NCBI GenBank assembly: GCA_000702685.1
Contig: JNJD01000007.1
Location: 372,001-436,000, forward strand
Direction of reading: 5' to 3'
DNA: 64,000 nucleotides
From: Lachnospiraceae bacterium AC2028
GTDB taxonomy: Bacteria; Bacillota; Clostridia; Lachnospirales; Lachnospiraceae
Shown here: positions 1-64,000 of the stretch, one piece after another
Numbering within the stretch: position 1 is the stretch's first letter
Layout of the letters: each line of letters opens with the position of its first letter
Translations under genes and position numbers: made by a program
Notes under the pieces: generated by a model
What the model saw: only the letters and a program-made list of their open reading frames with translations
What the model was told of the DNA's origin: nothing
The model's database searches: none

Positions 1-494
1 TCCTCCGTCATATGACAGCTCTTTATGAGTGCCCATTTAGCCCTGTTGACGAGTCTTATCTCTTCCATCTTCTCTTCAAGCGAAACGGTCTTTTTCTTGA
101 TGCGTCTGAGCCTCTCCCTGATGCTGCACATGACTCCGAGCATCTCATCGAGGCGGTTTACTTCCAGAGGCTTTTTAATTACCATGACACCCCTGGGTGT
201 GAGTGAAGAGCTGATCTCATCAAACATATCGCTTCTTACCATGATGAGGCAGACCCTTTCACTGTCGGTACAGACATCTATCGCGAATTTTCTTCCGAAG
301 TCATCGGGAAGAGGCGCGTTGATGAATACAAGGTCGAAGTCTTCATCGACCATTCTCCTCTGTGCCTTGGCAATGCTGTCCACAACGACTACCGGATCGT
401 ATTTTCCTCCGGACAGTTCCTGTCTCAGCGCATTATTTATTTTTTCCGATGCCGATACCAGCAGCACGCTGTAAACATGTTCAGCAGGTGTCAT
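1..494 (-). CDS. ANTAR-domain transcription antitermination regulator (3' end beyond window)
   Basis: The reading frame starts at an ATG directly abutting the glnA stop (TAA then ATG) and runs off the left edge, so at least 164 residues are visible. An N-terminal receiver-like fold (about residues 8-120) is followed by a coiled helix rich in Arg/Lys/Glu and then the start of an ANTAR RNA-binding domain, with the typical LVNRAKWALIKSCHMTE segment at the edge. ANTAR proteins bind RNA hairpins with hexaloops and prevent transcription termination. In the receiver, the phosphoacceptor Asp position reads Asn (segment FINAPLPDDFG), so this is probably a pseudo-receiver. The position right behind glnA, and the hexaloop hairpins in the glnA, gltB and amt leaders, indicate that it controls nitrogen assimilation. 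The ANTAR assignment is firm; the target assignment is inferred. Confidence 0.88.
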   Translation of the reverse strand, partial: MTPAEHVYSVLLVSASEKINNALRQELSGGKYDPVVVVDSIAKAQRRMVDEDFDLVFINAPLPDDFGRKFAIDVCTDSERVCLIMVRSDMFDEISSSLTPRGVMVIKKPLEVNRLDEMLGVMCSIRERLRRIKKKTVSLEEKMEEIRLVNRAKWALIKSCHMTE

Positions 495-1712
495 TTATTT
501 CTCTGCTCTCTTAAGATATGAAGATAAGATCTCTTCGGGCACATACTTCTTGATGAATTCGCTTGTCTGTGCAAGTTCTGCCGCATCCTTGAGGGATGAA
601 GGAAGCTTGGCAAGTGATGAATTCTTTTCACCGTCAGCGTACAGATTCGTCTCGATGGCTGTGGGAGGAACAAGTCCGTTCTCAAGTCCCTCGAGTCCCG
701 CATAAATGAGAAGTCCGAATGCAAGATAGGGATTGGCTGAAGGATCGGGAGATCTGAGCTCAGCTCTCACATACTCGCCGGAAGCTGCGGGAATCCTGAT
801 GAGTGCGGAACGGTTCTCCTTGGCCCATGAAATATACTCGGGTGCCTTGGATGAACCGAGTCTGTTGTATGAACCCTTGCTCGGATTAAGGAACAGTGTC
901 ATGTCAGCAACATACTTAAGTATGCCGGCAACAACGGGTTCAAAGGATACGTTCTCTTTTCCCTTTGCTACGGAGAAATTGATATGCATTCCGTTACCGG
1001 CTTTTCCCTCAACGGGCTTGGGTGAAAAGTCAGCAGTTGCACCGTTTCTGTTGGAGATCGCGCTTACAACGCTCCTGAAGGTCATCGCATCATCAGCGGA
1101 CTTGAGCGCATCGCAGTATCTGAAATCGATCTCATTCTGCCCGGGACCTTCTTCATGATGCGAGCTTTCGGCAAGTATTCCCATCTGCTCGAGAGTTATG
1201 CAGATCTCTCTTCTGATATTCTCGCATCTGTCAGTTGGGCCGATGTCCATATATCCCGCATCATCATAAGGGATTCCGGTATTTACGCCTTCCATGTCAT
1301 TTCTGAACAGATAGAATTCGGACTCTGTTCCGAAACGGAAGGAATAGCCCTTCTTTGCCGCAGCATCCACGGCATTTCTGAGGAAGGTCCTCGCATCGCA
1401 TGCAAAAGGAGTTCCGTCGGGCCATGTGATATTGCAGTACATCCTGACAACCCTTCCGTGCTCGGGTCTCCAGGGAAGTACGGCAAGCGTCGACGGATCG
1501 GGATGAAGGAACAGATCCGATTTGGCATCTATATCAAATCCTTCCACCGACCACGCATCGATGGCGATTCCCTCGCTGAACGCCCTGTCCAGTTCCGTAG
1601 GCATTATCGAAACATTCTTATGTCTTCCGAATACGTCGCAGAATGCAAGACGGATGAACTTAACGTCCTCTTCTTCAACGAACATTTTTACTTCCTGATC
1701 TGTGTAATTCAT
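495..1712 (-). CDS. glnA: Glutamine synthetase, type I-like, short form
   Basis: Makes glutamine from glutamate, ammonia and ATP. The catalytic-domain signatures are present: GTESEFYLF near residue 120, the EEGPGQNEIDF segment, NGMHINFS, and the RxPAASGEYVRAELRSPDPSANPYLAF stretch that carries substrate-binding Arg residues. The start is the ATG at 1712, preceded by a GGGAGG Shine-Dalgarno sequence; a longer frame back to 1760 would begin inside the leader terminator and is rejected. At about 405 residues it is shorter than the usual 440-470 of GSI. It has its own promoter and ANTAR-type attenuator and is followed without a gap by the ANTAR regulator. The adenylylation-site region of GSI-beta is not evident. 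Confidence 0.92.
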   Translation of the reverse strand: MNYTDQEVKMFVEEEDVKFIRLAFCDVFGRHKNVSIMPTELDRAFSEGIAIDAWSVEGFDIDAKSDLFLHPDPSTLAVLPWRPEHGRVVRMYCNITWPDGTPFACDARTFLRNAVDAAAKKGYSFRFGTESEFYLFRNDMEGVNTGIPYDDAGYMDIGPTDRCENIRREICITLEQMGILAESSHHEEGPGQNEIDFRYCDALKSADDAMTFRSVVSAISNRNGATADFSPKPVEGKAGNGMHINFSVAKGKENVSFEPVVAGILKYVADMTLFLNPSKGSYNRLGSSKAPEYISWAKENRSALIRIPAASGEYVRAELRSPDPSANPYLAFGLLIYAGLEGLENGLVPPTAIETNLYADGEKNSSLAKLPSSLKDAAELAQTSEFIKKYVPEEILSSYLKRAEK

Positions 1713-1737
1713 ATTACCTCCCGGTATACCTGTTAAG

Positions 1738-1797
1738 AAAAAAAGCGCCCATTTCACCAAAGACCGTTGTCTTTATGAAATGAACGCCATTGCTCAT
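1738..1797 (-). promoter_or_regulatory. glnA leader attenuator: ANTAR hexaloop hairpin overlapping a terminator
   Basis: Read on the minus strand, ATGAGC-AATGGC-GTTCAT (1797-1780) forms a 6-bp stem with a hexaloop whose first base is A and fourth is G, the ANTAR-target signature. The loop and 3' arm are also the 5' arm of a strong terminator: GCGTTCATTTCA (1787-1776) pairs with TGAAATGGGCGC (1756-1745), with an inner AAAGAC/GTCTTT stem, followed by seven T. The two folds exclude each other, so protein binding to the hexaloop hairpin should allow read-through into glnA. Confidence 0.8.
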
Positions 1798-1805
1798 ATG
1801 CATCA

Positions 1806-1835
1806 TTTATACAGCAAACAGCGCTTGTATGTCAA
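1806..1835 (-). promoter_or_regulatory. glnA promoter
   Basis: Minus-strand -35 TTGACA (1835-1830) and -10 TATAAA (1811-1806) with an 18-bp spacer. The predicted +1 (about 1799) lies about two bases before the ANTAR hairpin, so the hairpin is at the extreme 5' end of the RNA. Confidence 0.75.
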
Positions 1836-1866
1836 GAAAAAACATGGGGACGGATGACCGTCCCCA
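1836..1866 (-). terminator. gltBD terminator
   Basis: Behind the gltD stop, GGGGACGG-TCAT-CCGTCCCC forms an 8-bp GC-rich stem followed on the minus strand by ATG and six T. It separates the gltBD transcript from the glnA promoter, which starts in the next base. Confidence 0.75.
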
Positions 1867-1873
1867 CGATACG

Positions 1874-3337
1874 TCATGCATTTCTGTAGCCCATCAGGTA
1901 TTCGTCGACCTCAGCTGCGGCTGCGGTGCCTTCCGCAAGCGCCCATACAACAAGGCTCTGTCCGCGTCTCATATCGCCTGCCGCAAATACTCCGGGTACA
2001 TTGGTGGAATATTTGCCCTCGGGTGTTGCAACCACTCCCCTGGGCGTCATATCGAGCTTGAAGGATTCGGGTACGAGCTTCTCGGCTCCGATGAAGCCTG
2101 CCGCAATGAGGAGCAGATCACATTTGATCTTCTTCTCGGATCCCTTTACGTTTACGAGCTTGCCCTTATCAAATCCGACCTCGACGGTTTCTATCTCGGT
2201 GATCTTATCCTTCTTGGATATGACTTTCTTAACGGTTGTTTTGAATACTCTGGGATCTTCTCCGAATACTTCCTTCGCCTCGACATGTCCGTAATCGGTT
2301 CTCAGTGTCTTGGGCCATTCGGGCCAGGGATTGTTCGCGGCTCTTTCTACGGGAGGCTTGGGCATCATCTCAAGTGCGGTGACGGACTTGCATCCCATTC
2401 TTATGACGGTTCCGATACAGTCATTACCCGTATCACCGCCGCCTACGATGACCACATGCTTATCCTTCGCATCGAATTTTGCGGGAAGGGATTCTATATC
2501 GAGAACATTCCTTGTTGCGGCCTTGAGAAAATCAACGGCAAAGTATATTCCTTCGCATCCTTCCATTCCTTCCGCAGTAAGTGCTCTGGGCTGTTTTGCG
2601 CCGCAGCAGAGGACAACGGCATCATATTCTTTCTTAAGAGTGCTTACCTTGACCTTCTCACCTACATTAACACCTGTCTTGAAGACTATTCCCATCTCTT
2701 CCATAAGCTTTTGTCTTCTTGAAATGACACTCTTGTCAAGTTTCATGTTGGGAATACCGTACATGAGAAGTCCGCCGATGCGGTCGTCTCTTTCATAAAC
2801 GGTCACGGCATGTCCGCGGCGTCTCAGGGCATCGGCTGCGGCAAGTCCGGAGGGACCGCTTCCGATGACGGCGACTTTCTTGCCGCTTTCCTTGATCGGT
2901 GCATCGCCCTTCATCCAGCCGTTCTTATAGCCTTCCTCTATGAGATAGAGTTCATTATCCCTGACGGTCACGGGATCGTCATACTGTCCGCATATGCATG
3001 CCTTCTCACAGAGTGCGGGACATACACGGCCCGTGAACTCGGGAAATCTGTTGGTCTTGAGAAGTCTTGCGAGAGCATGTGAATCCTCTCCCCTGTATAT
3101 CGCATCGTTCCATTCGGGAATGAGATTGTGAAGAGGACATCCCACGACCATTCCGCTCAGGCTCATAGCCGACTGGCAGAACGGAACACCGCAGTTCATG
3201 CATCTTGCGCCCTGACATCTTCTGACTTCTTCCGATGCAAAAGTATGGAATTCCTTATATCCCTTTATTCTTTCCTTAGCCGGTATCTCGTTATTTTCTT
3301 TCCTGGCATATTCAAGAAATCCTGTCTGTTTTCCCAT
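1874..3337 (-). CDS. gltD: Glutamate synthase small subunit
   Basis: NADPH-oxidising beta subunit (487 aa, usual family length) of glutamate synthase. It passes electrons to GltB to make two glutamates from 2-oxoglutarate and glutamine. The N-terminal Fe-S segment has cysteines in CQGARCMNCGVPFCQ and CPALCEKACICGQ. The FAD-binding GSGPSGLAAADALRRRG lies near residue 155, and a second dinucleotide motif GGGDTGNDC near residue 298. The C-terminal GDMRRGQSLVVWALAEG is the FAD-binding end typical of the family. It lies 48 bp behind gltB and is co-transcribed with it. Confidence 0.95.
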   Translation of the reverse strand: MGKQTGFLEYARKENNEIPAKERIKGYKEFHTFASEEVRRCQGARCMNCGVPFCQSAMSLSGMVVGCPLHNLIPEWNDAIYRGEDSHALARLLKTNRFPEFTGRVCPALCEKACICGQYDDPVTVRDNELYLIEEGYKNGWMKGDAPIKESGKKVAVIGSGPSGLAAADALRRRGHAVTVYERDDRIGGLLMYGIPNMKLDKSVISRRQKLMEEMGIVFKTGVNVGEKVKVSTLKKEYDAVVLCCGAKQPRALTAEGMEGCEGIYFAVDFLKAATRNVLDIESLPAKFDAKDKHVVIVGGGDTGNDCIGTVIRMGCKSVTALEMMPKPPVERAANNPWPEWPKTLRTDYGHVEAKEVFGEDPRVFKTTVKKVISKKDKITEIETVEVGFDKGKLVNVKGSEKKIKCDLLLIAAGFIGAEKLVPESFKLDMTPRGVVATPEGKYSTNVPGVFAAGDMRRGQSLVVWALAEGTAAAAEVDEYLMGYRNA

Positions 3338-3385
3338 AGTCTTTACCTGTTTCCTATACTCGTTATCACTTCATGTCCGGACCGG

Positions 3386-6300
3386 TCATACCGCAGCACC
3401 GGTAAATTCCTTGAACGCTTCGAGTTCGGAAGCTTCCCTGGAAATACCCTGCTCTTCGTATTTTCCGATGGTTCTTATCATTGTCTGATAATCCCTTGCG
3501 ATAACTTTCTTGAATCCGGGAAGTTCGGCATCGAAATTATCAAGTATCTCTTTTCCGAGTTCGGAATCCGTTGACTTAACGTAATCTTCAAGGATACTTT
3601 TAAGTTCCTCGATGTCATACTTTTCGGTGACTTCTTCGAGTTCTACCATATCCTTGTTGATCTTACGGTACAGGCTGTGATCCCTGTCGAGCACATATGC
3701 GATACCGCCGCTCATGCCTGCCGCAAAGTTCTTACCCGTAGTTCCGAGTATGACGGCTCTTCCTCCGGTCATATATTCGAGACCGTGATCTCCGCATCCT
3801 TCGGCTACAGCGGTCGCGCCGGAATTTCTTACGCAGAATCTTTCGCCCGCTACGCCGCAGATATATGCCTTGCCCGATGTTGCACCGTAAAGCGCTACGT
3901 TACCTACGATGATATTCTCGGATGCTTTGAACGGGCTCTTTTCGGGAGGTGTAAGAACGAGCTTTCCGCCGGACAAGCCTTTTCCGAATCCGTCGTTCGC
4001 ATCACCCTTGAGTGAGATCGTAAGTCCGTGGGGAATGAATGCACCGAATGACTGACCGCCGCCGCCTTCGCAGTTTACATGGAATCTGTCTTCGGAAAGC
4101 TTTCCGCAATCCTCGCCGTACTTTCTTACTATCTCCGATCCGAGTATCGTTCCGAATGTTCTGTCCGTAGAGCTTACCTTAAGGGAAATGGATGAGGTCT
4201 TTTCCTTGGACTTGACCGATTTTTCGAACCAGGGAAGAAGCTTCTTTTCATCGAGAGTCTTCTCAAGTTCGAAATCAAAGCTCTGCTTCGGATCGAATCT
4301 GTTTTCTTTTTCACCTGCAAATCCTTCGGTCAGGATCCTGTCGAAGCTGATCGTACCGGCATGGGGCTGACCGAATTTATCGCGCTTTCTCAGGCAGTCG
4401 GTACGTCCTATCATCTCATCGACACTTGTGAATCCGAGCTGTGCCATGATCTCACGAAGCTGCATTGCAACGAAGGTCATAAAGTTCATGAGGTGTTCGG
4501 GCTTGCCTGCGAATCTCTTTCTGAGAAGCTCGTTCTGTGTGGCGATACCTACAGGGCAGGTATCCTTCGAACATACTCTCATCATCATACATCCGAGTGA
4601 TACAAGCGGAGCGGTCGCAAATCCGAATTCCTCTGCACCGAGGAATGCTGCGATCGCAACATCACGTCCTGTCATGAGCTTTCCGTCGGTCTCGATCCTT
4701 ACTCTGGATCTCAGACCGCTTTCGATGAGAGCCTGATGTGTCTCGGCAACACCGAGTTCCCAGGGAAGGCCTGCGGAGTGTACCGAACTGTAAGGTGCCG
4801 CACCTGTTCCTCCGTCATATCCGGAGATGAGCACAACCTGTGCTCCGGCCTTGGCAACACCGCTGGCGATGGTTCCAACGCCTGCTTCGGAAACAAGCTT
4901 GACGGATATTCTTGCGTCTCTGTTTGCATTCTTGAGATCGTAAATAAGCTGTGCCAGATCCTCGATCGAATAAATGTCGTGATGAGGAGGCGGGGAAATA
5001 AGCTGTACACCCGGTGTTGAACATCTGGTCTTGGCAACCCAGGGATATACTTTCTTCGCCGGAAGGTTTCCGCCTTCACCGGGCTTAGCACCCTGTGCCA
5101 TCTTGATCTGTATTTCCTTAGCGGAAAGAAGGTATTCCTCCGTAACGCCGAAACGTCCGGATGCAACCTGCTTTACCGCACTGTTTTTCTCTGTTCCGAA
5201 TCTGTCGGATGCTTCGCCGCCCTCACCGGTATTGGAACGGCCGCCGAGTCTGTTCATGGCGATTGCGATGGTCTCATGGGCTTCTCTCGAAAGAGAACCG
5301 TAGCTCATTGCGCCGACCTGGAATCTCTTTACGATCTCAGATACGGGTTCGACCTTGTCTATCGGTATGGGCTTTCCTGCGGGAACGAATTCAAGAAGTC
5401 CCCTGAGTGTATGAGGATGAGCCGCATCATCGACAAGTGCGCTGTACTCCTTGAACTTTTCGAAATCCCCTGTCCTGACTGCCTGCTGGAGAAGCACGAT
5501 GGTCTTGGGACTGTAGAGGTGATCTTCCTTGCCTTCACCGCTTCTGAGATTATGGAAGCCGGTGCTGTCGAGAACGGGATCGATGGGAAGGCCCATGGGA
5601 TCGAATGCTCTGTCATGTCTGTATGCGATGCCCTGTTCGAGTTCCTTGACTCCGATACCGCCGACTCTGCTGGATACTCCGGTAAAGTACTTATCGATGA
5701 CTTCATCGGACAGTCCGATTGCTTCGAAGATCCTTGCGGACTGATATGACTGTATGGTGGAGATACCCATCTTGGCTGCGATCTTTACGACGCCGGAAAG
5801 AAGAGCTTTATCAAAATCATCTATTGCGGTATGAAGGTCCTTGTCGAGAAGACCGAGTGTGATGAGTTCTTCGATACATTCATGAGCAAGGTAAGGATTT
5901 ACCGCACGTGCACCGAAACCGAGGATACATGCGGTCTGGTGTACATCCCTTACTTCAGCAGTCTCGAGGATAAGTGAAACCGCGGTTCTCTTTTTGGTGT
6001 GGACAAGATGCTGCTCAACCGCAGAGACTGCGAGAAGTGCAGGGATGGGTACATGGTTTTCGTCAACACCCCTGTCGGAAAGGATGATGATATTGGCTCC
6101 GCCCGATACGGCACGGTCAACGGACAGATAGAGCTGCTCAACCGCACGTGAGAGAGAGGTGTGCTTATAATAAAGAAGAGAAACAGTTTCGGTCTTGAAT
6201 CCTTTATGCTTCATCGAACGGATCTTCATAAGATCCACGCCGGTAAGGATCGGGTTATTAACCTCGAGCACCGTGCAGTTCTCACTCTTTTCACTTAAGA

Positions 6301-7915
6301 GATCACCGTCGGATCCGATGTATACGGTCGTGTCGGTTACGATCTTCTCACGGAGCGAATCGATGGGAGGATTGGTAACCTGCGCAAACTGCTGCTTGAA
6401 GAAACCGTAGAGCAGGGGATGGTTCTCCGAAAGCGATGCAAGCGGAACATCATGTCCCATCGATACGGTAGGTTCAGCGCCGTTTGTTGCGGCTTCGAGA
6501 ATATAGGACTTAACCTCCTCGTAGCTGTAACCGAATACCTTGTAAAGTCTGTCACGTTCGGGCTGGGTGTGTACAGGAACCTGATGATTGGGGATGTTCA
6601 GATCCTTGAGATGGATCAGATGTGCATCGAGCCACTCACCGTACGGATTTGATGATGCATAGAATTCCTTGCACTCATCATCGGAAATGATCCTCTTTTT
6701 CTTCGTATCTACAAGAAGCATTCTTCCGGGAGTGAGTCTTGATTTCTTGATGATGTGCTCGGGAGCAATATCAAGTACGCCTACTTCCGATGAAAGGATG
6801 AGGCGGTTATCGTCGGTTATATAATATCTGGAAGGCCTGAGTCCGTTACGGTCGAGAGTTGCACCGAAAAGTTCACCGTCGGTGAAAAGGATCGCAGCGG
6901 GACCGTCCCATGGCTCCATCATGGTTGCATAATAATGGTAGAAATCCTTCTTGGATTCACTCATGAAACGGTTGTGCTTCCAGGGCTCGGGAATGAGTGC
7001 CATCATTGCGAGAGGAAGATCCATTCCGTTCATGTAAAGGAATTCGAGAGTGTTGTCGAGCATTGCGGAGTCGGATCCGCTTGCGGAGATAACGGGATAG
7101 ATCTTGCTCGCATCTTCCTCGAGAAGCTTGGAATGCATCGTCTCTTCACGTGCAAGCATTCTGTCGGAGTTGCCGCGGATGGTATTGATCTCACCGTTAT
7201 GAGCGATGAATCTGTAGGGATGTGCCCTCTCCCAGCTGGGAAGAGTATTGGTAGAGAATCTGGAATGAACCAGTGCGATCGCCGACAGATAGTCCTTGCT
7301 CTGAAGATCGTCGTAGAATCTTCTGAGCTGGCCTACAAGGAACATTCCCTTATAAACGATCGTCCTTGATGAAAGTGAAACGATATATGTGTCATCGGAG
7401 CTCTGTTCGAATTCTCTCCTGACAACGTAAAGTCTTCTGTCGAAATCTATTCCCTTTGCAATCTTAGCGGGCTTTTTAAGGAAGCACTGCCAGATGGACG
7501 GCTGGCAGTCCAGTGCACGCTTTCCGAGGATCTCGGGATGAATGGGAACCTCTCTCCAGCCGAGAGTATCGATTCCTTCTTTTCCTGCGATCACTTCGAA
7601 AAGTCTCTTAGCGAAGGTTCTCTTAAGTTCATCCTGGGGAAGGAAGAACATACCGATACCGTACTCGCCGGCTGCGCCGAGTTTTATGTTTATCTTTTTC
7701 GCGACAGCGGAAAAGAAAGGATGTGAGATTTGGAGCAGTATTCCTACGCCGTCTCCGACCTTACCGCTCGCATCCTTACCTGCTCTGTGCTCGAGCTTTT
7801 CGACTATGGTAAGTGCATCATCCATTACGGAATATTCGGGAACGCCGTCGATCTTGACGACCGCACCGATTCCACACGCATCATGTTCTCTGTCGTATGA
7901 AAGATTATTGTCCAT
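3386..7915 (-). CDS. gltB: Glutamate synthase large subunit
   Basis: Alpha subunit (1509 aa, full length). The glutaminase domain comes first: the catalytic Cys lies in HDACGIGAVV at residue 14, implying removal of a 13-residue propeptide as in other GltB proteins. Then follow the central domain, the FMN/2-oxoglutarate synthase domain (GRSNTGEGGEA, KPGEGGNLPAKKV, GYDGGTGAAP), the 3Fe-4S cysteines in CMMMRVCSKDTCPVGIATQ, and the C-terminal GXGXG beta-helix (GGGGQSFGAF onwards). It is transcribed from its own attenuated promoter and followed by gltD. Confidence 0.96.
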   Translation of the reverse strand: MDNNLSYDREHDACGIGAVVKIDGVPEYSVMDDALTIVEKLEHRAGKDASGKVGDGVGILLQISHPFFSAVAKKINIKLGAAGEYGIGMFFLPQDELKRTFAKRLFEVIAGKEGIDTLGWREVPIHPEILGKRALDCQPSIWQCFLKKPAKIAKGIDFDRRLYVVRREFEQSSDDTYIVSLSSRTIVYKGMFLVGQLRRFYDDLQSKDYLSAIALVHSRFSTNTLPSWERAHPYRFIAHNGEINTIRGNSDRMLAREETMHSKLLEEDASKIYPVISASGSDSAMLDNTLEFLYMNGMDLPLAMMALIPEPWKHNRFMSESKKDFYHYYATMMEPWDGPAAILFTDGELFGATLDRNGLRPSRYYITDDNRLILSSEVGVLDIAPEHIIKKSRLTPGRMLLVDTKKKRIISDDECKEFYASSNPYGEWLDAHLIHLKDLNIPNHQVPVHTQPERDRLYKVFGYSYEEVKSYILEAATNGAEPTVSMGHDVPLASLSENHPLLYGFFKQQFAQVTNPPIDSLREKIVTDTTVYIGSDGDLLSEKSENCTVLEVNNPILTGVDLMKIRSMKHKGFKTETVSLLYYKHTSLSRAVEQLYLSVDRAVSGGANIIILSDRGVDENHVPIPALLAVSAVEQHLVHTKKRTAVSLILETAEVRDVHQTACILGFGARAVNPYLAHECIEELITLGLLDKDLHTAIDDFDKALLSGVVKIAAKMGISTIQSYQSARIFEAIGLSDEVIDKYFTGVSSRVGGIGVKELEQGIAYRHDRAFDPMGLPIDPVLDSTGFHNLRSGEGKEDHLYSPKTIVLLQQAVRTGDFEKFKEYSALVDDAAHPHTLRGLLEFVPAGKPIPIDKVEPVSEIVKRFQVGAMSYGSLSREAHETIAIAMNRLGGRSNTGEGGEASDRFGTEKNSAVKQVASGRFGVTEEYLLSAKEIQIKMAQGAKPGEGGNLPAKKVYPWVAKTRCSTPGVQLISPPPHHDIYSIEDLAQLIYDLKNANRDARISVKLVSEAGVGTIASGVAKAGAQVVLISGYDGGTGAAPYSSVHSAGLPWELGVAETHQALIESGLRSRVRIETDGKLMTGRDVAIAAFLGAEEFGFATAPLVSLGCMMMRVCSKDTCPVGIATQNELLRKRFAGKPEHLMNFMTFVAMQLREIMAQLGFTSVDEMIGRTDCLRKRDKFGQPHAGTISFDRILTEGFAGEKENRFDPKQSFDFELEKTLDEKKLLPWFEKSVKSKEKTSSISLKVSSTDRTFGTILGSEIVRKYGEDCGKLSEDRFHVNCEGGGGQSFGAFIPHGLTISLKGDANDGFGKGLSGGKLVLTPPEKSPFKASENIIVGNVALYGATSGKAYICGVAGERFCVRNSGATAVAEGCGDHGLEYMTGGRAVILGTTGKNFAAGMSGGIAYVLDRDHSLYRKINKDMVELEEVTEKYDIEELKSILEDYVKSTDSELGKEILDNFDAELPGFKKVIARDYQTMIRTIGKYEEQGISREASELEAFKEFTGAAV

Positions 7916-7940
7916 GTCCTTTTCCTCTCAGATCAGAAAT

Positions 7941-7997
7941 AAAAAAAGAAAAGGCGCCTCTAATGCCATTACTGACATTAGAGACGCCGTTGCCTCT
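7941..7997 (-). promoter_or_regulatory. gltB leader attenuator: ANTAR hexaloop hairpin overlapping a terminator
   Basis: On the minus strand AGAGGC-AACGGC-GTCTCT (7997-7980) makes a 6-bp stem with hexaloop AACGGC (A1, G4). Part of it, GGCGTCTCTAATG (7988-7976), pairs alternatively with CATTAGAGGCGCC (7965-7953) to make a 13-bp terminator stem followed by TTTTCTTTTTTT. The architecture matches the glnA leader. The terminator loop contains AATGGC, which could form a weak second hexaloop. Confidence 0.8.
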
Positions 7998-8005
7998 TGC
8001 AGAAT

Positions 8006-8034
8006 AAAATAATCTTTTTAAGATGCAATGTCAA
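8006..8034 (-). promoter_or_regulatory. gltB promoter
   Basis: Minus-strand TTGACA (8034-8029), 17-bp spacer, TATTTT (8011-8006). Transcription would begin at about 7999, immediately before the ANTAR hairpin. Confidence 0.7.
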
Positions 8035-8078
8035 GTGCAAATTTTCGTATCATGCATTTTTATTACAGATTATTTTCC

Positions 8079-8107
8079 GTGAACAGGGAAACAGTTCCTA
8101 CGTTCAC
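8079..8107 (-). other. Inverted repeat behind the Amt-PII gene
   Basis: GTGAAC and GTTCAC arms enclose a second pairing of AGGAA with TTCCCT. It lies about 60 bp behind the stop of the ammonium channel gene and before the gltB promoter. No T-run follows, so it may be a weak terminator or RNA-stabilising hairpin; the function is uncertain. Confidence 0.35.
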
Positions 8108-8163
8108 TGTCTGATACGGAAGAACCGTCCCCTTTTGCTCACGCTTATTTAATATGAAAAGAT

Positions 8164-9924
8164 TTATTCGACGTCCTGAAGTGCCGCGTAATCTTCTTCA
8201 CCGGTCCTGATCTTTACAACTCTGCTGACAGGATATACGAAGATCTTACCGTCACCGATCTTGCCGGTGTAAAGAGTCTTCTTGGCGGTTTCGATAACAG
8301 CATCAACAGGGATCTTGCTGACAACGACTTCCATCTTGATCTTGGGAAGAAGCGTCATATCCATCTCAACTCCTCTGTACATCTCGCCCGCACCCTTCTG
8401 GATACCGCATCCGGTAACCTGGGTAACGGTGATACCCGTAACACCGAGATCGTTGAGAGCTCTCTTCATTGCATCGTATCTGGAAAGCTTGGTGATAATG
8501 ACAACCTTATGCATTCCGGTATCTGCCACTACACCTGCAGCCTTCATTTCCTTCTCAGCGTCAACAACCTGTACGGATGCTTTCTTCTGAGCATCGCTTG
8601 CCTTATCATAATCAGCGGTTCCGAGACTGGTGTTCTCGTTCTCACTCATTACAGCGCCTGAAAGATCGACAATGCTGAATCCTGCATATGCGGATGCAAG
8701 ACCATGCTCTTTGATATCGAGACCTTCGATCTCCTCTTCTTCGGTAACGCGGAGTCCGAAGATTGCTTTGATTATTGAGAAAACTACTACCATTCCGATT
8801 ACGGTCCATGCTGCAACAGCTGCAAATCCGAGAAGCTGTTTTCCGAGAAGCTCAAATCCGCCGCCGTAGAAAAGACCTGTAAGTTCGCTGTCGGGAGCGT
8901 CAGGTGTTGCAAAGAGACCGACTGCGATGGTTCCCCAGATACCGTTCATCATATGTACGGCAACGGCACCGACGGGATCATCTACATGAAGCTTGTAATC
9001 AAGAAGCCATACGCCGAAGCAGACAAGAAGTCCTGCTACAGCACCGATAACGATCGCACCGAATGCATCGGTTACATCACAGGGAGCGGTGATCGCTACG
9101 AGACCTGCGAGTGAAGCGTTCATACACATTGAAACATCGGGCTTGCCATATTTGATCCAGGTAAAGATCATACATACTACTGTTGCGATCGAAGGAGCGA
9201 TCGTTGTTGTTACGAATACGGATGCGAGCTGATCGACCGAAGTACATGCAGCACCGTTGAATCCGTACCAGCCGAGCCAGAGAATGAATACACCGAGTGC
9301 ACCGATGGGAATGTTATGTCCGGGGAATGCGTTTACCTTGGTAACCTTACCCTTGGAATCCTTTTCAAATTTTCCGATACGGGGTCCGACCATGATAGCA
9401 CCGATAAGCGCTGAGATACCGCCGACCATGTGGATCGCACATGATCCTGCGAAATCATGGAAACCGAGCTGAGCGAGCCAGCCGCCGCCCCAGATCCAGT
9501 GTGCCTCAATGGGATAGATAAGTGCCGAGATAACTGCGGAGTATACACAGTAGCTCAGGAATCTGGTTCTTTCCGCCATAGCACCGGATACTATGGTTGC
9601 GGTTGTTGCACAGAACACAAGGTTGAATACGAAGTTTGACCAGTCGAAATTTCCGTAAGCGGTGAAGATGTCGAATCCGGGCTTTCCGATAAATCCGCAA
9701 AGATCCTCACCGAGCAGTAATCCGAAACCGATCAGGATAAACACGCAGCATCCAATGCAGAAATCCATCAGGTTCTTCATCAGGATATTACCGGCGTTCT
9801 TTGCCCTCGTAAATCCGGTCTCCACCATTGCAAATCCCGCCTGCATCCAGAATACAAGCGCGGCGCCGATCAGAAACCATACGCCAAACAGTTTTCCGTC
9901 GACAATACTCATAATTTCTTCCAT
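8164..9924 (-). CDS. Ammonium channel fused to a C-terminal PII signalling domain
   Basis: At 586 residues it is longer than ordinary Amt (about 400-430). Residues 1 to about 400 are an 11-helix Amt channel, with the twin pore histidines in SCAIHMVGG and VAVHMMNGIWG. After a linker of about 65 residues, the last 115 residues form a PII (GlnK/GlnB) domain: KVVIITKLSRYDAMKRAL opens it, the T-loop reads GCGIQKGAGEMYRGVEM, and TGKIGDGKIFVYPV is the nucleotide-binding part. The uridylylated Tyr51 of enteric PII is Met here, although Tyr46 is kept. A tethered PII would gate the pore according to ATP/ADP/2-oxoglutarate without a uridylyltransferase. The ATG at 9924 has GAGGAGG upstream. It is the single gene of its transcript, behind a double attenuator. 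Confidence 0.93.
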   Translation of the reverse strand: MEEIMSIVDGKLFGVWFLIGAALVFWMQAGFAMVETGFTRAKNAGNILMKNLMDFCIGCCVFILIGFGLLLGEDLCGFIGKPGFDIFTAYGNFDWSNFVFNLVFCATTATIVSGAMAERTRFLSYCVYSAVISALIYPIEAHWIWGGGWLAQLGFHDFAGSCAIHMVGGISALIGAIMVGPRIGKFEKDSKGKVTKVNAFPGHNIPIGALGVFILWLGWYGFNGAACTSVDQLASVFVTTTIAPSIATVVCMIFTWIKYGKPDVSMCMNASLAGLVAITAPCDVTDAFGAIVIGAVAGLLVCFGVWLLDYKLHVDDPVGAVAVHMMNGIWGTIAVGLFATPDAPDSELTGLFYGGGFELLGKQLLGFAAVAAWTVIGMVVVFSIIKAIFGLRVTEEEEIEGLDIKEHGLASAYAGFSIVDLSGAVMSENENTSLGTADYDKASDAQKKASVQVVDAEKEMKAAGVVADTGMHKVVIITKLSRYDAMKRALNDLGVTGITVTQVTGCGIQKGAGEMYRGVEMDMTLLPKIKMEVVVSKIPVDAVIETAKKTLYTGKIGDGKIFVYPVSRVVKIRTGEEDYAALQDVE

Positions 9925-9958
9925 AATGTTTTCCTCCTCTTGGATTTTTGGAGCGCTT

Positions 9959-10017
9959 TGAAAAAATAAAAGGCGCTTCTAACTTCCGGTAAAGTTAAAA
10001 GCGCCTTTGCTTTAAAC
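9959..10017 (-). promoter_or_regulatory. amt leader attenuator 2 (gene-proximal)
   Basis: On the minus strand an imperfect hairpin (10017-9994) carries hexaloop AAAGGC (A1, G4) with one T-T mismatch in the stem. It overlaps a 15-bp terminator stem: AGGCGCTTTTAACTT (10006-9992) with AAGTTAGAAGCGCCT (9985-9971), then TTTATTTTTT. This is the second of two units in the same leader. Confidence 0.75.
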
Positions 10018-10024
10018 AAGATAT

Positions 10025-10071
10025 AAAAAATGGAGTCCCGGAAAAGTTAATCCGGAACTCCATTGCTCCAA
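10025..10071 (-). promoter_or_regulatory. amt leader attenuator 1 (promoter-proximal)
   Basis: TTGGAGC-AATGGA-GTTCCGG (10071-10052) forms a 7-bp stem with G-T pairs and hexaloop AATGGA (A1, G4). It competes with a terminator of TGGAGTTCCGG (10062-10052) against CCGGGACTCCA (10041-10031), followed by TTTTTT. Confidence 0.75.
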
Positions 10072-10082
10072 TTCATGCTCGA

Positions 10083-10111
10083 ATAATACTCTTAAAAAAA
10101 ATTTTTGTCAA
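10083..10111 (-). promoter_or_regulatory. amt promoter
   Basis: Minus-strand TTGACA (10111-10106), 17-bp spacer, TATTAT (10088-10083). The +1 would fall about 5 nt before the first ANTAR hairpin. Confidence 0.75.
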
Positions 10112-10145
10112 CACATTTTTAAAAAATATTTTTATGACACAGATG

Positions 10146-10760
10146 TCATGATTGTAACCATCCTTTTTCGATCCCTCTTTCGATGTTCTTATCGACCCAT
10201 TCATATACCGCAGGCATGAATTCTTTTATTATCTTCATTCTCTTTTCAACCTGCTCCCTGCATGTGTGGCCCTCCCTCCATGTATGGCCCTCGGTAAGCG
10301 TATTGTGAAGAAAAGGCTGAAGCCTGTCAAGACAAGCGGCATACTTTGCATCCGTTGTCCGGGCAGCATCGAATTCTTCCCAGAGACTTCTTATCTCCGC
10401 ACCCTGCTCGGGAGGTATCTGTGAAAAGAGTTTATCCGCCGCGGCTTTTTCTCTTTCTTCCTTGCTTGCATTTCCTTTATCATCATATGCGAATGTATCT
10501 CCCGCATATATTTCCACGAGATCATGAACCACAAGCATCCTGATCGCATGCTCTACATTGGGATCTTCAATGCAATACTCTTTGAAGAGCAGTGCCATCA
10601 CCGCAATATGCCATGAATGCTCGGCATCGTTTTCCCTTCTCGATCCGTCGATCAGAAGTGTTCTGCGGTATACAGATGTCATCTTATCGATCTCGGCGGT
10701 GAACTTAAGCTGCATATCAAGTCTTTCATTGCCGGATGCGAGGAATTCTTCAAGGCCCAT
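10146..10760 (-). CDS. HD-domain phosphohydrolase (YfbR-like)
   Basis: About 204 residues, cytosolic. The metal-binding HD signature is visible: a His in ENDAEHSWH (about residue 45), HD in VVHDLVEIYAGD (about residue 80), and further acidic residues. Such proteins are usually nucleotide or 5'-nucleotide phosphohydrolases; the substrate here is unknown. The start at 10760 has AAGGAG upstream; the longer frame from 10793 runs through a hairpin and is rejected. It lies 54 bp behind trpG, separated by that weak hairpin, so it may share the transcript. Confidence 0.8.
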   Translation of the reverse strand: MGLEEFLASGNERLDMQLKFTAEIDKMTSVYRRTLLIDGSRRENDAEHSWHIAVMALLFKEYCIEDPNVEHAIRMLVVHDLVEIYAGDTFAYDDKGNASKEEREKAAADKLFSQIPPEQGAEIRSLWEEFDAARTTDAKYAACLDRLQPFLHNTLTEGHTWREGHTCREQVEKRMKIIKEFMPAVYEWVDKNIERGIEKGWLQS

Positions 10761-10777
10761 ATTTTTCTCCTTTTCAA

Positions 10778-10804
10778 AATGGGAACGATGCAATCGTTCC
10801 CATT
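10778..10804 (-). terminator. Hairpin between trpG and the HD hydrolase gene
   Basis: AATGGGAACGAT-TGC-ATCGTTCCCATT is a perfect 12-bp stem followed only by TTG, so it is a weak terminator or a processing site. It overlaps the region before the Shine-Dalgarno sequence of the next gene. Confidence 0.5.
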
Positions 10805-10814
10805 AGTGTTCGGT

Positions 10815-11387
10815 CTATTTATCAAGGAAATTCCGGAGCATCTTCCTTCCGTCAGGTGTAAGGATCGACTCGGGATGGAACTGAAGTCCGTAAACCGCAT
10901 ATTCCCTGTGTTCGACAGCCATGACTTCACCGTCGTCGGTACGCGCCGTAACCTTCAGCACATCAGGTATCGTTGCTTCATCCGCGGCAAGTGAATGGTA
11001 TCTTGCAACTTCGGTTTTCTCACCGAAGCCTTTAAAGATCTTCGATGTGTTATCAAGAGTGACTATCGAACTCTTTCCGTGCATCAGATGCTTTGCGTAT
11101 GTTACCGTAGCGCCGAACGCCGCGCAGATGGACTGATGTCCGAGGCATACACCGAGTATGGGGATCTCACCGGATAATTCCTTTACGACATCAATGCAAA
11201 TGCCCGCATCCTCGGGTCTTCCGGGGCCGGGGCTTAAGATGATATGTGAAGGTTTAAGCTTTCTTATATCGTCGATTGTGAGTGCATCGTTTCTTACGAC
11301 ACTGATGTCAGGATCTATCTCTCCGATAAGCTGGTAGAGGTTATATGAGAAGCTGTCGTAATTATCTATAAGCAGTATCATCTTCAC
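10815..11387 (-). CDS. trpG: Anthranilate synthase component II (glutamine amidotransferase)
   Basis: 190 residues, a complete class I amidotransferase that supplies ammonia from glutamine to TrpE. The oxyanion motif GPGRPEDAG, nucleophile Cys in GVCLGHQSI (about residue 80) and catalytic His in LQFHPES (about residue 169) are present. Its ATG overlaps the end of trpE by 4 bp, indicating translational coupling. PabA is the alternative assignment, since the two families are alike; the partner enzyme looks like TrpE. Confidence 0.88.
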   Translation of the reverse strand: MKMILLIDNYDSFSYNLYQLIGEIDPDISVVRNDALTIDDIRKLKPSHIILSPGPGRPEDAGICIDVVKELSGEIPILGVCLGHQSICAAFGATVTYAKHLMHGKSSIVTLDNTSKIFKGFGEKTEVARYHSLAADEATIPDVLKVTARTDDGEVMAVEHREYAVYGLQFHPESILTPDGRKMLRNFLDK

Positions 11388-12832
11388 ACCTCCCCGGATT
11401 CTTTGATTGCTTTAACAACCGCAGAGGCTTTGTTGATGCATTCGGTAAATTCCGACTCAGGCACGGAATCGGCAACTATTCCCGCGCCGCTCCTTACGAA
11501 TACTTTGCCCTTTTTCTTGTAAGCAAGCCTTATGGAAATGCATGTATCGAGATTTCCGGTAAAGTCGATATATCCTATCGCTCCGCCGTATATTCCTCTC
11601 TTATTTCCTTCAAGCTCATCGATGAGTTCACATGCCCTGATCTTCGGTGCACCCGAAAGTGTTCCCGCGGGAAGCACCGCTCCTATCGCGGACAGCGCAT
11701 CCTCGTCATCCCTGATCTCACCTCTTACTGTGGATCCTATATGCATTACATGTGAAAAGAACAGAACCTCTCTGAGTTTTTCGGGTCTTACGGTTCCGAA
11801 CTTCGATATTCTTCCGAGATCATTTCTTCCGAGATCCACGAGCATGTTATGCTCGGCAAGCTCCTTGGGATCTGCGAGCAGTTCTTCCACAAGCGCTCTG
11901 TCCTCGGCTTCGTCTTTTCCACGTTTTCTGGTTCCCGCAAGAGGAAAAGTATGAAGAACCCCGTCCTGAAGCTTTACGAGAGTTTCGGGCGAAGCACCCG
12001 CAAGTTCAAGATCGTTGGAACTGAAATAGAACATATAAGGTGAAGGATTGATCGTACGGAGCATCCTGTACGTATTAAGAAGAGATCCTTCGAAAGGTGC
12101 GCTCATCTTGTTGGAAAGGACTATCTGGAAGATATCCCCTTCAACTATGTGATGCTTGGCTTTTTCTACCATCGCACAGAATTCTTCTTTTTCAAATACG
12201 GGCTTGAATTCCTCGGTCGCATGTCCCGAGATTTCACTGCACATCTCACCGTTTTCGATAAGATCCTTAAGACCGTCAAGGTCCTTCTGTGCTCTTTCGT
12301 ATTCTTTTTCGAGATCGTCAAGATGAATATTAACGATAAGAACTATCTTCTGTTTTAGATGATCGAATGCGATGACCTTGTCGAAGAGCATAAGATCAAT
12401 GTCATTGAATTGCTCCTCATCTTCTTCGGTCAGGTGAAGACTCTTTTCGGCATACTTGATGTAATCATATGCAAAATATCCGACGAGCCCTCCGGTAAAA
12501 GGAGGAAGCGAAGAAATCCTGGGGCTTCTGTAATTCGACAGGACTTTTCTTATCTCATCTTCGGGCTTATCCGTTTCGATCGATTCATCACCGATCTTCA
12601 TCTTTCCGTTGAGACAGGTGATCTCAAGCTTCGGATCAAATCCGAGGAAAGTATATCTTCCGAAATTGTCGTTCTCCTTGGCGGATTCAAGAAGATAGCA
12701 GTGCTCCGATACGTTCTTGAGGATCCTGAGTACCTGTATGGGAGTCCTCATATCGGAAAGGATCTCAAGGCTTACGGGAGCGATATCGTACTTACCCTCG
12801 GCCTTAAGCTTTTTCAATTCATCAATAGTCAT
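11384..12832 (-). CDS. trpE: Anthranilate synthase component I
   Basis: 482 residues, the usual length. It converts chorismate and ammonia to anthranilate. The tryptophan feedback motif LLES lies at about residue 47 (HCYLLESAKEND). The chorismate-binding core shows AGASPETLVKL, FPLAGTRKRGKDEAED, DLGRNDLGRIS, GTLSGAPKIRA and VRSGAGIVADSVPE. The LLES motif favours TrpE over PabB. It begins 23 bp behind the GH5 gene and overlaps trpG. No trpDCFBA follows, so the remaining pathway genes must be elsewhere. Confidence 0.88.
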   Translation of the reverse strand: MTIDELKKLKAEGKYDIAPVSLEILSDMRTPIQVLRILKNVSEHCYLLESAKENDNFGRYTFLGFDPKLEITCLNGKMKIGDESIETDKPEDEIRKVLSNYRSPRISSLPPFTGGLVGYFAYDYIKYAEKSLHLTEEDEEQFNDIDLMLFDKVIAFDHLKQKIVLIVNIHLDDLEKEYERAQKDLDGLKDLIENGEMCSEISGHATEEFKPVFEKEEFCAMVEKAKHHIVEGDIFQIVLSNKMSAPFEGSLLNTYRMLRTINPSPYMFYFSSNDLELAGASPETLVKLQDGVLHTFPLAGTRKRGKDEAEDRALVEELLADPKELAEHNMLVDLGRNDLGRISKFGTVRPEKLREVLFFSHVMHIGSTVRGEIRDDEDALSAIGAVLPAGTLSGAPKIRACELIDELEGNKRGIYGGAIGYIDFTGNLDTCISIRLAYKKKGKVFVRSGAGIVADSVPESEFTECINKASAVVKAIKESGEV

Positions 12833-12855
12833 AGATACCTCTGGTGCCGCCTAGA

Positions 12856-13884
12856 TCACAGCAGTTTTATAAGTTTGTCCCTTACCTCGGACAATCTGTC
12901 ATCGGAAAGACCGAAGTTCATGGATCTGTAGCTCCATGCCGCTCTTCCGATATTGAACTTGTTGAAGGATGCGCTTATCATCTCATACCATTTCACGGTA
13001 TCTTCGGGAGTTGCGTTCTCGATCACGCCGTACTCTCCGCAATAAAGAGGCACATTTCTCTCCTCGGCAATGGATACGGCTTCCGCAAAGCACTTATCGA
13101 AATATGCGCTGCTGAGCTTCTCCCCGTCTTCTCCGGTGCTCACATCCGGGCCTGCGCCTCCGAACATCTTTCTTGCCGCTTCGCCCATCTCGCCGAATGT
13201 GGCATCAATGGGAAGCCTGAAGTTTACATCCATGCCGTTGACCCAGCCCGCACCCTGATGCGTGAAGATAAGCGGATCATAGCAATGGAAATTATAGACG
13301 ACATGATCGTCAACAGGCATTGCAAGATCCTTAAGAGCAACGATGCTGTTGTTGTAATATCCTCCGAGAAGAATATAAACATTCGGAGCGATCGCACGGA
13401 TCCTCTTGATGCATTCGGTGGAGATCCTGTTCCAGGAATCGCTGTATTCCTTGCTGGTGACCTCATTCAGAAGCTCGAAAGCAATTGCATCACCGTATCC
13501 CGAAAACTCCTTAGCCAGCTTTTCCCAGAGCTTATAAAATCTCTCCTGATAGTCTTCGTTATCGAAAAATCCGCTCTCGCCGTATTCCTGTGCAAAAGAA
13601 TACCCGTATGTCTTGTGAAGATCGAGAACAACGTTGAGTTTATTCTTTATCGCGGTATCAAGGGCGAATCTGATGCGGTCAAATCCCTCGTCCTTATAAT
13701 TTCCCTCATCATCCTCGACAAGCTCGTAATCGATGGGAAGTCTTACATGATCAAGTCCCCAACCGGCTAATACGGCAAAATCTTCTTCCTTAATAAAGTT
13801 ATCGTAACGCTCCTTGGTGTGATTGCACTGTGAATACCATCCCCCGAGATCCACACCATGTGAAAAGCCCTTAAATTCTCTCAT
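12856..13884 (-). CDS. Glycoside hydrolase family 5, cytoplasmic
   Basis: About 342 residues with a TIM-barrel GH5 pattern: GVDLGGWYSQCN near the N-terminus, HVRLPIDYELV, an acid/base Glu in FELLNEVTS (around residue 147), HCYDPLIFTHQG, and a nucleophile Glu in LYCGEYGVIE (around residue 275). There is no signal peptide, so it likely acts on imported oligosaccharides (beta-glucoside or mannoside type). The start at 13884 follows GGAGG; the longer frame to 13908 lacks a ribosome site. It is first in an operon with trpE and trpG, an odd partnership with no evident metabolic link. Confidence 0.85.
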   Translation of the reverse strand: MREFKGFSHGVDLGGWYSQCNHTKERYDNFIKEEDFAVLAGWGLDHVRLPIDYELVEDDEGNYKDEGFDRIRFALDTAIKNKLNVVLDLHKTYGYSFAQEYGESGFFDNEDYQERFYKLWEKLAKEFSGYGDAIAFELLNEVTSKEYSDSWNRISTECIKRIRAIAPNVYILLGGYYNNSIVALKDLAMPVDDHVVYNFHCYDPLIFTHQGAGWVNGMDVNFRLPIDATFGEMGEAARKMFGGAGPDVSTGEDGEKLSSAYFDKCFAEAVSIAEERNVPLYCGEYGVIENATPEDTVKWYEMISASFNKFNIGRAAWSYRSMNFGLSDDRLSEVRDKLIKLL

Positions 13885-13922
13885 ATTTGTACCTCCGGCC
13901 CAAAACAAATGCTACTTTCTAA

Positions 13923-13951
13923 AGTATATTTGCTGAAAGGAACGAATGCAA
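13923..13951 (-). promoter_or_regulatory. Promoter of GH5-trpEG operon
   Basis: Minus-strand TTGCAT (13951-13946), 17-bp spacer, TATACT (13928-13923), 39 bp before the GH5 start. No trp leader peptide or T-box is visible between it and the gene. Confidence 0.65.
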
Positions 13952-13955
13952 GAAT

Positions 13956-13987
13956 AAAAAGGTTTATCCGGCACTTTCGTGCCGGAT
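13956..13987 (-). terminator. Terminator of lanC-like/cysK2 operon
   Basis: ATCCGGCAC-GAAA-GTGCCGGAT stem with a GNRA-type loop, followed on the minus strand by AAACCTTTTTATT. It lies 31 bp behind the stop at 14019. Confidence 0.8.
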
Positions 13988-14018
13988 AATTGCCCGATTT
14001 TTGTCATATATGAGTTTA

Positions 14019-14999
14019 TTATTTATACATATTGGTGGACAGGTACTTGAATGCGTTATCTGCGAGAATGACAACGATATTCTTGCCCTTGGCTTCGGGT
14101 CTCTTGGCAATCTGTGTAGCGGTCCAGATGGCTGCACCTGCGGACTGTCCGAGGAAGAATCCTTCGGTAGCGACTACCTTCTTTCCTGCTTCGTATGCAT
14201 CCTCGGCAATGACATCAAGGCACTCGTCATAATGAGCATCAAACTGTGCAAAAAGCGTGGGAACCTTATCACTGGGAACACCGTTGAACTGAAGAACTCC
14301 GTCGAGGGTGTTGCGCTCGGGGAATTCGGGGTTCTTAAGGGACTTGTTGTGAGGCTGTGCTCCTATGATCTTGACATTAGGGTTCTTCTGTCTGAAATAT
14401 GCCGAAAGACCTGCCAGCGTTCCGCCTGTTCCTACGAGCTGTACGATATAATCAACCTTTCCGTCGGTATCTTCCCAGATCTCCGGGCCGGTAGCCTGGA
14501 TATGTGCCCTTGCGTTAGCGGGATTCGAGCACTGGTCGAGATAATACCATCCCTTTGATTCCGCGAAATCATGCATGATCTTATATAAGCCTTCAAGAGA
14601 AAGACCGGTCTTGAGCATCTCTACGAATCCGGGTACATCGGAAACCTGGAGAAGCTCGGCTCCGAGAGCCTTAAGGATCTGTGAACGCTCTATTGAAACT
14701 CCGGGCTGGATGACCGCAACAAACTTATACCCCTTGGCATTCGCATATGTAGCTTCGCCGATTCCTGTATTTCCGCTTGTGAAATCGATGAGTGTCATTC
14801 CGGGCTTGATCTTGCCCTCATATTCAGCCTGCTCGATGATATTCAGTGCAGCTCTGTCCTTAACACTTCCCGAAGGGTTGAAGTATTCGAACTTACCGAT
14901 GATGTTTGCCTCAAGTCCTTCGCTCTCCTCATAGCGGTGAAGTCTCACCAGGGGAGTGTGTCCTACAAGTTCCGTTATTGAATCATAAATCTTAGCCAT
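14019..14999 (-). CDS. Divergent cysteine synthase-family PLP enzyme
   Basis: 326 residues, fold-type II PLP enzyme of the O-acetylserine sulfhydrylase/cystathionine beta-synthase family. The PLP Lys is in NPSGSVKDRAA (about residue 43), the substrate loop is TSGNTG, and the phosphate-binding loop is GTGGTLAG. It departs from true CysK: the KIQGIGAGF segment is replaced by NTLDGVLQFNG, SSGAA becomes QSAGAA, and the TMS-ERR region reads VSIERSQIL. Substrate or acceptor may therefore differ (sulfide, another thiol or an amine). It is co-transcribed 18 bp behind the LanC-like gene under the shared sulfur box. Confidence 0.8.
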   Translation of the reverse strand: MAKIYDSITELVGHTPLVRLHRYEESEGLEANIIGKFEYFNPSGSVKDRAALNIIEQAEYEGKIKPGMTLIDFTSGNTGIGEATYANAKGYKFVAVIQPGVSIERSQILKALGAELLQVSDVPGFVEMLKTGLSLEGLYKIMHDFAESKGWYYLDQCSNPANARAHIQATGPEIWEDTDGKVDYIVQLVGTGGTLAGLSAYFRQKNPNVKIIGAQPHNKSLKNPEFPERNTLDGVLQFNGVPSDKVPTLFAQFDAHYDECLDVIAEDAYEAGKKVVATEGFFLGQSAGAAIWTATQIAKRPEAKGKNIVVILADNAFKYLSTNMYK

Positions 15000-15017
15000 A
15001 TTCTTATCCTTCTTTCC

Positions 15018-16439
15018 TTAATAATTATATTCAACTACTTCTATGAGTTTCTCGTTCTTAAGTACTGCTGCCAGTGACAGAAGGCTCCAAGCATTTCCTG
15101 CGGTTCCTATATACAGTCCCGAATATGTATGGACATCCGTCGGTATCGTCCTCCACCAGTTTCCGACCCATCTGACCTTGGTCTGGAGCTTGTAGATGTC
15201 CGTGGGGCTGTCATCGATCTGTGCTTCTCCTATCACCGTTCTGGCCGTGCGGATCGCATATTGTAAAAACTCGTCCTCTCCGGTCAGTCTGTAAACGGAA
15301 ATGAAATGTTCCAGCAATCCGGGCGTTCCGCAGCACAGTGCCTGACTCTTCCAGTATCCTCTGGAATAATGTTCCGGGGCTCCGGCCTTTATTATTCCTC
15401 TCGATAATCTCTTTACCTGATCGAGATATCCCTTATCATTCGTTATCTCGTACAGCTTTTCGAAAAGGAGTGCGGTTCCCGCGGGTCCGTGACATGTGCT
15501 CAGATAGTAGAACTCTGTTGAAGGGCCTCTCTCAAGACTGTCGAGGTATGGAACCAGTGCTGCATCTTCATCTCCGACCGCGATCCCCTTAATGTAATCC
15601 GCGGCATCCTTAGCGCCCTGAAGGAATCTGTCTTCACCGGTCAGCTTATAAAGAATCGTGAAGATCCAGCCGACTCCCGAAGTTCCGTGTGCAAGTCCTA
15701 CCCAGAAAACATCTGCGGGAAAATCTATTATCGTAAGATCGACTACGTTCCAGTACTTTCCGCCGTTCGGCGCAGGCTTTCCTTTCTTCAGGACATAATC
15801 ACCGATATCCGCAGCCGCTTTCTTATATCTTTCATCCTTCGTAGCTTCATATACGGATGTAAGGTATGTTACGAATCCGGCATCTCCGCACAGATCGTTC
15901 TGCTCACTGAAGTGAAGTCCGTCTGCATCCTCTGTGCCCGCGCTCAGCAGATCGTCAGCAACCTTTCTTGCGTAATCAAGGTATATGTCCTCTTTGGTCA
16001 GTTCATACAGCTTGAGGATCAGATAAGCGCTTCCCGTAGGTCCGTTATAGTATCCTGCGATCCATCCGGGCATGTTCTTGACATGCACTCTCTTATCGTC
16101 ATTTCCCTTGGCATTATATGCTTTATCGTAAAACTCCTTACCCTCATCGGTTGCTATGATGTCTGCCGCAGCCGCCTTTGCTTCGTCGAGGTATTCGCTC
16201 TTTTTCGTCACCTGGTATAATCTCAGGTAAAAGAGTCCGATACCTGCCGATCCGCCGTATAATGCCTTTTCCGTAAGCATTGGATAATCGGAGAAGTCCT
16301 CTGTTGAATCGGGACTCTGGATCCATCTTTTGCCGTACTCGGTCTTTCTTTCGGTTGTCTTTATCCAGTCGGCGGTTCTTTCGGCTATGTCTATATAATC
16401 ATCCGCCTCATACTGTTTGAATAATATATTCCTTGCCAT
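15018..16439 (-). CDS. LanC-like protein (lanthionine cyclase fold)
   Basis: 473 residues built of seven alpha/alpha repeats, each with a G-x-x-G turn: LYGGSAGIG, YNGPTGSA, LCGDAGF, AHGTSGVG, CHGPAGTA, CCGTPGLLEH, YIGTAGNA. This is the LanC toroid. LanC enzymes bind Zn with Cys, Cys and His and add thiols to dehydroamino acids. Here the corresponding residues appear to be C316, C369 and C370, with Cys where the family has His; H251 matches the conserved active-site His. No precursor peptide, dehydratase or exporter is nearby. Its partner is the divergent cysteine synthase, and the promoter carries the sulfur box, so a role in small-molecule thiol chemistry is more likely than lantibiotic synthesis. 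The fold is confident; the function is unknown. Confidence 0.8.
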   Translation of the reverse strand: MARNILFKQYEADDYIDIAERTADWIKTTERKTEYGKRWIQSPDSTEDFSDYPMLTEKALYGGSAGIGLFYLRLYQVTKKSEYLDEAKAAAADIIATDEGKEFYDKAYNAKGNDDKRVHVKNMPGWIAGYYNGPTGSAYLILKLYELTKEDIYLDYARKVADDLLSAGTEDADGLHFSEQNDLCGDAGFVTYLTSVYEATKDERYKKAAADIGDYVLKKGKPAPNGGKYWNVVDLTIIDFPADVFWVGLAHGTSGVGWIFTILYKLTGEDRFLQGAKDAADYIKGIAVGDEDAALVPYLDSLERGPSTEFYYLSTCHGPAGTALLFEKLYEITNDKGYLDQVKRLSRGIIKAGAPEHYSRGYWKSQALCCGTPGLLEHFISVYRLTGEDEFLQYAIRTARTVIGEAQIDDSPTDIYKLQTKVRWVGNWWRTIPTDVHTYSGLYIGTAGNAWSLLSLAAVLKNEKLIEVVEYNY

Positions 16440-16512
16440 CTGTCCTCCTTCTTCATTCCCGGGAAGAATTCGTTCTTATTTATGAGATTATTATATTTCG
16501 CGTTTTTCATTC

Positions 16513-16559
16513 TGTATAATTGTTATAATTTATTAAGTGTTATAAGCACAGCTTATAAC
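16513..16559 (-). promoter_or_regulatory. Sulfur-box promoter of lanC-like/cysK2
   Basis: Box TTATAAGCACAGCTTATAAC at 16540-16559 is part of a 10-bp-arm palindrome (16538-16560). Exactly 21 bp downstream on the minus strand is a -10 TATACA (16518-16513) without a good -35, typical of a LysR-activated promoter. The same box and spacing recur before metY, metQ and the nitrogenase-like operon. Confidence 0.75.
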
Positions 16560-16600
16560 AAAAAGAAGAAGTATAAACACCGGAATAAGTCTGTACGCAT

Positions 16601-16637
16601 AAAAAGAAACCGGAAGATACGGTCTGTATCTTCCGGT
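16601..16637 (-). terminator. cysK terminator
   Basis: ACCGGAAGATAC-AGACC-GTATCTTCCGGT, a 12-bp perfect stem followed by TTCTTTTT on the minus strand, 28 bp behind the cysK stop. Confidence 0.85.
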
Positions 16638-16665
16638 CTTTGCGAGGTCGGACTTTCCTAATTTT

Positions 16666-17598
16666 TTAATTATTGAAAAGATCTGTTGAGTAATATCTGT
16701 CTCCGCTGTCGGGAAGAAGAGCAACGACAGTCTTTCCTGCGAACTCGGGACGCTGTGCAACCTTGATGGCTGCCTTGAGTGCTGCGCCTGAAGAGATACC
16801 TACCTGGAATCCTTCCTCAACAGCGATCTCCTTGCCGCCTTCGAATGCGACTTCATTCTCGATGGTGATGATCTCATCATAAATCTTGGTGTCGAGAGTA
16901 GCGGGAACAAATCCTGCACCGATACCCTGGATCTTATGTGCACCTGCTTTTCCTTCGGAAAGAACGGGTGAAGTTGCGGGCTCAACTGCGAATACCTTGA
17001 CATCGGCATTCTTTTCCTTGAGGAACTTACCTACACCGGTGATGGTTCCGCCGGTACCTACACCTGCTACGAATGCTGCAACCTCTCCGTCAGTGTCGTT
17101 CCAGATCTCGGGTCCGGTGGTCTTGTAGTGTGCTTCGGGGTTAGCGGGGTTATCGAACTGTGCGGGGATGAAGCTGTTCTCGATCTGATCGTGAAGCTCG
17201 TTAGCTTTGGCAATAGCTCCCTTCATTCCCTTAGCGCCCTCGGTGAGAACGATCTCCGCACCGTATGCCTTGATGATGTTTCTGCGCTCAACGCTCATGG
17301 TCTCGGGAAGAACGATGATGATCTTGTATCCCTTGGCAGCTGCGATGGCTGCAAGTCCGATACCGGTATTTCCGGAAGTGGGCTCGATGATGGTAGCTCC
17401 GGGCTTAAGAGATCCGTCCTTCTCGGCTGCCTCGATCATTTCCTTGGCGATACGGTCCTTAACGGATCCTGCAGGGTTGAAATATTCAACCTTGGCAACA
17501 AGCTTTGCCTTGAGGTCATATTTCTTCTCGATGTGGGTGAGTTCGAGAAGAGGGGTGTTTCCGATCAGTTCGATTGCACTTTTATAAATCTTAGCCAT
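16666..17598 (-). CDS. cysK: Cysteine synthase A (O-acetylserine sulfhydrylase)
   Basis: 310 residues, typical length. It makes cysteine from O-acetylserine and sulfide. Canonical motifs are PLP Lys in NPAGSVKDRIA (about residue 43), TSGNTGIG, the TMSVERR loop, GVGTGGTITG, HKIQGIGAGFVP and GISSGAAL. The ATG at 17598 follows AAGGAG. The leader has a TATAAT-like -10 but no sulfur box. It is a separate unit behind metB-like, 137 bp apart. This is the housekeeping copy among three family members in the window. Confidence 0.93.
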   Translation of the reverse strand: MAKIYKSAIELIGNTPLLELTHIEKKYDLKAKLVAKVEYFNPAGSVKDRIAKEMIEAAEKDGSLKPGATIIEPTSGNTGIGLAAIAAAKGYKIIIVLPETMSVERRNIIKAYGAEIVLTEGAKGMKGAIAKANELHDQIENSFIPAQFDNPANPEAHYKTTGPEIWNDTDGEVAAFVAGVGTGGTITGVGKFLKEKNADVKVFAVEPATSPVLSEGKAGAHKIQGIGAGFVPATLDTKIYDEIITIENEVAFEGGKEIAVEEGFQVGISSGAALKAAIKVAQRPEFAGKTVVALLPDSGDRYYSTDLFNN

Positions 17599-17735
17599 AA
17601 TAGTTTCTCCTTATCCTTTATATCTTATCCTATATTATATGCTTATCCTTATTGTATGGTGTTGTTGTTATTACTACATTATATTAATTACAACAGAGAA
17701 AACCGCTTGTAAACATTTTTTTCCTCCTAATTTAT

Positions 17736-18884
17736 CTATTCCGAAAATGCCTGTTCCAGATCTCCTATGAGATCATTCACATTTTCAATTCCTACAGATA
17801 ATCTTAGTAAAGTATCGGTTATTCCGAGTTTCTCCCTGACCTCCGAATCGATATATCCGTGAGTCTGTATCATCGGGTATGTGATCAGGGATTCGACTCC
17901 TCCGAGGCTTTCCGCAAAGGTTATTATCTTCACCTTCGCCAAAATCCTCTCGGCCGTTTCCTTATCCTTCGTCCTGAAGGATATCATTCCGCCGAAGCCT
18001 CTCGACTGCTTTTTGTTTACTTCATATCCGGGATGGTCTTCAAGTCCGACGTAATAGACTTCGGTTACATTTGGATTTGATCTGAGCCATTTTGCAATCC
18101 TGACCGCATTCTCCTGCTGCCTTTCAAGTCTTATCGCAAGAGTTTTTATTCCCCTGAGAACAAGGAACGAATCGAACGGTGCAAGACAGGGTCCCATGGT
18201 CTTGTAAAGGAATGCAAGTCTTTCATGAAGCTCCTCTGTCCTTGATATGACAAAGCCTGCCAGCGTGTCATTATGTCCTTCAAGATATTTGGTTCCGCTG
18301 TGTACGACTATATCGGCTCCGAAATCTATCGGATTCTGGAAATACGGTGAAAGGAACGTGTTATCGACTATGAGCAGCAATCCGTGTTCATCGGCGATCT
18401 TTCTCATCTCCGCCAGGTCTGTGACTTCCATCATGGGATTGCTTGGCGTTTCTATATAGAGTGCCTTTGTATTTTCCCTGACCGCCTTCCGTACTTCGTC
18501 CGGAAAAGAAGTATTTATATAACTGACACTTATGTCATGGCTTTCTTTTACCGCGTCAAACAGTCTTACCGATCCGCCGTAGAGATCCTCGGATGCTATT
18601 ATATGCGATCCCGAATCAAAGAGTTCGAGCGTGAGCCATATGGCTGCCATTCCGTTGGTTGTTGCAAGGCATCCGCGTCCATGCTCAAGATCGTTCACAA
18701 CCTGCTCGAGATCATTTCTTGTGGGATTACCCACTCGGGAATAGTCATAGCCTGTCGATCTTCCGATGCCCGGATGGGCAAAGGTGGCTACCTGGAAAAT
18801 AGGTGTTATTATGGAACGGTAGGGGTGATCCTTTTCCGGCTGACCATTCCCGTGTATACAGGTTGTTTCGATATCTACGCTCAT
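17736..18884 (-). CDS. Trans-sulfuration PLP enzyme (cystathionine gamma-synthase/lyase family)
   Basis: 382 residues, cystathionine gamma-synthase / beta-lyase / gamma-lyase family. Visible are YDYSRVGNPTRNDLE, the PLP region ATTNGMAAI, ETPSNPMMEVTD, DNTFLSP, and the PLP Lys in VVHSGTKYLEGHND (about residue 200). The C-terminal SLGGVESLITYP and LLRLSVGIEN are typical. Sequence alone does not decide between metB, metC and mccB. It lies 24 bp behind metY and is co-transcribed, so it probably moves sulfur between homocysteine/methionine and cysteine. Confidence 0.88.
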   Translation of the reverse strand: MSVDIETTCIHGNGQPEKDHPYRSIITPIFQVATFAHPGIGRSTGYDYSRVGNPTRNDLEQVVNDLEHGRGCLATTNGMAAIWLTLELFDSGSHIIASEDLYGGSVRLFDAVKESHDISVSYINTSFPDEVRKAVRENTKALYIETPSNPMMEVTDLAEMRKIADEHGLLLIVDNTFLSPYFQNPIDFGADIVVHSGTKYLEGHNDTLAGFVISRTEELHERLAFLYKTMGPCLAPFDSFLVLRGIKTLAIRLERQQENAVRIAKWLRSNPNVTEVYYVGLEDHPGYEVNKKQSRGFGGMISFRTKDKETAERILAKVKIITFAESLGGVESLITYPMIQTHGYIDSEVREKLGITDTLLRLSVGIENVNDLIGDLEQAFSE

Positions 18885-18908
18885 TAAAACTCCGGTTTGT
18901 TCATTTTA

Positions 18909-20204
18909 TTACAGTGCCTTTACTGCTTCGAATCCCTGCTCGAGATCCCAGATGATGTCATCGATATGCTCGGTTCCGATTGAAAGACGGATGGTAGCCT
19001 GGCTGATGCCTGCTTCTGCGAGCTGCTCGGGAGTCATCTCTGCATGAGTGGTGTCATAAGGATGGATGACAAGGCTCTTTACATCGGCAACATTTGCAAG
19101 GAGTGAGAAGATCTTAAGTCCGTCGATGAATGCATATGCCTCTTTCTGTCCGCCCTTAATGTCGAAGGTGAAGATCGATCCGCCGCCGTTGGGGAAATAC
19201 TTCTCATACAGATCGTGCTGAGGGTGATCCTTAAGTGAAGGATGGCTTACCTTCTCAACAAGAGGATGGTTTGCAAGGAACTCTACAACCTTCCTGGTGT
19301 TTTCCACATGACGCTCAAGTCTGAGTGAAAGTGTTTCAAGTCCCTGGATGAGTGCCCATGCGTTGAAGGGTGAGATTGCCGCTCCGGTATCACGGAGAAG
19401 AATGGCTCTGATGTAGGTAACATATGCTGCGGGTCCGACAGCTCCTACGAATGATACTCCGTGATAGCTGGGGTTAGGCTCCGTGAACTGAGGGAACTTT
19501 CCTGATGCGGCCCAGTCAAACTTTCCGCCGTCAACGATAAGTCCGCCGAGTGTTGTTCCGTGTCCGCCGATGAACTTGGTAGCGGAGTGAACTACGATGT
19601 CTGCTCCGTGCTCAAGAGGACGAATGAGATAGGGAGTTCCGAAAGTGTTATCGATGATGAGAGGGATCTTGTGAGAATGTGCTATCTCAGCGATCTTCTC
19701 AATATCGGGAATGTCTGATCCGGGATTGCCGAGGGTCTCGATGAAGATGGCCTTGGTCTTGTCATCAACCGCAGCTGCAACCTGTGCGTGATCGTGGATG
19801 TTGACGAACTTGGTATTAATTCCGTAATTGGGAAGGGTATTGTCGAGAAGATTGTAGCTTCCGCCATAGATGCTGTTCTGGGCTACGATGTTATCGCCTG
19901 CTCCCGCAACCGCAAGGATCGAATAAGTAACTGCTGCTGCTCCGGATGCAAGTGCAAGTGCTGCGACGCCGCCTTCAAGTGCTGCAACTCTCTCTTCGAG
20001 AACACCCTGGGTGGAATTGGTAAGTCTTCCGTAGATATTGCCGGCATCTCTTAAGTTGAATCTGTCAGCTGCGTGCTGTGCGGAATGGAATACGTATGAA
20101 GTGGTCTGATAAATGGGAACCGCTCTGGAGTCGGTTGTGGGATCAGCCTGTTCCTGTCCTACGTGAATCTGCTTGGTTTCAAATTTGAATTCGTGGTTGC
20201 TCAT
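18909..20204 (-). CDS. metY: O-acetylhomoserine sulfhydrylase
   Basis: 431 residues, the longer length typical of MetY against about 380 for MetB. It makes homocysteine from O-acetylhomoserine and sulfide, or methionine from methanethiol. Motifs: FETKQIHVGQEQADPTTDSRAVPIYQT, ALASGAAAVTYS, ETLGNPGSDIPD, PLP Lys in VVHSATKFIGGHGT (about residue 210), and LVIHPYDTTHAE. AGGAGG precedes the ATG. It is the first gene behind a sulfur-box promoter. Its ability to take up methanethiol directly makes it a plausible acceptor for products of the nitrogenase-like system. Confidence 0.93.
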   Translation of the reverse strand: MSNHEFKFETKQIHVGQEQADPTTDSRAVPIYQTTSYVFHSAQHAADRFNLRDAGNIYGRLTNSTQGVLEERVAALEGGVAALALASGAAAVTYSILAVAGAGDNIVAQNSIYGGSYNLLDNTLPNYGINTKFVNIHDHAQVAAAVDDKTKAIFIETLGNPGSDIPDIEKIAEIAHSHKIPLIIDNTFGTPYLIRPLEHGADIVVHSATKFIGGHGTTLGGLIVDGGKFDWAASGKFPQFTEPNPSYHGVSFVGAVGPAAYVTYIRAILLRDTGAAISPFNAWALIQGLETLSLRLERHVENTRKVVEFLANHPLVEKVSHPSLKDHPQHDLYEKYFPNGGGSIFTFDIKGGQKEAYAFIDGLKIFSLLANVADVKSLVIHPYDTTHAEMTPEQLAEAGISQATIRLSIGTEHIDDIIWDLEQGFEAVKAL

Positions 20205-20303
20205 AATTAAGTCCTCCTCTTATCCTTGTTCTCATCTTCGTTTTGTCGTTTCGAAGAAATTGTTTTTTGTTTATGCTGATACGATACAACAACTTTTTTA
20301 TTC

Positions 20304-20350
20304 TGTATAATTCATAAAATTAAGAGCGTGCTATAAGCAGAACTTATAAC
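20304..20350 (-). promoter_or_regulatory. Sulfur-box promoter of metY
   Basis: Box CTATAAGCAGAACTTATAAC (20331-20350), then 21 bp, then -10 TATACA (20309-20304) on the minus strand. The distance is identical to the other three sulfur-box promoters. The box sits in the loop region of the upstream operon's terminator. Confidence 0.75.
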
Positions 20351-20358
20351 CCGCTCTT
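20322..20358 (-). terminator. metQNI-patB terminator enclosing the metY sulfur box
   Basis: AAGAGCG (20358-20352 on minus) pairs with CGCTCTT (20328-20322); inside, TTATAAG and CTTATAG also pair. AATTTT follows. The stem closes exactly around the operator of the next gene, so one sequence serves both ends. Confidence 0.6.
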
Positions 20359-20415
20359 TCAGTATCCATCAGTATTTCAGTGGTTTTAGCATTCGATTTA
20401 TGTTATGTTTTTGAT

Positions 20416-21600
20416 TTATTTTTTCAGATATTTTATCGCACTCTCAAGTCTGTTCAGACACTCTTCAACGATCTTTCTCGGAGCAGCAAGATTGAATCTT
20501 TCAAATCCCGTACCGCTCTTTCCGAAAATGAATCCCGCATCGAGCCAGAGCTTTGCATCTTCTCTTATGAATCTTTCAAGATCTCTGTCACTCAGTCCGA
20601 GTCCGGAAAAATCGACCCATGTCAGATATGTTCCTTCCGGGTGGGTCATCTTAAGTTCCGGCAGTCTTTCTTCAAGGAAACGCTCCATATACAGGATGTT
20701 CTCATGGATATAATCAACCACTTCATCAACCCATTCATCACACTCCGTATAAGATGCTTTCATTGCTGCCAGAGCAAGGAAATCAACCTGTGAATACCCT
20801 AACGCTCCGAGCTTCTTCCTGAACAGGCGCCTCTTACCCTGATCAAATATGAAGATAGGTGATATCTGAAGGCCTGCAGTGTTGAATGTTTTGGAAGGAG
20901 CCGTAGCCAGAACCGTGTTGTTCCTTACTTCATCGGATATGGAAGCGTAGCTGACGAATTCATTTTCTTCGTAGATAAAATCTGCATGTATCTCATCTGC
21001 TATGACAAGCACATCATGCTTAAGAGTAATCTCTGCGATTTTTTCAAGTTCTTCTTTCTTCCAGACTCTTCCCACAGGATTATGGGGAGAACAGAGAATA
21101 TATATTTTAACGTCGTTTTCGGTTATCTGCTTTTCAAATGATGCAAAGTCAAAACCGTATCTTCCTTTATTATCTCTGACCAGTTCATTGCTTATCAGTT
21201 TTCTTCCGTTATCAAGCACGGCCTCCGAAAACGGATAGTACACGGGCTGCGATATCATGATAGCATCACCGGGATCGCTGAATGCAAGTATTGCCGTGGT
21301 TATTCCGAATACGGTTCCGGGAGTAAAGATGATGCTTTCGGGATCCGGATAGAACCCGTGTCTTCTCTTATACCATTCGGACACGATCTTCTTATCCGCT
21401 TCCTTCGGTTCCGTATACCCGAAAAAGGCACCATCCGATGCCTTCTTCAATGCTTCGATCACCTGAGGCGGTGTTTTGAAATCCATGTCCGCAACCCACA
21501 GAGGAAGTTCGTCTTCACTGTGATGCCTTTCCATTGCAAAATCCCATTTCAGTGAATTGGTATTTTTTCTGTCGTAGACTGTATCAAAATCGTATTTCAT
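20416..21600 (-). CDS. patB: PatB/MalY-type aminotransferase (cystathionine beta-lyase)
   Basis: 394 residues, fold-type I PLP enzyme. It cleaves C-S bonds of cystathionine or other cysteine S-conjugates to thiol, pyruvate and ammonia. The start MKYDFDTVYDRKNTNSLKWD is typical of MalY/PatB. Other motifs: PLWVADMDFKTPPQV, GTVFGITTAI, CSPHNPVGRVW, VIADEIHADF and PLP Lys in ATAPSKTFNTAG (about residue 235). It begins 11 bp behind metI in the metQNI operon, so it probably acts on imported methionine-related or S-conjugate substrates. The symbol is by family resemblance. Confidence 0.87.
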   Translation of the reverse strand: MKYDFDTVYDRKNTNSLKWDFAMERHHSEDELPLWVADMDFKTPPQVIEALKKASDGAFFGYTEPKEADKKIVSEWYKRRHGFYPDPESIIFTPGTVFGITTAILAFSDPGDAIMISQPVYYPFSEAVLDNGRKLISNELVRDNKGRYGFDFASFEKQITENDVKIYILCSPHNPVGRVWKKEELEKIAEITLKHDVLVIADEIHADFIYEENEFVSYASISDEVRNNTVLATAPSKTFNTAGLQISPIFIFDQGKRRLFRKKLGALGYSQVDFLALAAMKASYTECDEWVDEVVDYIHENILYMERFLEERLPELKMTHPEGTYLTWVDFSGLGLSDRDLERFIREDAKLWLDAGFIFGKSGTGFERFNLAAPRKIVEECLNRLESAIKYLKK

Positions 21601-21611
21601 ATGATCTCTCT

Positions 21612-22274
21612 TTATTTCTTTCTTCTGTCGAGTTTCTTGGATATTCTCATTCCGAGAATCTGGAAAAGCTGGACAAGGAGTATCAGGATTATTACGGAAG
21701 GCCAGAGTATCTGCGGCTGGAATCTGTTATATCCGTATCTGATCGCAATGCTTCCGAGTCCTCCTCCGCCGACGGCGCCTGCCATAGCGGAATATCCGAG
21801 TATGGTTCCGAATGCGATCGTTGCTCCCACAAGAAGTGATGTCCTTGCTTCGGCTATAAGAACTTTGAAGATTATCGTTCCGTTTCCGGCTCCGAGACTC
21901 TGTGCCGCTTCAATCACTCCCTTGTCGACTTCCTTGAGTGAGCTTTCAACCATTCTTCCTATAAAGGGTGCAGCGGCAACTACAAGCGGGACTATCGTTG
22001 CACCGGTTCCGTAACTCTTGCCGACTATCGCTCTCGTGACAGGAATAAGCACTACAAGAAGTATTATGAACGGAAAACTTCTGAGAACATTGGTCACAAG
22101 ATCAAGAAGCTTATAAACTACCCTGCAGGGTCTTATGCCTTCTTTGTCGGTAACTGCAAGAATTATGCCCATCGGAAGTCCGAGAAGATATCCGAAGAAA
22201 GTTGACAGTCCTACTATGATCAGAGTGTCCCTGAGGCCCTCAATTATCATCTGTATTTCCTGCTGATTCAGCAT
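21612..22274 (-). CDS. metI: Methionine ABC transporter permease
   Basis: 220 residues with five predicted membrane helices. The EAA loop region reads EAAQSLGAGNGTIIFKVLIAEARTSLL. The start at 22274 has a strong GGAGG inside the metN end, giving a 35-bp overlap; a second ATG at 22250 is also possible. It forms the channel for MetNQ. Confidence 0.92.
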   Translation of the reverse strand: MLNQQEIQMIIEGLRDTLIIVGLSTFFGYLLGLPMGIILAVTDKEGIRPCRVVYKLLDLVTNVLRSFPFIILLVVLIPVTRAIVGKSYGTGATIVPLVVAAAPFIGRMVESSLKEVDKGVIEAAQSLGAGNGTIIFKVLIAEARTSLLVGATIAFGTILGYSAMAGAVGGGGLGSIAIRYGYNRFQPQILWPSVIILILLVQLFQILGMRISKKLDRRKK

Positions 22275-23277
22275 ATTCCTTCACCTCCTCCGGATCCAGT
22301 CCCTTTTCTCTGAAATATTCCACTATCCTGTCCGCTTTGTCATTATCCGCAGGGAGCTGGATCAGCATCTCTCCTTCTGCTTCACCGTTAACCGTCTGCG
22401 TATTTGCATAAAGGATATTTACGGGAGTCTTGGTTTCAAGAACTATATTGCCGAGTGTCGGTTCATATGCACTTCCGCCGTGGAAGCTTATCCTTACCAC
22501 ACGCTCGGATGTCATCTCCAGAATATGTTCGCTTCCGCTGAATACGAGCCTTCTTGCTTCCGCGGTCTTAGGCGATCTGAAAAGCTGCTCTGTGGTTCCG
22601 CTTTCAACAAGCTTACCGTGTTCGAGAACGGCGACATGATCGCATATCTCCTGGATGACACTCATTTCGTGAGTTATGACTACGATGGTTATTCCGTACT
22701 TTTCATTTATCTCTTTTAGAAGAGACAGTATCGATTTTGTCGTCTGAGGATCCAGCGCGCTGGTAGCCTCATCACACAGAAGTATCTCGGGTTTTGAAGC
22801 AAGCACTCTTGCTATCGCCACTCTCTGCTTCTGTCCGCCGGAAAGCTGTGCGGGATATGCATTAGCCTTCTCGGTAAGTCCGACGGCCTCCAGATATTCG
22901 AGCGCTTTCTTCCTTGCATCTTTTTTTCTGTGACCTGAAATCTCCAATGGAAAAGCGACATTGTCCACTACACTCCTTTGCATGAGAAGGTTGAAGTGCT
23001 GGAATATCATTCCGATCTTTCTTCTCTCGGTGCGCAGCTGTCTGTCGCTTAATTCGGTGAGGCTCTTTCCGTTTACTATGACTTCTCCCGAAGAAGGTCT
23101 CTCCAGGAGGTTCATACACCTCACGAGGGTGGATTTACCCGCCCCCGAGAGGCCTATGATTCCATAGATGTCCTTCTTTTCAATCTCCAGGCTTACATCA
23201 GTAAGAGCTGCCACCTCACCTTTTTCGGAGACAAATTTCTTATTCAATTGTCTGATCTCTATGATCTTCTCGCTCAT
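22240..23277 (-). CDS. metN: Methionine ABC transporter ATPase
   Basis: 345 residues. Walker A GLSGAGKSTLV (about residue 42), Q-loop IFQHFNLL, signature LSGGQKQRVAIARVL, Walker B ILLCDEATSALDP and H-loop VVITHEM. The last 80 or so residues form the NIL domain that in E. coli MetN binds methionine and inhibits transport. It lies 47 bp behind metQ and overlaps metI. Confidence 0.95.
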   Translation of the reverse strand: MSEKIIEIRQLNKKFVSEKGEVAALTDVSLEIEKKDIYGIIGLSGAGKSTLVRCMNLLERPSSGEVIVNGKSLTELSDRQLRTERRKIGMIFQHFNLLMQRSVVDNVAFPLEISGHRKKDARKKALEYLEAVGLTEKANAYPAQLSGGQKQRVAIARVLASKPEILLCDEATSALDPQTTKSILSLLKEINEKYGITIVVITHEMSVIQEICDHVAVLEHGKLVESGTTEQLFRSPKTAEARRLVFSGSEHILEMTSERVVRISFHGGSAYEPTLGNIVLETKTPVNILYANTQTVNGEAEGEMLIQLPADNDKADRIVEYFREKGLDPEEVKEYAESAGNTDDN

Positions 23278-23324
23278 GGTACGATATCCGTCCGGTTAAT
23301 GTCAGCGCTTTGTAAAGCTGCCGA

Positions 23325-24248
23325 TTATTTGAAGGGTACAACTGCTCCGTCATAAGTGTCATTGATGAACTGAACGATCTCATCGGACTTAAGAACCTCT
23401 ACAAGTGCCTTGATTCCCTCATCGTTCTCGTGTCCTTCCTTGACAGCGATGATGTTAACGTAGGTCTGTGCTGCGGTTGAATCATTGGATTCATATGCAA
23501 GTGCATCCTTGCCTACCGAAAGTCCTGCTTCAAGTGCATAGTTTCCGTTGAGGACTACATATGCCGCATCAGGGATCGCATCCTTAACGCTCTCAGCTGC
23601 AAGCTCGATGATCTTGACCTGAACATTGTAAGACTCGATATCGTTAACGGTTGCGGTGAGTCCCGCACCCTCTCTGAGAGTAAGGATTCCGTTATCCTGA
23701 AGCAGAAGAAGTGCTCTTGCTTCATTGGTGGTATCGTTTGGAACTGCAATCTCATCACCGTCTGCGATATCATCAAGGCTTGACTTGGTTCCTGCGTAGA
23801 TTCCGAAAGGCTCATAGTGAATGCCGCCTGCATTTACAAGGTGTGTTCCCTGTTCATCATTAAACGAGTTGAGGTAAGGGATGTGCTGAAAGTAGTTTGC
23901 ATCAAACTCTTCGGACTCGACTACGTTGTTGGGCTGAACATAATCATCGAATACGGTGACCTTAAGTTCCCAACCTTCCGTCTCAAGGATCTTAGCTGCT
24001 TCTGCAAGGATCTCCGAATGGGGAGTCTGGCTCGCCGCTACGGTAATAGTTCCCTTGATCTCGGGTGCCTGCTCTGCGTTTGCATCCGCTCCGGCATCGG
24101 CAACCTGTGCATCGGCGCTTGCGGTCTGATCATTTGAAGGTGCTGTGGTCTGTGCATCGGATGTATTTCCGCATCCTGCAAGAAGGCTTCCTGCAATACC
24201 TGCTGCTGCAATGACGCTTACTAACTTCTTTACAAAATTCTTTTTCAT
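23325..24248 (-). CDS. metQ: Methionine-binding lipoprotein
   Basis: 307 residues. A lipoprotein signal MKKNFVKKLVSVIAAAGIAG ends in a lipobox at SLLAGC (about residue 26), followed by a low-complexity Asp/Ala/Gln linker. The mature part is NlpA/MetQ: VAASQTPHSEILAEAAKIL, YVQPNNVVESEEFDANYFQHIPYL, GIYAGTKSSLDDI and IAVPNDTTNEARALLLLQ. It is the first gene behind a sulfur-box promoter. The ligand is expected to be L- or D-methionine; related thioether compounds are possible. Confidence 0.93.
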   Translation of the reverse strand: MKKNFVKKLVSVIAAAGIAGSLLAGCGNTSDAQTTAPSNDQTASADAQVADAGADANAEQAPEIKGTITVAASQTPHSEILAEAAKILETEGWELKVTVFDDYVQPNNVVESEEFDANYFQHIPYLNSFNDEQGTHLVNAGGIHYEPFGIYAGTKSSLDDIADGDEIAVPNDTTNEARALLLLQDNGILTLREGAGLTATVNDIESYNVQVKIIELAAESVKDAIPDAAYVVLNGNYALEAGLSVGKDALAYESNDSTAAQTYVNIIAVKEGHENDEGIKALVEVLKSDEIVQFINDTYDGAVVPFK

Positions 24249-24342
24249 AACTTTCTCCTCCTGTGACTTTGGATTAACAAATCCGTTTTTGTTTTTTTAT
24301 TTTGATTTGTTATGAATGGATTATCACACCGCAATACTTTTC

Positions 24343-24389
24343 TGTAAAATACTCATAACTTATCGCCTGTTATAGTTTGCGCTTATAAC
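24343..24389 (-). promoter_or_regulatory. Sulfur-box promoter of metQNI-patB
   Basis: Box TTATAGTTTGCGCTTATAAC (24370-24389), 21 bp, then -10 TTTACA (24348-24343) on the minus strand. The leader of about 95 nt has no visible riboswitch. Confidence 0.72.
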
Positions 24390-24398
24390 ATCGATGAG

Positions 24399-24431
24399 CA
24401 AAAAAGAAGGATCACTTTCGTGATCCTTCTT
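24399..24431 (-). terminator. Terminator of SGNH hydrolase gene
   Basis: AAGAAGGATCAC-GAAA-GTGATCCTTCTT, a 12-bp stem followed by TTTTTGC on the minus strand, ending 10 bp before the metQ sulfur box. Confidence 0.85.
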
Positions 24432-24434
24432 GTA

Positions 24435-25058
24435 TCATGCTATTCTCATTTCTTCCAGTTTTCCTATTATCGCTCCCGCAAGTTCCTTATGTCCGTTCTC
24501 ATCCAGATGTTCATCATCAACGGAACTTGCTGTTGCATAATCACTTGCAGCTAAAAATCTGTTTCCTCTTTTCAGAGCGATCTTTCTGTACTCTTCCTTC
24601 AGATGTCTGCTGGTCTCAACCGAAGCATCATTGAACTCGGGATCCTTCTCCGGATTTCCGACATCTTCACCGAGACGTATCGGGGAGATGACCAGGATGT
24701 TCTGCGGCTCAATGTATTTTTCGAGTTCATCGAGGCACTTCTCAAGTCCCTCACCTATAGTCTTGGGATCTGCGCCATAAAATGATTTGCAGTCATTTGT
24801 TCCCAGCATGATGACCGCTCCGTCAAGCGGATAGTTCTTCTCCAGCGATATGGGAAGAAGTTCCGTTCCCCTCAGATGAGGGCGTTCCCTGTCTTCGAAT
24901 ACGGTTGTCCTTCCGCAGAGTCCGTCTTCGATAAGGTTTACCTGCTTAAGGTTTTCCTGGACTATGCTGGTCCATCTCACTCCCCAGGGATATCTGCCTT
25001 TGTTTCCGGGAACAAGTCCCCACGTATTTGAATCTCCGAATGCGAGTATGTTAGCCAT
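24435..25058 (-). CDS. SGNH/GDSL-type hydrolase (arylesterase-like)
   Basis: 207 residues, no signal peptide. Block I ILAFGDSNTWG holds the nucleophile Ser at the N-terminus, block III VIMLGTNDCK (about residue 87) the Gly/Asn oxyanion residues, and DEHLDENGHKELA near the C-terminus the catalytic Asp and His. It most resembles cytosolic arylesterase / GDSL lipase-like proteins; the substrate is unknown. The ATG at 25058 follows GAGGTG; the longer frame to 25082 is rejected. It stands alone between lysR and metQ. Confidence 0.85.
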   Translation of the reverse strand: MANILAFGDSNTWGLVPGNKGRYPWGVRWTSIVQENLKQVNLIEDGLCGRTTVFEDRERPHLRGTELLPISLEKNYPLDGAVIMLGTNDCKSFYGADPKTIGEGLEKCLDELEKYIEPQNILVISPIRLGEDVGNPEKDPEFNDASVETSRHLKEEYRKIALKRGNRFLAASDYATASSVDDEHLDENGHKELAGAIIGKLEEMRIA

Positions 25059-25162
25059 AGTGTTCACCTCATAAAAACACAAAACAATTTTCTTTATGAT
25101 CCCATTATGGCCAAACGCCCTTTATATGTAAATTTTATAAAAACTATCGCCGATTATAAAAT

Positions 25163-25186
25163 AAGGCTATCACGACGGATAGCCTT
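25163..25186 (-). terminator. lysR terminator
   Basis: AAGGCTATC-CGTCGT-GATAGCCTT stem followed by ATTTTATAA on the minus strand, 14 bp behind the lysR stop. It would end the whole nitrogenase-like operon. Confidence 0.7.
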
Positions 25187-25199
25187 AGAAGATCTTTTA

Positions 25200-26096
25200 T
25201 CATTTTACGGCTTTGAGTTTTTTGATGAACAGCTTGCCCATCTCGCTTATCTCGCTGCCTTTTCTTGTTATATACCCGAAAGTGAGTATTTCCTGTTCCT
25301 TGAGCTTGATTACCTTTATGTCCGAAGCGTTCAGACTGTCACCAAGCATTGCGGCTCCGACTGCGTATCCGTTAAGTCCGAGCATCAGTTCTACGGATGT
25401 CGCTCTTTCGTTAGTATAGATAGCTTTCTTGTAATCGTATGTCGCAAGAGCTTCTTCTCTGTAATAGAACGAATTGTAATCACCCTGGTCAAAAACCATG
25501 CAAGGATAATCCTTCAGATCCTCAAGCGATATCTCTCTTTTTTTCGCTAGAGGATGATCCTTCTTCAGATAAACATAACTGTTCCTTGTAAACAGTTCAT
25601 GGAATTCCAGAGATGCATCCACAAATATCTTCTTGAACGTATTCTTGTTGAAATCACTTAGTGCAATGACACCGATCTCGCTTTTGAGATTCTTTACATC
25701 CTCAATGACTTCACCGGTCTGCGTCTCACGGATGGAATACTGATACTGCTCATAGTCGTATTCCCTGACAGTTTCGATAAATGCATTTACCGCAAATGTA
25801 TAATGCTGCATAGATACGGAAAATGAAGGCTTCTCGTTACCCGCATCAAGATATTTATTCTCTATGATCTCAAACTGTTCCACCGCATGCCTTGCGTAGG
25901 CGATAAAGGACGCTCCGGCGGAAGTGGTGACTACGCCGTTATGGACTCTTTCGAAAATCTGAATTCCGAGTTCATTCTCAAGATCCCTTACGGCACTTGA
26001 AAGACCCGGCTGTGATACATAGAGTCTGTCGGCCGCTTTTCTCATAGAGCATTCTTCATCTATCGCTATAACGTATTTAAGCTGCAGTATGGTCAT
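25200..26096 (-). CDS. LysR-family regulator, CysB/CmbR/MetR-like
   Basis: 298 residues. The N-terminal winged helix-turn-helix reads LKYVIAIDEECSMRKAADRLYVSQPGLSSAVRDLENELGIQIFERVHNGVVTT in outline (residues 5-60), followed by a dimerisation helix and a type 2 periplasmic-binding-like effector domain. AAGGAG precedes the ATG. It is the last gene of the nitrogenase-like operon and lies beside the methionine transporter, so it is the best candidate to bind the four sulfur boxes. Effector (for example O-acetylserine, homocysteine or methionine) is not predictable. Its pairing with the boxes is inference. Confidence 0.88.
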   Translation of the reverse strand: MTILQLKYVIAIDEECSMRKAADRLYVSQPGLSSAVRDLENELGIQIFERVHNGVVTTSAGASFIAYARHAVEQFEIIENKYLDAGNEKPSFSVSMQHYTFAVNAFIETVREYDYEQYQYSIRETQTGEVIEDVKNLKSEIGVIALSDFNKNTFKKIFVDASLEFHELFTRNSYVYLKKDHPLAKKREISLEDLKDYPCMVFDQGDYNSFYYREEALATYDYKKAIYTNERATSVELMLGLNGYAVGAAMLGDSLNASDIKVIKLKEQEILTFGYITRKGSEISEMGKLFIKKLKAVK

Positions 26097-26137
26097 ATAC
26101 AGATCTCCTTTTCTTCAAAATCTGCATACATAATACC

Positions 26138-26156
26138 ATACTGCAGCCTGCAGTAT
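26138..26156. repeat. 19-bp perfect palindrome before lysR
   Basis: ATACTGCAGCCTGCAGTAT has 9-bp arms around a single centre base. It lies 42 bp before the lysR ATG and 7 bp behind the ABC ATPase stop. No T-run follows in either direction. A minus-strand TATTAT is just downstream, so it could be an operator for separate lysR expression. Confidence 0.45.
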
Positions 26157-26162
26157 ATACCT

Positions 26163-26828
26163 TTAGTTTAATAGGTGTCCTTTTTCCATCCGGTAAAGGA
26201 TATCGGCCCTTTCTTCCACAAGACTGTCATGGGTTATAAGAAGTATTCCCCTGCCTTCGTCAGCCTGTTTTCTGAAAGCGTCCATGATCCTTGATGCATT
26301 TTCCGGGTCAAGCTCGCCGGTCGGTTCATCCGCAAATATATATTCATGACCACCGGATATTGCCCTGACGACAGCGGCTCTCTTCATTTCTCCGCCGGAC
26401 AGCGAACTCGGAAAAACATCCAGAAGGTCTTCTATTTCCAGATCCTTTATGTAATCTGCAAGCTTTTCTTCGCCGTCATTACCGGCTATTCCCGAAAAGC
26501 TCTTCTGGAGATCTATGTTTTCTCTCACGGTAAGGCCACCGATAAGGCTCTGCACCTGGGGAACTATTCCGATCTTTTTTCCGCGGAGCTTATCCCTTTC
26601 CCTGCTTTTCAGGCTCAGAAGCTCGGTATCATCAATACGCACCGTGCCACCTTCGGGAACTATCATTCCGGCAAGGATATTTAGGAGAGTGCTTTTTCCG
26701 CTTCCGGAATTGCCCGTTACGACCGTGATCTTTCCCTTCGGAACAGATATGCTCACTTCATCAACAGCGCGGAAAGTTTTCCCTCGTCTTACATATTCTT
26801 TTGTTATGTTCACGGATTCAATCGACAT
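26163..26828 (-). CDS. ABC transporter ATPase, LolD/MacB type
   Basis: 221 residues. Walker A GNSGSGKSTLLNIL, Q-loop VPQVQSLIGGLTV, signature LSGGEMKRAAVVRA, Walker B YIFADEPTGELDP and H-loop LLITHD are all present, so it is active. It starts 1 bp behind the FtsX-like permease with which it must form a complex of the MacB/LolCDE class. It lies in the nitrogenase-like operon, between the importer genes and lysR. The substrate is unknown; members of this class export or act mechanically rather than import. Confidence 0.88.
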   Translation of the reverse strand: MSIESVNITKEYVRRGKTFRAVDEVSISVPKGKITVVTGNSGSGKSTLLNILAGMIVPEGGTVRIDDTELLSLKSRERDKLRGKKIGIVPQVQSLIGGLTVRENIDLQKSFSGIAGNDGEEKLADYIKDLEIEDLLDVFPSSLSGGEMKRAAVVRAISGGHEYIFADEPTGELDPENASRIMDAFRKQADEGRGILLITHDSLVEERADILYRMEKGHLLN

Positions 26829-26829
26829 A

Positions 26830-28035
26830 TCAGTTTTCTCCGTCCCTCATAAGAACATAGCAATCCGTCTTTCCGGCTTTGGCTCCGGCGACGATCCCGG
26901 GAATCGCTCCGCTCAATACGGTAATAAGTATCGAAAAAAGAGATACAATGATTATCTGAACGGCTCCCGGTCCGTAATACGGAAAAGCGATTGCGTCGGC
27001 TATCATTTTGCTGAAAGGAAAAACCGCAAGTGATGCCAGGATGATCCCAAGGATTGCTCCGGCACCGGACATGATGATGTTTTCAAGAAGTATCAGTCTC
27101 AGTATCCAGCCTTCGGATGCGCCCATCATCCTGAGAACAGCCCATTCTTTTCGTCTGGTGTTCACGCGGAATACGCTGAGTATTGCGGTTACGAGTGTGA
27201 CAATGATGACCATGATCCAGGTTATGACAGTCAGCATTTTGGATATGACACCTATACCGTCCGTGACGGATGAAAGCATATTCTTGCTCTGGACAACGCT
27301 GACAAGACTGTTCCTTGAAATTCTTCCGGCAATAACTTCCGCATCCGATCCTTCTTTCACGCGTATGAGAAATGCGGATACATACCTGTCCGTTATTCCC
27401 TCATCCGATCCGTCTCCGAATTCGATGCCCTTTTCGCGTGCATCGGCAAGCATCAGCTCCATGACATCAAATGTGACATATACAGACTTGTCCATTCCGG
27501 TCCCGGTCCTGTTCAGTCTTGCCCTGACATCATATGTTCTTCCGAAAAAAGTAAGTGTATTATTTCCGTCAAGTGCAATATTGGCTCCCGCTATAAGATC
27601 TCCGTTGCCGAGCCGGAGCGAATAATCCTCCGAGATCCAGGGTGAAGTCACAAAATCCGTTTCGGGATCATATCCGATTATCTGTATCGGAACGCTGCAG
27701 CATGAGGCATTGAGGCTTGCAAGATATATTACCGGCGTTACTTCTTCAACACCGTCCATCGCGCGGAGTTCATCCTCCAGTCTTCTGTCCATCGAACATT
27801 CAACCGGTTCACCGCTGAGTATGATCCCCTGGTAGCTGTTCTCCGAGCCTCTGGGAACAACGGCAATATCCGCACCGAGCCTCTCACGCAGGTTCTCCAT
27901 TCCGCGTGTAAGGCTTGTGTCAAGAATGCGTCCCGCAAATACGGTAAAAGATAAGAGAAGTGCAAAAAGAAAAACTGCAGATGCTCCGATCGATCCGTAT
28001 ATCAGTTTTTTAAATGCCACTTCTCTTATCTTCAA
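26830..28035 (-). CDS. FtsX/MacB-type ABC permease
   Basis: 401 residues. One N-terminal membrane helix (about residues 12-36) is followed by a large extracytoplasmic domain of about 215 residues and three C-terminal helices (around 265-385), the MacB/FtsX layout. The ectodomain begins with a helix rich in Arg/Glu and contains one Cys-pair segment, NASCCSVP. It is paired with the ATPase behind it and preceded by DUF4418, 6 bp away. Function in the operon is unknown. Confidence 0.83.
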   Translation of the reverse strand: MKIREVAFKKLIYGSIGASAVFLFALLLSFTVFAGRILDTSLTRGMENLRERLGADIAVVPRGSENSYQGIILSGEPVECSMDRRLEDELRAMDGVEEVTPVIYLASLNASCCSVPIQIIGYDPETDFVTSPWISEDYSLRLGNGDLIAGANIALDGNNTLTFFGRTYDVRARLNRTGTGMDKSVYVTFDVMELMLADAREKGIEFGDGSDEGITDRYVSAFLIRVKEGSDAEVIAGRISRNSLVSVVQSKNMLSSVTDGIGVISKMLTVITWIMVIIVTLVTAILSVFRVNTRRKEWAVLRMMGASEGWILRLILLENIIMSGAGAILGIILASLAVFPFSKMIADAIAFPYYGPGAVQIIIVSLFSILITVLSGAIPGIVAGAKAGKTDCYVLMRDGEN

Positions 28036-28041
28036 ATTCTT

Positions 28042-28452
28042 TTACCTTGTTTTCTTTTCTATGGATATGTCTCTTGCGATCAATAGAGCAAGAATCACGG
28101 AGACTGTTATATCCAATGCACCGATCACTATAAGTGCGGGTTTGGTCGTTGATACGCAGTGCATCATAGGACTTCCGCACACCCCGATGATAGCGGTGGG
28201 AATCAGTATTATCACCAGACCGAGTATTGCCTGAACCGCGGAAAGCGTGATCCTGATCTTGTTCTTATCGATAAGGATTATCGCTATTCCCACTATGGCG
28301 GCGATGATACCGACTGCAACTTCCGCATTTGCGGCATAGTAACATTTCATCTTCATTTCCGCAGCAGAGCAAACGGGAAATAATGTTCTGGGGCCTATTG
28401 CCGCAAGTAATCCGAGCACTGCCGTGATCGCGGCAAGTATCTTATTTTTCAT
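28042..28452 (-). CDS. DUF4418 family membrane protein
   Basis: 136 residues with four predicted membrane helices and a conserved cysteine motif in the first extracytoplasmic loop (LFPVCSAAEMKMKCYY), plus further Cys residues in GVCGSPMMHC. I recognise it as DUF4418, a family often found beside MacB-like ABC genes in Clostridia. The paired extracytoplasmic cysteines could bind metal or form disulfides. Its function is unknown. Confidence 0.7.
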   Translation of the reverse strand: MKNKILAAITAVLGLLAAIGPRTLFPVCSAAEMKMKCYYAANAEVAVGIIAAIVGIAIILIDKNKIRITLSAVQAILGLVIILIPTAIIGVCGSPMMHCVSTTKPALIVIGALDITVSVILALLIARDISIEKKTR

Positions 28453-28463
28453 ATTGGTTCTCC

Positions 28464-29258
28464 TTAGATCATGTATTCGATATTTTCTTCCTGATGTGCA
28501 AAATCAAGTTTTTCCAGAATGTGATTTCTGTAATAGGTAAAGTTCTTATCACTTCTGTTTCTCGGATACGGAAGATCTATCTTCAGGTCTTCGATGACAC
28601 GTCCGGGTCTCGGAGACATTACTATGACTCTCTGTGAAAGATAGATTGCCTCGTCAACATCATGAGTGATGAGTACCATGGTATTTTCTTCCGATTTCCA
28701 AAGATCGATAAGCGCATCCTGTATGCTCATTCTCGTGAATGCATCAAGCGCACCGAGAGGCTCATCAAGAAGAAGGGCATCCGGTTCATTGGTAAGAGCT
28801 CTTACAAGAGCAACTCTCTGACTCATACCACCCGAAAGCTGATTCGGATAAGTTTTTTTGAATTTTTCCAGACCTACCTGCTTCAGAAGTTTCTCGGCAA
28901 GTGCGATCTTTTCCTTGTCCTTGATCTTGCCTGTCGATTTAGGTCCAAACAGGATATTGTCCCATACCGTAAGCCAGGGGAAGAGCGCATGGTTCTGGAA
29001 AACAAGACCTCTTTTCTCACTGGTTCCGGTAACGGTCTCTCCGTCAAAGATCACTTCTCCGAGAGTAGGTTTCTCAAGTCCCGCAATTATCCTGAGCATT
29101 GTGGATTTTCCACATCCGCTCGCACCGACTATCGAAACAAATTCACCGGGTTCGATCGAAAGATTGATATGATCCAGTGCAGTCAGTGTCTGCTCTTCTT
29201 CACTTCTTCTGAAGATCTTCGATACATCTTTTATTTCTATTTTTCCGACTGCCATCAT
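28464..29258 (-). CDS. NitT/TauT (SsuB-like) ABC importer ATPase
   Basis: 264 residues. Walker A GASGCGKSTMLR, Q-loop VFQNHALFPWLTV, signature LSGGMSQRVALVRAL, Walker B LLLDEPLGALD and H-loop VLITHD. It belongs to the nitrate/sulfonate/taurine family. Its ATG overlaps the permease stop (ATGA). With the next two genes it makes a complete importer. In this sulfur context, an organosulfur substrate is likely. Confidence 0.9.
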   Translation of the reverse strand: MMAVGKIEIKDVSKIFRRSEEEQTLTALDHINLSIEPGEFVSIVGASGCGKSTMLRIIAGLEKPTLGEVIFDGETVTGTSEKRGLVFQNHALFPWLTVWDNILFGPKSTGKIKDKEKIALAEKLLKQVGLEKFKKTYPNQLSGGMSQRVALVRALTNEPDALLLDEPLGALDAFTRMSIQDALIDLWKSEENTMVLITHDVDEAIYLSQRVIVMSPRPGRVIEDLKIDLPYPRNRSDKNFTYYRNHILEKLDFAHQEENIEYMI

Positions 29259-30283
29259 ACACCTCCGTCCTGCCAGCGAAGCACTCTTTTCCTTATAAGT
29301 CCCAGTAATGAGTTCACAAGTATGAAGGTGATACAGATGAGTATGATCGCACCGTACATCTTGGTAAAATCACCCCATCCCTTCTGCCAGTTGATGTACC
29401 ATCCGAGTCCGGCTTCAACGCCCATCATCTCGGCAACAACAAGTGTCAGACATGCAATGCTCATTCCCTGTGTAAGTCCTGTAAATATTCCGGGCATGGA
29501 TGCAGGAATGACGACTCTGGTCAGTATTCCCAGCTTATTGGTGCCAAGGGTTTCAGCTGCTTCGTAATAATGCTTCTGAACATTCTGAACACCGGTCATA
29601 GCGGATATTGTGACAGGAAACCATACACCGAGCCCTATCAGGAATGCTGCGCCTCCGAAAAGGGAGGACGCAAGCATCATGACGATCGGCATATATGTTG
29701 TGGTCGGAATCGCACCGAGCACCTTGGTGACGGGCTGTATCCAATAATGTATCTTTTTGGACCATCCTGCGAGTATTCCGCTTGCAAGTCCGATTGATAC
29801 CCCTCCGAAATATCCGGTGAACATCAGCTTAAGCGAATGATAAACGCATTCCCAGAGCTTGCTTCTGTCCGATACCATTGCATCAAGCACTCTTCCGATC
29901 CAGGGAAAATACGGAAGTGCAAGAACACCGGTCTTGAGCGTTGCCACATCATAAGCAGTGAGCAAAACCGCGATCACAGTATAAAGTGCACTCTTGAATC
30001 TTATCTTCTCATATGCCCTGAACGAAATGTATGAAAGTATTATTCTTACGGCATGGAACAATGCCAGCAATCCTATCAGAAATGCATAAACCGTTGAAGG
30101 TTTATAGTTCTTGATCCCGGGAAAAAACAGATGCTCGAACAGATGTATCAATGTGAAGATCAAAGGAAGAAAAACCGTACATCGTCTTAGGATCCTGTCT
30201 CTGGAGGTAAGGTCTTTCTGCTCAAGCAGAGACAATTCCCGTTCCGATATATTTCCTTTTTTGATTTCTGTCTGTTCAGCCAT
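29255..30283 (-). CDS. NitT/TauT-type ABC importer permease
   Basis: About 342 residues, longer than usual SsuC (about 260), because of an N-terminal extension with two or three extra membrane helices (roughly residues 40-115). The BPD permease core follows, with the EAA loop YYEAAETLGTNKLGILTRVVIPASMPGI. The ATG at 30283 with GGAG upstream is chosen over a TTG at 30307. It is the channel for the lipoprotein encoded just before it. Confidence 0.87.
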   Translation of the reverse strand: MAEQTEIKKGNISERELSLLEQKDLTSRDRILRRCTVFLPLIFTLIHLFEHLFFPGIKNYKPSTVYAFLIGLLALFHAVRIILSYISFRAYEKIRFKSALYTVIAVLLTAYDVATLKTGVLALPYFPWIGRVLDAMVSDRSKLWECVYHSLKLMFTGYFGGVSIGLASGILAGWSKKIHYWIQPVTKVLGAIPTTTYMPIVMMLASSLFGGAAFLIGLGVWFPVTISAMTGVQNVQKHYYEAAETLGTNKLGILTRVVIPASMPGIFTGLTQGMSIACLTLVVAEMMGVEAGLGWYINWQKGWGDFTKMYGAIILICITFILVNSLLGLIRKRVLRWQDGGV

Positions 30284-30299
30284 TATATATTCTCCGTTA

Positions 30300-31421
30300 T
30301 CACTCAATCTTGGTCAGATCGTATTTTACAAGAAACTGCTCTTCCGCATTTGACAGATCGAAATCCTGGGGAAGAAGTCCGAGATCTTTATATTCCTGTC
30401 CGATGACATTGGTTGTTCCGATAAGTTCTTTGGTTCCGAATCCGTAATGAAGAAGGTTGATAAGTTCGATACCCATTTCCCTTGTGCAGGATATGTACTG
30501 CTGATCGATAAGAAGATCTACAGCCTGCTCACGGTTTTCTTCACTTTCCTCAAGCCACTTGGATGCTCTGTATACGGCTCTGGTGATCTTATATACGGTT
30601 ACGGGATTCTTCTCAACAAAGTCCTTGCTGAATCCGAGTGAGCAGCAAACTTCTCCTTCAAAGTCGGGATCGTAATCCTGGGAACGAATGATCTTAGTGT
30701 AACCGGCATCAACAAAATTATAGATAAGCTCATCACTTGCAACGATGGCGTCTACCTGTCCTTCCTGAAGTGCTGCAAGAAGAGTTCCGGCATCAAGTGC
30801 GACCCAGGTAAAATCATCCGCGGTAAATCCATCGTGATTGACAAATCTGAGTCCGATGTTATGGAAAAGTCCACCGATTCCTCCGGCAACTCCGATCCTC
30901 ATGCCCTTTTCAAATCCGTCATATTCAGAATCGGTAAGTGTGGCAGCCGAGGCACATCCGGAGTGAAGAGCGAGTGTACTTACAACCTCTTCACCGTTCT
31001 GGTAGTAAAGGAGCCAGTCTGATAAGAATCCGATAGCTACGGTAAGGTTTCCCGATGCAAGTGCATCTCTTGCGGCATCTCCGGAGATCTGAACGAATTC
31101 AAATGACTCGATTCCTTCATCCTCTACAAATCCGAGATACTTGGCAACCGGAAGAGCTACGGGGCAAAGAGATCCGGTGTAGTTGACCGTTATGGTCTGT
31201 CCGTATGCGGGTTCCTTTTCATATAGAGCATTGAGTTCCTCTTCACTCAGAGCGGAATAATCGATAAGTCCGTCCGCATTAACGACTGCTCCCTGAGCCT
31301 GTCCGAGTGCAAGTCCGGATGACGAAGATCCCGAGTCGCTGCTTCCTCCGCCCGTACATCCCGTAAGAAGTAATACCCCCGCAGAAAACAAAGCTATAAG
31401 TTTTGCTGATATTTTTTTCAT
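30300..31421 (-). CDS. Substrate-binding lipoprotein, NitT/TauT family
   Basis: 373 residues. Lipoprotein signal with lipobox LLLTGC at about residue 22, then a Gly/Ser linker. The mature part is an SsuA/NMT1-like fold: a first lobe with VNYTGSLCPVALPVAKYLGF, the segment SGDAARDALASGNLTVAIGFLSDWLLYYQNG, and a hinge segment GMRIGVAGGIGGLFHNIGLRFV. The family binds nitrate, sulfonates, taurine or thiamine precursors. It follows nifD-like by 26 bp in the same operon. Import of an aliphatic sulfonate or thioether substrate is inferred from context. Confidence 0.86.
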   Translation of the reverse strand: MKKISAKLIALFSAGVLLLTGCTGGGSSDSGSSSSGLALGQAQGAVVNADGLIDYSALSEEELNALYEKEPAYGQTITVNYTGSLCPVALPVAKYLGFVEDEGIESFEFVQISGDAARDALASGNLTVAIGFLSDWLLYYQNGEEVVSTLALHSGCASAATLTDSEYDGFEKGMRIGVAGGIGGLFHNIGLRFVNHDGFTADDFTWVALDAGTLLAALQEGQVDAIVASDELIYNFVDAGYTKIIRSQDYDPDFEGEVCCSLGFSKDFVEKNPVTVYKITRAVYRASKWLEESEENREQAVDLLIDQQYISCTREMGIELINLLHYGFGTKELIGTTNVIGQEYKDLGLLPQDFDLSNAEEQFLVKYDLTKIE

Positions 31422-31447
31422 TTTCTATCTCCTCTTTTCTGTAGTTT

Positions 31448-32983
31448 TTAATCTTTGAGATATGCGAAGGGATCCTTCTCATACCAGGATTTCTTGTAAG
31501 GGAACTTCACATGCTTGGATACCTCCTTGACATATGAATCATTTTCAAGTGCGAATGCAAGCTGCCTTGCAACCTGGAATACTCCGTTATATCCGAAGTA
31601 TGCTCCGCCTACATCAAATTCGGGAACGGTGACCGCTCCGAGTTTTGCGGGTTCCGAAAGACCGTTTGCGTGGCACAGTACGATATCCGGCTTATATGTC
31701 TTGACCTGATTGACGAACTCGTAAGGCTGGTCGCTGATCACTACGGGCACATCGGGATGATCCTTGGTAAGTTCCTCGAACGAAGGCTCTGCGTTTGAGT
31801 CATACAGCAGTCCGATGACAGATACGATCTCCATTCCGAGGTCATCATGTATAAGCGATGCTTCAACCGCACTTCTTACGGCACCGCCCGAGATCATCAC
31901 TCTCTTTCCCTTGAGTTTTTCCTTGAATGGTGCGATTGCTTCGAGCACAAGTTTTTCTTCGTAATCGGCAAGTCTTTCCGCTTCAGCCTTCAGTCCGAAG
32001 TGCTCTCCGATATCCACGAGCCACTTTCTTGTTGCCTTAAGCCCGAGAGGCATTCCCATGTAATAGGGGACATCGTATTTATCCTTGAGATACTTTACGA
32101 AGTAATCGTCATGCATCCAGCAGAGGCTTACATTGAGAGCCGATTCGGATACGAATCTGATCTTGTCTGCGTTGCTGTACTCGGGAAGGACATTTACGTT
32201 CAGGTTAAGTCCGTTCAGAATCCTGGTAAGTTCGTTTTCGTCCTGGGGACCCATCGACTCGAGCGTCATGACGTTAACCGTGTATTTCTTTTTATATTCG
32301 TAACCTGCGGCAAGGAATCCGGAAGCGGGATCTGCGGGATTCAGAGGCACATAATCCTTGTAAGCTATCGGTTCAAGCTTGATATGTCTGATCAGTGCAT
32401 GATAGAAAGCATCGTATGCACTTGATACGTATTTCGATCTGAAGCCGGGACAGTGGATCGCGGTAAGCTGGGCTGATACAACCTTGCTTTCATCGGATAT
32501 TATCTTCTCGACATCATCACCTATTATGTTCGGTGCACATGTCGAAAGTACGAAGATGAATTCCGGCCTGAATGTTTTGTCAGCATATTCGATCGCTTCC
32601 CTGAGCTTTTTCTCGCCGCCGTTTACTATCTCGGTGGTTGAAAGATTTGTCGAAAGCCAGTTAACGGGCTTGGGAACAAGTCCTCTTGCCGTCTTTCCCG
32701 CGTTAGTCGAATTTGTGACCATATGAAGCTGGTGTCCGCATCCTACAGGTCCGTGCATTATCAGAACCGTATTTTCGATCGGTGCCGACATCATTACCGA
32801 AAGGAACATCTGACATGCCGAACTTCCCTGCCAGAAGTCTCTGTCCCTGCCCTTAAGGCAGCAGTTTCTTGAACATTCAAGAAGATCACAGCTACATCCG
32901 TGATATGCATCGGTTGCTTCAAGCCTTTCCTCTCTGGTAGGAGGTATGGCTTTTTCTACATATTTATTCTCAAGTTCGCTCAT
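31448..32983 (-). CDS. Nitrogenase-like alpha (NifD-like) subunit
   Basis: 511 residues, NifD/NifE superfamily. P-cluster cysteines fit C57 (SSACQM), C82 (HGPVGCGHQ) and C149 (LSTCAPNIIGDD), spaced as in NifD 62/88/154. C288 (SLCWMHDDYF) lines up with the FeMo-cofactor ligand Cys275. The second cofactor ligand, His442 of NifD (PYHGYDG), is Phe463 here (GGAYFGYNGV). The Gln191/His195 region of NifD aligns with FRSKYVSSAY, so those N2-reduction residues are missing. An extra Cys-rich segment (C30, C32, C37, C41, C42) is absent from NifD. The partner is the NifK-like gene 8 bp before it. It is a reductase for something other than N2. The alignments are by eye. Confidence 0.87.
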   Translation of the reverse strand: MSELENKYVEKAIPPTREERLEATDAYHGCSCDLLECSRNCCLKGRDRDFWQGSSACQMFLSVMMSAPIENTVLIMHGPVGCGHQLHMVTNSTNAGKTARGLVPKPVNWLSTNLSTTEIVNGGEKKLREAIEYADKTFRPEFIFVLSTCAPNIIGDDVEKIISDESKVVSAQLTAIHCPGFRSKYVSSAYDAFYHALIRHIKLEPIAYKDYVPLNPADPASGFLAAGYEYKKKYTVNVMTLESMGPQDENELTRILNGLNLNVNVLPEYSNADKIRFVSESALNVSLCWMHDDYFVKYLKDKYDVPYYMGMPLGLKATRKWLVDIGEHFGLKAEAERLADYEEKLVLEAIAPFKEKLKGKRVMISGGAVRSAVEASLIHDDLGMEIVSVIGLLYDSNAEPSFEELTKDHPDVPVVISDQPYEFVNQVKTYKPDIVLCHANGLSEPAKLGAVTVPEFDVGGAYFGYNGVFQVARQLAFALENDSYVKEVSKHVKFPYKKSWYEKDPFAYLKD

Positions 32984-32991
32984 ATTTCCTC

Positions 32992-34338
32992 CTATCTGCC
33001 TGAAACCGGAACGGTGATAAGATCTGTCAGGAGATTAAGTCCTCCGTTATATCCCGAATACCCACGGTATGTAATGACTCTGTTCGATACGGGATACGAT
33101 AATGCGAAATACAGTGCACCGATATCCTGAGCCGCATATTTTTCAAGTGAGCTTCCCACTATATAAAGAGGTCCGTGCTGATCAAAATATCTCTGTCCCT
33201 GATTGCGCGCATGTCTCTTATTGAGTGCCCATGCTATCTGTTTGGTATCCGATTCCCTGATAAGTTCGCCGGGAGTTTCGGATGCTTTAAACGCTTCTTC
33301 GAACTTCCTAGCCCTGGGCTTGGTCAGAAGATCCGTTACAAATACATCATCAACCTTCCAGCCGAGTTCTCCCTTCAAAAACTTTGCAAGAGGGATGGCG
33401 TAATTGGAATTGGTAACCGTAGCTCCGTAGTAGAAGAACTGTGAGTTGATAACCAGATCCAGTGTTTTGATAAAATAGTTGTAATATCTCTCTTCTTCCG
33501 AAGCGATGACTTTCTCGAGAAGTTCCTTATCGATATCGATGTGTTCGGAAAGTTCTCTGAGGAAAGCCGTTGTCTGTACCGCGCCTATCGGAAGATCCGT
33601 TATCCAGGAAGGAGTTCCGTGCTTATCTTCAAATTTCTTTTCGAAATCTACTCCCCACACTCTTGAGAAATGAATATTGAGTGATGCCTTTGATGCACTG
33701 AGTATGTTTTCAAAGGTCTGATCGGGTGTGAAAAATGTATTAACCCTAAGCCCTAAACCTTCAAGTATTCTTTTTATCTCTTCAAGGTCACCTCTGTATG
33801 AAGGATCAAAATTTGGAATCAGTCCAAATATGTTTACCAGCTTGGGATCTTTTTCATCCGAAACAGGTACATAACTGTTAAAGACTCCTTCCAAAACACG
33901 TTCGTATCCTGAATAGGCATCCCCTTCGAAGCTGGGAGTGTTGACCCCGATGACCGGAGTTTCCGCATCTGCGAACTCTTCAACAACTGCCTGAACATCA
34001 TCACCGATGATCTCGGTCATACATCCGGTTACTACAACAAATAATTTCGCTTCCAATAATTCCTGTGCTGATTTGATCTCCTGTCTTAGTCTGTCGGTTC
34101 CTCCGAAAACTACATTTCTTTCTCTGACGGCACTTGAAGGTATCTGTGTTCCTCCGCAGTATCCTTCCCCGTTATATCCCGAGAGATTTCCGATGGATCC
34201 CGCAAGGTTTCCGGCACATCCCTCCGCAGCATGTGATATAGCGATCACATCAGGCAATGAGGACAGAGTTGCCAGAGCGCCTCCCTGTGCGCAGGTCGTT
34301 CTCGGTCTTTCTACGATTCCTTTTGCTGAATTTCCCAT
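32992..34338 (-). CDS. Nitrogenase-like beta (NifK-like) subunit
   Basis: 448 residues. It has P-cluster-type cysteines at C16 (TTCAQGGA), C41 (AEGCAGNLAG) and C106 (VVTGCMTEIIGDD), with spacing like NifK 70/95/153, and an extra C61. It lacks the N-terminal extension of NifK, so it resembles the shorter beta subunits of nitrogenase-like enzymes. It would form an alpha2beta2 complex with the NifD-like protein and receive electrons from the NifH-like protein. It is 10 bp behind the cysteine synthase gene. Confidence 0.87.
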   Translation of the reverse strand: MGNSAKGIVERPRTTCAQGGALATLSSLPDVIAISHAAEGCAGNLAGSIGNLSGYNGEGYCGGTQIPSSAVRERNVVFGGTDRLRQEIKSAQELLEAKLFVVVTGCMTEIIGDDVQAVVEEFADAETPVIGVNTPSFEGDAYSGYERVLEGVFNSYVPVSDEKDPKLVNIFGLIPNFDPSYRGDLEEIKRILEGLGLRVNTFFTPDQTFENILSASKASLNIHFSRVWGVDFEKKFEDKHGTPSWITDLPIGAVQTTAFLRELSEHIDIDKELLEKVIASEEERYYNYFIKTLDLVINSQFFYYGATVTNSNYAIPLAKFLKGELGWKVDDVFVTDLLTKPRARKFEEAFKASETPGELIRESDTKQIAWALNKRHARNQGQRYFDQHGPLYIVGSSLEKYAAQDIGALYFALSYPVSNRVITYRGYSGYNGGLNLLTDLITVPVSGR

Positions 34339-34348
34339 TTGTCACCTC

Positions 34349-35293
34349 TTAGTGAGTATCTGTAGGATACTGATACAATACTGTTGAAAGATATCTCTCT
34401 CCGGTATCCGGAAGGAGTGCAACTATTGTCTTGCCTTTGTTCTCCGGTCTTTTTGCAAGCATCAATGCCCCTGCGGCAGCTGCTCCGGATGATATTCCGA
34501 CGAGCAATCCTTCTTTTCTTCCGAGAAGTCTGGATGTGTCTATTGCTTCGTCGCCTCTGATCTGAAGGATCTCATCTATCACATCTTCTCCGAAGACTTT
34601 GGGAACGAAGCCGGCACCTATACCCTGTATCTTGTGAGGTCCCGGATTTCCGCCTGACAGAACAGGTGATTCAAAAGGCTCCACCGCAACGATCTTCACA
34701 TCGGGATTTAACTTCTTAAGACCTCTTCCCACACCGGTTACGGTTCCGCCGGTTCCTACTCCGGCAACGAAGATGTCTACTTTGCCGTCCGTGTCATTCC
34801 ATATTTCCTGCGCGGTCGTATTTTCATGAGTCCTTGCATTCGCACCGTTTTCAAACTGCTGAAGTATCACGCTGTTTTCGATCTGTGCATTAAGAGCTTC
34901 GGCCTGCCTTATCGCTCCCTTCATTCCCTGCGCTCCGGGTGTAAGTACCACCTGTGCTCCGAGTGCGGTTACGAGAGTTCTTCTTTCAACGCTCATCGTA
35001 TCAGGCATTGTAAGTATCACGTTGTAGCCCTTGATCGCTCCGACAAAAGAAAGTCCTACTCCGGTATTTCCACTGGTGGGTTCTATGATCGTCGAACCGG
35101 GTTTAAGAATTCCCTTCTCCTCGGCATCTTCTATCATTCCGAGTGCGATCCTGTCCTTGACGGAACCTGCCGGATTAAAGTATTCGACTTTGAAGTACAC
35201 TTCTGCATCCGTTTCATTTTCCTTCAGGAATCTGTTAGGCTTTAACAGTGGTGTATTTCCCACGAGTTCCGTAAGATCCTGTGCTACTTTCAT
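34349..35293 (-). CDS. cysK: Cysteine synthase within the nitrogenase-like operon
   Basis: 314 residues, canonical O-acetylserine sulfhydrylase: NPAGSVKDRIALGM, TSGNTGVG, TMSVERR, GVGTGGTVTG, GPHKIQGIGAGFVP, GISSGAAAAG. Unlike the copy at 14019 it retains every CysK landmark. It lies between nifH-like and nifK-like genes with gaps of 22 and 10 bp, so it is translated together with the enzyme. The natural reading is that sulfide released by the nitrogenase-like enzyme is captured as cysteine. A role in supplying sulfur to cluster assembly is the alternative. Confidence 0.9.
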   Translation of the reverse strand: MKVAQDLTELVGNTPLLKPNRFLKENETDAEVYFKVEYFNPAGSVKDRIALGMIEDAEEKGILKPGSTIIEPTSGNTGVGLSFVGAIKGYNVILTMPDTMSVERRTLVTALGAQVVLTPGAQGMKGAIRQAEALNAQIENSVILQQFENGANARTHENTTAQEIWNDTDGKVDIFVAGVGTGGTVTGVGRGLKKLNPDVKIVAVEPFESPVLSGGNPGPHKIQGIGAGFVPKVFGEDVIDEILQIRGDEAIDTSRLLGRKEGLLVGISSGAAAAGALMLAKRPENKGKTIVALLPDTGERYLSTVLYQYPTDTH

Positions 35294-35315
35294 CTGCTTC
35301 TCCTCCGTTTATGCA

Positions 35316-36206
<891 letters not shown>

Positions 36207-36620
36207 CTATTCTTCATCTTCTATTCCGTAATCACGGAGAAGTTTTCTGGCTTTCTCCAATCGTAGCCTTTTCTTGTCCCTGTAATCCCTGACTTTTGCA
36301 ATGGCCTCATCGATCGGTCCGACATGATCCAGTGTGATGATGTCTTTTCTGGCAAGAGCCTGTGAAGCTCTTCCGCCCGTTCTGGCCGCGAGTACGAACT
36401 CTACATCGGATAACTGTTCGGCGATCTCTTCAAATGCCTTATCTCCTCCGCAGGTTGCACCCTTGCAGGCTGTCTGGTCGATATCCCGGAACCGGGAATC
36501 AACGACCTCCCCTGTTTCGGAATCCACTTCGAACACAACGAATCTGTCGGTATGTCCGAAATGGGAATCAACATTTATCTCATCGGTAGTTGCTACCGCA
36601 ATCCTGAATGTATCACCCAT
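36207..36620 (-). CDS. NifX/NafY-like iron-sulfur cofactor carrier
   Basis: 137 residues, dinitrogenase iron-molybdenum cofactor biosynthesis family: RIAVATTDEINVDSHFGHTDRFVVFEV is the typical opening, followed by a Cys pair in ACKGATCGG and VLAARTGGRASQAL. A charged helix (about residues 112-137) ends it. It would hold or deliver the NifB-made cluster. It overlaps the radical SAM gene by 8 bp. In some Clostridia NifB carries this domain as a fusion; here it is a separate gene. Confidence 0.85.
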   Translation of the reverse strand: MGDTFRIAVATTDEINVDSHFGHTDRFVVFEVDSETGEVVDSRFRDIDQTACKGATCGGDKAFEEIAEQLSDVEFVLAARTGGRASQALARKDIITLDHVGPIDEAIAKVRDYRDKKRLRLEKARKLLRDYGIEDEE

Positions 36621-37482
36621 GGGAAAACGTCTCCTTTACATTAAGTCTTCCTTTATAAAGGGAAGCACCTATGTCATATACTCCCGGGACTCCGCATGCA
36701 TCCGCTCTGCAGTGCTGGCAATGTCTGAATACGTTTATATAAACCTCTGCTTCAGCTCTTGCCTTGTATAACTCTTCACAGGTCGGTGCCTTCAGATCCT
36801 TCATTTCATTCTGCGGGATCAGCGGAATGATGTTATAGATCGATGCACCGGCAGTCTTTACTGTAGCTGCGACATCTTCTATATGTTCATCATTCACCCC
36901 CGGGACAAGTACCGTGTTTACCTTGACCAGGGTTCCGGCTTTCGAAACCTTTCTGATACCCGATAACTGATTCTTTATAAGGATCTCTGCAGCCTCCGTT
37001 CCGGTATAGATCTTGCCGTGATAGATGATCCTGTTATTGATCCTGGCTTGTATTTCCGGATCGACGGCATTTACGGTAACCGTCAGAGTATCTACCAGTT
37101 CGATCACTTCATCTGCTTTTTCATCGAGAAGAAGTCCGTTCGTGCTCATGCACTTTATAAGCTTCGGATATCTGTCCTTGATCAGGCGGAATGTCTTCAG
37201 CGCCCGGTCCGTTGCGAGCGTATCTCCCGGGCCCGCGATTCCGACCACGGTTATCTCCGGGCATTTTTCAAGTGCCAGATCGATGAAGTGAGCCGCCTCT
37301 TCAGGTTCAAGGACCGCGCTTGTCACTCCGGGTCTTTGTTCATCCTCATTGATCTTCCTGTCACAGAATCTGCACTCTATGTTGCACCCAGGTGCTACAG
37401 GCAGATGAATTCGTCCTTTATTCTGTTTGCACGGTCCGAAGCACGGATGCTCCTTGAAGACCGTTTCACGATCAAGTGCCAT
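36613..37482 (-). CDS. NifB-like radical SAM enzyme
   Basis: 289 residues. Radical SAM motif CNIECRFC (about residue 34), a preceding HPCFGPCKQNKGRIHLPVAPG typical of NifB, and the C-terminal HCQHCRADACG motif. NifB makes the carbide-containing 8Fe-9S-C precursor cluster. The C-terminal NifX domain is absent and encoded by the next gene. With no nifEN or nifV nearby, the enzyme probably uses the NifB product without further maturation. It is the first gene of the operon, behind a 220-nt leader. Confidence 0.9.
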   Translation of the reverse strand: MALDRETVFKEHPCFGPCKQNKGRIHLPVAPGCNIECRFCDRKINEDEQRPGVTSAVLEPEEAAHFIDLALEKCPEITVVGIAGPGDTLATDRALKTFRLIKDRYPKLIKCMSTNGLLLDEKADEVIELVDTLTVTVNAVDPEIQARINNRIIYHGKIYTGTEAAEILIKNQLSGIRKVSKAGTLVKVNTVLVPGVNDEHIEDVAATVKTAGASIYNIIPLIPQNEMKDLKAPTCEELYKARAEAEVYINVFRHCQHCRADACGVPGVYDIGASLYKGRLNVKETFSHG

Positions 37483-37600
37483 ATCACACCTCTTTCTTGT
37501 TGGTGAAATTCTATCAAACGATTATGTTGTACAAAATCATACATATCTTATAGTGAGCCATTACTTTTTCTTATCGCCCTATAAGGATTTGTTATCTCCG

Positions 37601-37633
37601 AATAAAAAAGGAGGGTGCGGATCAACCGCACCC
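37601..37633 (-). terminator. Intrinsic terminator inside the nitrogenase-like operon leader
   Basis: GGGTGCGG-TTGAT-CCGCACCC then TCC and TTTTTT on the minus strand. It lies about 65 nt downstream of the predicted +1 and 120 bp before the nifB-like gene. It may end read-through from the flavin reductase gene, act as an attenuator, or both. Confidence 0.8.
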
Positions 37634-37649
37634 AAAATGTGGAGGTAAA

Positions 37650-37683
37650 TATGTAAAAGCGCTTGTCACTTGCTGATTACATA
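37650..37683 (-). promoter_or_regulatory. Leader hairpin before the terminator
   Basis: TATGTAA (37683-37677 on minus) pairs perfectly with TTACATA (37656-37650), with AGC/GCT pairing possible inside. It forms early in the leader RNA, 17 nt before the terminator. No known riboswitch class is recognised. Confidence 0.4.
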
Positions 37684-37703
37684 CTACGATATCAATATGC
37701 ATT

Positions 37704-37750
37704 TGTATAATTCTCTTTATCTAGGGCAGGCTATAACTTTTGTTTATAAC
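37704..37750 (-). promoter_or_regulatory. Sulfur-box promoter of the nitrogenase-like operon
   Basis: Box CTATAACTTTTGTTTATAAC (37731-37750), 21 bp, -10 TATACA (37709-37704) on the minus strand. This matches the lanC-like, metY and metQ promoters in sequence and spacing. The box is entirely within the last codons of the flavin reductase gene. Confidence 0.75.
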
Positions 37751-38342
37751 TAAAAGAGTTTCTCTCCGCAGAACCTGCGGTATGCTTTGCTCTGAAATCC
37801 CCGATCCTTCCGAGCATTTTCCCGAGGCTGTGATATCTTCCGGAATATATGACCGGATCGAGCACCGTAAGATCCACATCAAATGTGTCTTCACAGATCA
37901 GATTTTCATCCATCTGAATATTTCTTATGGGGCAGAAGAATGTAGTTGAATCACCGGTCTCCACCGATCTTGCGACCTCGCACTCATATACCCAGGGACT
38001 TTCATCCAGTGTAGGCACTTCCAGCACTTCACCGTGCCCCACACCGTACACGGGTTCTTCCACTTTTTTGTCCACTGAATGTTTCGTCCCGAAATAATCC
38101 ATGAGCGGAAGCATTGATGTATTCACAAGATTTGCGCTGAACTTTCCGTCCCTGATGACATTTTGTTTGGTCTTCTTGGAACCGAACATACTGATCACAA
38201 GCATATAGCTGTCTCCCTCACACGTCGCGCTTACCCATGTGATCGGTGCAAAGTTATATGACCTGTCTTCGTTATATGTTCCGATTATGAATGACGGCTG
38301 TACGCACATCGAATATATAGGTTCTACAGATCTTCTTTTCAT
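37731..38342 (-). CDS. Flavin reductase-like (FMN-binding split barrel) protein
   Basis: 203 residues. The pattern RSVEPIYSMCVQPSFIIGTYNEDRSYNFAPITWVSATCEG opens a flavin reductase-like domain that binds FMN and acts as an oxidoreductase or flavoredoxin. GSKKTKQNVIRDGKFSANLVN is the conserved centre. A poorly conserved tail rich in Ser/Lys ends the protein, and its final codons coincide with the sulfur box of the next operon. It starts 18 bp behind the HAD-like gene. A link to the nitrogenase-like system (electron supply or sulfur substrate processing) is possible but not shown. Confidence 0.8.
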   Translation of the reverse strand: MKRRSVEPIYSMCVQPSFIIGTYNEDRSYNFAPITWVSATCEGDSYMLVISMFGSKKTKQNVIRDGKFSANLVNTSMLPLMDYFGTKHSVDKKVEEPVYGVGHGEVLEVPTLDESPWVYECEVARSVETGDSTTFFCPIRNIQMDENLICEDTFDVDLTVLDPVIYSGRYHSLGKMLGRIGDFRAKHTAGSAERNSFSYKQKL

Positions 38343-38360
38343 ATCAGTCCTCTGCTTTTC

Positions 38361-38837
38361 TTATACATAAAGTGACGATACATGGAAGAATTTGCATTCA
38401 TCGCCGAAATGATTCTCGTATTTCATAAGAGCGGGATGATTATCGTCAATGTATATGAACGATCCATACTTCTCCCGTATATCTTCCAGATGCACTATCT
38501 TGTTTTCCGGGGATGTTGCCATCAGAACATGTTCTTCGGGAATGATGGGATAGAATTCGGAAATCTCTTTTTTCTTATTGGAATACTCAATCTCATTATG
38601 CATGTAAGACAATACATACAGATCGTTTTTGAGAGTTTTAACCCAGTCAATCATAAACCCGATAGGTGCGGTGTGCAGGTTCTCGCCTCTCTTCATGGCC
38701 GCTAAAAGCAATTCCTCCGTCTCATCACGCATATTGATGCGCTCTTCGTACCATCTTGCTTCAAACAGGACTCCGTCGTAATCAAACACAACCGGTCTGC
38801 TATTGTCTTCGATCAGTTTATTAAGGTAGTTACTCAT
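38361..38837 (-). CDS. HAD-like protein, unrecognised subgroup
   Basis: 158 residues. It has a HAD-type motif I (VVFDYDGVLFEA) and a motif IV-like FIYIDDNHPAL near the C-terminus, with Lys at about residue 112 (SPENKIVHLEDI). It is cytosolic and lacks a large cap. Probably a small phosphatase or a nucleotidase-like protein. Substrate unknown. Confidence 0.65.
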   Translation of the reverse strand: MSNYLNKLIEDNSRPVVFDYDGVLFEARWYEERINMRDETEELLLAAMKRGENLHTAPIGFMIDWVKTLKNDLYVLSYMHNEIEYSNKKKEISEFYPIIPEEHVLMATSPENKIVHLEDIREKYGSFIYIDDNHPALMKYENHFGDECKFFHVSSLYV

Positions 38838-38870
38838 TATCGAAATCCATTTATCATCTCAAATACTCTT

Positions 38871-39563
38871 TTATAGCAGATCTTTTAATTCTTTTATCTT
38901 CACATAGGATGTCTCTACATCCGAATCCGGATTGACCGTTATCAAAACCGGTGTGATTCCGAATTTTGACGCTCCTTCCAGATTAATGATCCTGTCATCC
39001 ACAAAAACCGTTTCTCCGGCAGGAACTCCGCATTTACTCAGCGCATCCAGATACATTCTTTCGTCCGGCTTGAAAACCCCCAGAAAACAACTGTACGTAT
39101 AAAATGATATGTACTTAAGCACTCCGATATATTCCAACTGAGGAGTTATGCTCGGCCATGTATCCGAAATGATGCCAAGCTTAAAATTCTTCGACAGTTC
39201 CTCTACCGCTTCAACCGTTCCGGGATAAGCAATATAGTTTTTCATATTAAACGTTTTGTCATGAGCAATTTCTTCCAATTGCTTCAAAGACAATTCGAAG
39301 CCAAGTTCCTTTGATACGATAGAATAAAACTCAATATACTGTTCATATTCTTCATCCATTGTCGTGATCAGATGATTCTTCTCGAGATAATCGATTCCGA
39401 CATATTTGGCTCTTTTGATCTCGCCGGGATCAATATCCTTAATTTTGTCTCCGACAACTTCATAAAACATGTTTGTCAGCATCCAATCACCGGAAACCGG
39501 AGAATCCAAAGTATATCCGACATCAAGAAATATCACTTTTTTATCATCAAGTATTTTATTCAT
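38871..39563 (-). CDS. HAD-superfamily hydrolase
   Basis: 230 residues, cap type C1. Motif I VIFLDVGYTLDS (Asp nucleophile), motif II LGIISDTWPS, Lys in FLGVFKPDERMY, motif IV VFVDDRIINLEGA. The +2 Asp of the usual DxD motif I is Gly here (DVG), which often lowers phosphatase activity or alters substrate. Its substrate is unknown. Confidence 0.8.
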   Translation of the reverse strand: MNKILDDKKVIFLDVGYTLDSPVSGDWMLTNMFYEVVGDKIKDIDPGEIKRAKYVGIDYLEKNHLITTMDEEYEQYIEFYSIVSKELGFELSLKQLEEIAHDKTFNMKNYIAYPGTVEAVEELSKNFKLGIISDTWPSITPQLEYIGVLKYISFYTYSCFLGVFKPDERMYLDALSKCGVPAGETVFVDDRIINLEGASKFGITPVLITVNPDSDVETSYVKIKELKDLL

Positions 39564-39570
39564 ATGTTTG

Positions 39571-39837
39571 TCAGCCTTTTAATCCGTTGATCCTGATTTC
39601 ATCAAGTTGCTTGGCATTCAGTGTTCCTGCTTCATAAAGGAGGAAGTATTCATTTTCCGCAGAGCCGTCAAATCTGTCCGGTGAATCCGGGAATTTACAT
39701 TTCAGACGATCTTCCAGCCAGGCTTTTCTGCACCCTTTAACCGAATGATTATGAATATCACTTTTTGGCGCAGCGAGAAGTCCGGCTGTGTTTTTTTCTT
39801 CTAATGCACGGCAAAATTTATTCCGGTCGTCATTCAT
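39571..39837 (-). pseudogene. Remnant of an adenosine deaminase-like amidohydrolase
   Basis: 88 residues. The N-terminal half (LAAPKSDIHNHSVKGCRKAW) matches the first metal-binding His-x-His strand of adenosine deaminase-like enzymes. The second half (NEYFLLYEAGTLNAKQLDEI) looks like their C-terminal helix. The roughly 250 residues of barrel between them, with the other metal ligands, are missing, so an internal in-frame deletion seems likely. It is not catalytic as it stands. It could still be a small expressed protein. Confidence 0.5.
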
Positions 39838-40057
39838 TTAATGCATCCTTATTTTCATACGGATAACTGCAAAGAACACTGTCCAGATACTTAATGCCGC
39901 AAAAGTATCTGCATATGGAAGTATCTTTTACAGCACATTTATGCTCTTTAGTACTTTCGGCTTCATTCCAGGGACACCCCACCTGTTTCCAGTCAATGTT
40001 TTCGCTGACCAGATCAATATCCATATTTGCACCCTGAAGTTCTCTGATCTTATTCAT
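39830..40057 (-). CDS. Small cysteine-rich protein of unknown function
   Basis: 75 residues from the ATG at 40057, which follows GGGGAG; the longer frame to 40072 is less likely. Five cysteines lie in GCPWNEAESTKEHKCAVKD, SICRYFCG and VLCSYP, consistent with a small metal- or cluster-binding protein. I do not recognise a characterised family. It overlaps the adenosine deaminase-like remnant by 8 bp. Confidence 0.55.
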   Translation of the reverse strand: MNKIRELQGANMDIDLVSENIDWKQVGCPWNEAESTKEHKCAVKDTSICRYFCGIKYLDSVLCSYPYENKDALNE

Positions 40058-40082
40058 AAGGAAACTCCCCATTCAAAAGCCA

Positions 40083-40631
40083 TCATTCAGCAATCTCAAG
40101 AACATAAACATCCGATTCAAACGTAGCGCTTCCGTCATTCTTTGAATACGACGAACTGTGATCATACACCATTCCGAGCTTTTTCATGACCATAGCACTG
40201 CCCACGTTTTCCCTGGCACATTCGCCTTCAAAGGAACGTGCTCCGTACACTTTAACCGCATGATCCATAAAGGCTTTCATTCCTTCTGTTGCATATCCTT
40301 TTCCCCAATCGTCAAACCGATTCACATATGACAAGGTCCATACATCTCTTTCGACGACATGGTTTAATGCATATGTTCCGACAGCATGTCCGTCTTCTTT
40401 ATCAATTACCAGCATCAGTATATTGATCTTCGATGTAGGATCCTTTTTCGGAAGCCAGACAAGCGGCTCTTCAGGTGTCTTGCAAACGGAACTCATCAGA
40501 TATTTATAGACCCTTTCATCCATATCCCATGCAGCCATTGCAAGATAGTCGCCCGGCCTTAACCGTCTCATTATCAGTCTGTCGGTTTCTATGATCTCCT
40601 CACCGGGATTATATAATTCATTTCTATCCAT
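40083..40631 (-). CDS. GNAT family N-acetyltransferase
   Basis: 182 residues, RimJ/RimL type. It opens with ETDRLIMRRLRPGDYLAMAAW; the acetyl-CoA loop is WGKGYATEGMKAFM (about residue 110), followed by ARENVGSAMVMKKLGM, characteristic of this branch. The acceptor is unknown. It begins 1 bp behind the HAD gene stop, so the two are probably co-translated. Confidence 0.82.
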   Translation of the reverse strand: MDRNELYNPGEEIIETDRLIMRRLRPGDYLAMAAWDMDERVYKYLMSSVCKTPEEPLVWLPKKDPTSKINILMLVIDKEDGHAVGTYALNHVVERDVWTLSYVNRFDDWGKGYATEGMKAFMDHAVKVYGARSFEGECARENVGSAMVMKKLGMVYDHSSSYSKNDGSATFESDVYVLEIAE

Positions 40632-40632
40632 C

Positions 40633-41304
40633 TCATATCTCCTGGCATTTTGCCTTTAGTTTCAGATAATCATCAATGAACATAAAATCGCAGCCTGCGT
40701 TCATAGCGGTCTTATGATCTTTTTCTTCATCTCCGACAAACAGCAGATCCGCTATCCCGATGCCGTAACGATCCGCTATGCAGGAAATTCCCATTGCGCT
40801 TGGTTTCCTGTAACCGCATGACTGAGAAGAGACATATAAATCTATATGCGCAAGAAGGTCATGGATTGAATCTTTAAACAATTCATCCGGCATGCCATTG
40901 GGAAGATCGGTAAGAACAGCCACCCTGCATCCGATTTGCTTTGCAGTTTCAATCGCTTTATAAGCATGATCAAGGATCACCGGTTGCAGCTCCAACCCGG
41001 AAAAGAAATCATTTATCACTATCTCTATGCCGGGTTTATTACGCCAATGGGAAATCGCCTTCTCAAATATTACTTCGGGAGCGATCTCATTCTCCCTTCC
41101 GCTCAGACGCGGATTAAAGGATCTAAGTATTTCAGACGATTCCGCTATTTCATAATCACTTAGAGACAGGCTGTTTTTCTCATTAACCGTCTTAAATCCA
41201 TGTGGATAGTATTCACTCCAATTCAGCGGCATTCCGGAAAACTCCATCAAAGTGCCGCCCAGATCAAATACTATGACCTTATATTTTGTCAGATGATCCA
41301 TCAT
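40633..41304 (-). CDS. HAD-superfamily hydrolase
   Basis: 223 residues, cap C1. Motif I VIVFDLGGTLMEF, motif II VAVLTDLPNG, Lys in SQSCGYRKPSAMG, motif IV LLFVGDEEKDHKTAMNAG. As in the gene at 38871, the +2 residue of motif I is Gly rather than Asp. Two adjacent ATGs (41304 and 41301) serve as possible starts. Phosphatase of unknown substrate. Confidence 0.8.
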   Translation of the reverse strand: MMDHLTKYKVIVFDLGGTLMEFSGMPLNWSEYYPHGFKTVNEKNSLSLSDYEIAESSEILRSFNPRLSGRENEIAPEVIFEKAISHWRNKPGIEIVINDFFSGLELQPVILDHAYKAIETAKQIGCRVAVLTDLPNGMPDELFKDSIHDLLAHIDLYVSSQSCGYRKPSAMGISCIADRYGIGIADLLFVGDEEKDHKTAMNAGCDFMFIDDYLKLKAKCQEI

Positions 41305-41337
41305 ATCCTGAACCGAGACTCACCTCACCACAAGATC

Positions 41338-41730
41338 TCATTCTATGAATAATTTGATATATGTCTTTCCGTCCTTTTCTTCGCTTCCGTTGTAGACATG
41401 CTTTCCGACGATCTGCAGAAGCTTCTCAATGTCTTCAACTGCCGAGCCGGTAAATTCCAGATAGCATACATTGCTGCTTCCGTTGTTGAGGTCGGGATAA
41501 AAATCTTGCACCGCTACATAGAACTTATCAAGTACATCTTCCAGCGGATACTGGGAGATGTCGCTTGAATCCGCACCCTCTTCATATTCAGGTTCCTGTT
41601 CAAAAGAAAGAGATGTGACGTAAGCGTCCTGATTCATGAACGAATCGTATGTCTTATAAATGTTTTCTTTTACTTCTTCGTATTTATCGGAATCATACTT
41701 TCCAGCTTTATAAATCCTGATGTTTTTCAT
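41338..41730 (-). CDS. Hypothetical protein
   Basis: 130 residues from the ATG at 41730 with GAGGAGG upstream. It is acidic, has no membrane segment and no recognised motif. Its first part (NIRIYKAGKYDSDKYEEV) and a later beta-alpha segment (VCYLEFTGSAVEDIEKLLQIVG) suggest a small alpha/beta fold. It abuts the thioesterase gene. Confidence 0.6.
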   Translation of the reverse strand: MKNIRIYKAGKYDSDKYEEVKENIYKTYDSFMNQDAYVTSLSFEQEPEYEEGADSSDISQYPLEDVLDKFYVAVQDFYPDLNNGSSNVCYLEFTGSAVEDIEKLLQIVGKHVYNGSEEKDGKTYIKLFIE

Positions 41731-41745
41731 AGCCATCCTCCTCAC

Positions 41746-42153
41746 TTATTTCGAAACTCTCTCCATAAGAGTCTCATACATTTCCGGAAAATCCTGCTTT
41801 ACCTTTAACGGTCTTCCGTTTGTGTCGAGAAATGCATGTGAAGACTCCGCTGTACATACAATCTCCCCTTTGTCATTCTTCATTACATATGTAAGAAAGA
41901 GCTTAACGCCTCTGAACTCCCTGATCGTTACGTCAATGGAGATTTCATCGGAAAAGGTTGTCGTCTTCTTATAGTCACAGGAAATGTTCAGGACCGGGGA
42001 TACTATTCCCATCTCTTCAAGCTTTGCATAATCCCATCCGATCTCCGCAAGGAATGCAACCCTTGCTTCTTCCATCCATCTGATGTAATTGGAATGATGG
42101 GTTATTCCCATCTTATCCGTTTCGTAATATTGAACCCTGTGAATGTATGCCAT
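41746..42153 (-). CDS. Acyl-CoA thioesterase, YbgC/FadM-like hotdog protein
   Basis: 135 residues, single hotdog domain. YYETDKMGITHHSNYIRWMEEAR holds the catalytic Asp (residue 12) of the 4-hydroxybenzoyl-CoA thioesterase-like group; DYKKTTTFSDEISI and ESSHAFLDTNGRPLK follow. The start at 42153 with GAAGGG upstream is preferred to 42168. It hydrolyses short or medium acyl-CoA; the exact substrate is unknown. Confidence 0.85.
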   Translation of the reverse strand: MAYIHRVQYYETDKMGITHHSNYIRWMEEARVAFLAEIGWDYAKLEEMGIVSPVLNISCDYKKTTTFSDEISIDVTIREFRGVKLFLTYVMKNDKGEIVCTAESSHAFLDTNGRPLKVKQDFPEMYETLMERVSK

Positions 42154-42199
42154 TATTTTACCCTTCATCGATATAAGTACCGGTCCTGCTACCGGATCA

Positions 42200-43012
42200 T
42201 CATATTGCGGAGCGTATCAGTTCCGCAAGCCCGTCGTGATCATTGTCATACTTTGTAACAACATCAGCGTATGCCTTGACTTCCTCTGATGCATTTAACA
42301 TTGCGATGCCGCAGCCGGCCGCTTCGATCATCGATATGTCGTTTTTCTCATCGCCCGCGGCATAGGTATTCGCAATCGGTATTCCGAGATGCTCTGCAAG
42401 CCTTTTTACCGCAGACCCCTTTCCGGATTCTTTCATGAATATCTCAAGATAATAGGGATTGGAATAACAGGTTGTAAAAACGCCTGCGTACTTTTCATCC
42501 ACAGCCTGTTTGAATCTTTCCAGCTTATCCGCATCATGAAGTTCGATGGCGATGACTTTGCACGGGTCTTCCGGCAGGTTTCCCGCGATATCCTGTGTGA
42601 CAACAAGAGGTCTTTGAATAACCCGGTTATAGTACTGCATTTCCTCTCCGTCATCCGGACTGACCATATGATCCGATGCATATGTGTGACAGTGTATGCC
42701 GTGTTCCGAGGCCAGTTCGAATATTCCCGGGATAAGATTTATCGGGATCCCGATTCGCGAGATTACCTTCTGAGTATCACGTTCATAGATTATCCCGCCG
42801 TTAAAACCTATAAGATAAGATCCCGGAAAATCTATCTGAAGCTTCCTGCTGACATCCATAACATTATCAAGTCCGCGTCCCGTACATATGGCTACATGGT
42901 TGCCTTCAAGCACAAACTCAAGGAGTGCGATTCTTGTTTTTTCGGAGATTATCTTCTCACTTGTAAGAAGGGTTCCGTCCAGGTCAAAGAAAAAGATCTT
43001 TTTATCGTTCAT
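42200..43012 (-). CDS. Cof-type HAD hydrolase
   Basis: 270 residues, cap type C2B. Motif I FFFDLDGTLLTSEK, motif II VAICTGRGLDN, Lys in SGKGSAVKRLAEHLG (about residue 196), motif IV TYAAGDEKNDISMIEAAG. All catalytic residues are kept. It is a sugar-phosphate or flavin phosphatase-like enzyme of the YidA/Cof group. It starts 2 bp behind the GNAT gene. Confidence 0.85.
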   Translation of the reverse strand: MNDKKIFFFDLDGTLLTSEKIISEKTRIALLEFVLEGNHVAICTGRGLDNVMDVSRKLQIDFPGSYLIGFNGGIIYERDTQKVISRIGIPINLIPGIFELASEHGIHCHTYASDHMVSPDDGEEMQYYNRVIQRPLVVTQDIAGNLPEDPCKVIAIELHDADKLERFKQAVDEKYAGVFTTCYSNPYYLEIFMKESGKGSAVKRLAEHLGIPIANTYAAGDEKNDISMIEAAGCGIAMLNASEEVKAYADVVTKYDNDHDGLAELIRSAI

Positions 43013-43014
43013 AA

Positions 43015-43464
43015 TCAGTCTTCGATCATTACCCTTTCCATGATATCGTAGTGCAGCTTATCGTATCCGCATTTTTTATATGTTTCTATCGCGCGCTCGT
43101 TCTCCGGCTCCACTTCGAGCTTGAACCTGACGATGTCGGGGTAAAGCACGGGAAGTTCTTCAAAGAACTTCTTCGATATTCCGCGCCTTCTGAATTCTTC
43201 CTTTATATAAAGATCCTCTATCCAGGCGCATACTCCTCCATACTCGGTGGTAAAGCTTTTCGAAACCATGGAATATCCGGCGACGCAGCCGTCTTCAATG
43301 AATACGTATCCGTCAAGATACGGGCAGTCCGAAATGCAGGCATCTATGTCATTCTTAAGAACCCTATCGGACGAAGTGTGGAGAACCGCCGGAGAATCGT
43401 AGAACACTCTCATCATCTTCAGCACTTCATCGTAATGGCTTTCGTTCATCTTCTCAATAAGCAT
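43015..43464 (-). CDS. GNAT family N-acetyltransferase
   Basis: 149 residues. The core motif is IEDLYIKEEFRRRGISKKFFEEL (about residue 82) with EVEPENERAIETYKKCGY after it. The acceptor is unknown. Its Shine-Dalgarno AGGAG is the 3' arm of a strong terminator-like hairpin, so translation should depend on that structure. Confidence 0.83.
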   Translation of the reverse strand: MLIEKMNESHYDEVLKMMRVFYDSPAVLHTSSDRVLKNDIDACISDCPYLDGYVFIEDGCVAGYSMVSKSFTTEYGGVCAWIEDLYIKEEFRRRGISKKFFEELPVLYPDIVRFKLEVEPENERAIETYKKCGYDKLHYDIMERVMIED

Positions 43465-43530
43465 AAAAAAACTCCTGTGGTATCACGGTAAGATGATCCT
43501 CCCTACACTTACCTAATAATACCACAGGAG
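43465..43530 (-). terminator. Serpin terminator that buries the next gene's ribosome site
   Basis: CTCCTGTGGTAT (43530-43519 on minus) pairs with ATACCACAGGAG (43483-43472), with a second stem GGTAAG/CTTACC inside, then seven T directly before the ATG at 43464. The AGGAG that should start the GNAT gene is inside the stem. Confidence 0.75.
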
Positions 43531-43545
43531 CAGGACTAAAAACTA

Positions 43546-44868
43546 TCAAAGAGAGTTAACACATCCGAGGAAAACGGGAAGTCCGGTCGCATTGTCAACT
43601 ACTGCATATACGAAAGGTCTGTCAAGAGTGATGATCATGGGAGGCTCGCTGATAGGCTCACATCCGGCACAATCAAGCTCGATAGCGGTAACCGCTGCGG
43701 CTCTGGTTCCTTCTCTGTTTACCTCAATGAAGGTCTTGTGAAGAACGGCATTGATAAATGCGTTGGATTCGGAACCGTCGGCAGCTCTCATTATTCCGTT
43801 GAAATCAGCTGCGGAATAGTCAAAAGGTGCCTGCATTCCCATGTCCATAAGGATCTGTGACATTTCGACTTCATATTCATTCGTAAACTCGGGCATCCTG
43901 ACGATTATATCCGAGCTATAGCCCCTGGCATTTCTGACAGCCTCGGCAAAATCGGTTCCGTCAGATGCAAGCAATCTGATATACTCTTCCACAGATGTTC
44001 CTTCCTCGGGAAGTATTCCTACGAAGGAGTACTCTCCTCCCTTATAAGGGCGGATAAAGCCTACTCCGTTACCAAGCTCTACATATCTGTCTTCAAGACT
44101 GTAGAGCATTGTTACTTTAGATACGGATCCGTCATAGTTGCGGAATTCATAGTTTTCGATGATATCGTTGTCTTCGTATTCATTCATCCACTCGCCTTCA
44201 AATGCGATCGCATTGATCAGGTACATGCGGGCTTCATCATCAATTCCCTGGAGGATCTCATTGATCATTCCGTAAGTCTGATCACTTGCCCAGGCATTGA
44301 TATCATTAACGGTTTCTTCATTAAACGCTGCCATCCAGACATCGGCATCATAATAACCCTTTGCGGCCTTTGCAAACTCGGGGATGATCTCGAATTCTCC
44401 GTTATCATTGAACCAGATCGAGTTTGCTACATTCCACTTAACATCCTCGGAAGATTCAAATCTCTCTGCCAGCGAATACATGAGCGGATTCATCTGTTCA
44501 AGTCTGACACCGCCTCCGATAACATTCTCGATCTCCGAAAGAGTCTGACCTCCGGCTCCGTTTTCGGTCATTCCGAATGCCATCATTATTGAAGTGGGGG
44601 ATATCATGATATTATTGCCTTCTCCTCCGGCTTCAAGAACTCCTTCAAAAAGTTTTACCGATGAATTTGAAAGGGAATTGATCCACTCATCCTCGATCTC
44701 GATATTCTCAACGGATATTTCCATAGGTTCCACGTTTTCGCAGACATTTGTGGAAGAATAATCCCTTGATCTCGTACCGGAACCGTTATTTATATTACCC
44801 GATGCGCCTGCGCCGCATCCCGTAAGCATCATCATTGCAAGTAATCCCGCAACTATCTTTTTCTTCAT
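43546..44868 (-). CDS. Serpin-family protease inhibitor, lipoprotein
   Basis: 440 residues. Lipoprotein signal with lipobox MMLTGC at about residue 18, then a low-complexity linker. The serpin fold follows: ISPTSIMMAFGMTENGAGGQT, NSIWFND, INAWASDQTYGMINEIL, LINAIAFEGEW. The hinge of the reactive loop is VNREGTRAAAVTAIE, small residues as needed for loop insertion, so it should be inhibitory. The loop then runs LDCAGCEPISEPP with two cysteines, and RPFVYAVVDNATGLPVFLGCV closes the fold. It would sit on the cell surface and trap host or microbial serine/cysteine proteases. It is a single-gene unit. Confidence 0.92.
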   Translation of the reverse strand: MKKKIVAGLLAMMMLTGCGAGASGNINNGSGTRSRDYSSTNVCENVEPMEISVENIEIEDEWINSLSNSSVKLFEGVLEAGGEGNNIMISPTSIMMAFGMTENGAGGQTLSEIENVIGGGVRLEQMNPLMYSLAERFESSEDVKWNVANSIWFNDNGEFEIIPEFAKAAKGYYDADVWMAAFNEETVNDINAWASDQTYGMINEILQGIDDEARMYLINAIAFEGEWMNEYEDNDIIENYEFRNYDGSVSKVTMLYSLEDRYVELGNGVGFIRPYKGGEYSFVGILPEEGTSVEEYIRLLASDGTDFAEAVRNARGYSSDIIVRMPEFTNEYEVEMSQILMDMGMQAPFDYSAADFNGIMRAADGSESNAFINAVLHKTFIEVNREGTRAAAVTAIELDCAGCEPISEPPMIITLDRPFVYAVVDNATGLPVFLGCVNSL

Positions 44869-44984
44869 TTCTTAAATCCTCACTTTCATATTCCGGGCCT
44901 TTTGTTTATTTGTTTTGTACCCCGTACGCTATATATGACGGCTCTTTTCCGGGTCACGTCACATTTTTTCTTTTTATTTTGTAT

Positions 44985-45020
44985 AAAAAAAAGACCCCGC
45001 TGCCGTAGCAACGGGATCTT
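44985..45020 (-). terminator. Terminator of SSS symporter gene
   Basis: AAGATCCCGTTGC-TACG-GCAGCGGGGTCTT stem with a long T-run on the minus strand, 15 bp behind the symporter stop. Confidence 0.88.
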
Positions 45021-45035
45021 CTTCGTATAAAAGCA

Positions 45036-46574
45036 TCAGTCGCTGAGTGACTGTGTGACGGGAACTTCGTTTTTCTTGTTGTAGCAGGAGAAGATCTTCT
45101 CCACTTCTTCTTTTTCGGGTTTCTTCGTTATAAGCGATACAACGGGCACGATGATAAGTCCGGCTACCATAACGAATGCTCCGGCATTGATGGGAGACTG
45201 AAGAAGCTTGGGAAGAGTGCTCCTGAAGAGCATATTATAGGTCATGAAGCCTGCACCGAAAATAAAGCTGACCGCGCAGCCTGCCTTGGTAGTGCCCTTC
45301 CAGTAAAGACCATAGAGGAAAGGTGCAAGGAATGCGCCGGCCATTGCTCCCCATGAAACGCCCATGAGCTGTGCAATGAAGGTTACGTTTGAACGGTACT
45401 GTACGATCGCAAGGACTACGGAGATTGCGATGAATACAACGATCAGCGCCCTTATCCAGAGAACCTGTTTCTTCTGGCTCATCTCCTTGATGACGGTTCC
45501 CTTTATGAAATCAATTGTCAGGGTTGAGCTGGAAGTCATGACAAGTGATGAAAGTGTGGACATTGAAGCGGAAAGAACAAGGATGACAACAAGTCCGATA
45601 AGAGCGGGGCTTAGATTCGAAAGCATTGCGGGAATGATAGCATCGAATCCCTGTGAAGCGACATCTACGGAATCTCCGAAAAGTCTTCCGAAGCCTCCGA
45701 GAAAATAGCAGCCGCCGGCTACAACGCCTGCGAAAAGTGTTGAAATAATTGTTCCCTTGGTGATCGATTTCTCAGACTTGATGGCATAGAATTTCTGAAC
45801 CATCTGGGGAAGTCCCCATGTTCCGAGTGAGGTGAGGATAACAACTCCGACCAGATTGATGGGATCGGGACCGAAGAATGAGTTGAACACACCGGGGGTG
45901 GTGCTTACGGTTTCATCGGTAACCTTTGCGAGTGAATCGAGTGCCGCAAGAAATCCGCCCTTGGTATTAAGAACGGCAAGGATAACCGCAACGATTCCGA
46001 AGAGCATTATGATACCCTGAATGAAATCGTTGATCGCGGTTGCCATATATCCTCCGGCAATTACATATACACCGGTAAGGATCGCCATAACGATGATGCA
46101 TACGGTGTAATCAATGTTGAATGCCATTCCGAAAAGTCTGGACAATCCGTTATACAGTGATGCGGTATAAGGGATCATAAAAATGAATACGATAAGGGAT
46201 GCGAAAAGCTTAAGTCCCCTGGAATTAAATCTCTGTCCGAAGAATTCGGGCATCGTAGCGGAATTGAGATGCTGAGACATGATCCTGGTACGTCTTCCGA
46301 GAACCCTCCAGGCAAGCATGGAACCGAGAAGAGCATTTCCTATCCCGATCCATGTGGAAGCAATTCCGTACTTCCATCCGAACTGACCCGCATACCCTAC
46401 GAATATGACTGCGGAAAAATAGCTTGTTCCGTATGCGAAAGCCGTAAGCCAGGGACCTACGCTTCTGCCTCCGAGTACGAATCCGTTTACATCGGTAGCA
46501 TTTTTACGGCAGTAAAAACCGACTCCGATCATTACGGAAAAGAATATTACGAGCATTAAGATTTTGATGATCAT
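45036..46574 (-). CDS. Sodium:solute symporter (SSS family, PutP-like)
   Basis: About 512 residues with about 13 membrane helices. Typical segments are GGRSVGPWLTAFAYGTSYFSAVIFVGYAGQFGWKYG, VIAGGYMATAINDFIQGIIML, TLGTWGLPQMVQKFYAIKSE and SASMSTLSSLVMTSSSTLTIDF (Na2-site Ser/Thr). It imports proline, another amino acid or an organic acid with sodium; the substrate cannot be set from sequence. The start at 46574 follows GGAGG; the longer frame to 46649 reads through the promoter. Confidence 0.87.
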   Translation of the reverse strand: MIIKILMLVIFFSVMIGVGFYCRKNATDVNGFVLGGRSVGPWLTAFAYGTSYFSAVIFVGYAGQFGWKYGIASTWIGIGNALLGSMLAWRVLGRRTRIMSQHLNSATMPEFFGQRFNSRGLKLFASLIVFIFMIPYTASLYNGLSRLFGMAFNIDYTVCIIVMAILTGVYVIAGGYMATAINDFIQGIIMLFGIVAVILAVLNTKGGFLAALDSLAKVTDETVSTTPGVFNSFFGPDPINLVGVVILTSLGTWGLPQMVQKFYAIKSEKSITKGTIISTLFAGVVAGGCYFLGGFGRLFGDSVDVASQGFDAIIPAMLSNLSPALIGLVVILVLSASMSTLSSLVMTSSSTLTIDFIKGTVIKEMSQKKQVLWIRALIVVFIAISVVLAIVQYRSNVTFIAQLMGVSWGAMAGAFLAPFLYGLYWKGTTKAGCAVSFIFGAGFMTYNMLFRSTLPKLLQSPINAGAFVMVAGLIIVPVVSLITKKPEKEEVEKIFSCYNKKNEVPVTQSLSD

Positions 46575-46647
46575 GGATGACCTCCGATAATGATTTCCGC
46601 TGCGGATCTTTTCATAATGATATATATTCCAAGCAGCTACGTGAATC

Positions 46648-46676
46648 ATTTTACCACTTTAAAGCGTTAGTGTAAA
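46648..46676 (-). promoter_or_regulatory. SSS symporter promoter
   Basis: Minus-strand TTTACA (46676-46671), 17-bp spacer, TAAAAT (46653-46648). Confidence 0.6.
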
Positions 46677-46681
46677 TTAGT

Positions 46682-46718
46682 AAAAAAATTTCGGGGCAGC
46701 TTTTTTGCCGCCCCGAAA
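46682..46718 (-). terminator. Terminator of EAL protein gene
   Basis: TTTCGGGGC and GCCCCGAAA arms around a 12-nt loop, followed by seven T on the minus strand, 10 bp behind the stop. Confidence 0.88.
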
Positions 46719-46727
46719 TCCTTTTTA

Positions 46728-48800
46728 TCAGTCTTTAAGGTCATATTCAAATCCATTGAGCACCACTCTGGCCCTGCCGTACTGGATCTCTATCCTCTCC
46801 GGAGGCAGATACTCACGAAGCTTTATTGCCGTGTTGATCTTGACCGTGGTATCGGAATTGATAAGCGTCAGATCGGTATCTCCGGTAAATCCGCCGAAAG
46901 GAAGGGCATTGTCTCCCTTCGCATATATCCTGAGAGATGCTCTTTCAAGCTTGAAATCCGTCATTCCGTCAAGTGCGGCAACGCCGGAGCATCTGTCATC
47001 ATGAGTCTTGAGAACAAGGCTCGCATCATGGACATATACATCCGTCTTTTCACCGGTTATACTTCCGATACCGACCGCTTCATTGCCGCTCATGAAGATC
47101 TTGACCGATGAATTGGATAATACGACACTGCTGTTTGCACTGTCACATCCGATGGCAATACCCTTTATGGTATTGAGTTCAATATTGATGTCGCAACTAT
47201 CAACATCAATGCTGCAGTCATTATACAGAACTCCTATTCCGAGAGCCCTGTCACCGTTCATCTCAAGAACATACTGTCCTCTTCTGAGGCTTATATCTCC
47301 ACCGTGACCGGAACCGATGCATACACCCATATTTCCGTTTGCATCAACTCTGAGAGCGCCGCCCTGGTCAAAGATGAGCTTTCCGTGGAAGTCATTGACT
47401 CCGGCGCCTATTCCGAAGTAATCATCGTCATCAAGCTCTATGTTCAGATTGCCGTCACCCTTAAGCGTAAAGGTTGAAGACTTGGGAACGTGAATACCTC
47501 CCATGAACAGATTATTCTCTCCGCTGAGAACAAGAGTAACATCGCAATCATTACCTATCTCTATGCAGGGCTGCTTGTTCGGATTGACAAGCTTTATGTT
47601 TTCTACGGTAAGCTCGCACTTAATACCGTCGGCGATCTCTATTCCTATCGGAGCCTGTCTCTTGGAATCTCCGGATATCGAGAAATCTCCGTCACGAGCT
47701 ATGAGTATGGTAGATATGCCATTCTTGAACAGTCGGCCGGTCTCTACATGCTCGCCTGCATCGAGGTCATAAACCTGTGATTCCACACCCGCCTGACGCT
47801 CATGCAGATAATTCTTGATCTCTTCCCTTATATCAAAGGGGATCATATCCAAAGGCTTTGCAGCAGGCTTTGCGGTATAGAATCCCTGTATAAGGTCGGC
47901 ACCCAGAAGTATGACAGCCCTTAATTCTTCACTTGTCTCAACGCCTTCGGCCAGAGCAAGGATCTTATTACTGTGACAGAAATCGATGATCTCCCTTACA
48001 AAATGCTTCTTCTTGGAATCGTTCTGCATTCCGCTCAAAAGAGATCTGTCGATCTTAACGTAATCCGGCATATAGCGCAGAAGATTCTGTACGTTGGAAT
48101 ATCCGGTTCCGTAATCGTCGATGGCTGTCTGGACGCCTATGCTCTCAAGTCTCTTTTTGAATTCACGGTAATCACTCTCATCAAGCTCGGACTTTTCGGT
48201 TATCTCGATGACGGCAACATCATTATGTCTCGTGAGAAGCTCATCAACCCTGCTTCTTTCCGGCTCGGGAAGGACCGTTCCGGGTATGCTGTTGATGAAT
48301 ACCTTCCTGCCATGAAGAATATCGGGGTCTTTCTCCAGGATCCCGAGAATATTGAAAAGAGTGGCTCTTTCTATGTCATTGAGCCTGTTTCTCATATCAG
48401 CGTATTCAATTATCTGAAGGGGGCTCTTAAGGATATCGCTCTGAGGGCGCATAAGCGCTTCATACGAAAAAATTTCCCCGGTAGCGACACTTACGATGGG
48501 CTGGAAATGATAACTGAAAAGATTATTGTCGATGATGCGGTTCGCTTCCTTAAGCTCCGTGATCTCCTGCTCGGAAAGCGTGGCCATAAGACCTCTTCCC
48601 GCTTCATCATCGCTTCCTGTCTTAAGGTAGATAAGTTCCTTGCCGAGAGTGACAATATCATCCCACAGCAGACCGGCAGAGTCTTTCGAATCTCCGAGCT
48701 GTTCATGATAACGCGATGAGATCTCGTCCAATTCTTCATTCGACGAGACACTCATTATTTCATTAAGAAAATTGTGAACGATCGAATGTATATCTGCCAT
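46728..48800 (-). CDS. EAL-domain c-di-GMP phosphodiesterase with C-terminal beta-helix-like domain
   Basis: 690 residues, no signal peptide or membrane helix. After an N-terminal helical part (1-85), an EAL domain (about 88-330) keeps the metal and catalytic residues: YEALMRP, VFINSIPG, AVIEITEKSE, IDDYGTGYS, DYVKIDRSLL, LAEGVET, QGFYTAKP. It should therefore hydrolyse c-di-GMP to pGpG. Residues about 345-690 are beta-strand repeats rich in Gly/Asp/Asn (GIEIADGIKCELTVENIKLV, CIEIGNDCDVTLVLSGENN, FGIGAGVNDFHGKLIFD, MGVCIGSGHGGDISL), which look like the right-handed beta-helix of polysaccharide-binding Cthe_2159-type proteins. In this cytosolic enzyme the helix is unexpected; it may sense a ligand or bind a partner. 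Confidence 0.85.
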   Translation of the reverse strand: MADIHSIVHNFLNEIMSVSSNEELDEISSRYHEQLGDSKDSAGLLWDDIVTLGKELIYLKTGSDDEAGRGLMATLSEQEITELKEANRIIDNNLFSYHFQPIVSVATGEIFSYEALMRPQSDILKSPLQIIEYADMRNRLNDIERATLFNILGILEKDPDILHGRKVFINSIPGTVLPEPERSRVDELLTRHNDVAVIEITEKSELDESDYREFKKRLESIGVQTAIDDYGTGYSNVQNLLRYMPDYVKIDRSLLSGMQNDSKKKHFVREIIDFCHSNKILALAEGVETSEELRAVILLGADLIQGFYTAKPAAKPLDMIPFDIREEIKNYLHERQAGVESQVYDLDAGEHVETGRLFKNGISTILIARDGDFSISGDSKRQAPIGIEIADGIKCELTVENIKLVNPNKQPCIEIGNDCDVTLVLSGENNLFMGGIHVPKSSTFTLKGDGNLNIELDDDDYFGIGAGVNDFHGKLIFDQGGALRVDANGNMGVCIGSGHGGDISLRRGQYVLEMNGDRALGIGVLYNDCSIDVDSCDINIELNTIKGIAIGCDSANSSVVLSNSSVKIFMSGNEAVGIGSITGEKTDVYVHDASLVLKTHDDRCSGVAALDGMTDFKLERASLRIYAKGDNALPFGGFTGDTDLTLINSDTTVKINTAIKLREYLPPERIEIQYGRARVVLNGFEYDLKD

Positions 48801-48836
48801 CTTTGCCTTCTTCGGACAGTTTACTTTTACTACTGT

Positions 48837-48842
48837 ATTATA
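48837..48842 (-). promoter_or_regulatory. -10 element of EAL gene
   Basis: Minus-strand TATAAT, 36 bp before the ATG, in an AT-rich stretch; the -35 at 17 bp (TTTTAT) is poor. Confidence 0.45.
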
Positions 48843-48907
48843 TCATTAAAAAAATATTAATAAAATCCAAAGTTTTATTAAACTTTATGATTTTTAGGCT
48901 TTTTTAG

Positions 48908-48940
48908 AAGAAAAAAGCGGCCGCAGGAAGCGACCGCTTT
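48908..48940 (-). terminator. Terminator of sugar ABC operon
   Basis: AAAGCGGTCGC-TTCC-TGCGGCCGCTTT with TTTC following on the minus strand, about 33 bp behind the binding-protein gene. Confidence 0.8.
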
Positions 48941-48972
48941 CTCTTTATAGAAAAGTTTTTGAACCTTATGGA

Positions 48973-50481
48973 TTATTTCTTCCACTCGTCATACTGGCGC
49001 TGGAACTCAGCAAGGACATCCTGATATCCTGCCTCGTCAAGAGCTGCCTGGTACTCAGCAAGCTTAGCATCAACATCAGCTGAAGCGAATCCGCCGTTCT
49101 CAAGGATGAATCCGTACTTCTCGAATACGGTCTGGCAAGCGCCGTACTGGCTCTCAACAGGAGTCTTGTCGAACTGGAATCCGTTTGCGCAGGAGATGAG
49201 TGCTGAAGAGTTGAAGTCAACATACATCTGAGCGGTGTAAGGGTTGGAAGCTTCGCAGGTAACTACGGTAGCGGAAGCTGACTCCCACATGGAGTGGTTG
49301 TACTTAGCATCAGCAACCTTCTCTACATAACCTTCAGCATTGTAGTTGAAGTCTTCGCCTTCGATACCGAAAGCATACATATCAGCAAGCTTAGAATCGG
49401 TGTAAAGGAGCTGTACGAAATCGATGCAAGCCTGAGCCTCTTCGGGAGTGCAGGATGCAGCGATTGCGTAGCATGATCCGAGCATGGAGTCGGTGTGCAT
49501 GTATCTCTGGGAAGCGGGCTGCATAACAACATCCTGTCCGTATCTTCCGTTAGCCTCACCGTTGTTGGGGATGTCGGTCCACCATGAGATAGCCCAATCC
49601 TCGGTCTGAGTGGTGGTCTCTTCGGTAGCCTTGGTAGCTTCGTTCTCGGAGATGTATCCTTCCTCTGCCCACTTGCACATAAGAGTTACGAACTCTTTGT
49701 ACTCGGGAGTCTGGATAACGTTAACAACTTCGTTGGTATCTCTGTCAACAGCAACCCAGTCAGAGGTGTTGTCGCCGGTGAAGAAATCGAACTCATCGAT
49801 GTACCATCTGTAGAACATAGCGGTCTTCTGGGTAAGGAAAGGATACTTGATTCCTGCAGCCTTTGCATCAGCAAGCATGGGCTCAAGATCAGCAAGCTTC
49901 TTAACCTTGGTTACATCCCATCCGAACTCGTCAACAAGAGCGCCACGGAACATGAAGTCATATCCCTCAACGTTGTCCTTGTAAACGGGGATGAAGTAGT
50001 TCTTTCCGCCGTACTGAGAAGCCTTCCAGGTGTTCTCATCCATGGAAGCGTAAAGTGCGGTTCCGGGAAGAAGATCGGTGATGTCGTATACAGAGTTTGC
50101 TGCATAGAGATCCTTGGTTCCTACGGTTCCCATCCATGCTGCGGTCCAGAGAAGGTCTACTTCCTTGTTGTTGATGGCAAGGTTAGCCTTTTCGGGATAG
50201 TCAGCGTTGGGGATGTCGTGAAGAACGATCTGTACGTTGATCTTATCAGCGATGTATGCGTTGATAGCATCCTCAACCTTCTTGGTCTGTGCATCATCTA
50301 CAGCGCCAAGGTTAAAGCAGTCTCTGTAGACGTCGATCACAACTGCTCCGCTGTCGCTGACAGTTGTGGTGCCGCCGTTATTTCCGCCCTCGCCTGATCC
50401 GGTGCCGCCACCGCAAGCGCAAAGGGAAACGGTCATAATGCCGGCAAGAATTGCGGAAGCAACTCTATTGAGCTTTTTCAT
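48973..50481 (-). CDS. Sugar ABC transporter substrate-binding lipoprotein (LplA-like)
   Basis: 502 residues. Lipoprotein signal with a lipobox at VSLCAC (about residue 22), then a Gly-rich linker. The mature part is a type 1 solute-binding protein: NAYIADKINVQIVLHDIP, VDLLWTAAWMGT, YGGKNYFIPVYKD, and a C-terminal DEWKK end. It belongs to the large binding proteins of Lpl/YtcQ-type carbohydrate transporters. No ATPase gene accompanies it, as usual for this class, which shares an MsmK-like ATPase. It is the third gene of the operon. The ligand is unknown. Confidence 0.87.
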   Translation of the reverse strand: MKKLNRVASAILAGIMTVSLCACGGGTGSGEGGNNGGTTTVSDSGAVVIDVYRDCFNLGAVDDAQTKKVEDAINAYIADKINVQIVLHDIPNADYPEKANLAINNKEVDLLWTAAWMGTVGTKDLYAANSVYDITDLLPGTALYASMDENTWKASQYGGKNYFIPVYKDNVEGYDFMFRGALVDEFGWDVTKVKKLADLEPMLADAKAAGIKYPFLTQKTAMFYRWYIDEFDFFTGDNTSDWVAVDRDTNEVVNVIQTPEYKEFVTLMCKWAEEGYISENEATKATEETTTQTEDWAISWWTDIPNNGEANGRYGQDVVMQPASQRYMHTDSMLGSCYAIAASCTPEEAQACIDFVQLLYTDSKLADMYAFGIEGEDFNYNAEGYVEKVADAKYNHSMWESASATVVTCEASNPYTAQMYVDFNSSALISCANGFQFDKTPVESQYGACQTVFEKYGFILENGGFASADVDAKLAEYQAALDEAGYQDVLAEFQRQYDEWKK

Positions 50482-50565
50482 AACAAAACCTCCCTAAAAA
50501 AATGGTGTTATATATTCGAAGGATGCGGGGCACAATGCACCGTTCCCGAATACCTGGTTAAGCGA

Positions 50566-51501
50566 TCAGCCCTTTACGGAACCGACCGTAAGTCCCTTGA
50601 TGAAATACTTCTGGAAGAAGGGATAAGCTACCATGATGGGTCCGATGACTACGATAACCGTTGCCATAGTCGCAGAGTTCTGGGGTATCGTTCCTCCCAT
50701 CGCAGCTCTCGCGGATGCGGGAACATTGGTATTGTTGAGAAGGAACTGTATGCTCTTCTGGATGTTGATGAGAAGGAGCTGCAGAGGCTTCTTGCTGTTG
50801 GTATCAATGTAAAGAAGTGCGTTCTGCCAGTCATTCCAGTAAGCGGTTGCCATCATGAATCCAACGGCTGCAAGCGAAGGCTTGAGGAGAGGAAGCGTGA
50901 TCTGGAAGAAAGTCCTGTACTCTCCCGCTCCGTCAATTTTTGCAGCTTCCATAAGTTCTCCGGGAATGCTGTTTACGATGTAAGTCCTTAAGATAATGAC
51001 ATTCATCGTTGTAACGCAGAGAGGAAGTATCAGAAGGAGCAGGTTGTCCTTGAGGTGATACACCGAAGTGAAGATGATGTATCCGGAAAGCTGTCCTCCG
51101 TTGAAGAGCATCGGGATCAAAAGAAAGATCGCAAGGAATTTGGAAAGCCTGAAATCCTTTCTGCTCATCGAGTAAGCGTACATGCTCATGATCAGAAGTC
51201 CGAGAAGGGTTCCGGCAACCGTTACAAAGATCGTTACGGCATAGGATGTGAAGAGCTGCTTTCCGTACTTAAGGACCGCATTCATACCGTCCATGGACCA
51301 TTCCTCGGGGAAAAATGTGAATCCGTGCTGGACGATATAGATCTCATCGGTAAATGCGGAAATGAAAACCAGCAATACCGGTGCAAAGCAGAATATCGTA
51401 AAAATGAGAAGGCAGATGATGAGGATTATCTGTCCGGGTCCCATTTTTTCTTTTTTTGAAGGTGCCAGATCCAGGTTGGCTTCTTTTTTCTTACGACCCA
51501 T
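50566..51501 (-). CDS. Sugar ABC transporter permease (LplC/MalG-like)
   Basis: 311 residues, six membrane helices. EAA loop ELMEAAKIDGAGEYRTFFQITLPLLKPSLAAVG, and the family's C-terminal YPFFQKYFIKGLTVGSVKG. A charged N-terminal tail (MGRKKKEANLDLAPSKKEK) precedes the first helix. It is 11 bp behind the second permease. Confidence 0.9.
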   Translation of the reverse strand: MGRKKKEANLDLAPSKKEKMGPGQIILIICLLIFTIFCFAPVLLVFISAFTDEIYIVQHGFTFFPEEWSMDGMNAVLKYGKQLFTSYAVTIFVTVAGTLLGLLIMSMYAYSMSRKDFRLSKFLAIFLLIPMLFNGGQLSGYIIFTSVYHLKDNLLLLILPLCVTTMNVIILRTYIVNSIPGELMEAAKIDGAGEYRTFFQITLPLLKPSLAAVGFMMATAYWNDWQNALLYIDTNSKKPLQLLLINIQKSIQFLLNNTNVPASARAAMGGTIPQNSATMATVIVVIGPIMVAYPFFQKYFIKGLTVGSVKG

Positions 51502-51512
51502 TTCCTTACTCC

Positions 51513-52418
51513 TTAGAATAATGCGTTCTCAGGTTCGATCTTCTTGACGAGAGCATTTGCTCCGAGCATCAGCAGCAATCCCACAACAGACTGGAAGAAC
51601 GAGGTTGCCGCGGTGAATCCGAAGTTCGAATTCTTGAATATCGAATGCAGAACGAACGAATCGATAACCTGCGTGGTGTCATACAGAGCTCCGGTATCTC
51701 TTGTGACCTGATAGAAAAGACCGGTGTCGGACTTCATGATGCTTCCTACGGAAAGAAGGAGCATAACGGTTATCATCGGGATGAGGCTGGGAATTGTGAT
51801 ATGCCATATCTTCTTCCATCTGTTCGCACCGTCGATCTCGGCAGCTTCGTAAAGCTCGGTATCGATACCGGCGAGAACCGACATATAAAGAACCGATCCG
51901 TAACCCGTATCCTTCCATACCTTGACTATCGTCAAGATCACCGGCCAGTACTTTGGCTCCATATAGTAGCTGGTGCTTGTTCCGAGCAGGTGGTTGATCA
52001 TTCCGGTATCCTTGCTGATGAACGCGTAAACGATGAACTGAACCGCAGCGTAGGAAATGAAAACGGGGATGATCATAAGAGTCTGCATTACTTTGGTCGT
52101 CTTCTTGAAGATGCACTGGTCGATTGCAATGGCAAGAGCGACATTCAAAAGAGTGCCGATGACTGTGAAGATGACGTAATACATAAGAGTGTTGGATGTG
52201 AAAGTAATGAACTGGGCTTTGGAAGCGATGAGGAACTTGAAGTTATCAAGTCCGCAGAAAGGACTTCCGTAGATTCCCTTTGTGGAGTCGAACCTCTTGA
52301 AGGCAAGAACAAGTCCGGTCATAGGGACATACATGATAAAAAACAGTACCAGAAAAGCAGGTAATGCGAGCACTACGTGTGCTCTGTGCTTCCATGTATT
52401 GTGGAGGAAATCCTTCAT
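51513..52418 (-). CDS. Sugar ABC transporter permease (LplB-like)
   Basis: 301 residues with about six helices: YVPMTGLVLAFKRFDSTKGIYGSPFCGLDNFKFL is typical of LplB. EAA loop ELYEAAEIDGANRWKKIWHITIPSLIPM. It is the first gene of the operon and follows AAGGAAGGG. Confidence 0.9.
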   Translation of the reverse strand: MKDFLHNTWKHRAHVVLALPAFLVLFFIMYVPMTGLVLAFKRFDSTKGIYGSPFCGLDNFKFLIASKAQFITFTSNTLMYYVIFTVIGTLLNVALAIAIDQCIFKKTTKVMQTLMIIPVFISYAAVQFIVYAFISKDTGMINHLLGTSTSYYMEPKYWPVILTIVKVWKDTGYGSVLYMSVLAGIDTELYEAAEIDGANRWKKIWHITIPSLIPMITVMLLLSVGSIMKSDTGLFYQVTRDTGALYDTTQVIDSFVLHSIFKNSNFGFTAATSFFQSVVGLLLMLGANALVKKIEPENALF

Positions 52419-52471
52419 TGATGTGCCCTTCCTTTATGCTCTGATAATACTCGTATGTCAGGCTGTAATTC

Positions 52472-52507
52472 CTTAATCGATATACTTAAACGTTATACTT
52501 AATCGAT
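52472..52507. repeat. Repeated operator-like sequence in the sugar ABC leader
   Basis: CTTAATCGAT occurs at 52472-52481 and 52498-52507, and TATACTTAA at 52481-52489 and 52494-52502, around a central AAACGTTAT that resembles a LacI-family half-palindrome. It lies just downstream of the promoter, where a repressor would act as a roadblock. Confidence 0.45.
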
Positions 52508-52517
52508 TTCGAGGAGA

Positions 52518-52546
52518 ATGATAAAACATTTGCCTCTTTAATGCAA
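52518..52546 (-). promoter_or_regulatory. Sugar ABC operon promoter
   Basis: Minus-strand TTGCAT (52546-52541), 17-bp spacer, TATCAT (52523-52518). Confidence 0.6.
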
Positions 52547-52625
52547 CTACTTTTTGCTATTTTTTGTGCAAAAGTGAAGAATTGGTGAGATTTTGCCGAT
52601 ACGGCTATGTGATTTTTGTTGAATA

Positions 52626-54128
52626 TTAATCCTTGTCTTCCGACCAGGAAAGTGCACACTTGACAGCACGGTGCCAGCCCTTCAGGCACTTCTGTACATA
52701 TTCCCTGTCCTCACAAGGTTTGAATTCTCTTCCGAGCTCCCATTTATGGCGGATCTCGTCCTTATCCTTGAAAAACTCAACGGCAAGACCGGCAAGAAAA
52801 GCCGCACCCATTGCCGTAGTCTCTATGCATTTAGGCCTGTAGACCGTGGTTCCGATCAGGTCGGCCTGGAATTTCATGAGGAAATTGTTGGCTGAAGCTC
52901 CTCCGTCAACCTTAAGTCCCTGCAGGGGTTCTCCGAGATCTTCTTCCATTGCCTTCATTACATCAACGGATTGATATGCGATCGATTCAAGCGTCGCACG
53001 GATGAAATGCTCCTTCGTTGTTCCCCTGGTTATACCGACTACGGTACCCCTTGCATACTGATCCCAGTAAGGCGCACCCATTCCTGTGAATGCCGGAACA
53101 ATATACATTCCTCCGCTGTCGGATACACGGTCCGCATATTCTTCCGTCTGAGCGGCGCTCTTGACCATACGCATGCTGTCACGGAGCCACTGCACCGCAG
53201 CTCCCGCAACAAATACCGATCCCTCGAGGGCATACTCGGGCTTTTCGGATGTACATGCCGCCATGGTGGTGAGCAGTCCGTTCGAGGATTCAACGGGTGT
53301 ATCACCGGTATTCATCAGTATGAACGAACCCGTTCCGTAGGTATTCTTAACATCACCCTTTTCAAAACAGCACTGTCCGAACAGAGCTGCCTGCTGGTCT
53401 CCGGCCGCACCCGCAATGGGGATCCATCCTCCCATTACCTTCTCGCTCGAATATCCGTACTGCGCACTGCTGGGCTTTACATCGGGAAGCATACTCTCGG
53501 GGATATTGAAAAGATTCAGAAGATCCTTATCCCATTCGAGGGTATGGATATTGAAGAGCATGGTCCTTGCGGCATTTGTGTAATCGGTCACATGAACAAG
53601 TCCGCCGGTAAGATTCCATATAAGCCATGTATCCACGGTACCGAAGATTATCTTGCCTTTTTCCGCTCTTTCCCTGGCTCCGTCGACATTATCGAGTATC
53701 CATGCGATCTTGCTCGCACTGAAATACGCATCGGGAACAAGACCTGTCTTTTCCCGGATCATATCCGTACGGCCTGCCGCAACTATACGGTCGATCATCG
53801 GAGCGGTCCTTCTGCACTGCCATACGATGGCGTTGTAGACAGGCTCTCCGGTCTCTTTATCCCATACGATGGTTGTCTCTCTCTGATTCGTTATGCCTAT
53901 TGCGGCTATATCCGAAGCACCGATGCCGAGGTTTGCCATTGCTTCCCTTGCGACGGAAAGCTGAGATGACCATATCTCTCTGGGATTATGCTCAACCCAT
54001 CCGGGCTGTGGATAGTATTGTTCGAATTCTTTCTGGGCAAGTGCCTTTATCTTCGCATCCCTGTCGAAGATTATCGCTCTTGAACTTGTTGTTCCCTGAT
54101 CGAGTGCAAGGATATATTTTTCTCCCAT
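52626..54128 (-). CDS. glpK: Glycerol kinase
   Basis: 500 residues, full-length FGGY kinase. It phosphorylates glycerol to sn-glycerol 3-phosphate. [18 protein letters not shown] opens the ATPase core; [72 protein letters not shown] and [20 protein letters not shown] follow. The last gene of the glp operon, 53 bp behind DUF1667. Confidence 0.96.
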
Positions 54129-54181
54129 ATCTATCCTCCCGTTAAGCGTAAGTTACGGTTCTTTTCGTATTCCGGATCATT

Positions 54182-54547
54182 CTATTTTGCAGGCACGGCC
54201 GAAGTAGCGACGATATCCACACCCGTTCCGGCTATGTCTTTTACGATGACATCGCCGATGTTCACGGGCGCCCGGGCCGATACTTCTTTAAGCGCACCGA
54301 CCACATCCATCATTTTTTCCTTGGGTACATTCCCCGCGGTCTTGACGGAAACAACCGGACGTTCTCCGCCTTCAAGGGTAACGAGGCTTGTAACGATGCG
54401 TTCGGGATGGGTCACTTCGCTTGCGGCATATTCCTCACCCCTCGGACAGGAATTGCCCGAGATGCTCTTAACCTCACCGTTATCAAGTTCCACAGTTATA
54501 TGACATCCGATAGGGCATCTTATGCATGTCAGTTCTCGTGTTTCCAT
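54182..54547 (-). CDS. DUF1667 protein of the glycerol 3-phosphate oxidation complex
   Basis: 121 residues. Two Cys motifs, TCIRCPIGCHITVEL at the N-terminus and GNSCPRGEEYAASEVTHPERIVTSLV, suggest Fe-S or metal binding. DUF1667 proteins regularly follow GlpA-like and FAD oxidoreductase genes in Clostridia and are taken as a third subunit. It is 4 bp behind the FAD oxidoreductase gene. Confidence 0.85.
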   Translation of the reverse strand: METRELTCIRCPIGCHITVELDNGEVKSISGNSCPRGEEYAASEVTHPERIVTSLVTLEGGERPVVSVKTAGNVPKEKMMDVVGALKEVSARAPVNIGDVIVKDIAGTGVDIVATSAVPAK

Positions 54548-54551
54548 ATTG

Positions 54552-55859
54552 TTATTCCTTATCTTCTACGCGGATGATGAGTTCGTGTTCTTCGCTTTCT
54601 TTTCCGGAAATGATCTCAAGGACTTTGCTCTTAACAAGTATGATCTGTTCCATTTCTCCGGGAGCCATTACCCTCTTGGGCAGTTTCATGAGCTGCACCC
54701 CGTCAAGATAAACCGACAGATTCTTGTCCCGGTATTCATTCCCCACGCGGAATCTGACGGTGAGTGTGTCAGACATGAATGCGGGTCTTACGACCGAAGG
54801 CACGGAATATCTGACTCCGTTTTCGGTCTTTATATTTATGACAGTTCCGTCATTTTCCGCTGCGTTTTTGCCGAGAATGCGATTCGCGGCATTTTTGCCG
54901 GCAACGGCCGCTTCTCCCGATACATAATCGACAAGATCGTGAACGTGCAGGACATTTCCGCACGCATATACGCCGGGTATGTCGGTTTCAAGACTCTCAT
55001 TTACCGATGCACCGCCGGTAACGGGATTCATCTTAGCCCCAAGCTTGTTCGTAAGTTCGTTCTCGGGAATGAGTCCGCATGAAAGCAGAAGCGTATCGCA
55101 CTCATAGAATTCTTCAGTTCCGGGAATTGGCTTTTTATTCTCATCGACCTCTGCGATCGTTACGCCTTCCACTCTTCTTTTTCCCTTGATGTCCACAACG
55201 GTATGACTGAGCAAAAGAGGAATGCCGAAGTCATCGAGACACTGAACGATATTTCTCTTCAGTCCTCCCGAATAAGGCTGCAGTTCCGCAACGCACAATA
55301 CCTTCGCACCTTCGTAGGTCATACGGCGAGCCATGATAAGGCCGATGTCACCCGATCCGAGTATGACAACCTTCTTACCGGGCATCCTGCCTTCCATATT
55401 CACGTAATACTGTGCTGTTCCCGCGGAATAGATGCCGCTCGGCCTGTAGCCCGCAATATTGAGGGCTCCCCTGGGTCTTTCCCTGCATCCCATAGCCAGT
55501 ATCACGGCACTTGCCCTTACGGTGAACAGGCCCTCCGTTTTATTCATCGCAGTGACGATCTTATCACCGGTGGATTCATCGTAGGACAGATCGATCACCA
55601 TCGTATCGAGCATGAAGGGGATCTGCGCTTTTTGGGCCATTTGAATATATCTGTCCGCATATTCGGGACCGGTCAGTTCTTCCTTGAATGTATGAAGTCC
55701 GAATCCGTTATGGATGCACTGATTAAGGATTCCGCCGAGACGTACATCCCTTTCGATGATCAGAAGATCCTTAACGCCTTCCTCCGCAGCGCTGACCGCT
55801 GCCGAAAGTCCCGCAGGTCCGCCGCCTATTATAACGAGATCTTTTTTTATCTCTGCCAT
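54552..55859 (-). CDS. FAD-dependent NAD(P)H oxidoreductase of the glp operon
   Basis: 435 residues. FAD motif DLVIIGGGPAGLSAAVSAAEEG at the N-terminus, NIAGYRPSGIYSAGTAQ, a second dinucleotide fold VVILGSGDIGLIMARRM, and VYACGNVLHVHDLVDYV. It resembles thioredoxin reductase/nitrite-reductase-type flavoproteins. With the GlpA-like protein and DUF1667 it probably carries electrons from glycerol 3-phosphate to a soluble acceptor or quinone-free pathway. 9 bp behind the GlpA-like gene. Confidence 0.87.
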   Translation of the reverse strand: MAEIKKDLVIIGGGPAGLSAAVSAAEEGVKDLLIIERDVRLGGILNQCIHNGFGLHTFKEELTGPEYADRYIQMAQKAQIPFMLDTMVIDLSYDESTGDKIVTAMNKTEGLFTVRASAVILAMGCRERPRGALNIAGYRPSGIYSAGTAQYYVNMEGRMPGKKVVILGSGDIGLIMARRMTYEGAKVLCVAELQPYSGGLKRNIVQCLDDFGIPLLLSHTVVDIKGKRRVEGVTIAEVDENKKPIPGTEEFYECDTLLLSCGLIPENELTNKLGAKMNPVTGGASVNESLETDIPGVYACGNVLHVHDLVDYVSGEAAVAGKNAANRILGKNAAENDGTVINIKTENGVRYSVPSVVRPAFMSDTLTVRFRVGNEYRDKNLSVYLDGVQLMKLPKRVMAPGEMEQIILVKSKVLEIISGKESEEHELIIRVEDKE

Positions 55860-55868
55860 ATCCGCTCC

Positions 55869-57317
55869 TTAAAAGCTGTCTTTAATCTCACCGTCAAGAT
55901 AATAGGATCCGTGTCCGCTCTTTTCGATCTCTTCCTCGCTCTTACCCAGAAGCTCCGCAAGTATCGGGATTGTCCTTGCAAGGCAGAAGCCCGCCTGACA
56001 TCTTCCCATTCCGGCTCTGGTCCTTCGCTTGACCCCGTCGACGGTTGTCGCACCGAGCGTTCTTGTTATCGCGTTTCTTATCTCGCCCTCGGTAACGAGT
56101 TCGCATCTGCATACCACTTTGGAGTAAGCCGGATCTTCTTTTATGAGTGCGGCTCTTTCTTCATCGGTCGCAAGGGCAATACTCGGTATTCCCTTTCTTG
56201 TTGAAATGAAATCCTTCTTTTCCGAAGGTTTCAGCATATCCTTTACCAGTCCCGCGATGTGCACTCCGATCGCAGGTGCCGCGGTAAGTCCGGGAGATTC
56301 TATGCCTGCCGCATCGATGAATCCGGGCGCATCCTCCGCTTCTCCTATGACGAAATCACCGCCTTCTTCATGTGCCCTGAGTCCCGCAAAAGAAGTAATG
56401 GTCATGCGCGGAAGACTTGTAACGGAGAGAGCCCCTCTCGACAATACCGTGTTGAGGCCTTCATCCGTTGTCGATGTATCCTCGGGTCCGTCCGCGGGAT
56501 CGGCGGTGGGTCCGCACATAAGATTTCCGTGCACGGTGGGCGTCACCAGAACTCCCTTTCCTGCCTTTGTGGGCAGCTGGAAAAGTGTGTGACTGACAAG
56601 TGAGCCCGCATTTTTATCCATCAGGCAATACTGACCTTTTCTGGGAGTGATGCTTAGCTTTTTTCCGGAAACCATATTGTGAAACACATCGGAATATACT
56701 CCCGCCGCATTTACCACGATGCGGGTATCGATCGATGAATCGGAAGTTTTGACCGTGTAGTATACGGCTCCGTTTTCATCCGTCTTTTTTTCTACAGATT
56801 TTACTTCCGTATCAAAAGAAAAAACGACACCATTGTCAGCGGCGTTCTCCGCAAATGCTATCGTCATATTGAACGGACAGACCACACCTCCTGTGGGTGC
56901 GTAGAGAGCGCACACCGCATTTTCCGATACATTCGGTTCCATCTGTCTGAGTTCTTCTTTTTCCACAATACGAAGTCCCGGAACGCCGTTCTTGTTGCCG
57001 CGTTCCAGCAGTTCTTCTATACCCGCTCTTCCTTCCTCTTCCAGGGCAAGGATGAGTGAGCCGTTTTCTTTGAAAGGGAAATCAAGTTTCCGGGAAAGAT
57101 CATGGATAAGGCGATTGCCTTCCACATTGAACCGCGCTTTAAGAGTGCCCGGCTTTGCATCATATCCGGAATGGACGATACCGCTGTTTGCTTTGGATGT
57201 TCCTTCGCATACATCGGTTTCTTTTTCCAGAACGACCACATCAAGATCGTATCTTGAAAGCTCTCTTGCTATCGCACATCCGACGACACCTGCTCCTATT
57301 ATCGTGACATCCTTCAT
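55869..57317 (-). CDS. glpA: Glycerol-3-phosphate dehydrogenase, GlpA-like with BFD-type 2Fe-2S domain
   Basis: 482 residues. FAD motif VTIIGAGVVGCAIARELSRYDLDVVVLEKE at the start, a DAO domain with NSGIVHSGYDAKPGTLKARFNVEGNRL typical of GlpA/GlpD, and a C-terminal BFD-like domain with VVCRCELVTEGEIRNAI and GMGRCQAGFC (four Cys for 2Fe-2S). It oxidises glycerol 3-phosphate to dihydroxyacetone phosphate. GGAGG precedes the ATG. It is the first gene of the glp operon. Confidence 0.88.
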   Translation of the reverse strand: MKDVTIIGAGVVGCAIARELSRYDLDVVVLEKETDVCEGTSKANSGIVHSGYDAKPGTLKARFNVEGNRLIHDLSRKLDFPFKENGSLILALEEEGRAGIEELLERGNKNGVPGLRIVEKEELRQMEPNVSENAVCALYAPTGGVVCPFNMTIAFAENAADNGVVFSFDTEVKSVEKKTDENGAVYYTVKTSDSSIDTRIVVNAAGVYSDVFHNMVSGKKLSITPRKGQYCLMDKNAGSLVSHTLFQLPTKAGKGVLVTPTVHGNLMCGPTADPADGPEDTSTTDEGLNTVLSRGALSVTSLPRMTITSFAGLRAHEEGGDFVIGEAEDAPGFIDAAGIESPGLTAAPAIGVHIAGLVKDMLKPSEKKDFISTRKGIPSIALATDEERAALIKEDPAYSKVVCRCELVTEGEIRNAITRTLGATTVDGVKRRTRAGMGRCQAGFCLARTIPILAELLGKSEEEIEKSGHGSYYLDGEIKDSF

Positions 57318-57348
57318 GTGACACCTCCGTTGAAGAAAAACAGATGTT

Positions 57349-57390
57349 GGAAACTATATTTAATTATACAGTTTCCATATTTATTTGCAA
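57349..57390 (-). promoter_or_regulatory. glp operon promoter with operator, inside the upstream gene
   Basis: Minus-strand TTGCAA (57390-57385), 16-bp spacer, TATAAT (57368-57363). An inverted repeat with arms GGAAACT and AGTTTCC (57349-57376) spans the -10, so a bound protein would block initiation. The promoter lies within the last codons of the transglutaminase gene. Confidence 0.6.
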
Positions 57391-59814
57391 GGCTTTTGCG
57401 GTTTTTAAGCGGATACCGGATACGGATTTTAAGATATCCTTCATGGCGGTACATGTTTCGCGGTATTCCGTCTCGGATATGTTGTTTCCGGAAAATGCCG
57501 CCGTCCTTACATTCAGGCCGATCATTCCGGCTTCCGAAGTAAGTTCTTCGATATGGGCGGTGACCCGGACGCAAAGGTCCGAATCGACGATGGACTCAAG
57601 CACTCCGATGAGTTCGGCGGAAACTGCCGTACTGTCCGCATTCACGGTTCTGATGAGTTTCTTATCACAGAGCTTTTTAACGTAGCGTCTGTATCTTATA
57701 AGAAGGGCATCACTGTAATTGCCTTTCTTTTTCATGCGTCCGATCCTGAAAAGCACTATCGCATCCTTGATAAGAGGTATCATCAGAAGGATCAGTATTA
57801 CGGTGACAACGGTAGCGCCGAGAGGCTTGATAAGAAATTCTATGCTGTCGAATACCTTCCTGAATGCGTTTGCTCCGGCACCGCCACCGGCTCCGCCCTC
57901 TGCACCGTCTTCATCGGAAGCATCACCTCTGGTAGCGGAACTGAAAAGACCGGAAAGAATTCCCATGATCCCGTTCATAGGAACGGCTTCCTCTTCTCCG
58001 AATGAAGGAGGAGTCATCTCATAAGGGATCCATCCGTGGCCGGGTATATAGATCTCGACCCATGCATGTGCCTGGGCATCTGTCAGTTCAACTTTTACCT
58101 TTCTTTCTCCGTTTTCATCGATCAGCATTTCTCCTTCGGCAAGCTGGTTAACGGTAAGAGCATAGCCTTCGCAGTATCTTGCGGGAATGCCTATGTACCT
58201 GAGCAGAAGGGTGGATGCGGATGCATAATGCATGCAGTATCCTCTGTCCTGGGAGGTGAGGAAATATTCTATTACATCCTTGCCGAGCGGAGTCCTTCCG
58301 GGCTGAAGGGAATATTTGTAATTTTCTTCGAAATATTTCTGAAGCTGGGAACAGCTGTAGAGCATTCCCTGATAACTTCTGTCGTCATTGATCATATCCG
58401 CTTTTTTGACAACGTCGTCAAGAACCGGTATGAGATTCTCCGGAACCAATGTGTAAGTGCTGAATGCAAATTCGGAATATCCGATCATTCCGGCATCGTC
58501 CGTTTCATACTCCTGTGCTTCGTATGACGGAACATAAGTGATCACGGATACGCCGTCCTTGTCGCCTTCGGCATTCAGAGAATGATAGGGAAGATAATAG
58601 TATCCCGTATCCGCATCGACGTTCTCGATCTTCATCTCAACCGGATCACCTGTCGAATAGAACGGCTCAAACTCCATTCCTTCATAAACATTCTTATCCT
58701 CGCTGAACCTGTCAACGGAATATCTGTCCCCGATAAATGCCCTGAGATAGACCGTGTCGGTTTTTTCGGGAGCATAGGTGATGATCAGGTCGGTTTCATA
58801 ATCGGGAGTGACGGATCCGACACCGCCGAGTCTTCCGTGTGCGAGTCCGCCGGTTGCATCGTAGCGGTTGAACATCGACATGATGCCGTTCATTACAAGC
58901 ACTTCGACATAATCGTCGGTTTTATTTTTCAGTTTGTTGGAAATGTATCTGGTCGAATAGTTTTCTCCGAATACCGCACCCGATACCACAAAGAAAACAA
59001 GGGAAAGGATCACGGAGATACCGAAAACGGACAGCATTCCCCTTGCTGAAAGAATATACGAATCATCCGCTCCCTTCCTGCGCCTTCGTCTTGAAAATAC
59101 CTCGTATTTTTTGTACCGGTACGGGAGCGCATAGTAACCTGCCCTGGAAAGGACCAGTACCGAAGCATAGCACATGATCAGCATTGTCATGCATACATAC
59201 GAGGGAGTGATGTCGATATAGAACGCTACCTGGAGCGGAATGAATGTGATCAGGAATGTGAGTGCCGGATTCATGTAACTCGAGATCGTAACATTCAGCA
59301 TGATGCAGTAGATCCAGCCCATGAAAATGCATGCGATGGGAACGGAAAGACTTCTGTCCGCGATCATCTCCTCGGAAACCCTCAATGCGGGCAAAGAGAA
59401 ATAATCCACGTAATGCTCGTTCACTTCGTTCATGAAAGCCTGAAATCCGGAGTTGATATACGCATACATCAATACGGAAAAAACAAAGAAGGATATGAAC
59501 ATCGCGATGTATCCCACATAGAATGTGGCACGGTTGTAATACACCGAAGCGGATATGATCGCCATTACGAGGATCCACACAAAAACCTTGACGGGATCGT
59601 ATGCAAGATCGAAGGCTCCGGCAAGTCCCCATACCGTTCCGTATGCACCGAAAAAGATAAGGATTCCCCTGAGAAGAACGGCAACAAATTTATGCGGCGG
59701 CTTATCACCCGTGATATCGCCCTCGCATACTCCTCTTTCGGCCAGTTCCTTAGACCTGTCCTTAAGTTCCTTCCTGCCCTTCATCCCCGGATGAGGATCG
59801 GACTGTAAGGTCAT
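57364..59814 (-). CDS. Membrane transglutaminase-like protein
   Basis: About 816 residues. Six to seven N-terminal membrane helices (roughly 35-240) are followed by an extracytoplasmic region with a transglutaminase core: Cys in DRGYCMHYASASTLLLRYIGIPARYCEGY, His in DAQAHAWVEIYIPGHGWIPYEMTPP. The acidic residue of the triad is Glu where many relatives have Asp. One helix near residue 665 returns the chain to a cytosolic tail. It forms the TgpA/DUF3488-type group with the DUF58 and MoxR genes. The start at 59814 (or 59817) follows AAGGA; the frame from 59856 lacks a spaced ribosome site. Substrate unknown. Confidence 0.85.
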   Translation of the reverse strand: MTLQSDPHPGMKGRKELKDRSKELAERGVCEGDITGDKPPHKFVAVLLRGILIFFGAYGTVWGLAGAFDLAYDPVKVFVWILVMAIISASVYYNRATFYVGYIAMFISFFVFSVLMYAYINSGFQAFMNEVNEHYVDYFSLPALRVSEEMIADRSLSVPIACIFMGWIYCIMLNVTISSYMNPALTFLITFIPLQVAFYIDITPSYVCMTMLIMCYASVLVLSRAGYYALPYRYKKYEVFSRRRRRKGADDSYILSARGMLSVFGISVILSLVFFVVSGAVFGENYSTRYISNKLKNKTDDYVEVLVMNGIMSMFNRYDATGGLAHGRLGGVGSVTPDYETDLIITYAPEKTDTVYLRAFIGDRYSVDRFSEDKNVYEGMEFEPFYSTGDPVEMKIENVDADTGYYYLPYHSLNAEGDKDGVSVITYVPSYEAQEYETDDAGMIGYSEFAFSTYTLVPENLIPVLDDVVKKADMINDDRSYQGMLYSCSQLQKYFEENYKYSLQPGRTPLGKDVIEYFLTSQDRGYCMHYASASTLLLRYIGIPARYCEGYALTVNQLAEGEMLIDENGERKVKVELTDAQAHAWVEIYIPGHGWIPYEMTPPSFGEEEAVPMNGIMGILSGLFSSATRGDASDEDGAEGGAGGGAGANAFRKVFDSIEFLIKPLGATVVTVILILLMIPLIKDAIVLFRIGRMKKKGNYSDALLIRYRRYVKKLCDKKLIRTVNADSTAVSAELIGVLESIVDSDLCVRVTAHIEELTSEAGMIGLNVRTAAFSGNNISETEYRETCTAMKDILKSVSGIRLKTAKALQINMETV

Positions 59815-59828
59815 CATCTTATCCTTTT

Positions 59829-60833
59829 TTACGTATTTAATATTCCTTCCGGACATATCCTTATTATCCCGTAGCTTCCGGGGTTCTGCGCCGTATAGAG
59901 CGGATAGACTTCCGTCTCCGATGCGCTTTCTCTCATCATCTCGTATACGCTCTCATCCAGATCGTTCTGAGAACTCACGTTGCAGTAATAAAATGTTTTT
60001 TCGCCCGGATGATAGACCGCGGTACGAAATCCCATATTCTGCGACAGCATTTTCCTGCCGAGGGAATAATACTGTCTGAGAACCGTGCTTTCCCTGCCCT
60101 TCATTATTTCCGGAAGGAGCAGATACATCAGGTCCACGCTCCGTTCATATTCCTTGACCATCAGTTCACCGGCTACCGCGGATGCTTTCCAATGTATATC
60201 CTTGAGTCTGTCACCTGCCCTGTATTCCCTGAGCTGCCTGATATCCCGGGTTAGTTCTCCGTTCTCCGACGGAATATCATCCGCGGGTTCGCCCTCGTAT
60301 TTCGACAGCGGCATATCCGGAATCTCCGTTACGGACGGCATTACGGGAATCGTGATATGGATGTCGTTCTTAACGGTGAACGTCCTGAAATGAAGAGGAT
60401 CGCTTACAAGTATCTTCTCCGCATCCAGTGTGAACATTCCGGGCATTGAAGTCTTAAAGGTGATGTTCACATGATCGGAGACAAAGCTTTCTCCCGCAAG
60501 CGTAATGGTGAATGTACGGTCATCCTTACGGTATGAATTGCAAAAGGTATACGGAATGATGCACCTTAAAAGAGGCACGAACGAAGTGTTCTTTATATGC
60601 AGTCTGATCCTGAAATCATCGCCTTCCGTTATCTGTTCCGGAGGAGCCGATGCCGAAACAGACAGGCGCTTTGATCCGTATATGCCTGCTGCTATGGACA
60701 GAAATGGAAGAATTATAAGAAAAACAAGAAGGATCGAGGCAAGGGGCTGTCTGTAGAAAACCGCTACCAGAAGCACCGCTGCCGTCATCAGTATATATGA
60801 AATAATATACAGAACGTTTTTTATATGTTCCAT
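59829..60833 (-). CDS. DUF58 protein
   Basis: 334 residues. Two N-terminal membrane helices (about 5-52) and then the DUF58 core with DIRQLREYRAGDRLKDIHWKASAVAGELMVKEYE, the family hallmark. It is a von Willebrand-like partner of MoxR ATPases. It lies between MoxR (1 bp) and the transglutaminase. Confidence 0.9.
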   Translation of the reverse strand: MEHIKNVLYIISYILMTAAVLLVAVFYRQPLASILLVFLIILPFLSIAAGIYGSKRLSVSASAPPEQITEGDDFRIRLHIKNTSFVPLLRCIIPYTFCNSYRKDDRTFTITLAGESFVSDHVNITFKTSMPGMFTLDAEKILVSDPLHFRTFTVKNDIHITIPVMPSVTEIPDMPLSKYEGEPADDIPSENGELTRDIRQLREYRAGDRLKDIHWKASAVAGELMVKEYERSVDLMYLLLPEIMKGRESTVLRQYYSLGRKMLSQNMGFRTAVYHPGEKTFYYCNVSSQNDLDESVYEMMRESASETEVYPLYTAQNPGSYGIIRICPEGILNT

Positions 60834-60834
60834 C

Positions 60835-61758
60835 TTAACTGATCTTGGGTATGGGGACGCTCATGATGATCTCGGAAAGGATCTCTCCGACCGAAAGACC
60901 CGATGCCCTTCCCCTGGGTGAAAGCTTGACTCTGTGTGCGGCAATATAGATCCAGGTTCTGTGGATGTCTTCGGGAGTCAGGAAATTCCTGTCGGACATA
61001 TATGCAAGAGCTCTCGAAACCTTGTAAAGCGCGATGCTTCCTCTCGGGGAAAGACCGAGGGAAAATCTCTCGTCGCTTCTGGTCGCTTCGGAAAGAGCAA
61101 CTATATAGTCATACAGTGCGGGATCCGTGTACACCTCGGAAGCGGCTTTCTGTATGCCGAGGATCTCCTCCGCGGTAAAGATCGCATTTACGGTATCCAT
61201 CTTGGAGCGGGCATCACCGGCAAGCACCTCAACTTCGCTTCCGTGATCGGGATATCCCATTGACAGGCATGTCATAAATCTGTCGAGCTGGGATTCGGGA
61301 AGCTTCTGTGTTCCGCTGGATCCGTAGGGATTCTCTGTTGCTATGACGAAAAACGGATCCGGAAGAGTTCTGGTATTGCCCTCTACGGTTGCGCGTCTTT
61401 CTTCCATTACTTCCAGAAGCGCGGACTGTGTCTTGGGTGAAGTTCTGTTGATCTCGTCCGCAAGGAAGAGATTGGTATATATGCTTCCTTCACGGAAAAT
61501 GAATTCACCGGTCTTCTGATCGTAATATGTGAATCCGAGAAGATCTCCGGGGACTACATCGGGAGTGAACTGGACTCTGGAATAATCAAGTCCCAGTGCC
61601 TTCGAAAGAGCAACCGCAAGTGTGGTCTTGCCCACTCCGGGAATGTCCTCGAGAAGAACATGTCCTCCGGCAATGAGAGTTGCGAGCACGATCGTCACAA
61701 CCTCTCTCTTTCCTCTGACTACTTTTTCTATTTCATTGATTACATCATCGGTTCTCAT
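60835..61758 (-). CDS. MoxR-family AAA+ ATPase
   Basis: 307 residues. Walker A IPGVGKTTLA (about residue 42), Walker B FLADEINRTSPKTQSALLEVMEE, sensor 1 FVIATENPYGSSGTQKLPESQLDRF, sensor 2 LSPRGSIALYKVSRA. It is a chaperone that assembles or activates a partner, here most likely the DUF58 and transglutaminase proteins encoded directly behind it. Confidence 0.94.
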   Translation of the reverse strand: MRTDDVINEIEKVVRGKREVVTIVLATLIAGGHVLLEDIPGVGKTTLAVALSKALGLDYSRVQFTPDVVPGDLLGFTYYDQKTGEFIFREGSIYTNLFLADEINRTSPKTQSALLEVMEERRATVEGNTRTLPDPFFVIATENPYGSSGTQKLPESQLDRFMTCLSMGYPDHGSEVEVLAGDARSKMDTVNAIFTAEEILGIQKAASEVYTDPALYDYIVALSEATRSDERFSLGLSPRGSIALYKVSRALAYMSDRNFLTPEDIHRTWIYIAAHRVKLSPRGRASGLSVGEILSEIIMSVPIPKIS

Positions 61759-61761
61759 TGA

Positions 61762-62001
61762 TCAGTTTCCAGTCTGTGAATTTTTAAAAAGGTTAAAGGT
61801 TTCTATGTCTTCCTTGGTCAGTCTGATATTGGATACGGACTCTTTGCCCTCGGGTGTCGTTACTTTCAGTTCTATTACAGAGCCTTCCCTGAGGTCTCCG
61901 CCCGATATCGACTGGATAAATGCTATTGCCTTCGGATGCTGTTCCTGAAATATCTTGATACGCCCCGCGGCCTGCATCATTGCTATTGGATTCATTGCCA
62001 T
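61762..62001 (-). CDS. Small protein of unknown function
   Basis: 79 residues; the ATG at 62001 follows GAGG. It is mixed alpha/beta: a helix with RIKIFQEQHPKAIAFIQSI and a sheet part with EGSVIELKVTTPEGKESVSNI. I recognise no family with certainty. It lies 3 bp before MoxR and 18 bp behind the large unknown gene, so it belongs to the operon. Confidence 0.7.
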   Translation of the reverse strand: MAMNPIAMMQAAGRIKIFQEQHPKAIAFIQSISGGDLREGSVIELKVTTPEGKESVSNIRLTKEDIETFNLFKNSQTGN

Positions 62002-62019
62002 ATCAGCAGCCTCACTTCA

Positions 62020-64000
62020 TCAAACATTTCCGGATATGAATGTGATCTCATCCTTGAGTGTATCCGGAACCTTCTGTCCCGAATTGACCAGTTTCTTCTC
62101 GAGACCTTCAAGCCTGTGCAGCTTCTGGCCCTTTTTGAGTTCGCTGCGGTCAATCAGTTCGGTATATATCGGATTGGTCCTCTGCTTTGCATTCAGCTTG
62201 CTGCTGAACGGGCAGTAGGTATGGATTATCTGTCTTGCAACTTTATTGAGTCTGGGAGATCCGTTTCCTTCGTACATGATCCAGAGGATATAATCACGTA
62301 TGAACATTTCCTTGAAGCTGTTCTTGGCTCTCTGGAGCGAAGTCCTGATCTTCTCCTTGATCTCGGGACTCAGATCCCTGTTCTTTCTGTAGAACTGTAC
62401 ATAATCAAAATATTCACTGGTAAGAGAATGTTCGGTGACATCGTTCCATCTTGCACCCTGAATGCGTTTGCACATTTCCCATCTGAAGTCTCCGGTAAGC
62501 CTGATAAGTGTTCCGAAGATATCCTCGGCATGGAAAATACTGATCGCCATCCTTGCGGGCGAAGTGCGGAGCTTGCCTTCGATCTCCTGCCACATTACGG
62601 CTCTTGTTCCCATATTGGGCATAAGTATGAAGTCGGGAAGGAATTCGAGGTGTATCGTTTCCTTGCCCATGACGTCCATATTCTTCTGGTCAAGAGTCTC
62701 GCGGTAATATGCGGAATAATCAATATCCCTTATCCTTCCGAGCGCTTCGGAGATCGCTTCAAGAGTAACAAGCGTGGAAGAGGGCTCCTTGATGCAAGTC
62801 TTCTCCAGGAATATCGGACAGAAGGTGGTTATCCTTCCGTATGTGACCTTATCTGCCGAACGGAAGAAATTATCAAGTTCGAACGCAACCTTGGCCTTTC
62901 CGTCCGCAAGTCTTCTTTTTTCCTCGGCCGCATCTATCTTGTTCTGGATCTTGAGCTTGTGGATCGTATCGGTATAATCGGTATCGAACTCATCGCGGCT
63001 GGGATCCTTCTTGCCGCTATAAATATTCCTGAGCCAGTCATAGAAAGTGTAGATGCCCGCTCCGGAATGATCCTTTAGCTGGGACGCTATGCCCGCAAGA
63101 TATGCGGAATATTTCCTGCCCGCAAGCTGTTCATCCACGTATCCGAAATAAAGGAACATAAGGACCGGAAGAGTGGGAGTCTTTTCGAGAGTTTTGAAAA
63201 ATACCATTTTATAGATATCATAAAACTCGGCTGCGATCCTTTTTCTGAGAGATGCGGTATCATCATCCACGGATTCGGGATCGTCAACGTTCTTCAGATC
63301 GACAACATGTGTCTTGAAGTTTATGACGGTTTCCGATTCTTCTCCGATGAAATCAATGATCTTATCGAGCGAGCCGTTAAGCTCCTCGGTATATCTTGCA
63401 TCATCGGTACCTTCATCGGGCTCTTCTTCATCGGGAGCTTCGGGAAGGTTGTCCGCCTTGTCGGCGAAAGCATCCATCCTGCTCCTGTATATTCCGTCAT
63501 CAAGACCGACCTCATCATAGAAGGATTCCTCTATGCGGGTGATGGTCTTTCTCAGTTCAAACATATCTTCGCTTCCCGGACTGAGCCTGAAGAACAGTTC
63601 GGTAAGATGATCGTAGAGGTCGCTTCCATCCGGTTTGAAATAAATATTTCCGAGTTCCTGCCTGAAGGTGTAATAATTGTCGAGAAGCTGGTATGCCTTT
63701 CTCGAATCGAGACTGCCCTTTCTGAGCATGCCCATCGTGACCGACAGGTCCGCGGTCACCGTCTTGCCCGTTTCGGACTGATAAAGCTTGGCAAGTCCGG
63801 CATAATAATCGGCCAGCCAGGTGTCGGAAGATTCCTCTATAAGATAAGTGTCGAGTTCGGATATCTCTCCGATCTCCTCCGCTTTTACACGGAACTTTTT
63901 GCAGAGATTTTTATACAGCTCCGCATCCCTGCCGAGCTTCTGGTACAGATCGCCCGAATGGATCTCGGATGTCTGGCACTGTCCGAGAAGTCCGGTTATC
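62020..64000 (-). CDS. Large protein of unknown function (5' end beyond window)
   Basis: The frame is open from the right edge to a stop at 62020, at least 660 residues; a GTG at 63759 is internal, not the start. It is mainly helical and charged. The acidic low-complexity stretch LPEAPDEEEPDEGTDDARY separates two halves. The C-terminal half contains LEFLPDFILMPNMGTRAVMWQEIEGKLRTSPARM, which resembles regions of proteins that precede MoxR genes in Clostridia, but I cannot name a family. No membrane helix or signal peptide is visible. It is the first visible gene of the MoxR operon. Confidence 0.75.
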   Translation of the reverse strand, partial: ITGLLGQCQTSEIHSGDLYQKLGRDAELYKNLCKKFRVKAEEIGEISELDTYLIEESSDTWLADYYAGLAKLYQSETGKTVTADLSVTMGMLRKGSLDSRKAYQLLDNYYTFRQELGNIYFKPDGSDLYDHLTELFFRLSPGSEDMFELRKTITRIEESFYDEVGLDDGIYRSRMDAFADKADNLPEAPDEEEPDEGTDDARYTEELNGSLDKIIDFIGEESETVINFKTHVVDLKNVDDPESVDDDTASLRKRIAAEFYDIYKMVFFKTLEKTPTLPVLMFLYFGYVDEQLAGRKYSAYLAGIASQLKDHSGAGIYTFYDWLRNIYSGKKDPSRDEFDTDYTDTIHKLKIQNKIDAAEEKRRLADGKAKVAFELDNFFRSADKVTYGRITTFCPIFLEKTCIKEPSSTLVTLEAISEALGRIRDIDYSAYYRETLDQKNMDVMGKETIHLEFLPDFILMPNMGTRAVMWQEIEGKLRTSPARMAISIFHAEDIFGTLIRLTGDFRWEMCKRIQGARWNDVTEHSLTSEYFDYVQFYRKNRDLSPEIKEKIRTSLQRAKNSFKEMFIRDYILWIMYEGNGSPRLNKVARQIIHTYCPFSSKLNAKQRTNPIYTELIDRSELKKGQKLHRLEGLEKKLVNSGQKVPDTLKDEITFISGNV

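Follow-up and report, generated by a model that had tools for sequence, protein, structure and literature searches.

A nitrogenase-like operon that carries a cysteine synthase

The window considered here is a stretch of 64,000 nucleotides from Lachnospiraceae bacterium AC2028, a relative of Butyrivibrio. Between positions 37482 and 25200 its minus strand carries an operon of 13 intact open reading frames, separated in the order of transcription by -8, 33, 22, 10, 8, 26, -8, -4, 11, 6, 1 and 66 bp. The features of the region are the following:

37613..37633, minus strand: terminator-like hairpin upstream of the operon (consensus scan; stem of 8 bp and a T run)
36613..37482, minus strand: radical SAM protein, NifB-like and limited to the core domain, with Cys33, Cys37, Cys40 and further conserved-looking cysteines (271 bits with TIGR01290 for a cut-off of 344; best PDB sequence match 7jma NifB, 303 bits)
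36207..36620, minus strand: NifX/NifB-C-terminal-like cluster-binding protein (PF02579)
35316..36173, minus strand: NifH, Fe protein, the reductase component (TIGR01287, 455 bits, over the cut-off of 394; best PDB match 1cp2, 476 bits; tree)
34349..35293, minus strand: CysK, O-acetylserine sulfhydrylase of an operon-linked lineage (TIGR01139, 434 bits for a cut-off of 351; alignment; tree)
32992..34338, minus strand: NifK-like subunit with P-cluster Cys16, Cys41 and Cys106 (PF00148; best PDB match MarK 9d9u_C, E 8e-63; alignment)
31448..32983, minus strand: NifD-like catalytic subunit with P-cluster Cys57, Cys82 and Cys149, cofactor Cys288 and His438, and clade-specific His291 (PF00148; AF2 model; fold match)
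30300..31421, minus strand: lipoprotein substrate-binding protein of the NMT1/SsuA/Thi5 fold, with conserved Cys86, His153, Cys156 and Cys259-Cys260 (model, alignment and fold searches)
29255..30307, minus strand: permease of the ABC importer (closest NCBIfam model SaoP, score under its cut-off)
28464..29258, minus strand: ATPase of the ABC importer (closest NCBIfam model SaoA, score under its cut-off)
28042..28452, minus strand: DUF4418 membrane protein (PF14387)
26830..28035, minus strand: FtsX-like ABC permease (PF02687)
26163..26828, minus strand: LolD/MacB-type ABC ATPase (PF00005; TIGR02211 below cut-off)
25200..26096, minus strand: LysR-type regulator (PF00126 and PF03466)
25162..25187, minus strand: terminator-like hairpin downstream of the operon (consensus scan)

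The original prediction had described 13 same-strand genes with tiny gaps, uniting CysK, an importer and a LysR regulator, and this layout is borne out; the span that it gave, 25200 to 37750, contains the gene block and overruns slightly into a flavin-reductase-like gene (37731-38342). The hairpins are suggestive only, as the region holds 17 terminator-like sites against 10.9 in shuffled sequence. A promoter scan gave 22 sites for 22.8 in shuffles, hence no excess, and a riboswitch or T-box leader was rejected, since the window gave no Rfam match at gathering thresholds. Butyrivibrio hungatei DSM 14810, a rumen species, has the operon with an identical gene order, and comparison with it gives pN/pS values of 0.06-0.13 for NifB, NifH, CysK, NifK and NifD.

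A clade of NifD-like proteins standing beside Mar

The NifB-like protein has its NifX-like part encoded by a separate gene. The Fe protein exceeds the cut-off of the equivalog model, so that by this model it counts as NifH, the label 'NifH-like only' being rejected. It matches MarH (9fmg_D) with only 279 bits, and the NifH tree places the same type in Mar-like loci of the window's family and order. The catalytic pair is of another kind. The NifD-like protein reaches 141 bits with the NifD model TIGR01282, the cut-off of which is 654. In the tree, 42 representative D proteins make a single branch (support 100/98), beside Mar and apart from both Mar-like and Nif proteins, and the window protein does not group with MarD (9d9u), to which it is 24-27% identical (24-35% for the clade as a whole). 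The phylogenetic check proposed with the original prediction, clustering with true N2-fixing nitrogenases, has therefore a divided answer, with NifH scoring as a nitrogenase Fe protein and D and K not; that the DK pair is no nitrogenase, by model score as well as by tree, and that its clade is distinct from Mar, was correctly anticipated. This clade, common in Bacillota and present in Spirochaetota, Synergistota and other anaerobes, is likely to be identical with group IV-A. A literature search, with most subscription journals and bioRxiv outside its coverage, found no paper defining the clade, its residues or its importer.

The metal ligands are intact. P-cluster residues C57, C82 and C149 and cofactor ligands C288 and H438, the latter two being the equivalents of Cys270 and loop-I His429, by which Mar binds its Fe8S9C cofactor, are kept in 91/91 clade D proteins, and the NifK-like partners keep Cys16 (80/81), Cys41 (81/81) and Cys106 (81/81). 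The AF2 model of the window D protein (pLDDT 92.1) finds its best fold match in MarD 9fmg_A (TM 0.83/0.91). With the group IV-C system MarBHDK (9fmg, 9d9u) the operon thus shares the NifB/H/D/K set, P-cluster cysteines, cofactor ligands, fold and sulfur context. The surroundings of the cofactor differ. Arg428, which next to His429 is a possible hallmark of Mar according to PMC12552129, falls in a gap in all 91 clade proteins; Phe199 is replaced by Tyr in all of them, and Trp195 is kept in six, the window protein having Val. All three residues are present in 17/17 members of a Mar-like set (16 loci and 9d9u, assigned by residues and similarity, which is not one clade in the tree because a group of 'RA' genes sits inside it). 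The clade has a new invariant pair, His291-Asp292, and the cofactor-near His375 of Mar is Leu in the window protein. Compared with Mo nitrogenase NifHDK, the operon has in common a NifH above model cut-off, NifB and the P-cluster ligands, whereas its NifD and NifK score far below theirs, its cofactor His lies in a Mar-type loop, and it has no PII gene. A profile search of the window's genome returned two PF00148 proteins and no third, so that NifE and NifN are lacking there.

Isethionate reductase, IsrBHDK with SsuCAB, resembles the operon in its nitrogenase-like HDK, radical SAM protein, SsuA-type importer and sulfur-scavenging locus (PMC11423573). According to that description, IsrD lacks two of the three P-cluster cysteines and the cofactor cysteine, all present in the window D protein, and IsrB is BciD-like, whereas the operon has a NifB core. 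Identity with Isr, as far as described, was therefore rejected on ligand pattern and radical SAM partner. Judged by their sequences, the NifD/K-like proteins are neither a nitrogenase nor a known Mar or Isr.

Linkage to cysteine synthase and to other sulfur genes

In general CysK goes with sulfide and MetY with methanethiol. When all open reading frames around all 91 clade D proteins are considered, loci that include close relatives and are not all independent, a same-strand CysK lies within 5 kb in 34/39 loci with full 5-kb flanks, or in 62/91 if truncated contigs are included. The corresponding numbers for the Mar-like set are 0/7 and 3/16. The three Mar-like loci with CysK also hold a clade member. 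MetY or MetB is found on the same strand in 4/39 fully flanked clade loci against 4/7 Mar-like loci. The link is not exclusive to the clade, since five of the 39 loci are without CysK, and since CysK is near five of five RA genes, nitrogenase-like genes outside the clade, four of which share their locus with a clade member (locus L037 does not).

The operon-linked CysK lineage has the motif TTAQEIW, against TTGPEIW as the typical form in housekeeping copies. Distances between D proteins correlate with those between their CysK (Mantel r 0.76, 45 pairs, 0/2000 permutations as high; r 0.72 over 410 cross-phylum pairs). In the CysK tree a starred group of 25 includes the window's copy, which a distance rule nevertheless tagged 'far'. 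As the remaining operon copies are scattered, only this group is clearly co-inherited, and the idea that every operon CysK goes back to one origin was rejected. The role of CysK may be general sulfide scavenging only.

This linkage is not in itself new, as Dos Santos et al. (2012) (PMC3464626) already tied NifD-like genes bearing Cys275 to cysteine synthase. Their examples, with O-acetylhomoserine sulfhydrylase or cysteine synthase, are R. rubrum, C. beijerinckii and Geobacter FRC-32, and a sulfur role was suggested, as with the present operon. It is there a remark in the Discussion, to which the analysis of residues, co-inheritance, importer and genome context is added here.

A sulfur amino-acid island adjoins the operon on the same strand, with two further genes of the CysK family, a cystathionine lyase/synthase, PatB, a MetNIQ-like transporter and, 5 kb downstream of the operon, MetY (18909-20204, above the OAH_OAS_sulfhy cut-off). 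Two internal stops in the CysK-like gene at 14013-14993 were rejected, the frame 14019-14999 being open over 326 aa. The serine acetyltransferase candidate of the genome scores 164 bits for a model cut-off of 211.

An importer with a conserved Cys4-His set in its binding protein

The best NCBIfam model for the binding protein is SsuA_fam (53 bits, cut-off 164), with SaoX second. Models of the SAO (selenocysteine-assisted organometallic) system all stay below cut-off with the importer: SaoA 275 bits for 360, SaoP 100 for 295, SaoX 20 for 300. Fold searches matched the whole NMT1/Thi5/SsuA/TauA/NrtA family without specificity. Of 63 binding proteins aligned from these loci, 34 have the complete set of Cys86, His153, Cys156 and Cys259-260. 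The Cys pair falls opposite one in 3un6 and opposite the run of cysteines in yeast Thi5, which binds iron, so that by alignment this Cys4-His set is related to metal-binding homologues. The listed title of 3un6 ends 'with Zin', presumably zinc. Sulfonate import, as originally predicted, fares less well: what speaks for it is kinship of family and fold to SsuA/TauA and nothing more specific, in a protein with an unusual conserved Cys4-His set.

Fate of sulfite in the host genome

The window's genome, 99.6% complete, gave no match to PF01077, the siroheme sulfite reductase family, in a search that was positive in 11/14 controls. A route releasing sulfite would consequently be a dead end in this organism. 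This argument covers part of the clade, because PF01077 proteins are present in 15/26 clade genomes tested and absent from 11/26 (one species being probably counted twice).

A proposed route from organosulfur compounds to cysteine

We think it somewhat more probable than not that the operon encodes an ATP-driven reductase of the nitrogenase type, desulfurising a small imported organosulfur compound, with sulfide fixed as cysteine by CysK. The ABC importer would bring in the substrate, NifB with NifX would build an Fe8S9C cofactor, and NifH would deliver electrons via the P-cluster to this cofactor in NifDK. There a C-S bond would be reductively cut, with sulfur released at the level of sulfide, which the dedicated CysK would combine with O-acetylserine to make cysteine, while LysR would switch the unit according to sulfur supply. 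As for the substrate, we would guess a thiol (R-SH -> R-H + HS-), because PatB and MtaA/CmuA-type corrinoid methyltransferases would both generate thiols. PatB C-S lyases are neighbours in 5/91 clade loci and the methyltransferases in 8/91, and a firm reading of the substrate from the neighbours was dropped. In PMC10418091, MarHDK-like genes of group IV-A are described close to mlp gene clusters of type I; similarly, in some loci of the present clade, such as that of Ruminiclostridium hungatei (L101), NifDK adjoins a methyltransferase of this type (scoring under the model's cut-off) together with a B12 protein and one of RACo type, unlike the window operon, which is without corrinoid genes.

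The enzyme might instead work as Mar does, producing methanethiol from small methylthio compounds for MetY to make methionine, with CysK as an accessory. The closest PDB sequences and folds are indeed MarD and MarK, MetY lies nearby, other genomes of the genus have Mar-like D proteins (39-42% identical to MarD), and the NifH type is shared with Mar-like loci of the same family and order. Yet an identity of 27% to MarD, the changes at Arg428, Trp195 and Phe199, and linkage to CysK rather than to MetY/MetB make this unlikely. Desulfonation, releasing sulfite as in Isr or going on to sulfide, has a genetically proven nitrogenase-like precedent in isethionate reductase with SsuCAB (PMC11423573) and agrees with the SsuA/TauA/NMT1 fold and the SsuA_fam match. 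We hold it to be distinctly unlikely, in view of the P-cluster and Cys275 ligands that IsrD is described as missing, of a canonical NifB that IsrB is described as not resembling (PMC11423573), of the lack of a detected sulfite reductase to take up the sulfite proposed as Isr product, and of a Cys4-His set that, in our judgement, would not be expected at a sulfonate site.

The same Cys4-His set, the alignment of its Cys pair with 3un6 and Thi5, and the proximity of the SAO models would rather suit an organometal, a metal thiolate or a selenium compound, the release of thiols or sulfide en route being what calls for CysK. This is very unlikely, for the pair might bind no more than a structural or helper metal, the 13 genes of the operon include none known from metal resistance or selenium, and CysK points to sulfur. 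No more can be granted to a group IV-A (Nfa-type) nitrogenase fixing N2, as reported for Endomicrobium proavitum, whose 15N2 claim is cited in PMC9147875 and PMC4995403. To its credit are the model-passing NifH, the intact NifB, P-cluster and cofactor ligands, and the Amt-PII fusion (8164-9924) and glutamate synthase genes (1874-7915) of the window. Against this, D falls far below the NifD cut-off, NifE/NifN are lacking, the linked genes are sulfur genes, and a single-sequence search, in which many loci were short, returned no PII gene in the clade loci, its matches being the window's Amt-PII fusion and two in locus L038, outside the clade.

Possible consequences for nitrogenase-like enzymes in the gut

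To our knowledge only a few group IV nitrogenase-like enzymes have a known function (Cfb, Mar, Isr). If, as the sulfide-releasing reductase proposed above would imply, the clade yields sulfide, rumen and gut would have a hidden pathway that supplies the sulfur of cysteine. Because the clade keeps the full cofactor ligands of Mar and is tied to cysteine synthesis, the range of the chemistry of Fe8S9C enzymes becomes directly testable. We may go further and suggest, tentatively and with the balance somewhat against us, that beside Mar and Isr the clade makes up a third functional class among the C-S reductases of the nitrogenase family: an Fe8S9C enzyme freeing sulfide, coupled to a CysK lineage of its own and supplied by a binding protein loaded with a thiolate or a metal, a complete pathway from organosulfur compounds to cysteine in one transcript, suited to anaerobes without sulfite reductase. 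The nitrogenase-type nifH of many gut Lachnospiraceae would then mark nitrogenase-like sulfur metabolism and not N2 fixation. A nifH survey of the human gut proposed cluster III nifH related to Lachnospira and Butyrivibrio as candidates for genes of diazotrophs (PMC4995403). Bearing on such surveys, 35 of the 44 genomes with a model-passing nifH, among 298 genomes sampled from the window's family, have no nifD match.

A conserved operon adjoining sulphur amino acid genes

The operon is, as the original prediction of 13 same-strand genes with tiny gaps had it, a single tight unit of 13 intact minus-strand open reading frames (ORFs), with gaps of -8 to 66 bp. Terminator-like hairpins, suggestive only, flank it on both sides, and the genes adjoining it make up a sulphur amino acid island.

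Operon and surrounding genes (window coordinates)
37482-25200, minus strand: operon, in the order nifB core, nifX-like, nifH, cysK, nifK-like, nifD-like, binding protein, permease, ATPase, DUF4418, FtsX, LolD-type ATPase, LysR
21612-24248, same strand as operon: MetNIQ-like transporter
20416-21600, same strand: PatB C-S lyase, score above model cut-off
18909-20204, same strand: MetY, score above model cut-off
17736-18884, same strand: cystathionine lyase/synthase
16666-17598, same strand: CysK-family gene
14019-14999, same strand: CysK-family gene
1874-9924, more distant: glutamate synthase and Amt-PII fusion

The two CysK-family genes enclose a stand-alone LanC-like protein (PF05147, 15018-16439). 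The Amt-PII fusion, an ammonium transporter with a PII domain (8164-9924), lies beside the glutamate synthase genes, and a flavin-reductase-like protein (37731-38342) is found immediately upstream of the operon, with a terminator-like hairpin in between.

The genome comprises 2.77 Mb in 14 contigs (completeness 99.6%). Among the matches listed, the named relatives closest to the NifD-like (D) protein come from one MAG each of Lachnospiraceae (94%) and Butyrivibrio (92%) and from Butyrivibrio hungatei DSM 14810 (91%), the operon of the last matching the window's in gene content and order. Between these two operons pN/pS is 0.06-0.13 for NifB, NifH, CysK, NifK and NifD, with looser constraint on NifX, FtsX and LolD (0.32-0.37). 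The operon is real, conserved and under selection.

Catalytic subunits form a clade beside methylthio-alkane reductase

The solved structures closest by sequence are those of methylthio-alkane reductase (Mar), MarD for the D subunit and MarK for the NifK-like (K) subunit. An AlphaFold model of D (pLDDT 92.1) has MarD 9fmg_A as its top fold match (TM 0.83/0.91, 24% identity), the best NifD match reaching only 0.69/0.73; against the NifD sequence model, D scores 141 bits for a cut-off of 654. A search of the window's genome gave no PF00148 protein besides the operon's own D and K, and we therefore consider this genome to be without NifEN.

When a profile of 15 D proteins was run against the genome collection, 564 loci were confirmed; the 80 best of them belong to Bacillota, Spirochaetota, Synergistota, Fusobacteriota, Thermodesulfobacteriota, Myxococcota and a Planctomycetota MAG. 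A tree of 72 rows joins 42 representative D proteins of the clade in one branch (support 100/98); Mar-like proteins and smaller groups lie next to it, and NifD, VnfD and NifE lie far off. As regards D, the phylogeny proposed with the original prediction thus places the protein outside the true nitrogenases (NifD, VnfD) and apart from the Mar-like proteins. Other genomes of the window's genus have Mar-like genes with 39-42% identity to MarD (loci L031, L035 and L036), and the clade is therefore not merely a local form of Mar. The Mar-like set (16 loci and structure 9d9u, grouped by residues and similarity) is not monophyletic: nested within it is the RA group of five nitrogenase-like genes (L065:5445-6890, L066:3556-5019, L037:6151-7620, L087:1474-2955 and L089:7655-9127), which keep Arg428 and Trp195 while Ala, Gly or Val replaces the cofactor His.

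Residues were counted across 122 aligned D proteins, of which the clade contributes 91. All 91 have the ligands shared with Mar: three P-cluster cysteines, the Cys that holds the cofactor (288 in the window's protein, 270 in MarD) and the His of loop I (438 and 429, respectively). In contrast, MarD Arg428, described as a possible hallmark of Mar in PMC12552129, is missing from all 91; Tyr stands at the Phe199 position in every one, and Trp at MarD position 195 in only six. His291-Asp292, shortly after the cofactor Cys, is a clade feature (91/91), the Mar-like set having Leu at the His291 position (17/17). The three P-cluster cysteines of the K subunit are conserved in 80, 81 and 81 of 81 proteins, and the NifB core aligns to NifB structures, with the expected cysteines present. 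From this pattern of ligand residues, a P-cluster and an Fe8S9C cofactor are predicted for the NifD-like protein, with a pocket unlike that of Mar.

Fe proteins and nifH surveys

Clade loci hold two very different Fe proteins, about 50% identical to each other. The nitrogenase type is that of the window, of the majority of Lachnospiraceae members and of a handful of other Clostridia, and Mar-like loci have it too; all remaining clade loci have the second type, one Lachnospiraceae MAG (L067) included. The window's nitrogenase-type NifH (35316-36173) is an operon gene without a NifD partner passing the model.

We surveyed 298 genomes, one per genus, of the window's family, inferred to be Lachnospiraceae. 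NifH exceeded the cut-off in 44, nine of which had a NifD match at <=1e-80, a threshold at which no other genome of the sample had one. The remaining 35 all have weaker PF00148 proteins (<=304 bits; genome lists matched by eye, nitrogenase-like types pooled). Cluster III nifH related to Lachnospira and Butyrivibrio figures among candidate gut diazotroph genes in PMC4995403, which remarks that strains of this kind had not been tested. The counts of 35/44 and 9/44 argue that most such gut nifH genes belong to nitrogenase-like systems, and gut diazotroph counts based on nifH are probably inflated.

Association with CysK and proposed fate of the sulphur

CysK neighbours were counted on all ORFs; 39 of the 91 clade D proteins have 5 kb of sequence to either side in their locus. 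A same-strand CysK lies within 5 kb of 34 of these 39 (62/91 overall), as against 0/7 fully flanked Mar-like loci (3/16 overall, all three also holding a clade member). In fully flanked Mar-like loci the frequent neighbour is instead MetY or MetB (4/7, vs 4/39 in the clade). CysK is likewise close to all five RA genes, four sharing their locus with a member of the CysK-linked clade and L037 not, so that the link, though typical for clade members, is not exclusive to them. Distances between D proteins correlate with those between their CysK partners (r 0.763, 45 non-redundant pairs, 0/2000 permutations as high), across phyla as well (0.72 over 410 pairs); the starred CysK group of the tree has 25 members from four phyla, the operon's copy among them. 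Operon-near copies show TxAxEI in 51/55, other copies mostly TTGPEIW (10/18), which also occurs in the operon copies of loci L045, L120 and L122. The association itself is not new, having been remarked on in 2012 (PMC3464626, Discussion).

No match to PF01077 (sulphite/nitrite reductase) turned up in the window's genome or in 11 of the 26 clade genomes searched, among them close Butyrivibrio relatives, with B. hungatei probably entering the count twice; the other 15 have such proteins. Sulphide is the substrate of CysK. Release of sulphite, the product proposed for isethionate reductase (Isr), would in the window's lineage yield sulphur without known means of use, and it is mainly because PF01077 is unmatched and sulphide feeds CysK that we favour sulphide over Isr-like chemistry. 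The substrate would be reductively desulphurized, its sulphur leaving as sulphide, which the operon's dedicated CysK would turn into cysteine; this seems, on balance, the best explanation of the operon. It is very improbable that we face a group IV-A (Nfa-type) nitrogenase fixing N2: fixation is reported for group IV-A of Endomicrobium (cited in PMC9147875 and PMC4995403), but a screen of 7865 ORFs with one PII sequence found no PII gene in the clade loci examined, its only matches being the window's own Amt-PII fusion and two sequences in L038, which does not belong to the clade.

An importer with an unusual binding protein

Sulphonate import, suggested by the original prediction's mention of SsuABC-like importers, is not supported beyond kinship of family and fold to SsuA/TauA. 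The binding protein has an SsuA/TauA/Thi5-type fold (predicted model, pLDDT 88.9) and SsuA_fam as first NCBIfam model, SaoX being second, but both fall below cut-off and its Cys/His set is unusual. For permease and ATPase the closest models are SaoP and SaoA, from the selenocysteine-assisted organometallic (SAO) system, and neither reaches cut-off. An alignment of 31 homologues, with identities as low as 20%, shows Cys259, Cys260 and His153 in every sequence and Cys86 and Cys156 in nearly all. The full set is present in 34 of 63 aligned binding proteins of these loci, 15 having the Cys pair alone and 14 lacking it; it is also found in two Mar-like loci. In alignment, the Cys pair coincides with a pair in 3un6 (listed title ending 'with Zin') and with a stretch of Cys residues in yeast Thi5. 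From this set and these alignments, a metal-assisted or thiol ligand appears as plausible as a sulphonate.

Binding proteins adjoining nitrogenase-like genes at window 30300-31421, L032:3527-4615 and L034:3973-5085 have in common a conserved Cys, an HxGC motif and a Cys-Cys pair, a set akin to that of metal-binding NMT1/Thi5-fold proteins. In several lipoprotein binding proteins of this kind (L026:7085-8332, L080:9002-10246, L052:6873-8096 and L086:12434-13615), a low-complexity linker in the N-terminal part adds further Cys-Cys motifs, in many cases DCC, which look as if suited to binding metal or thiols.
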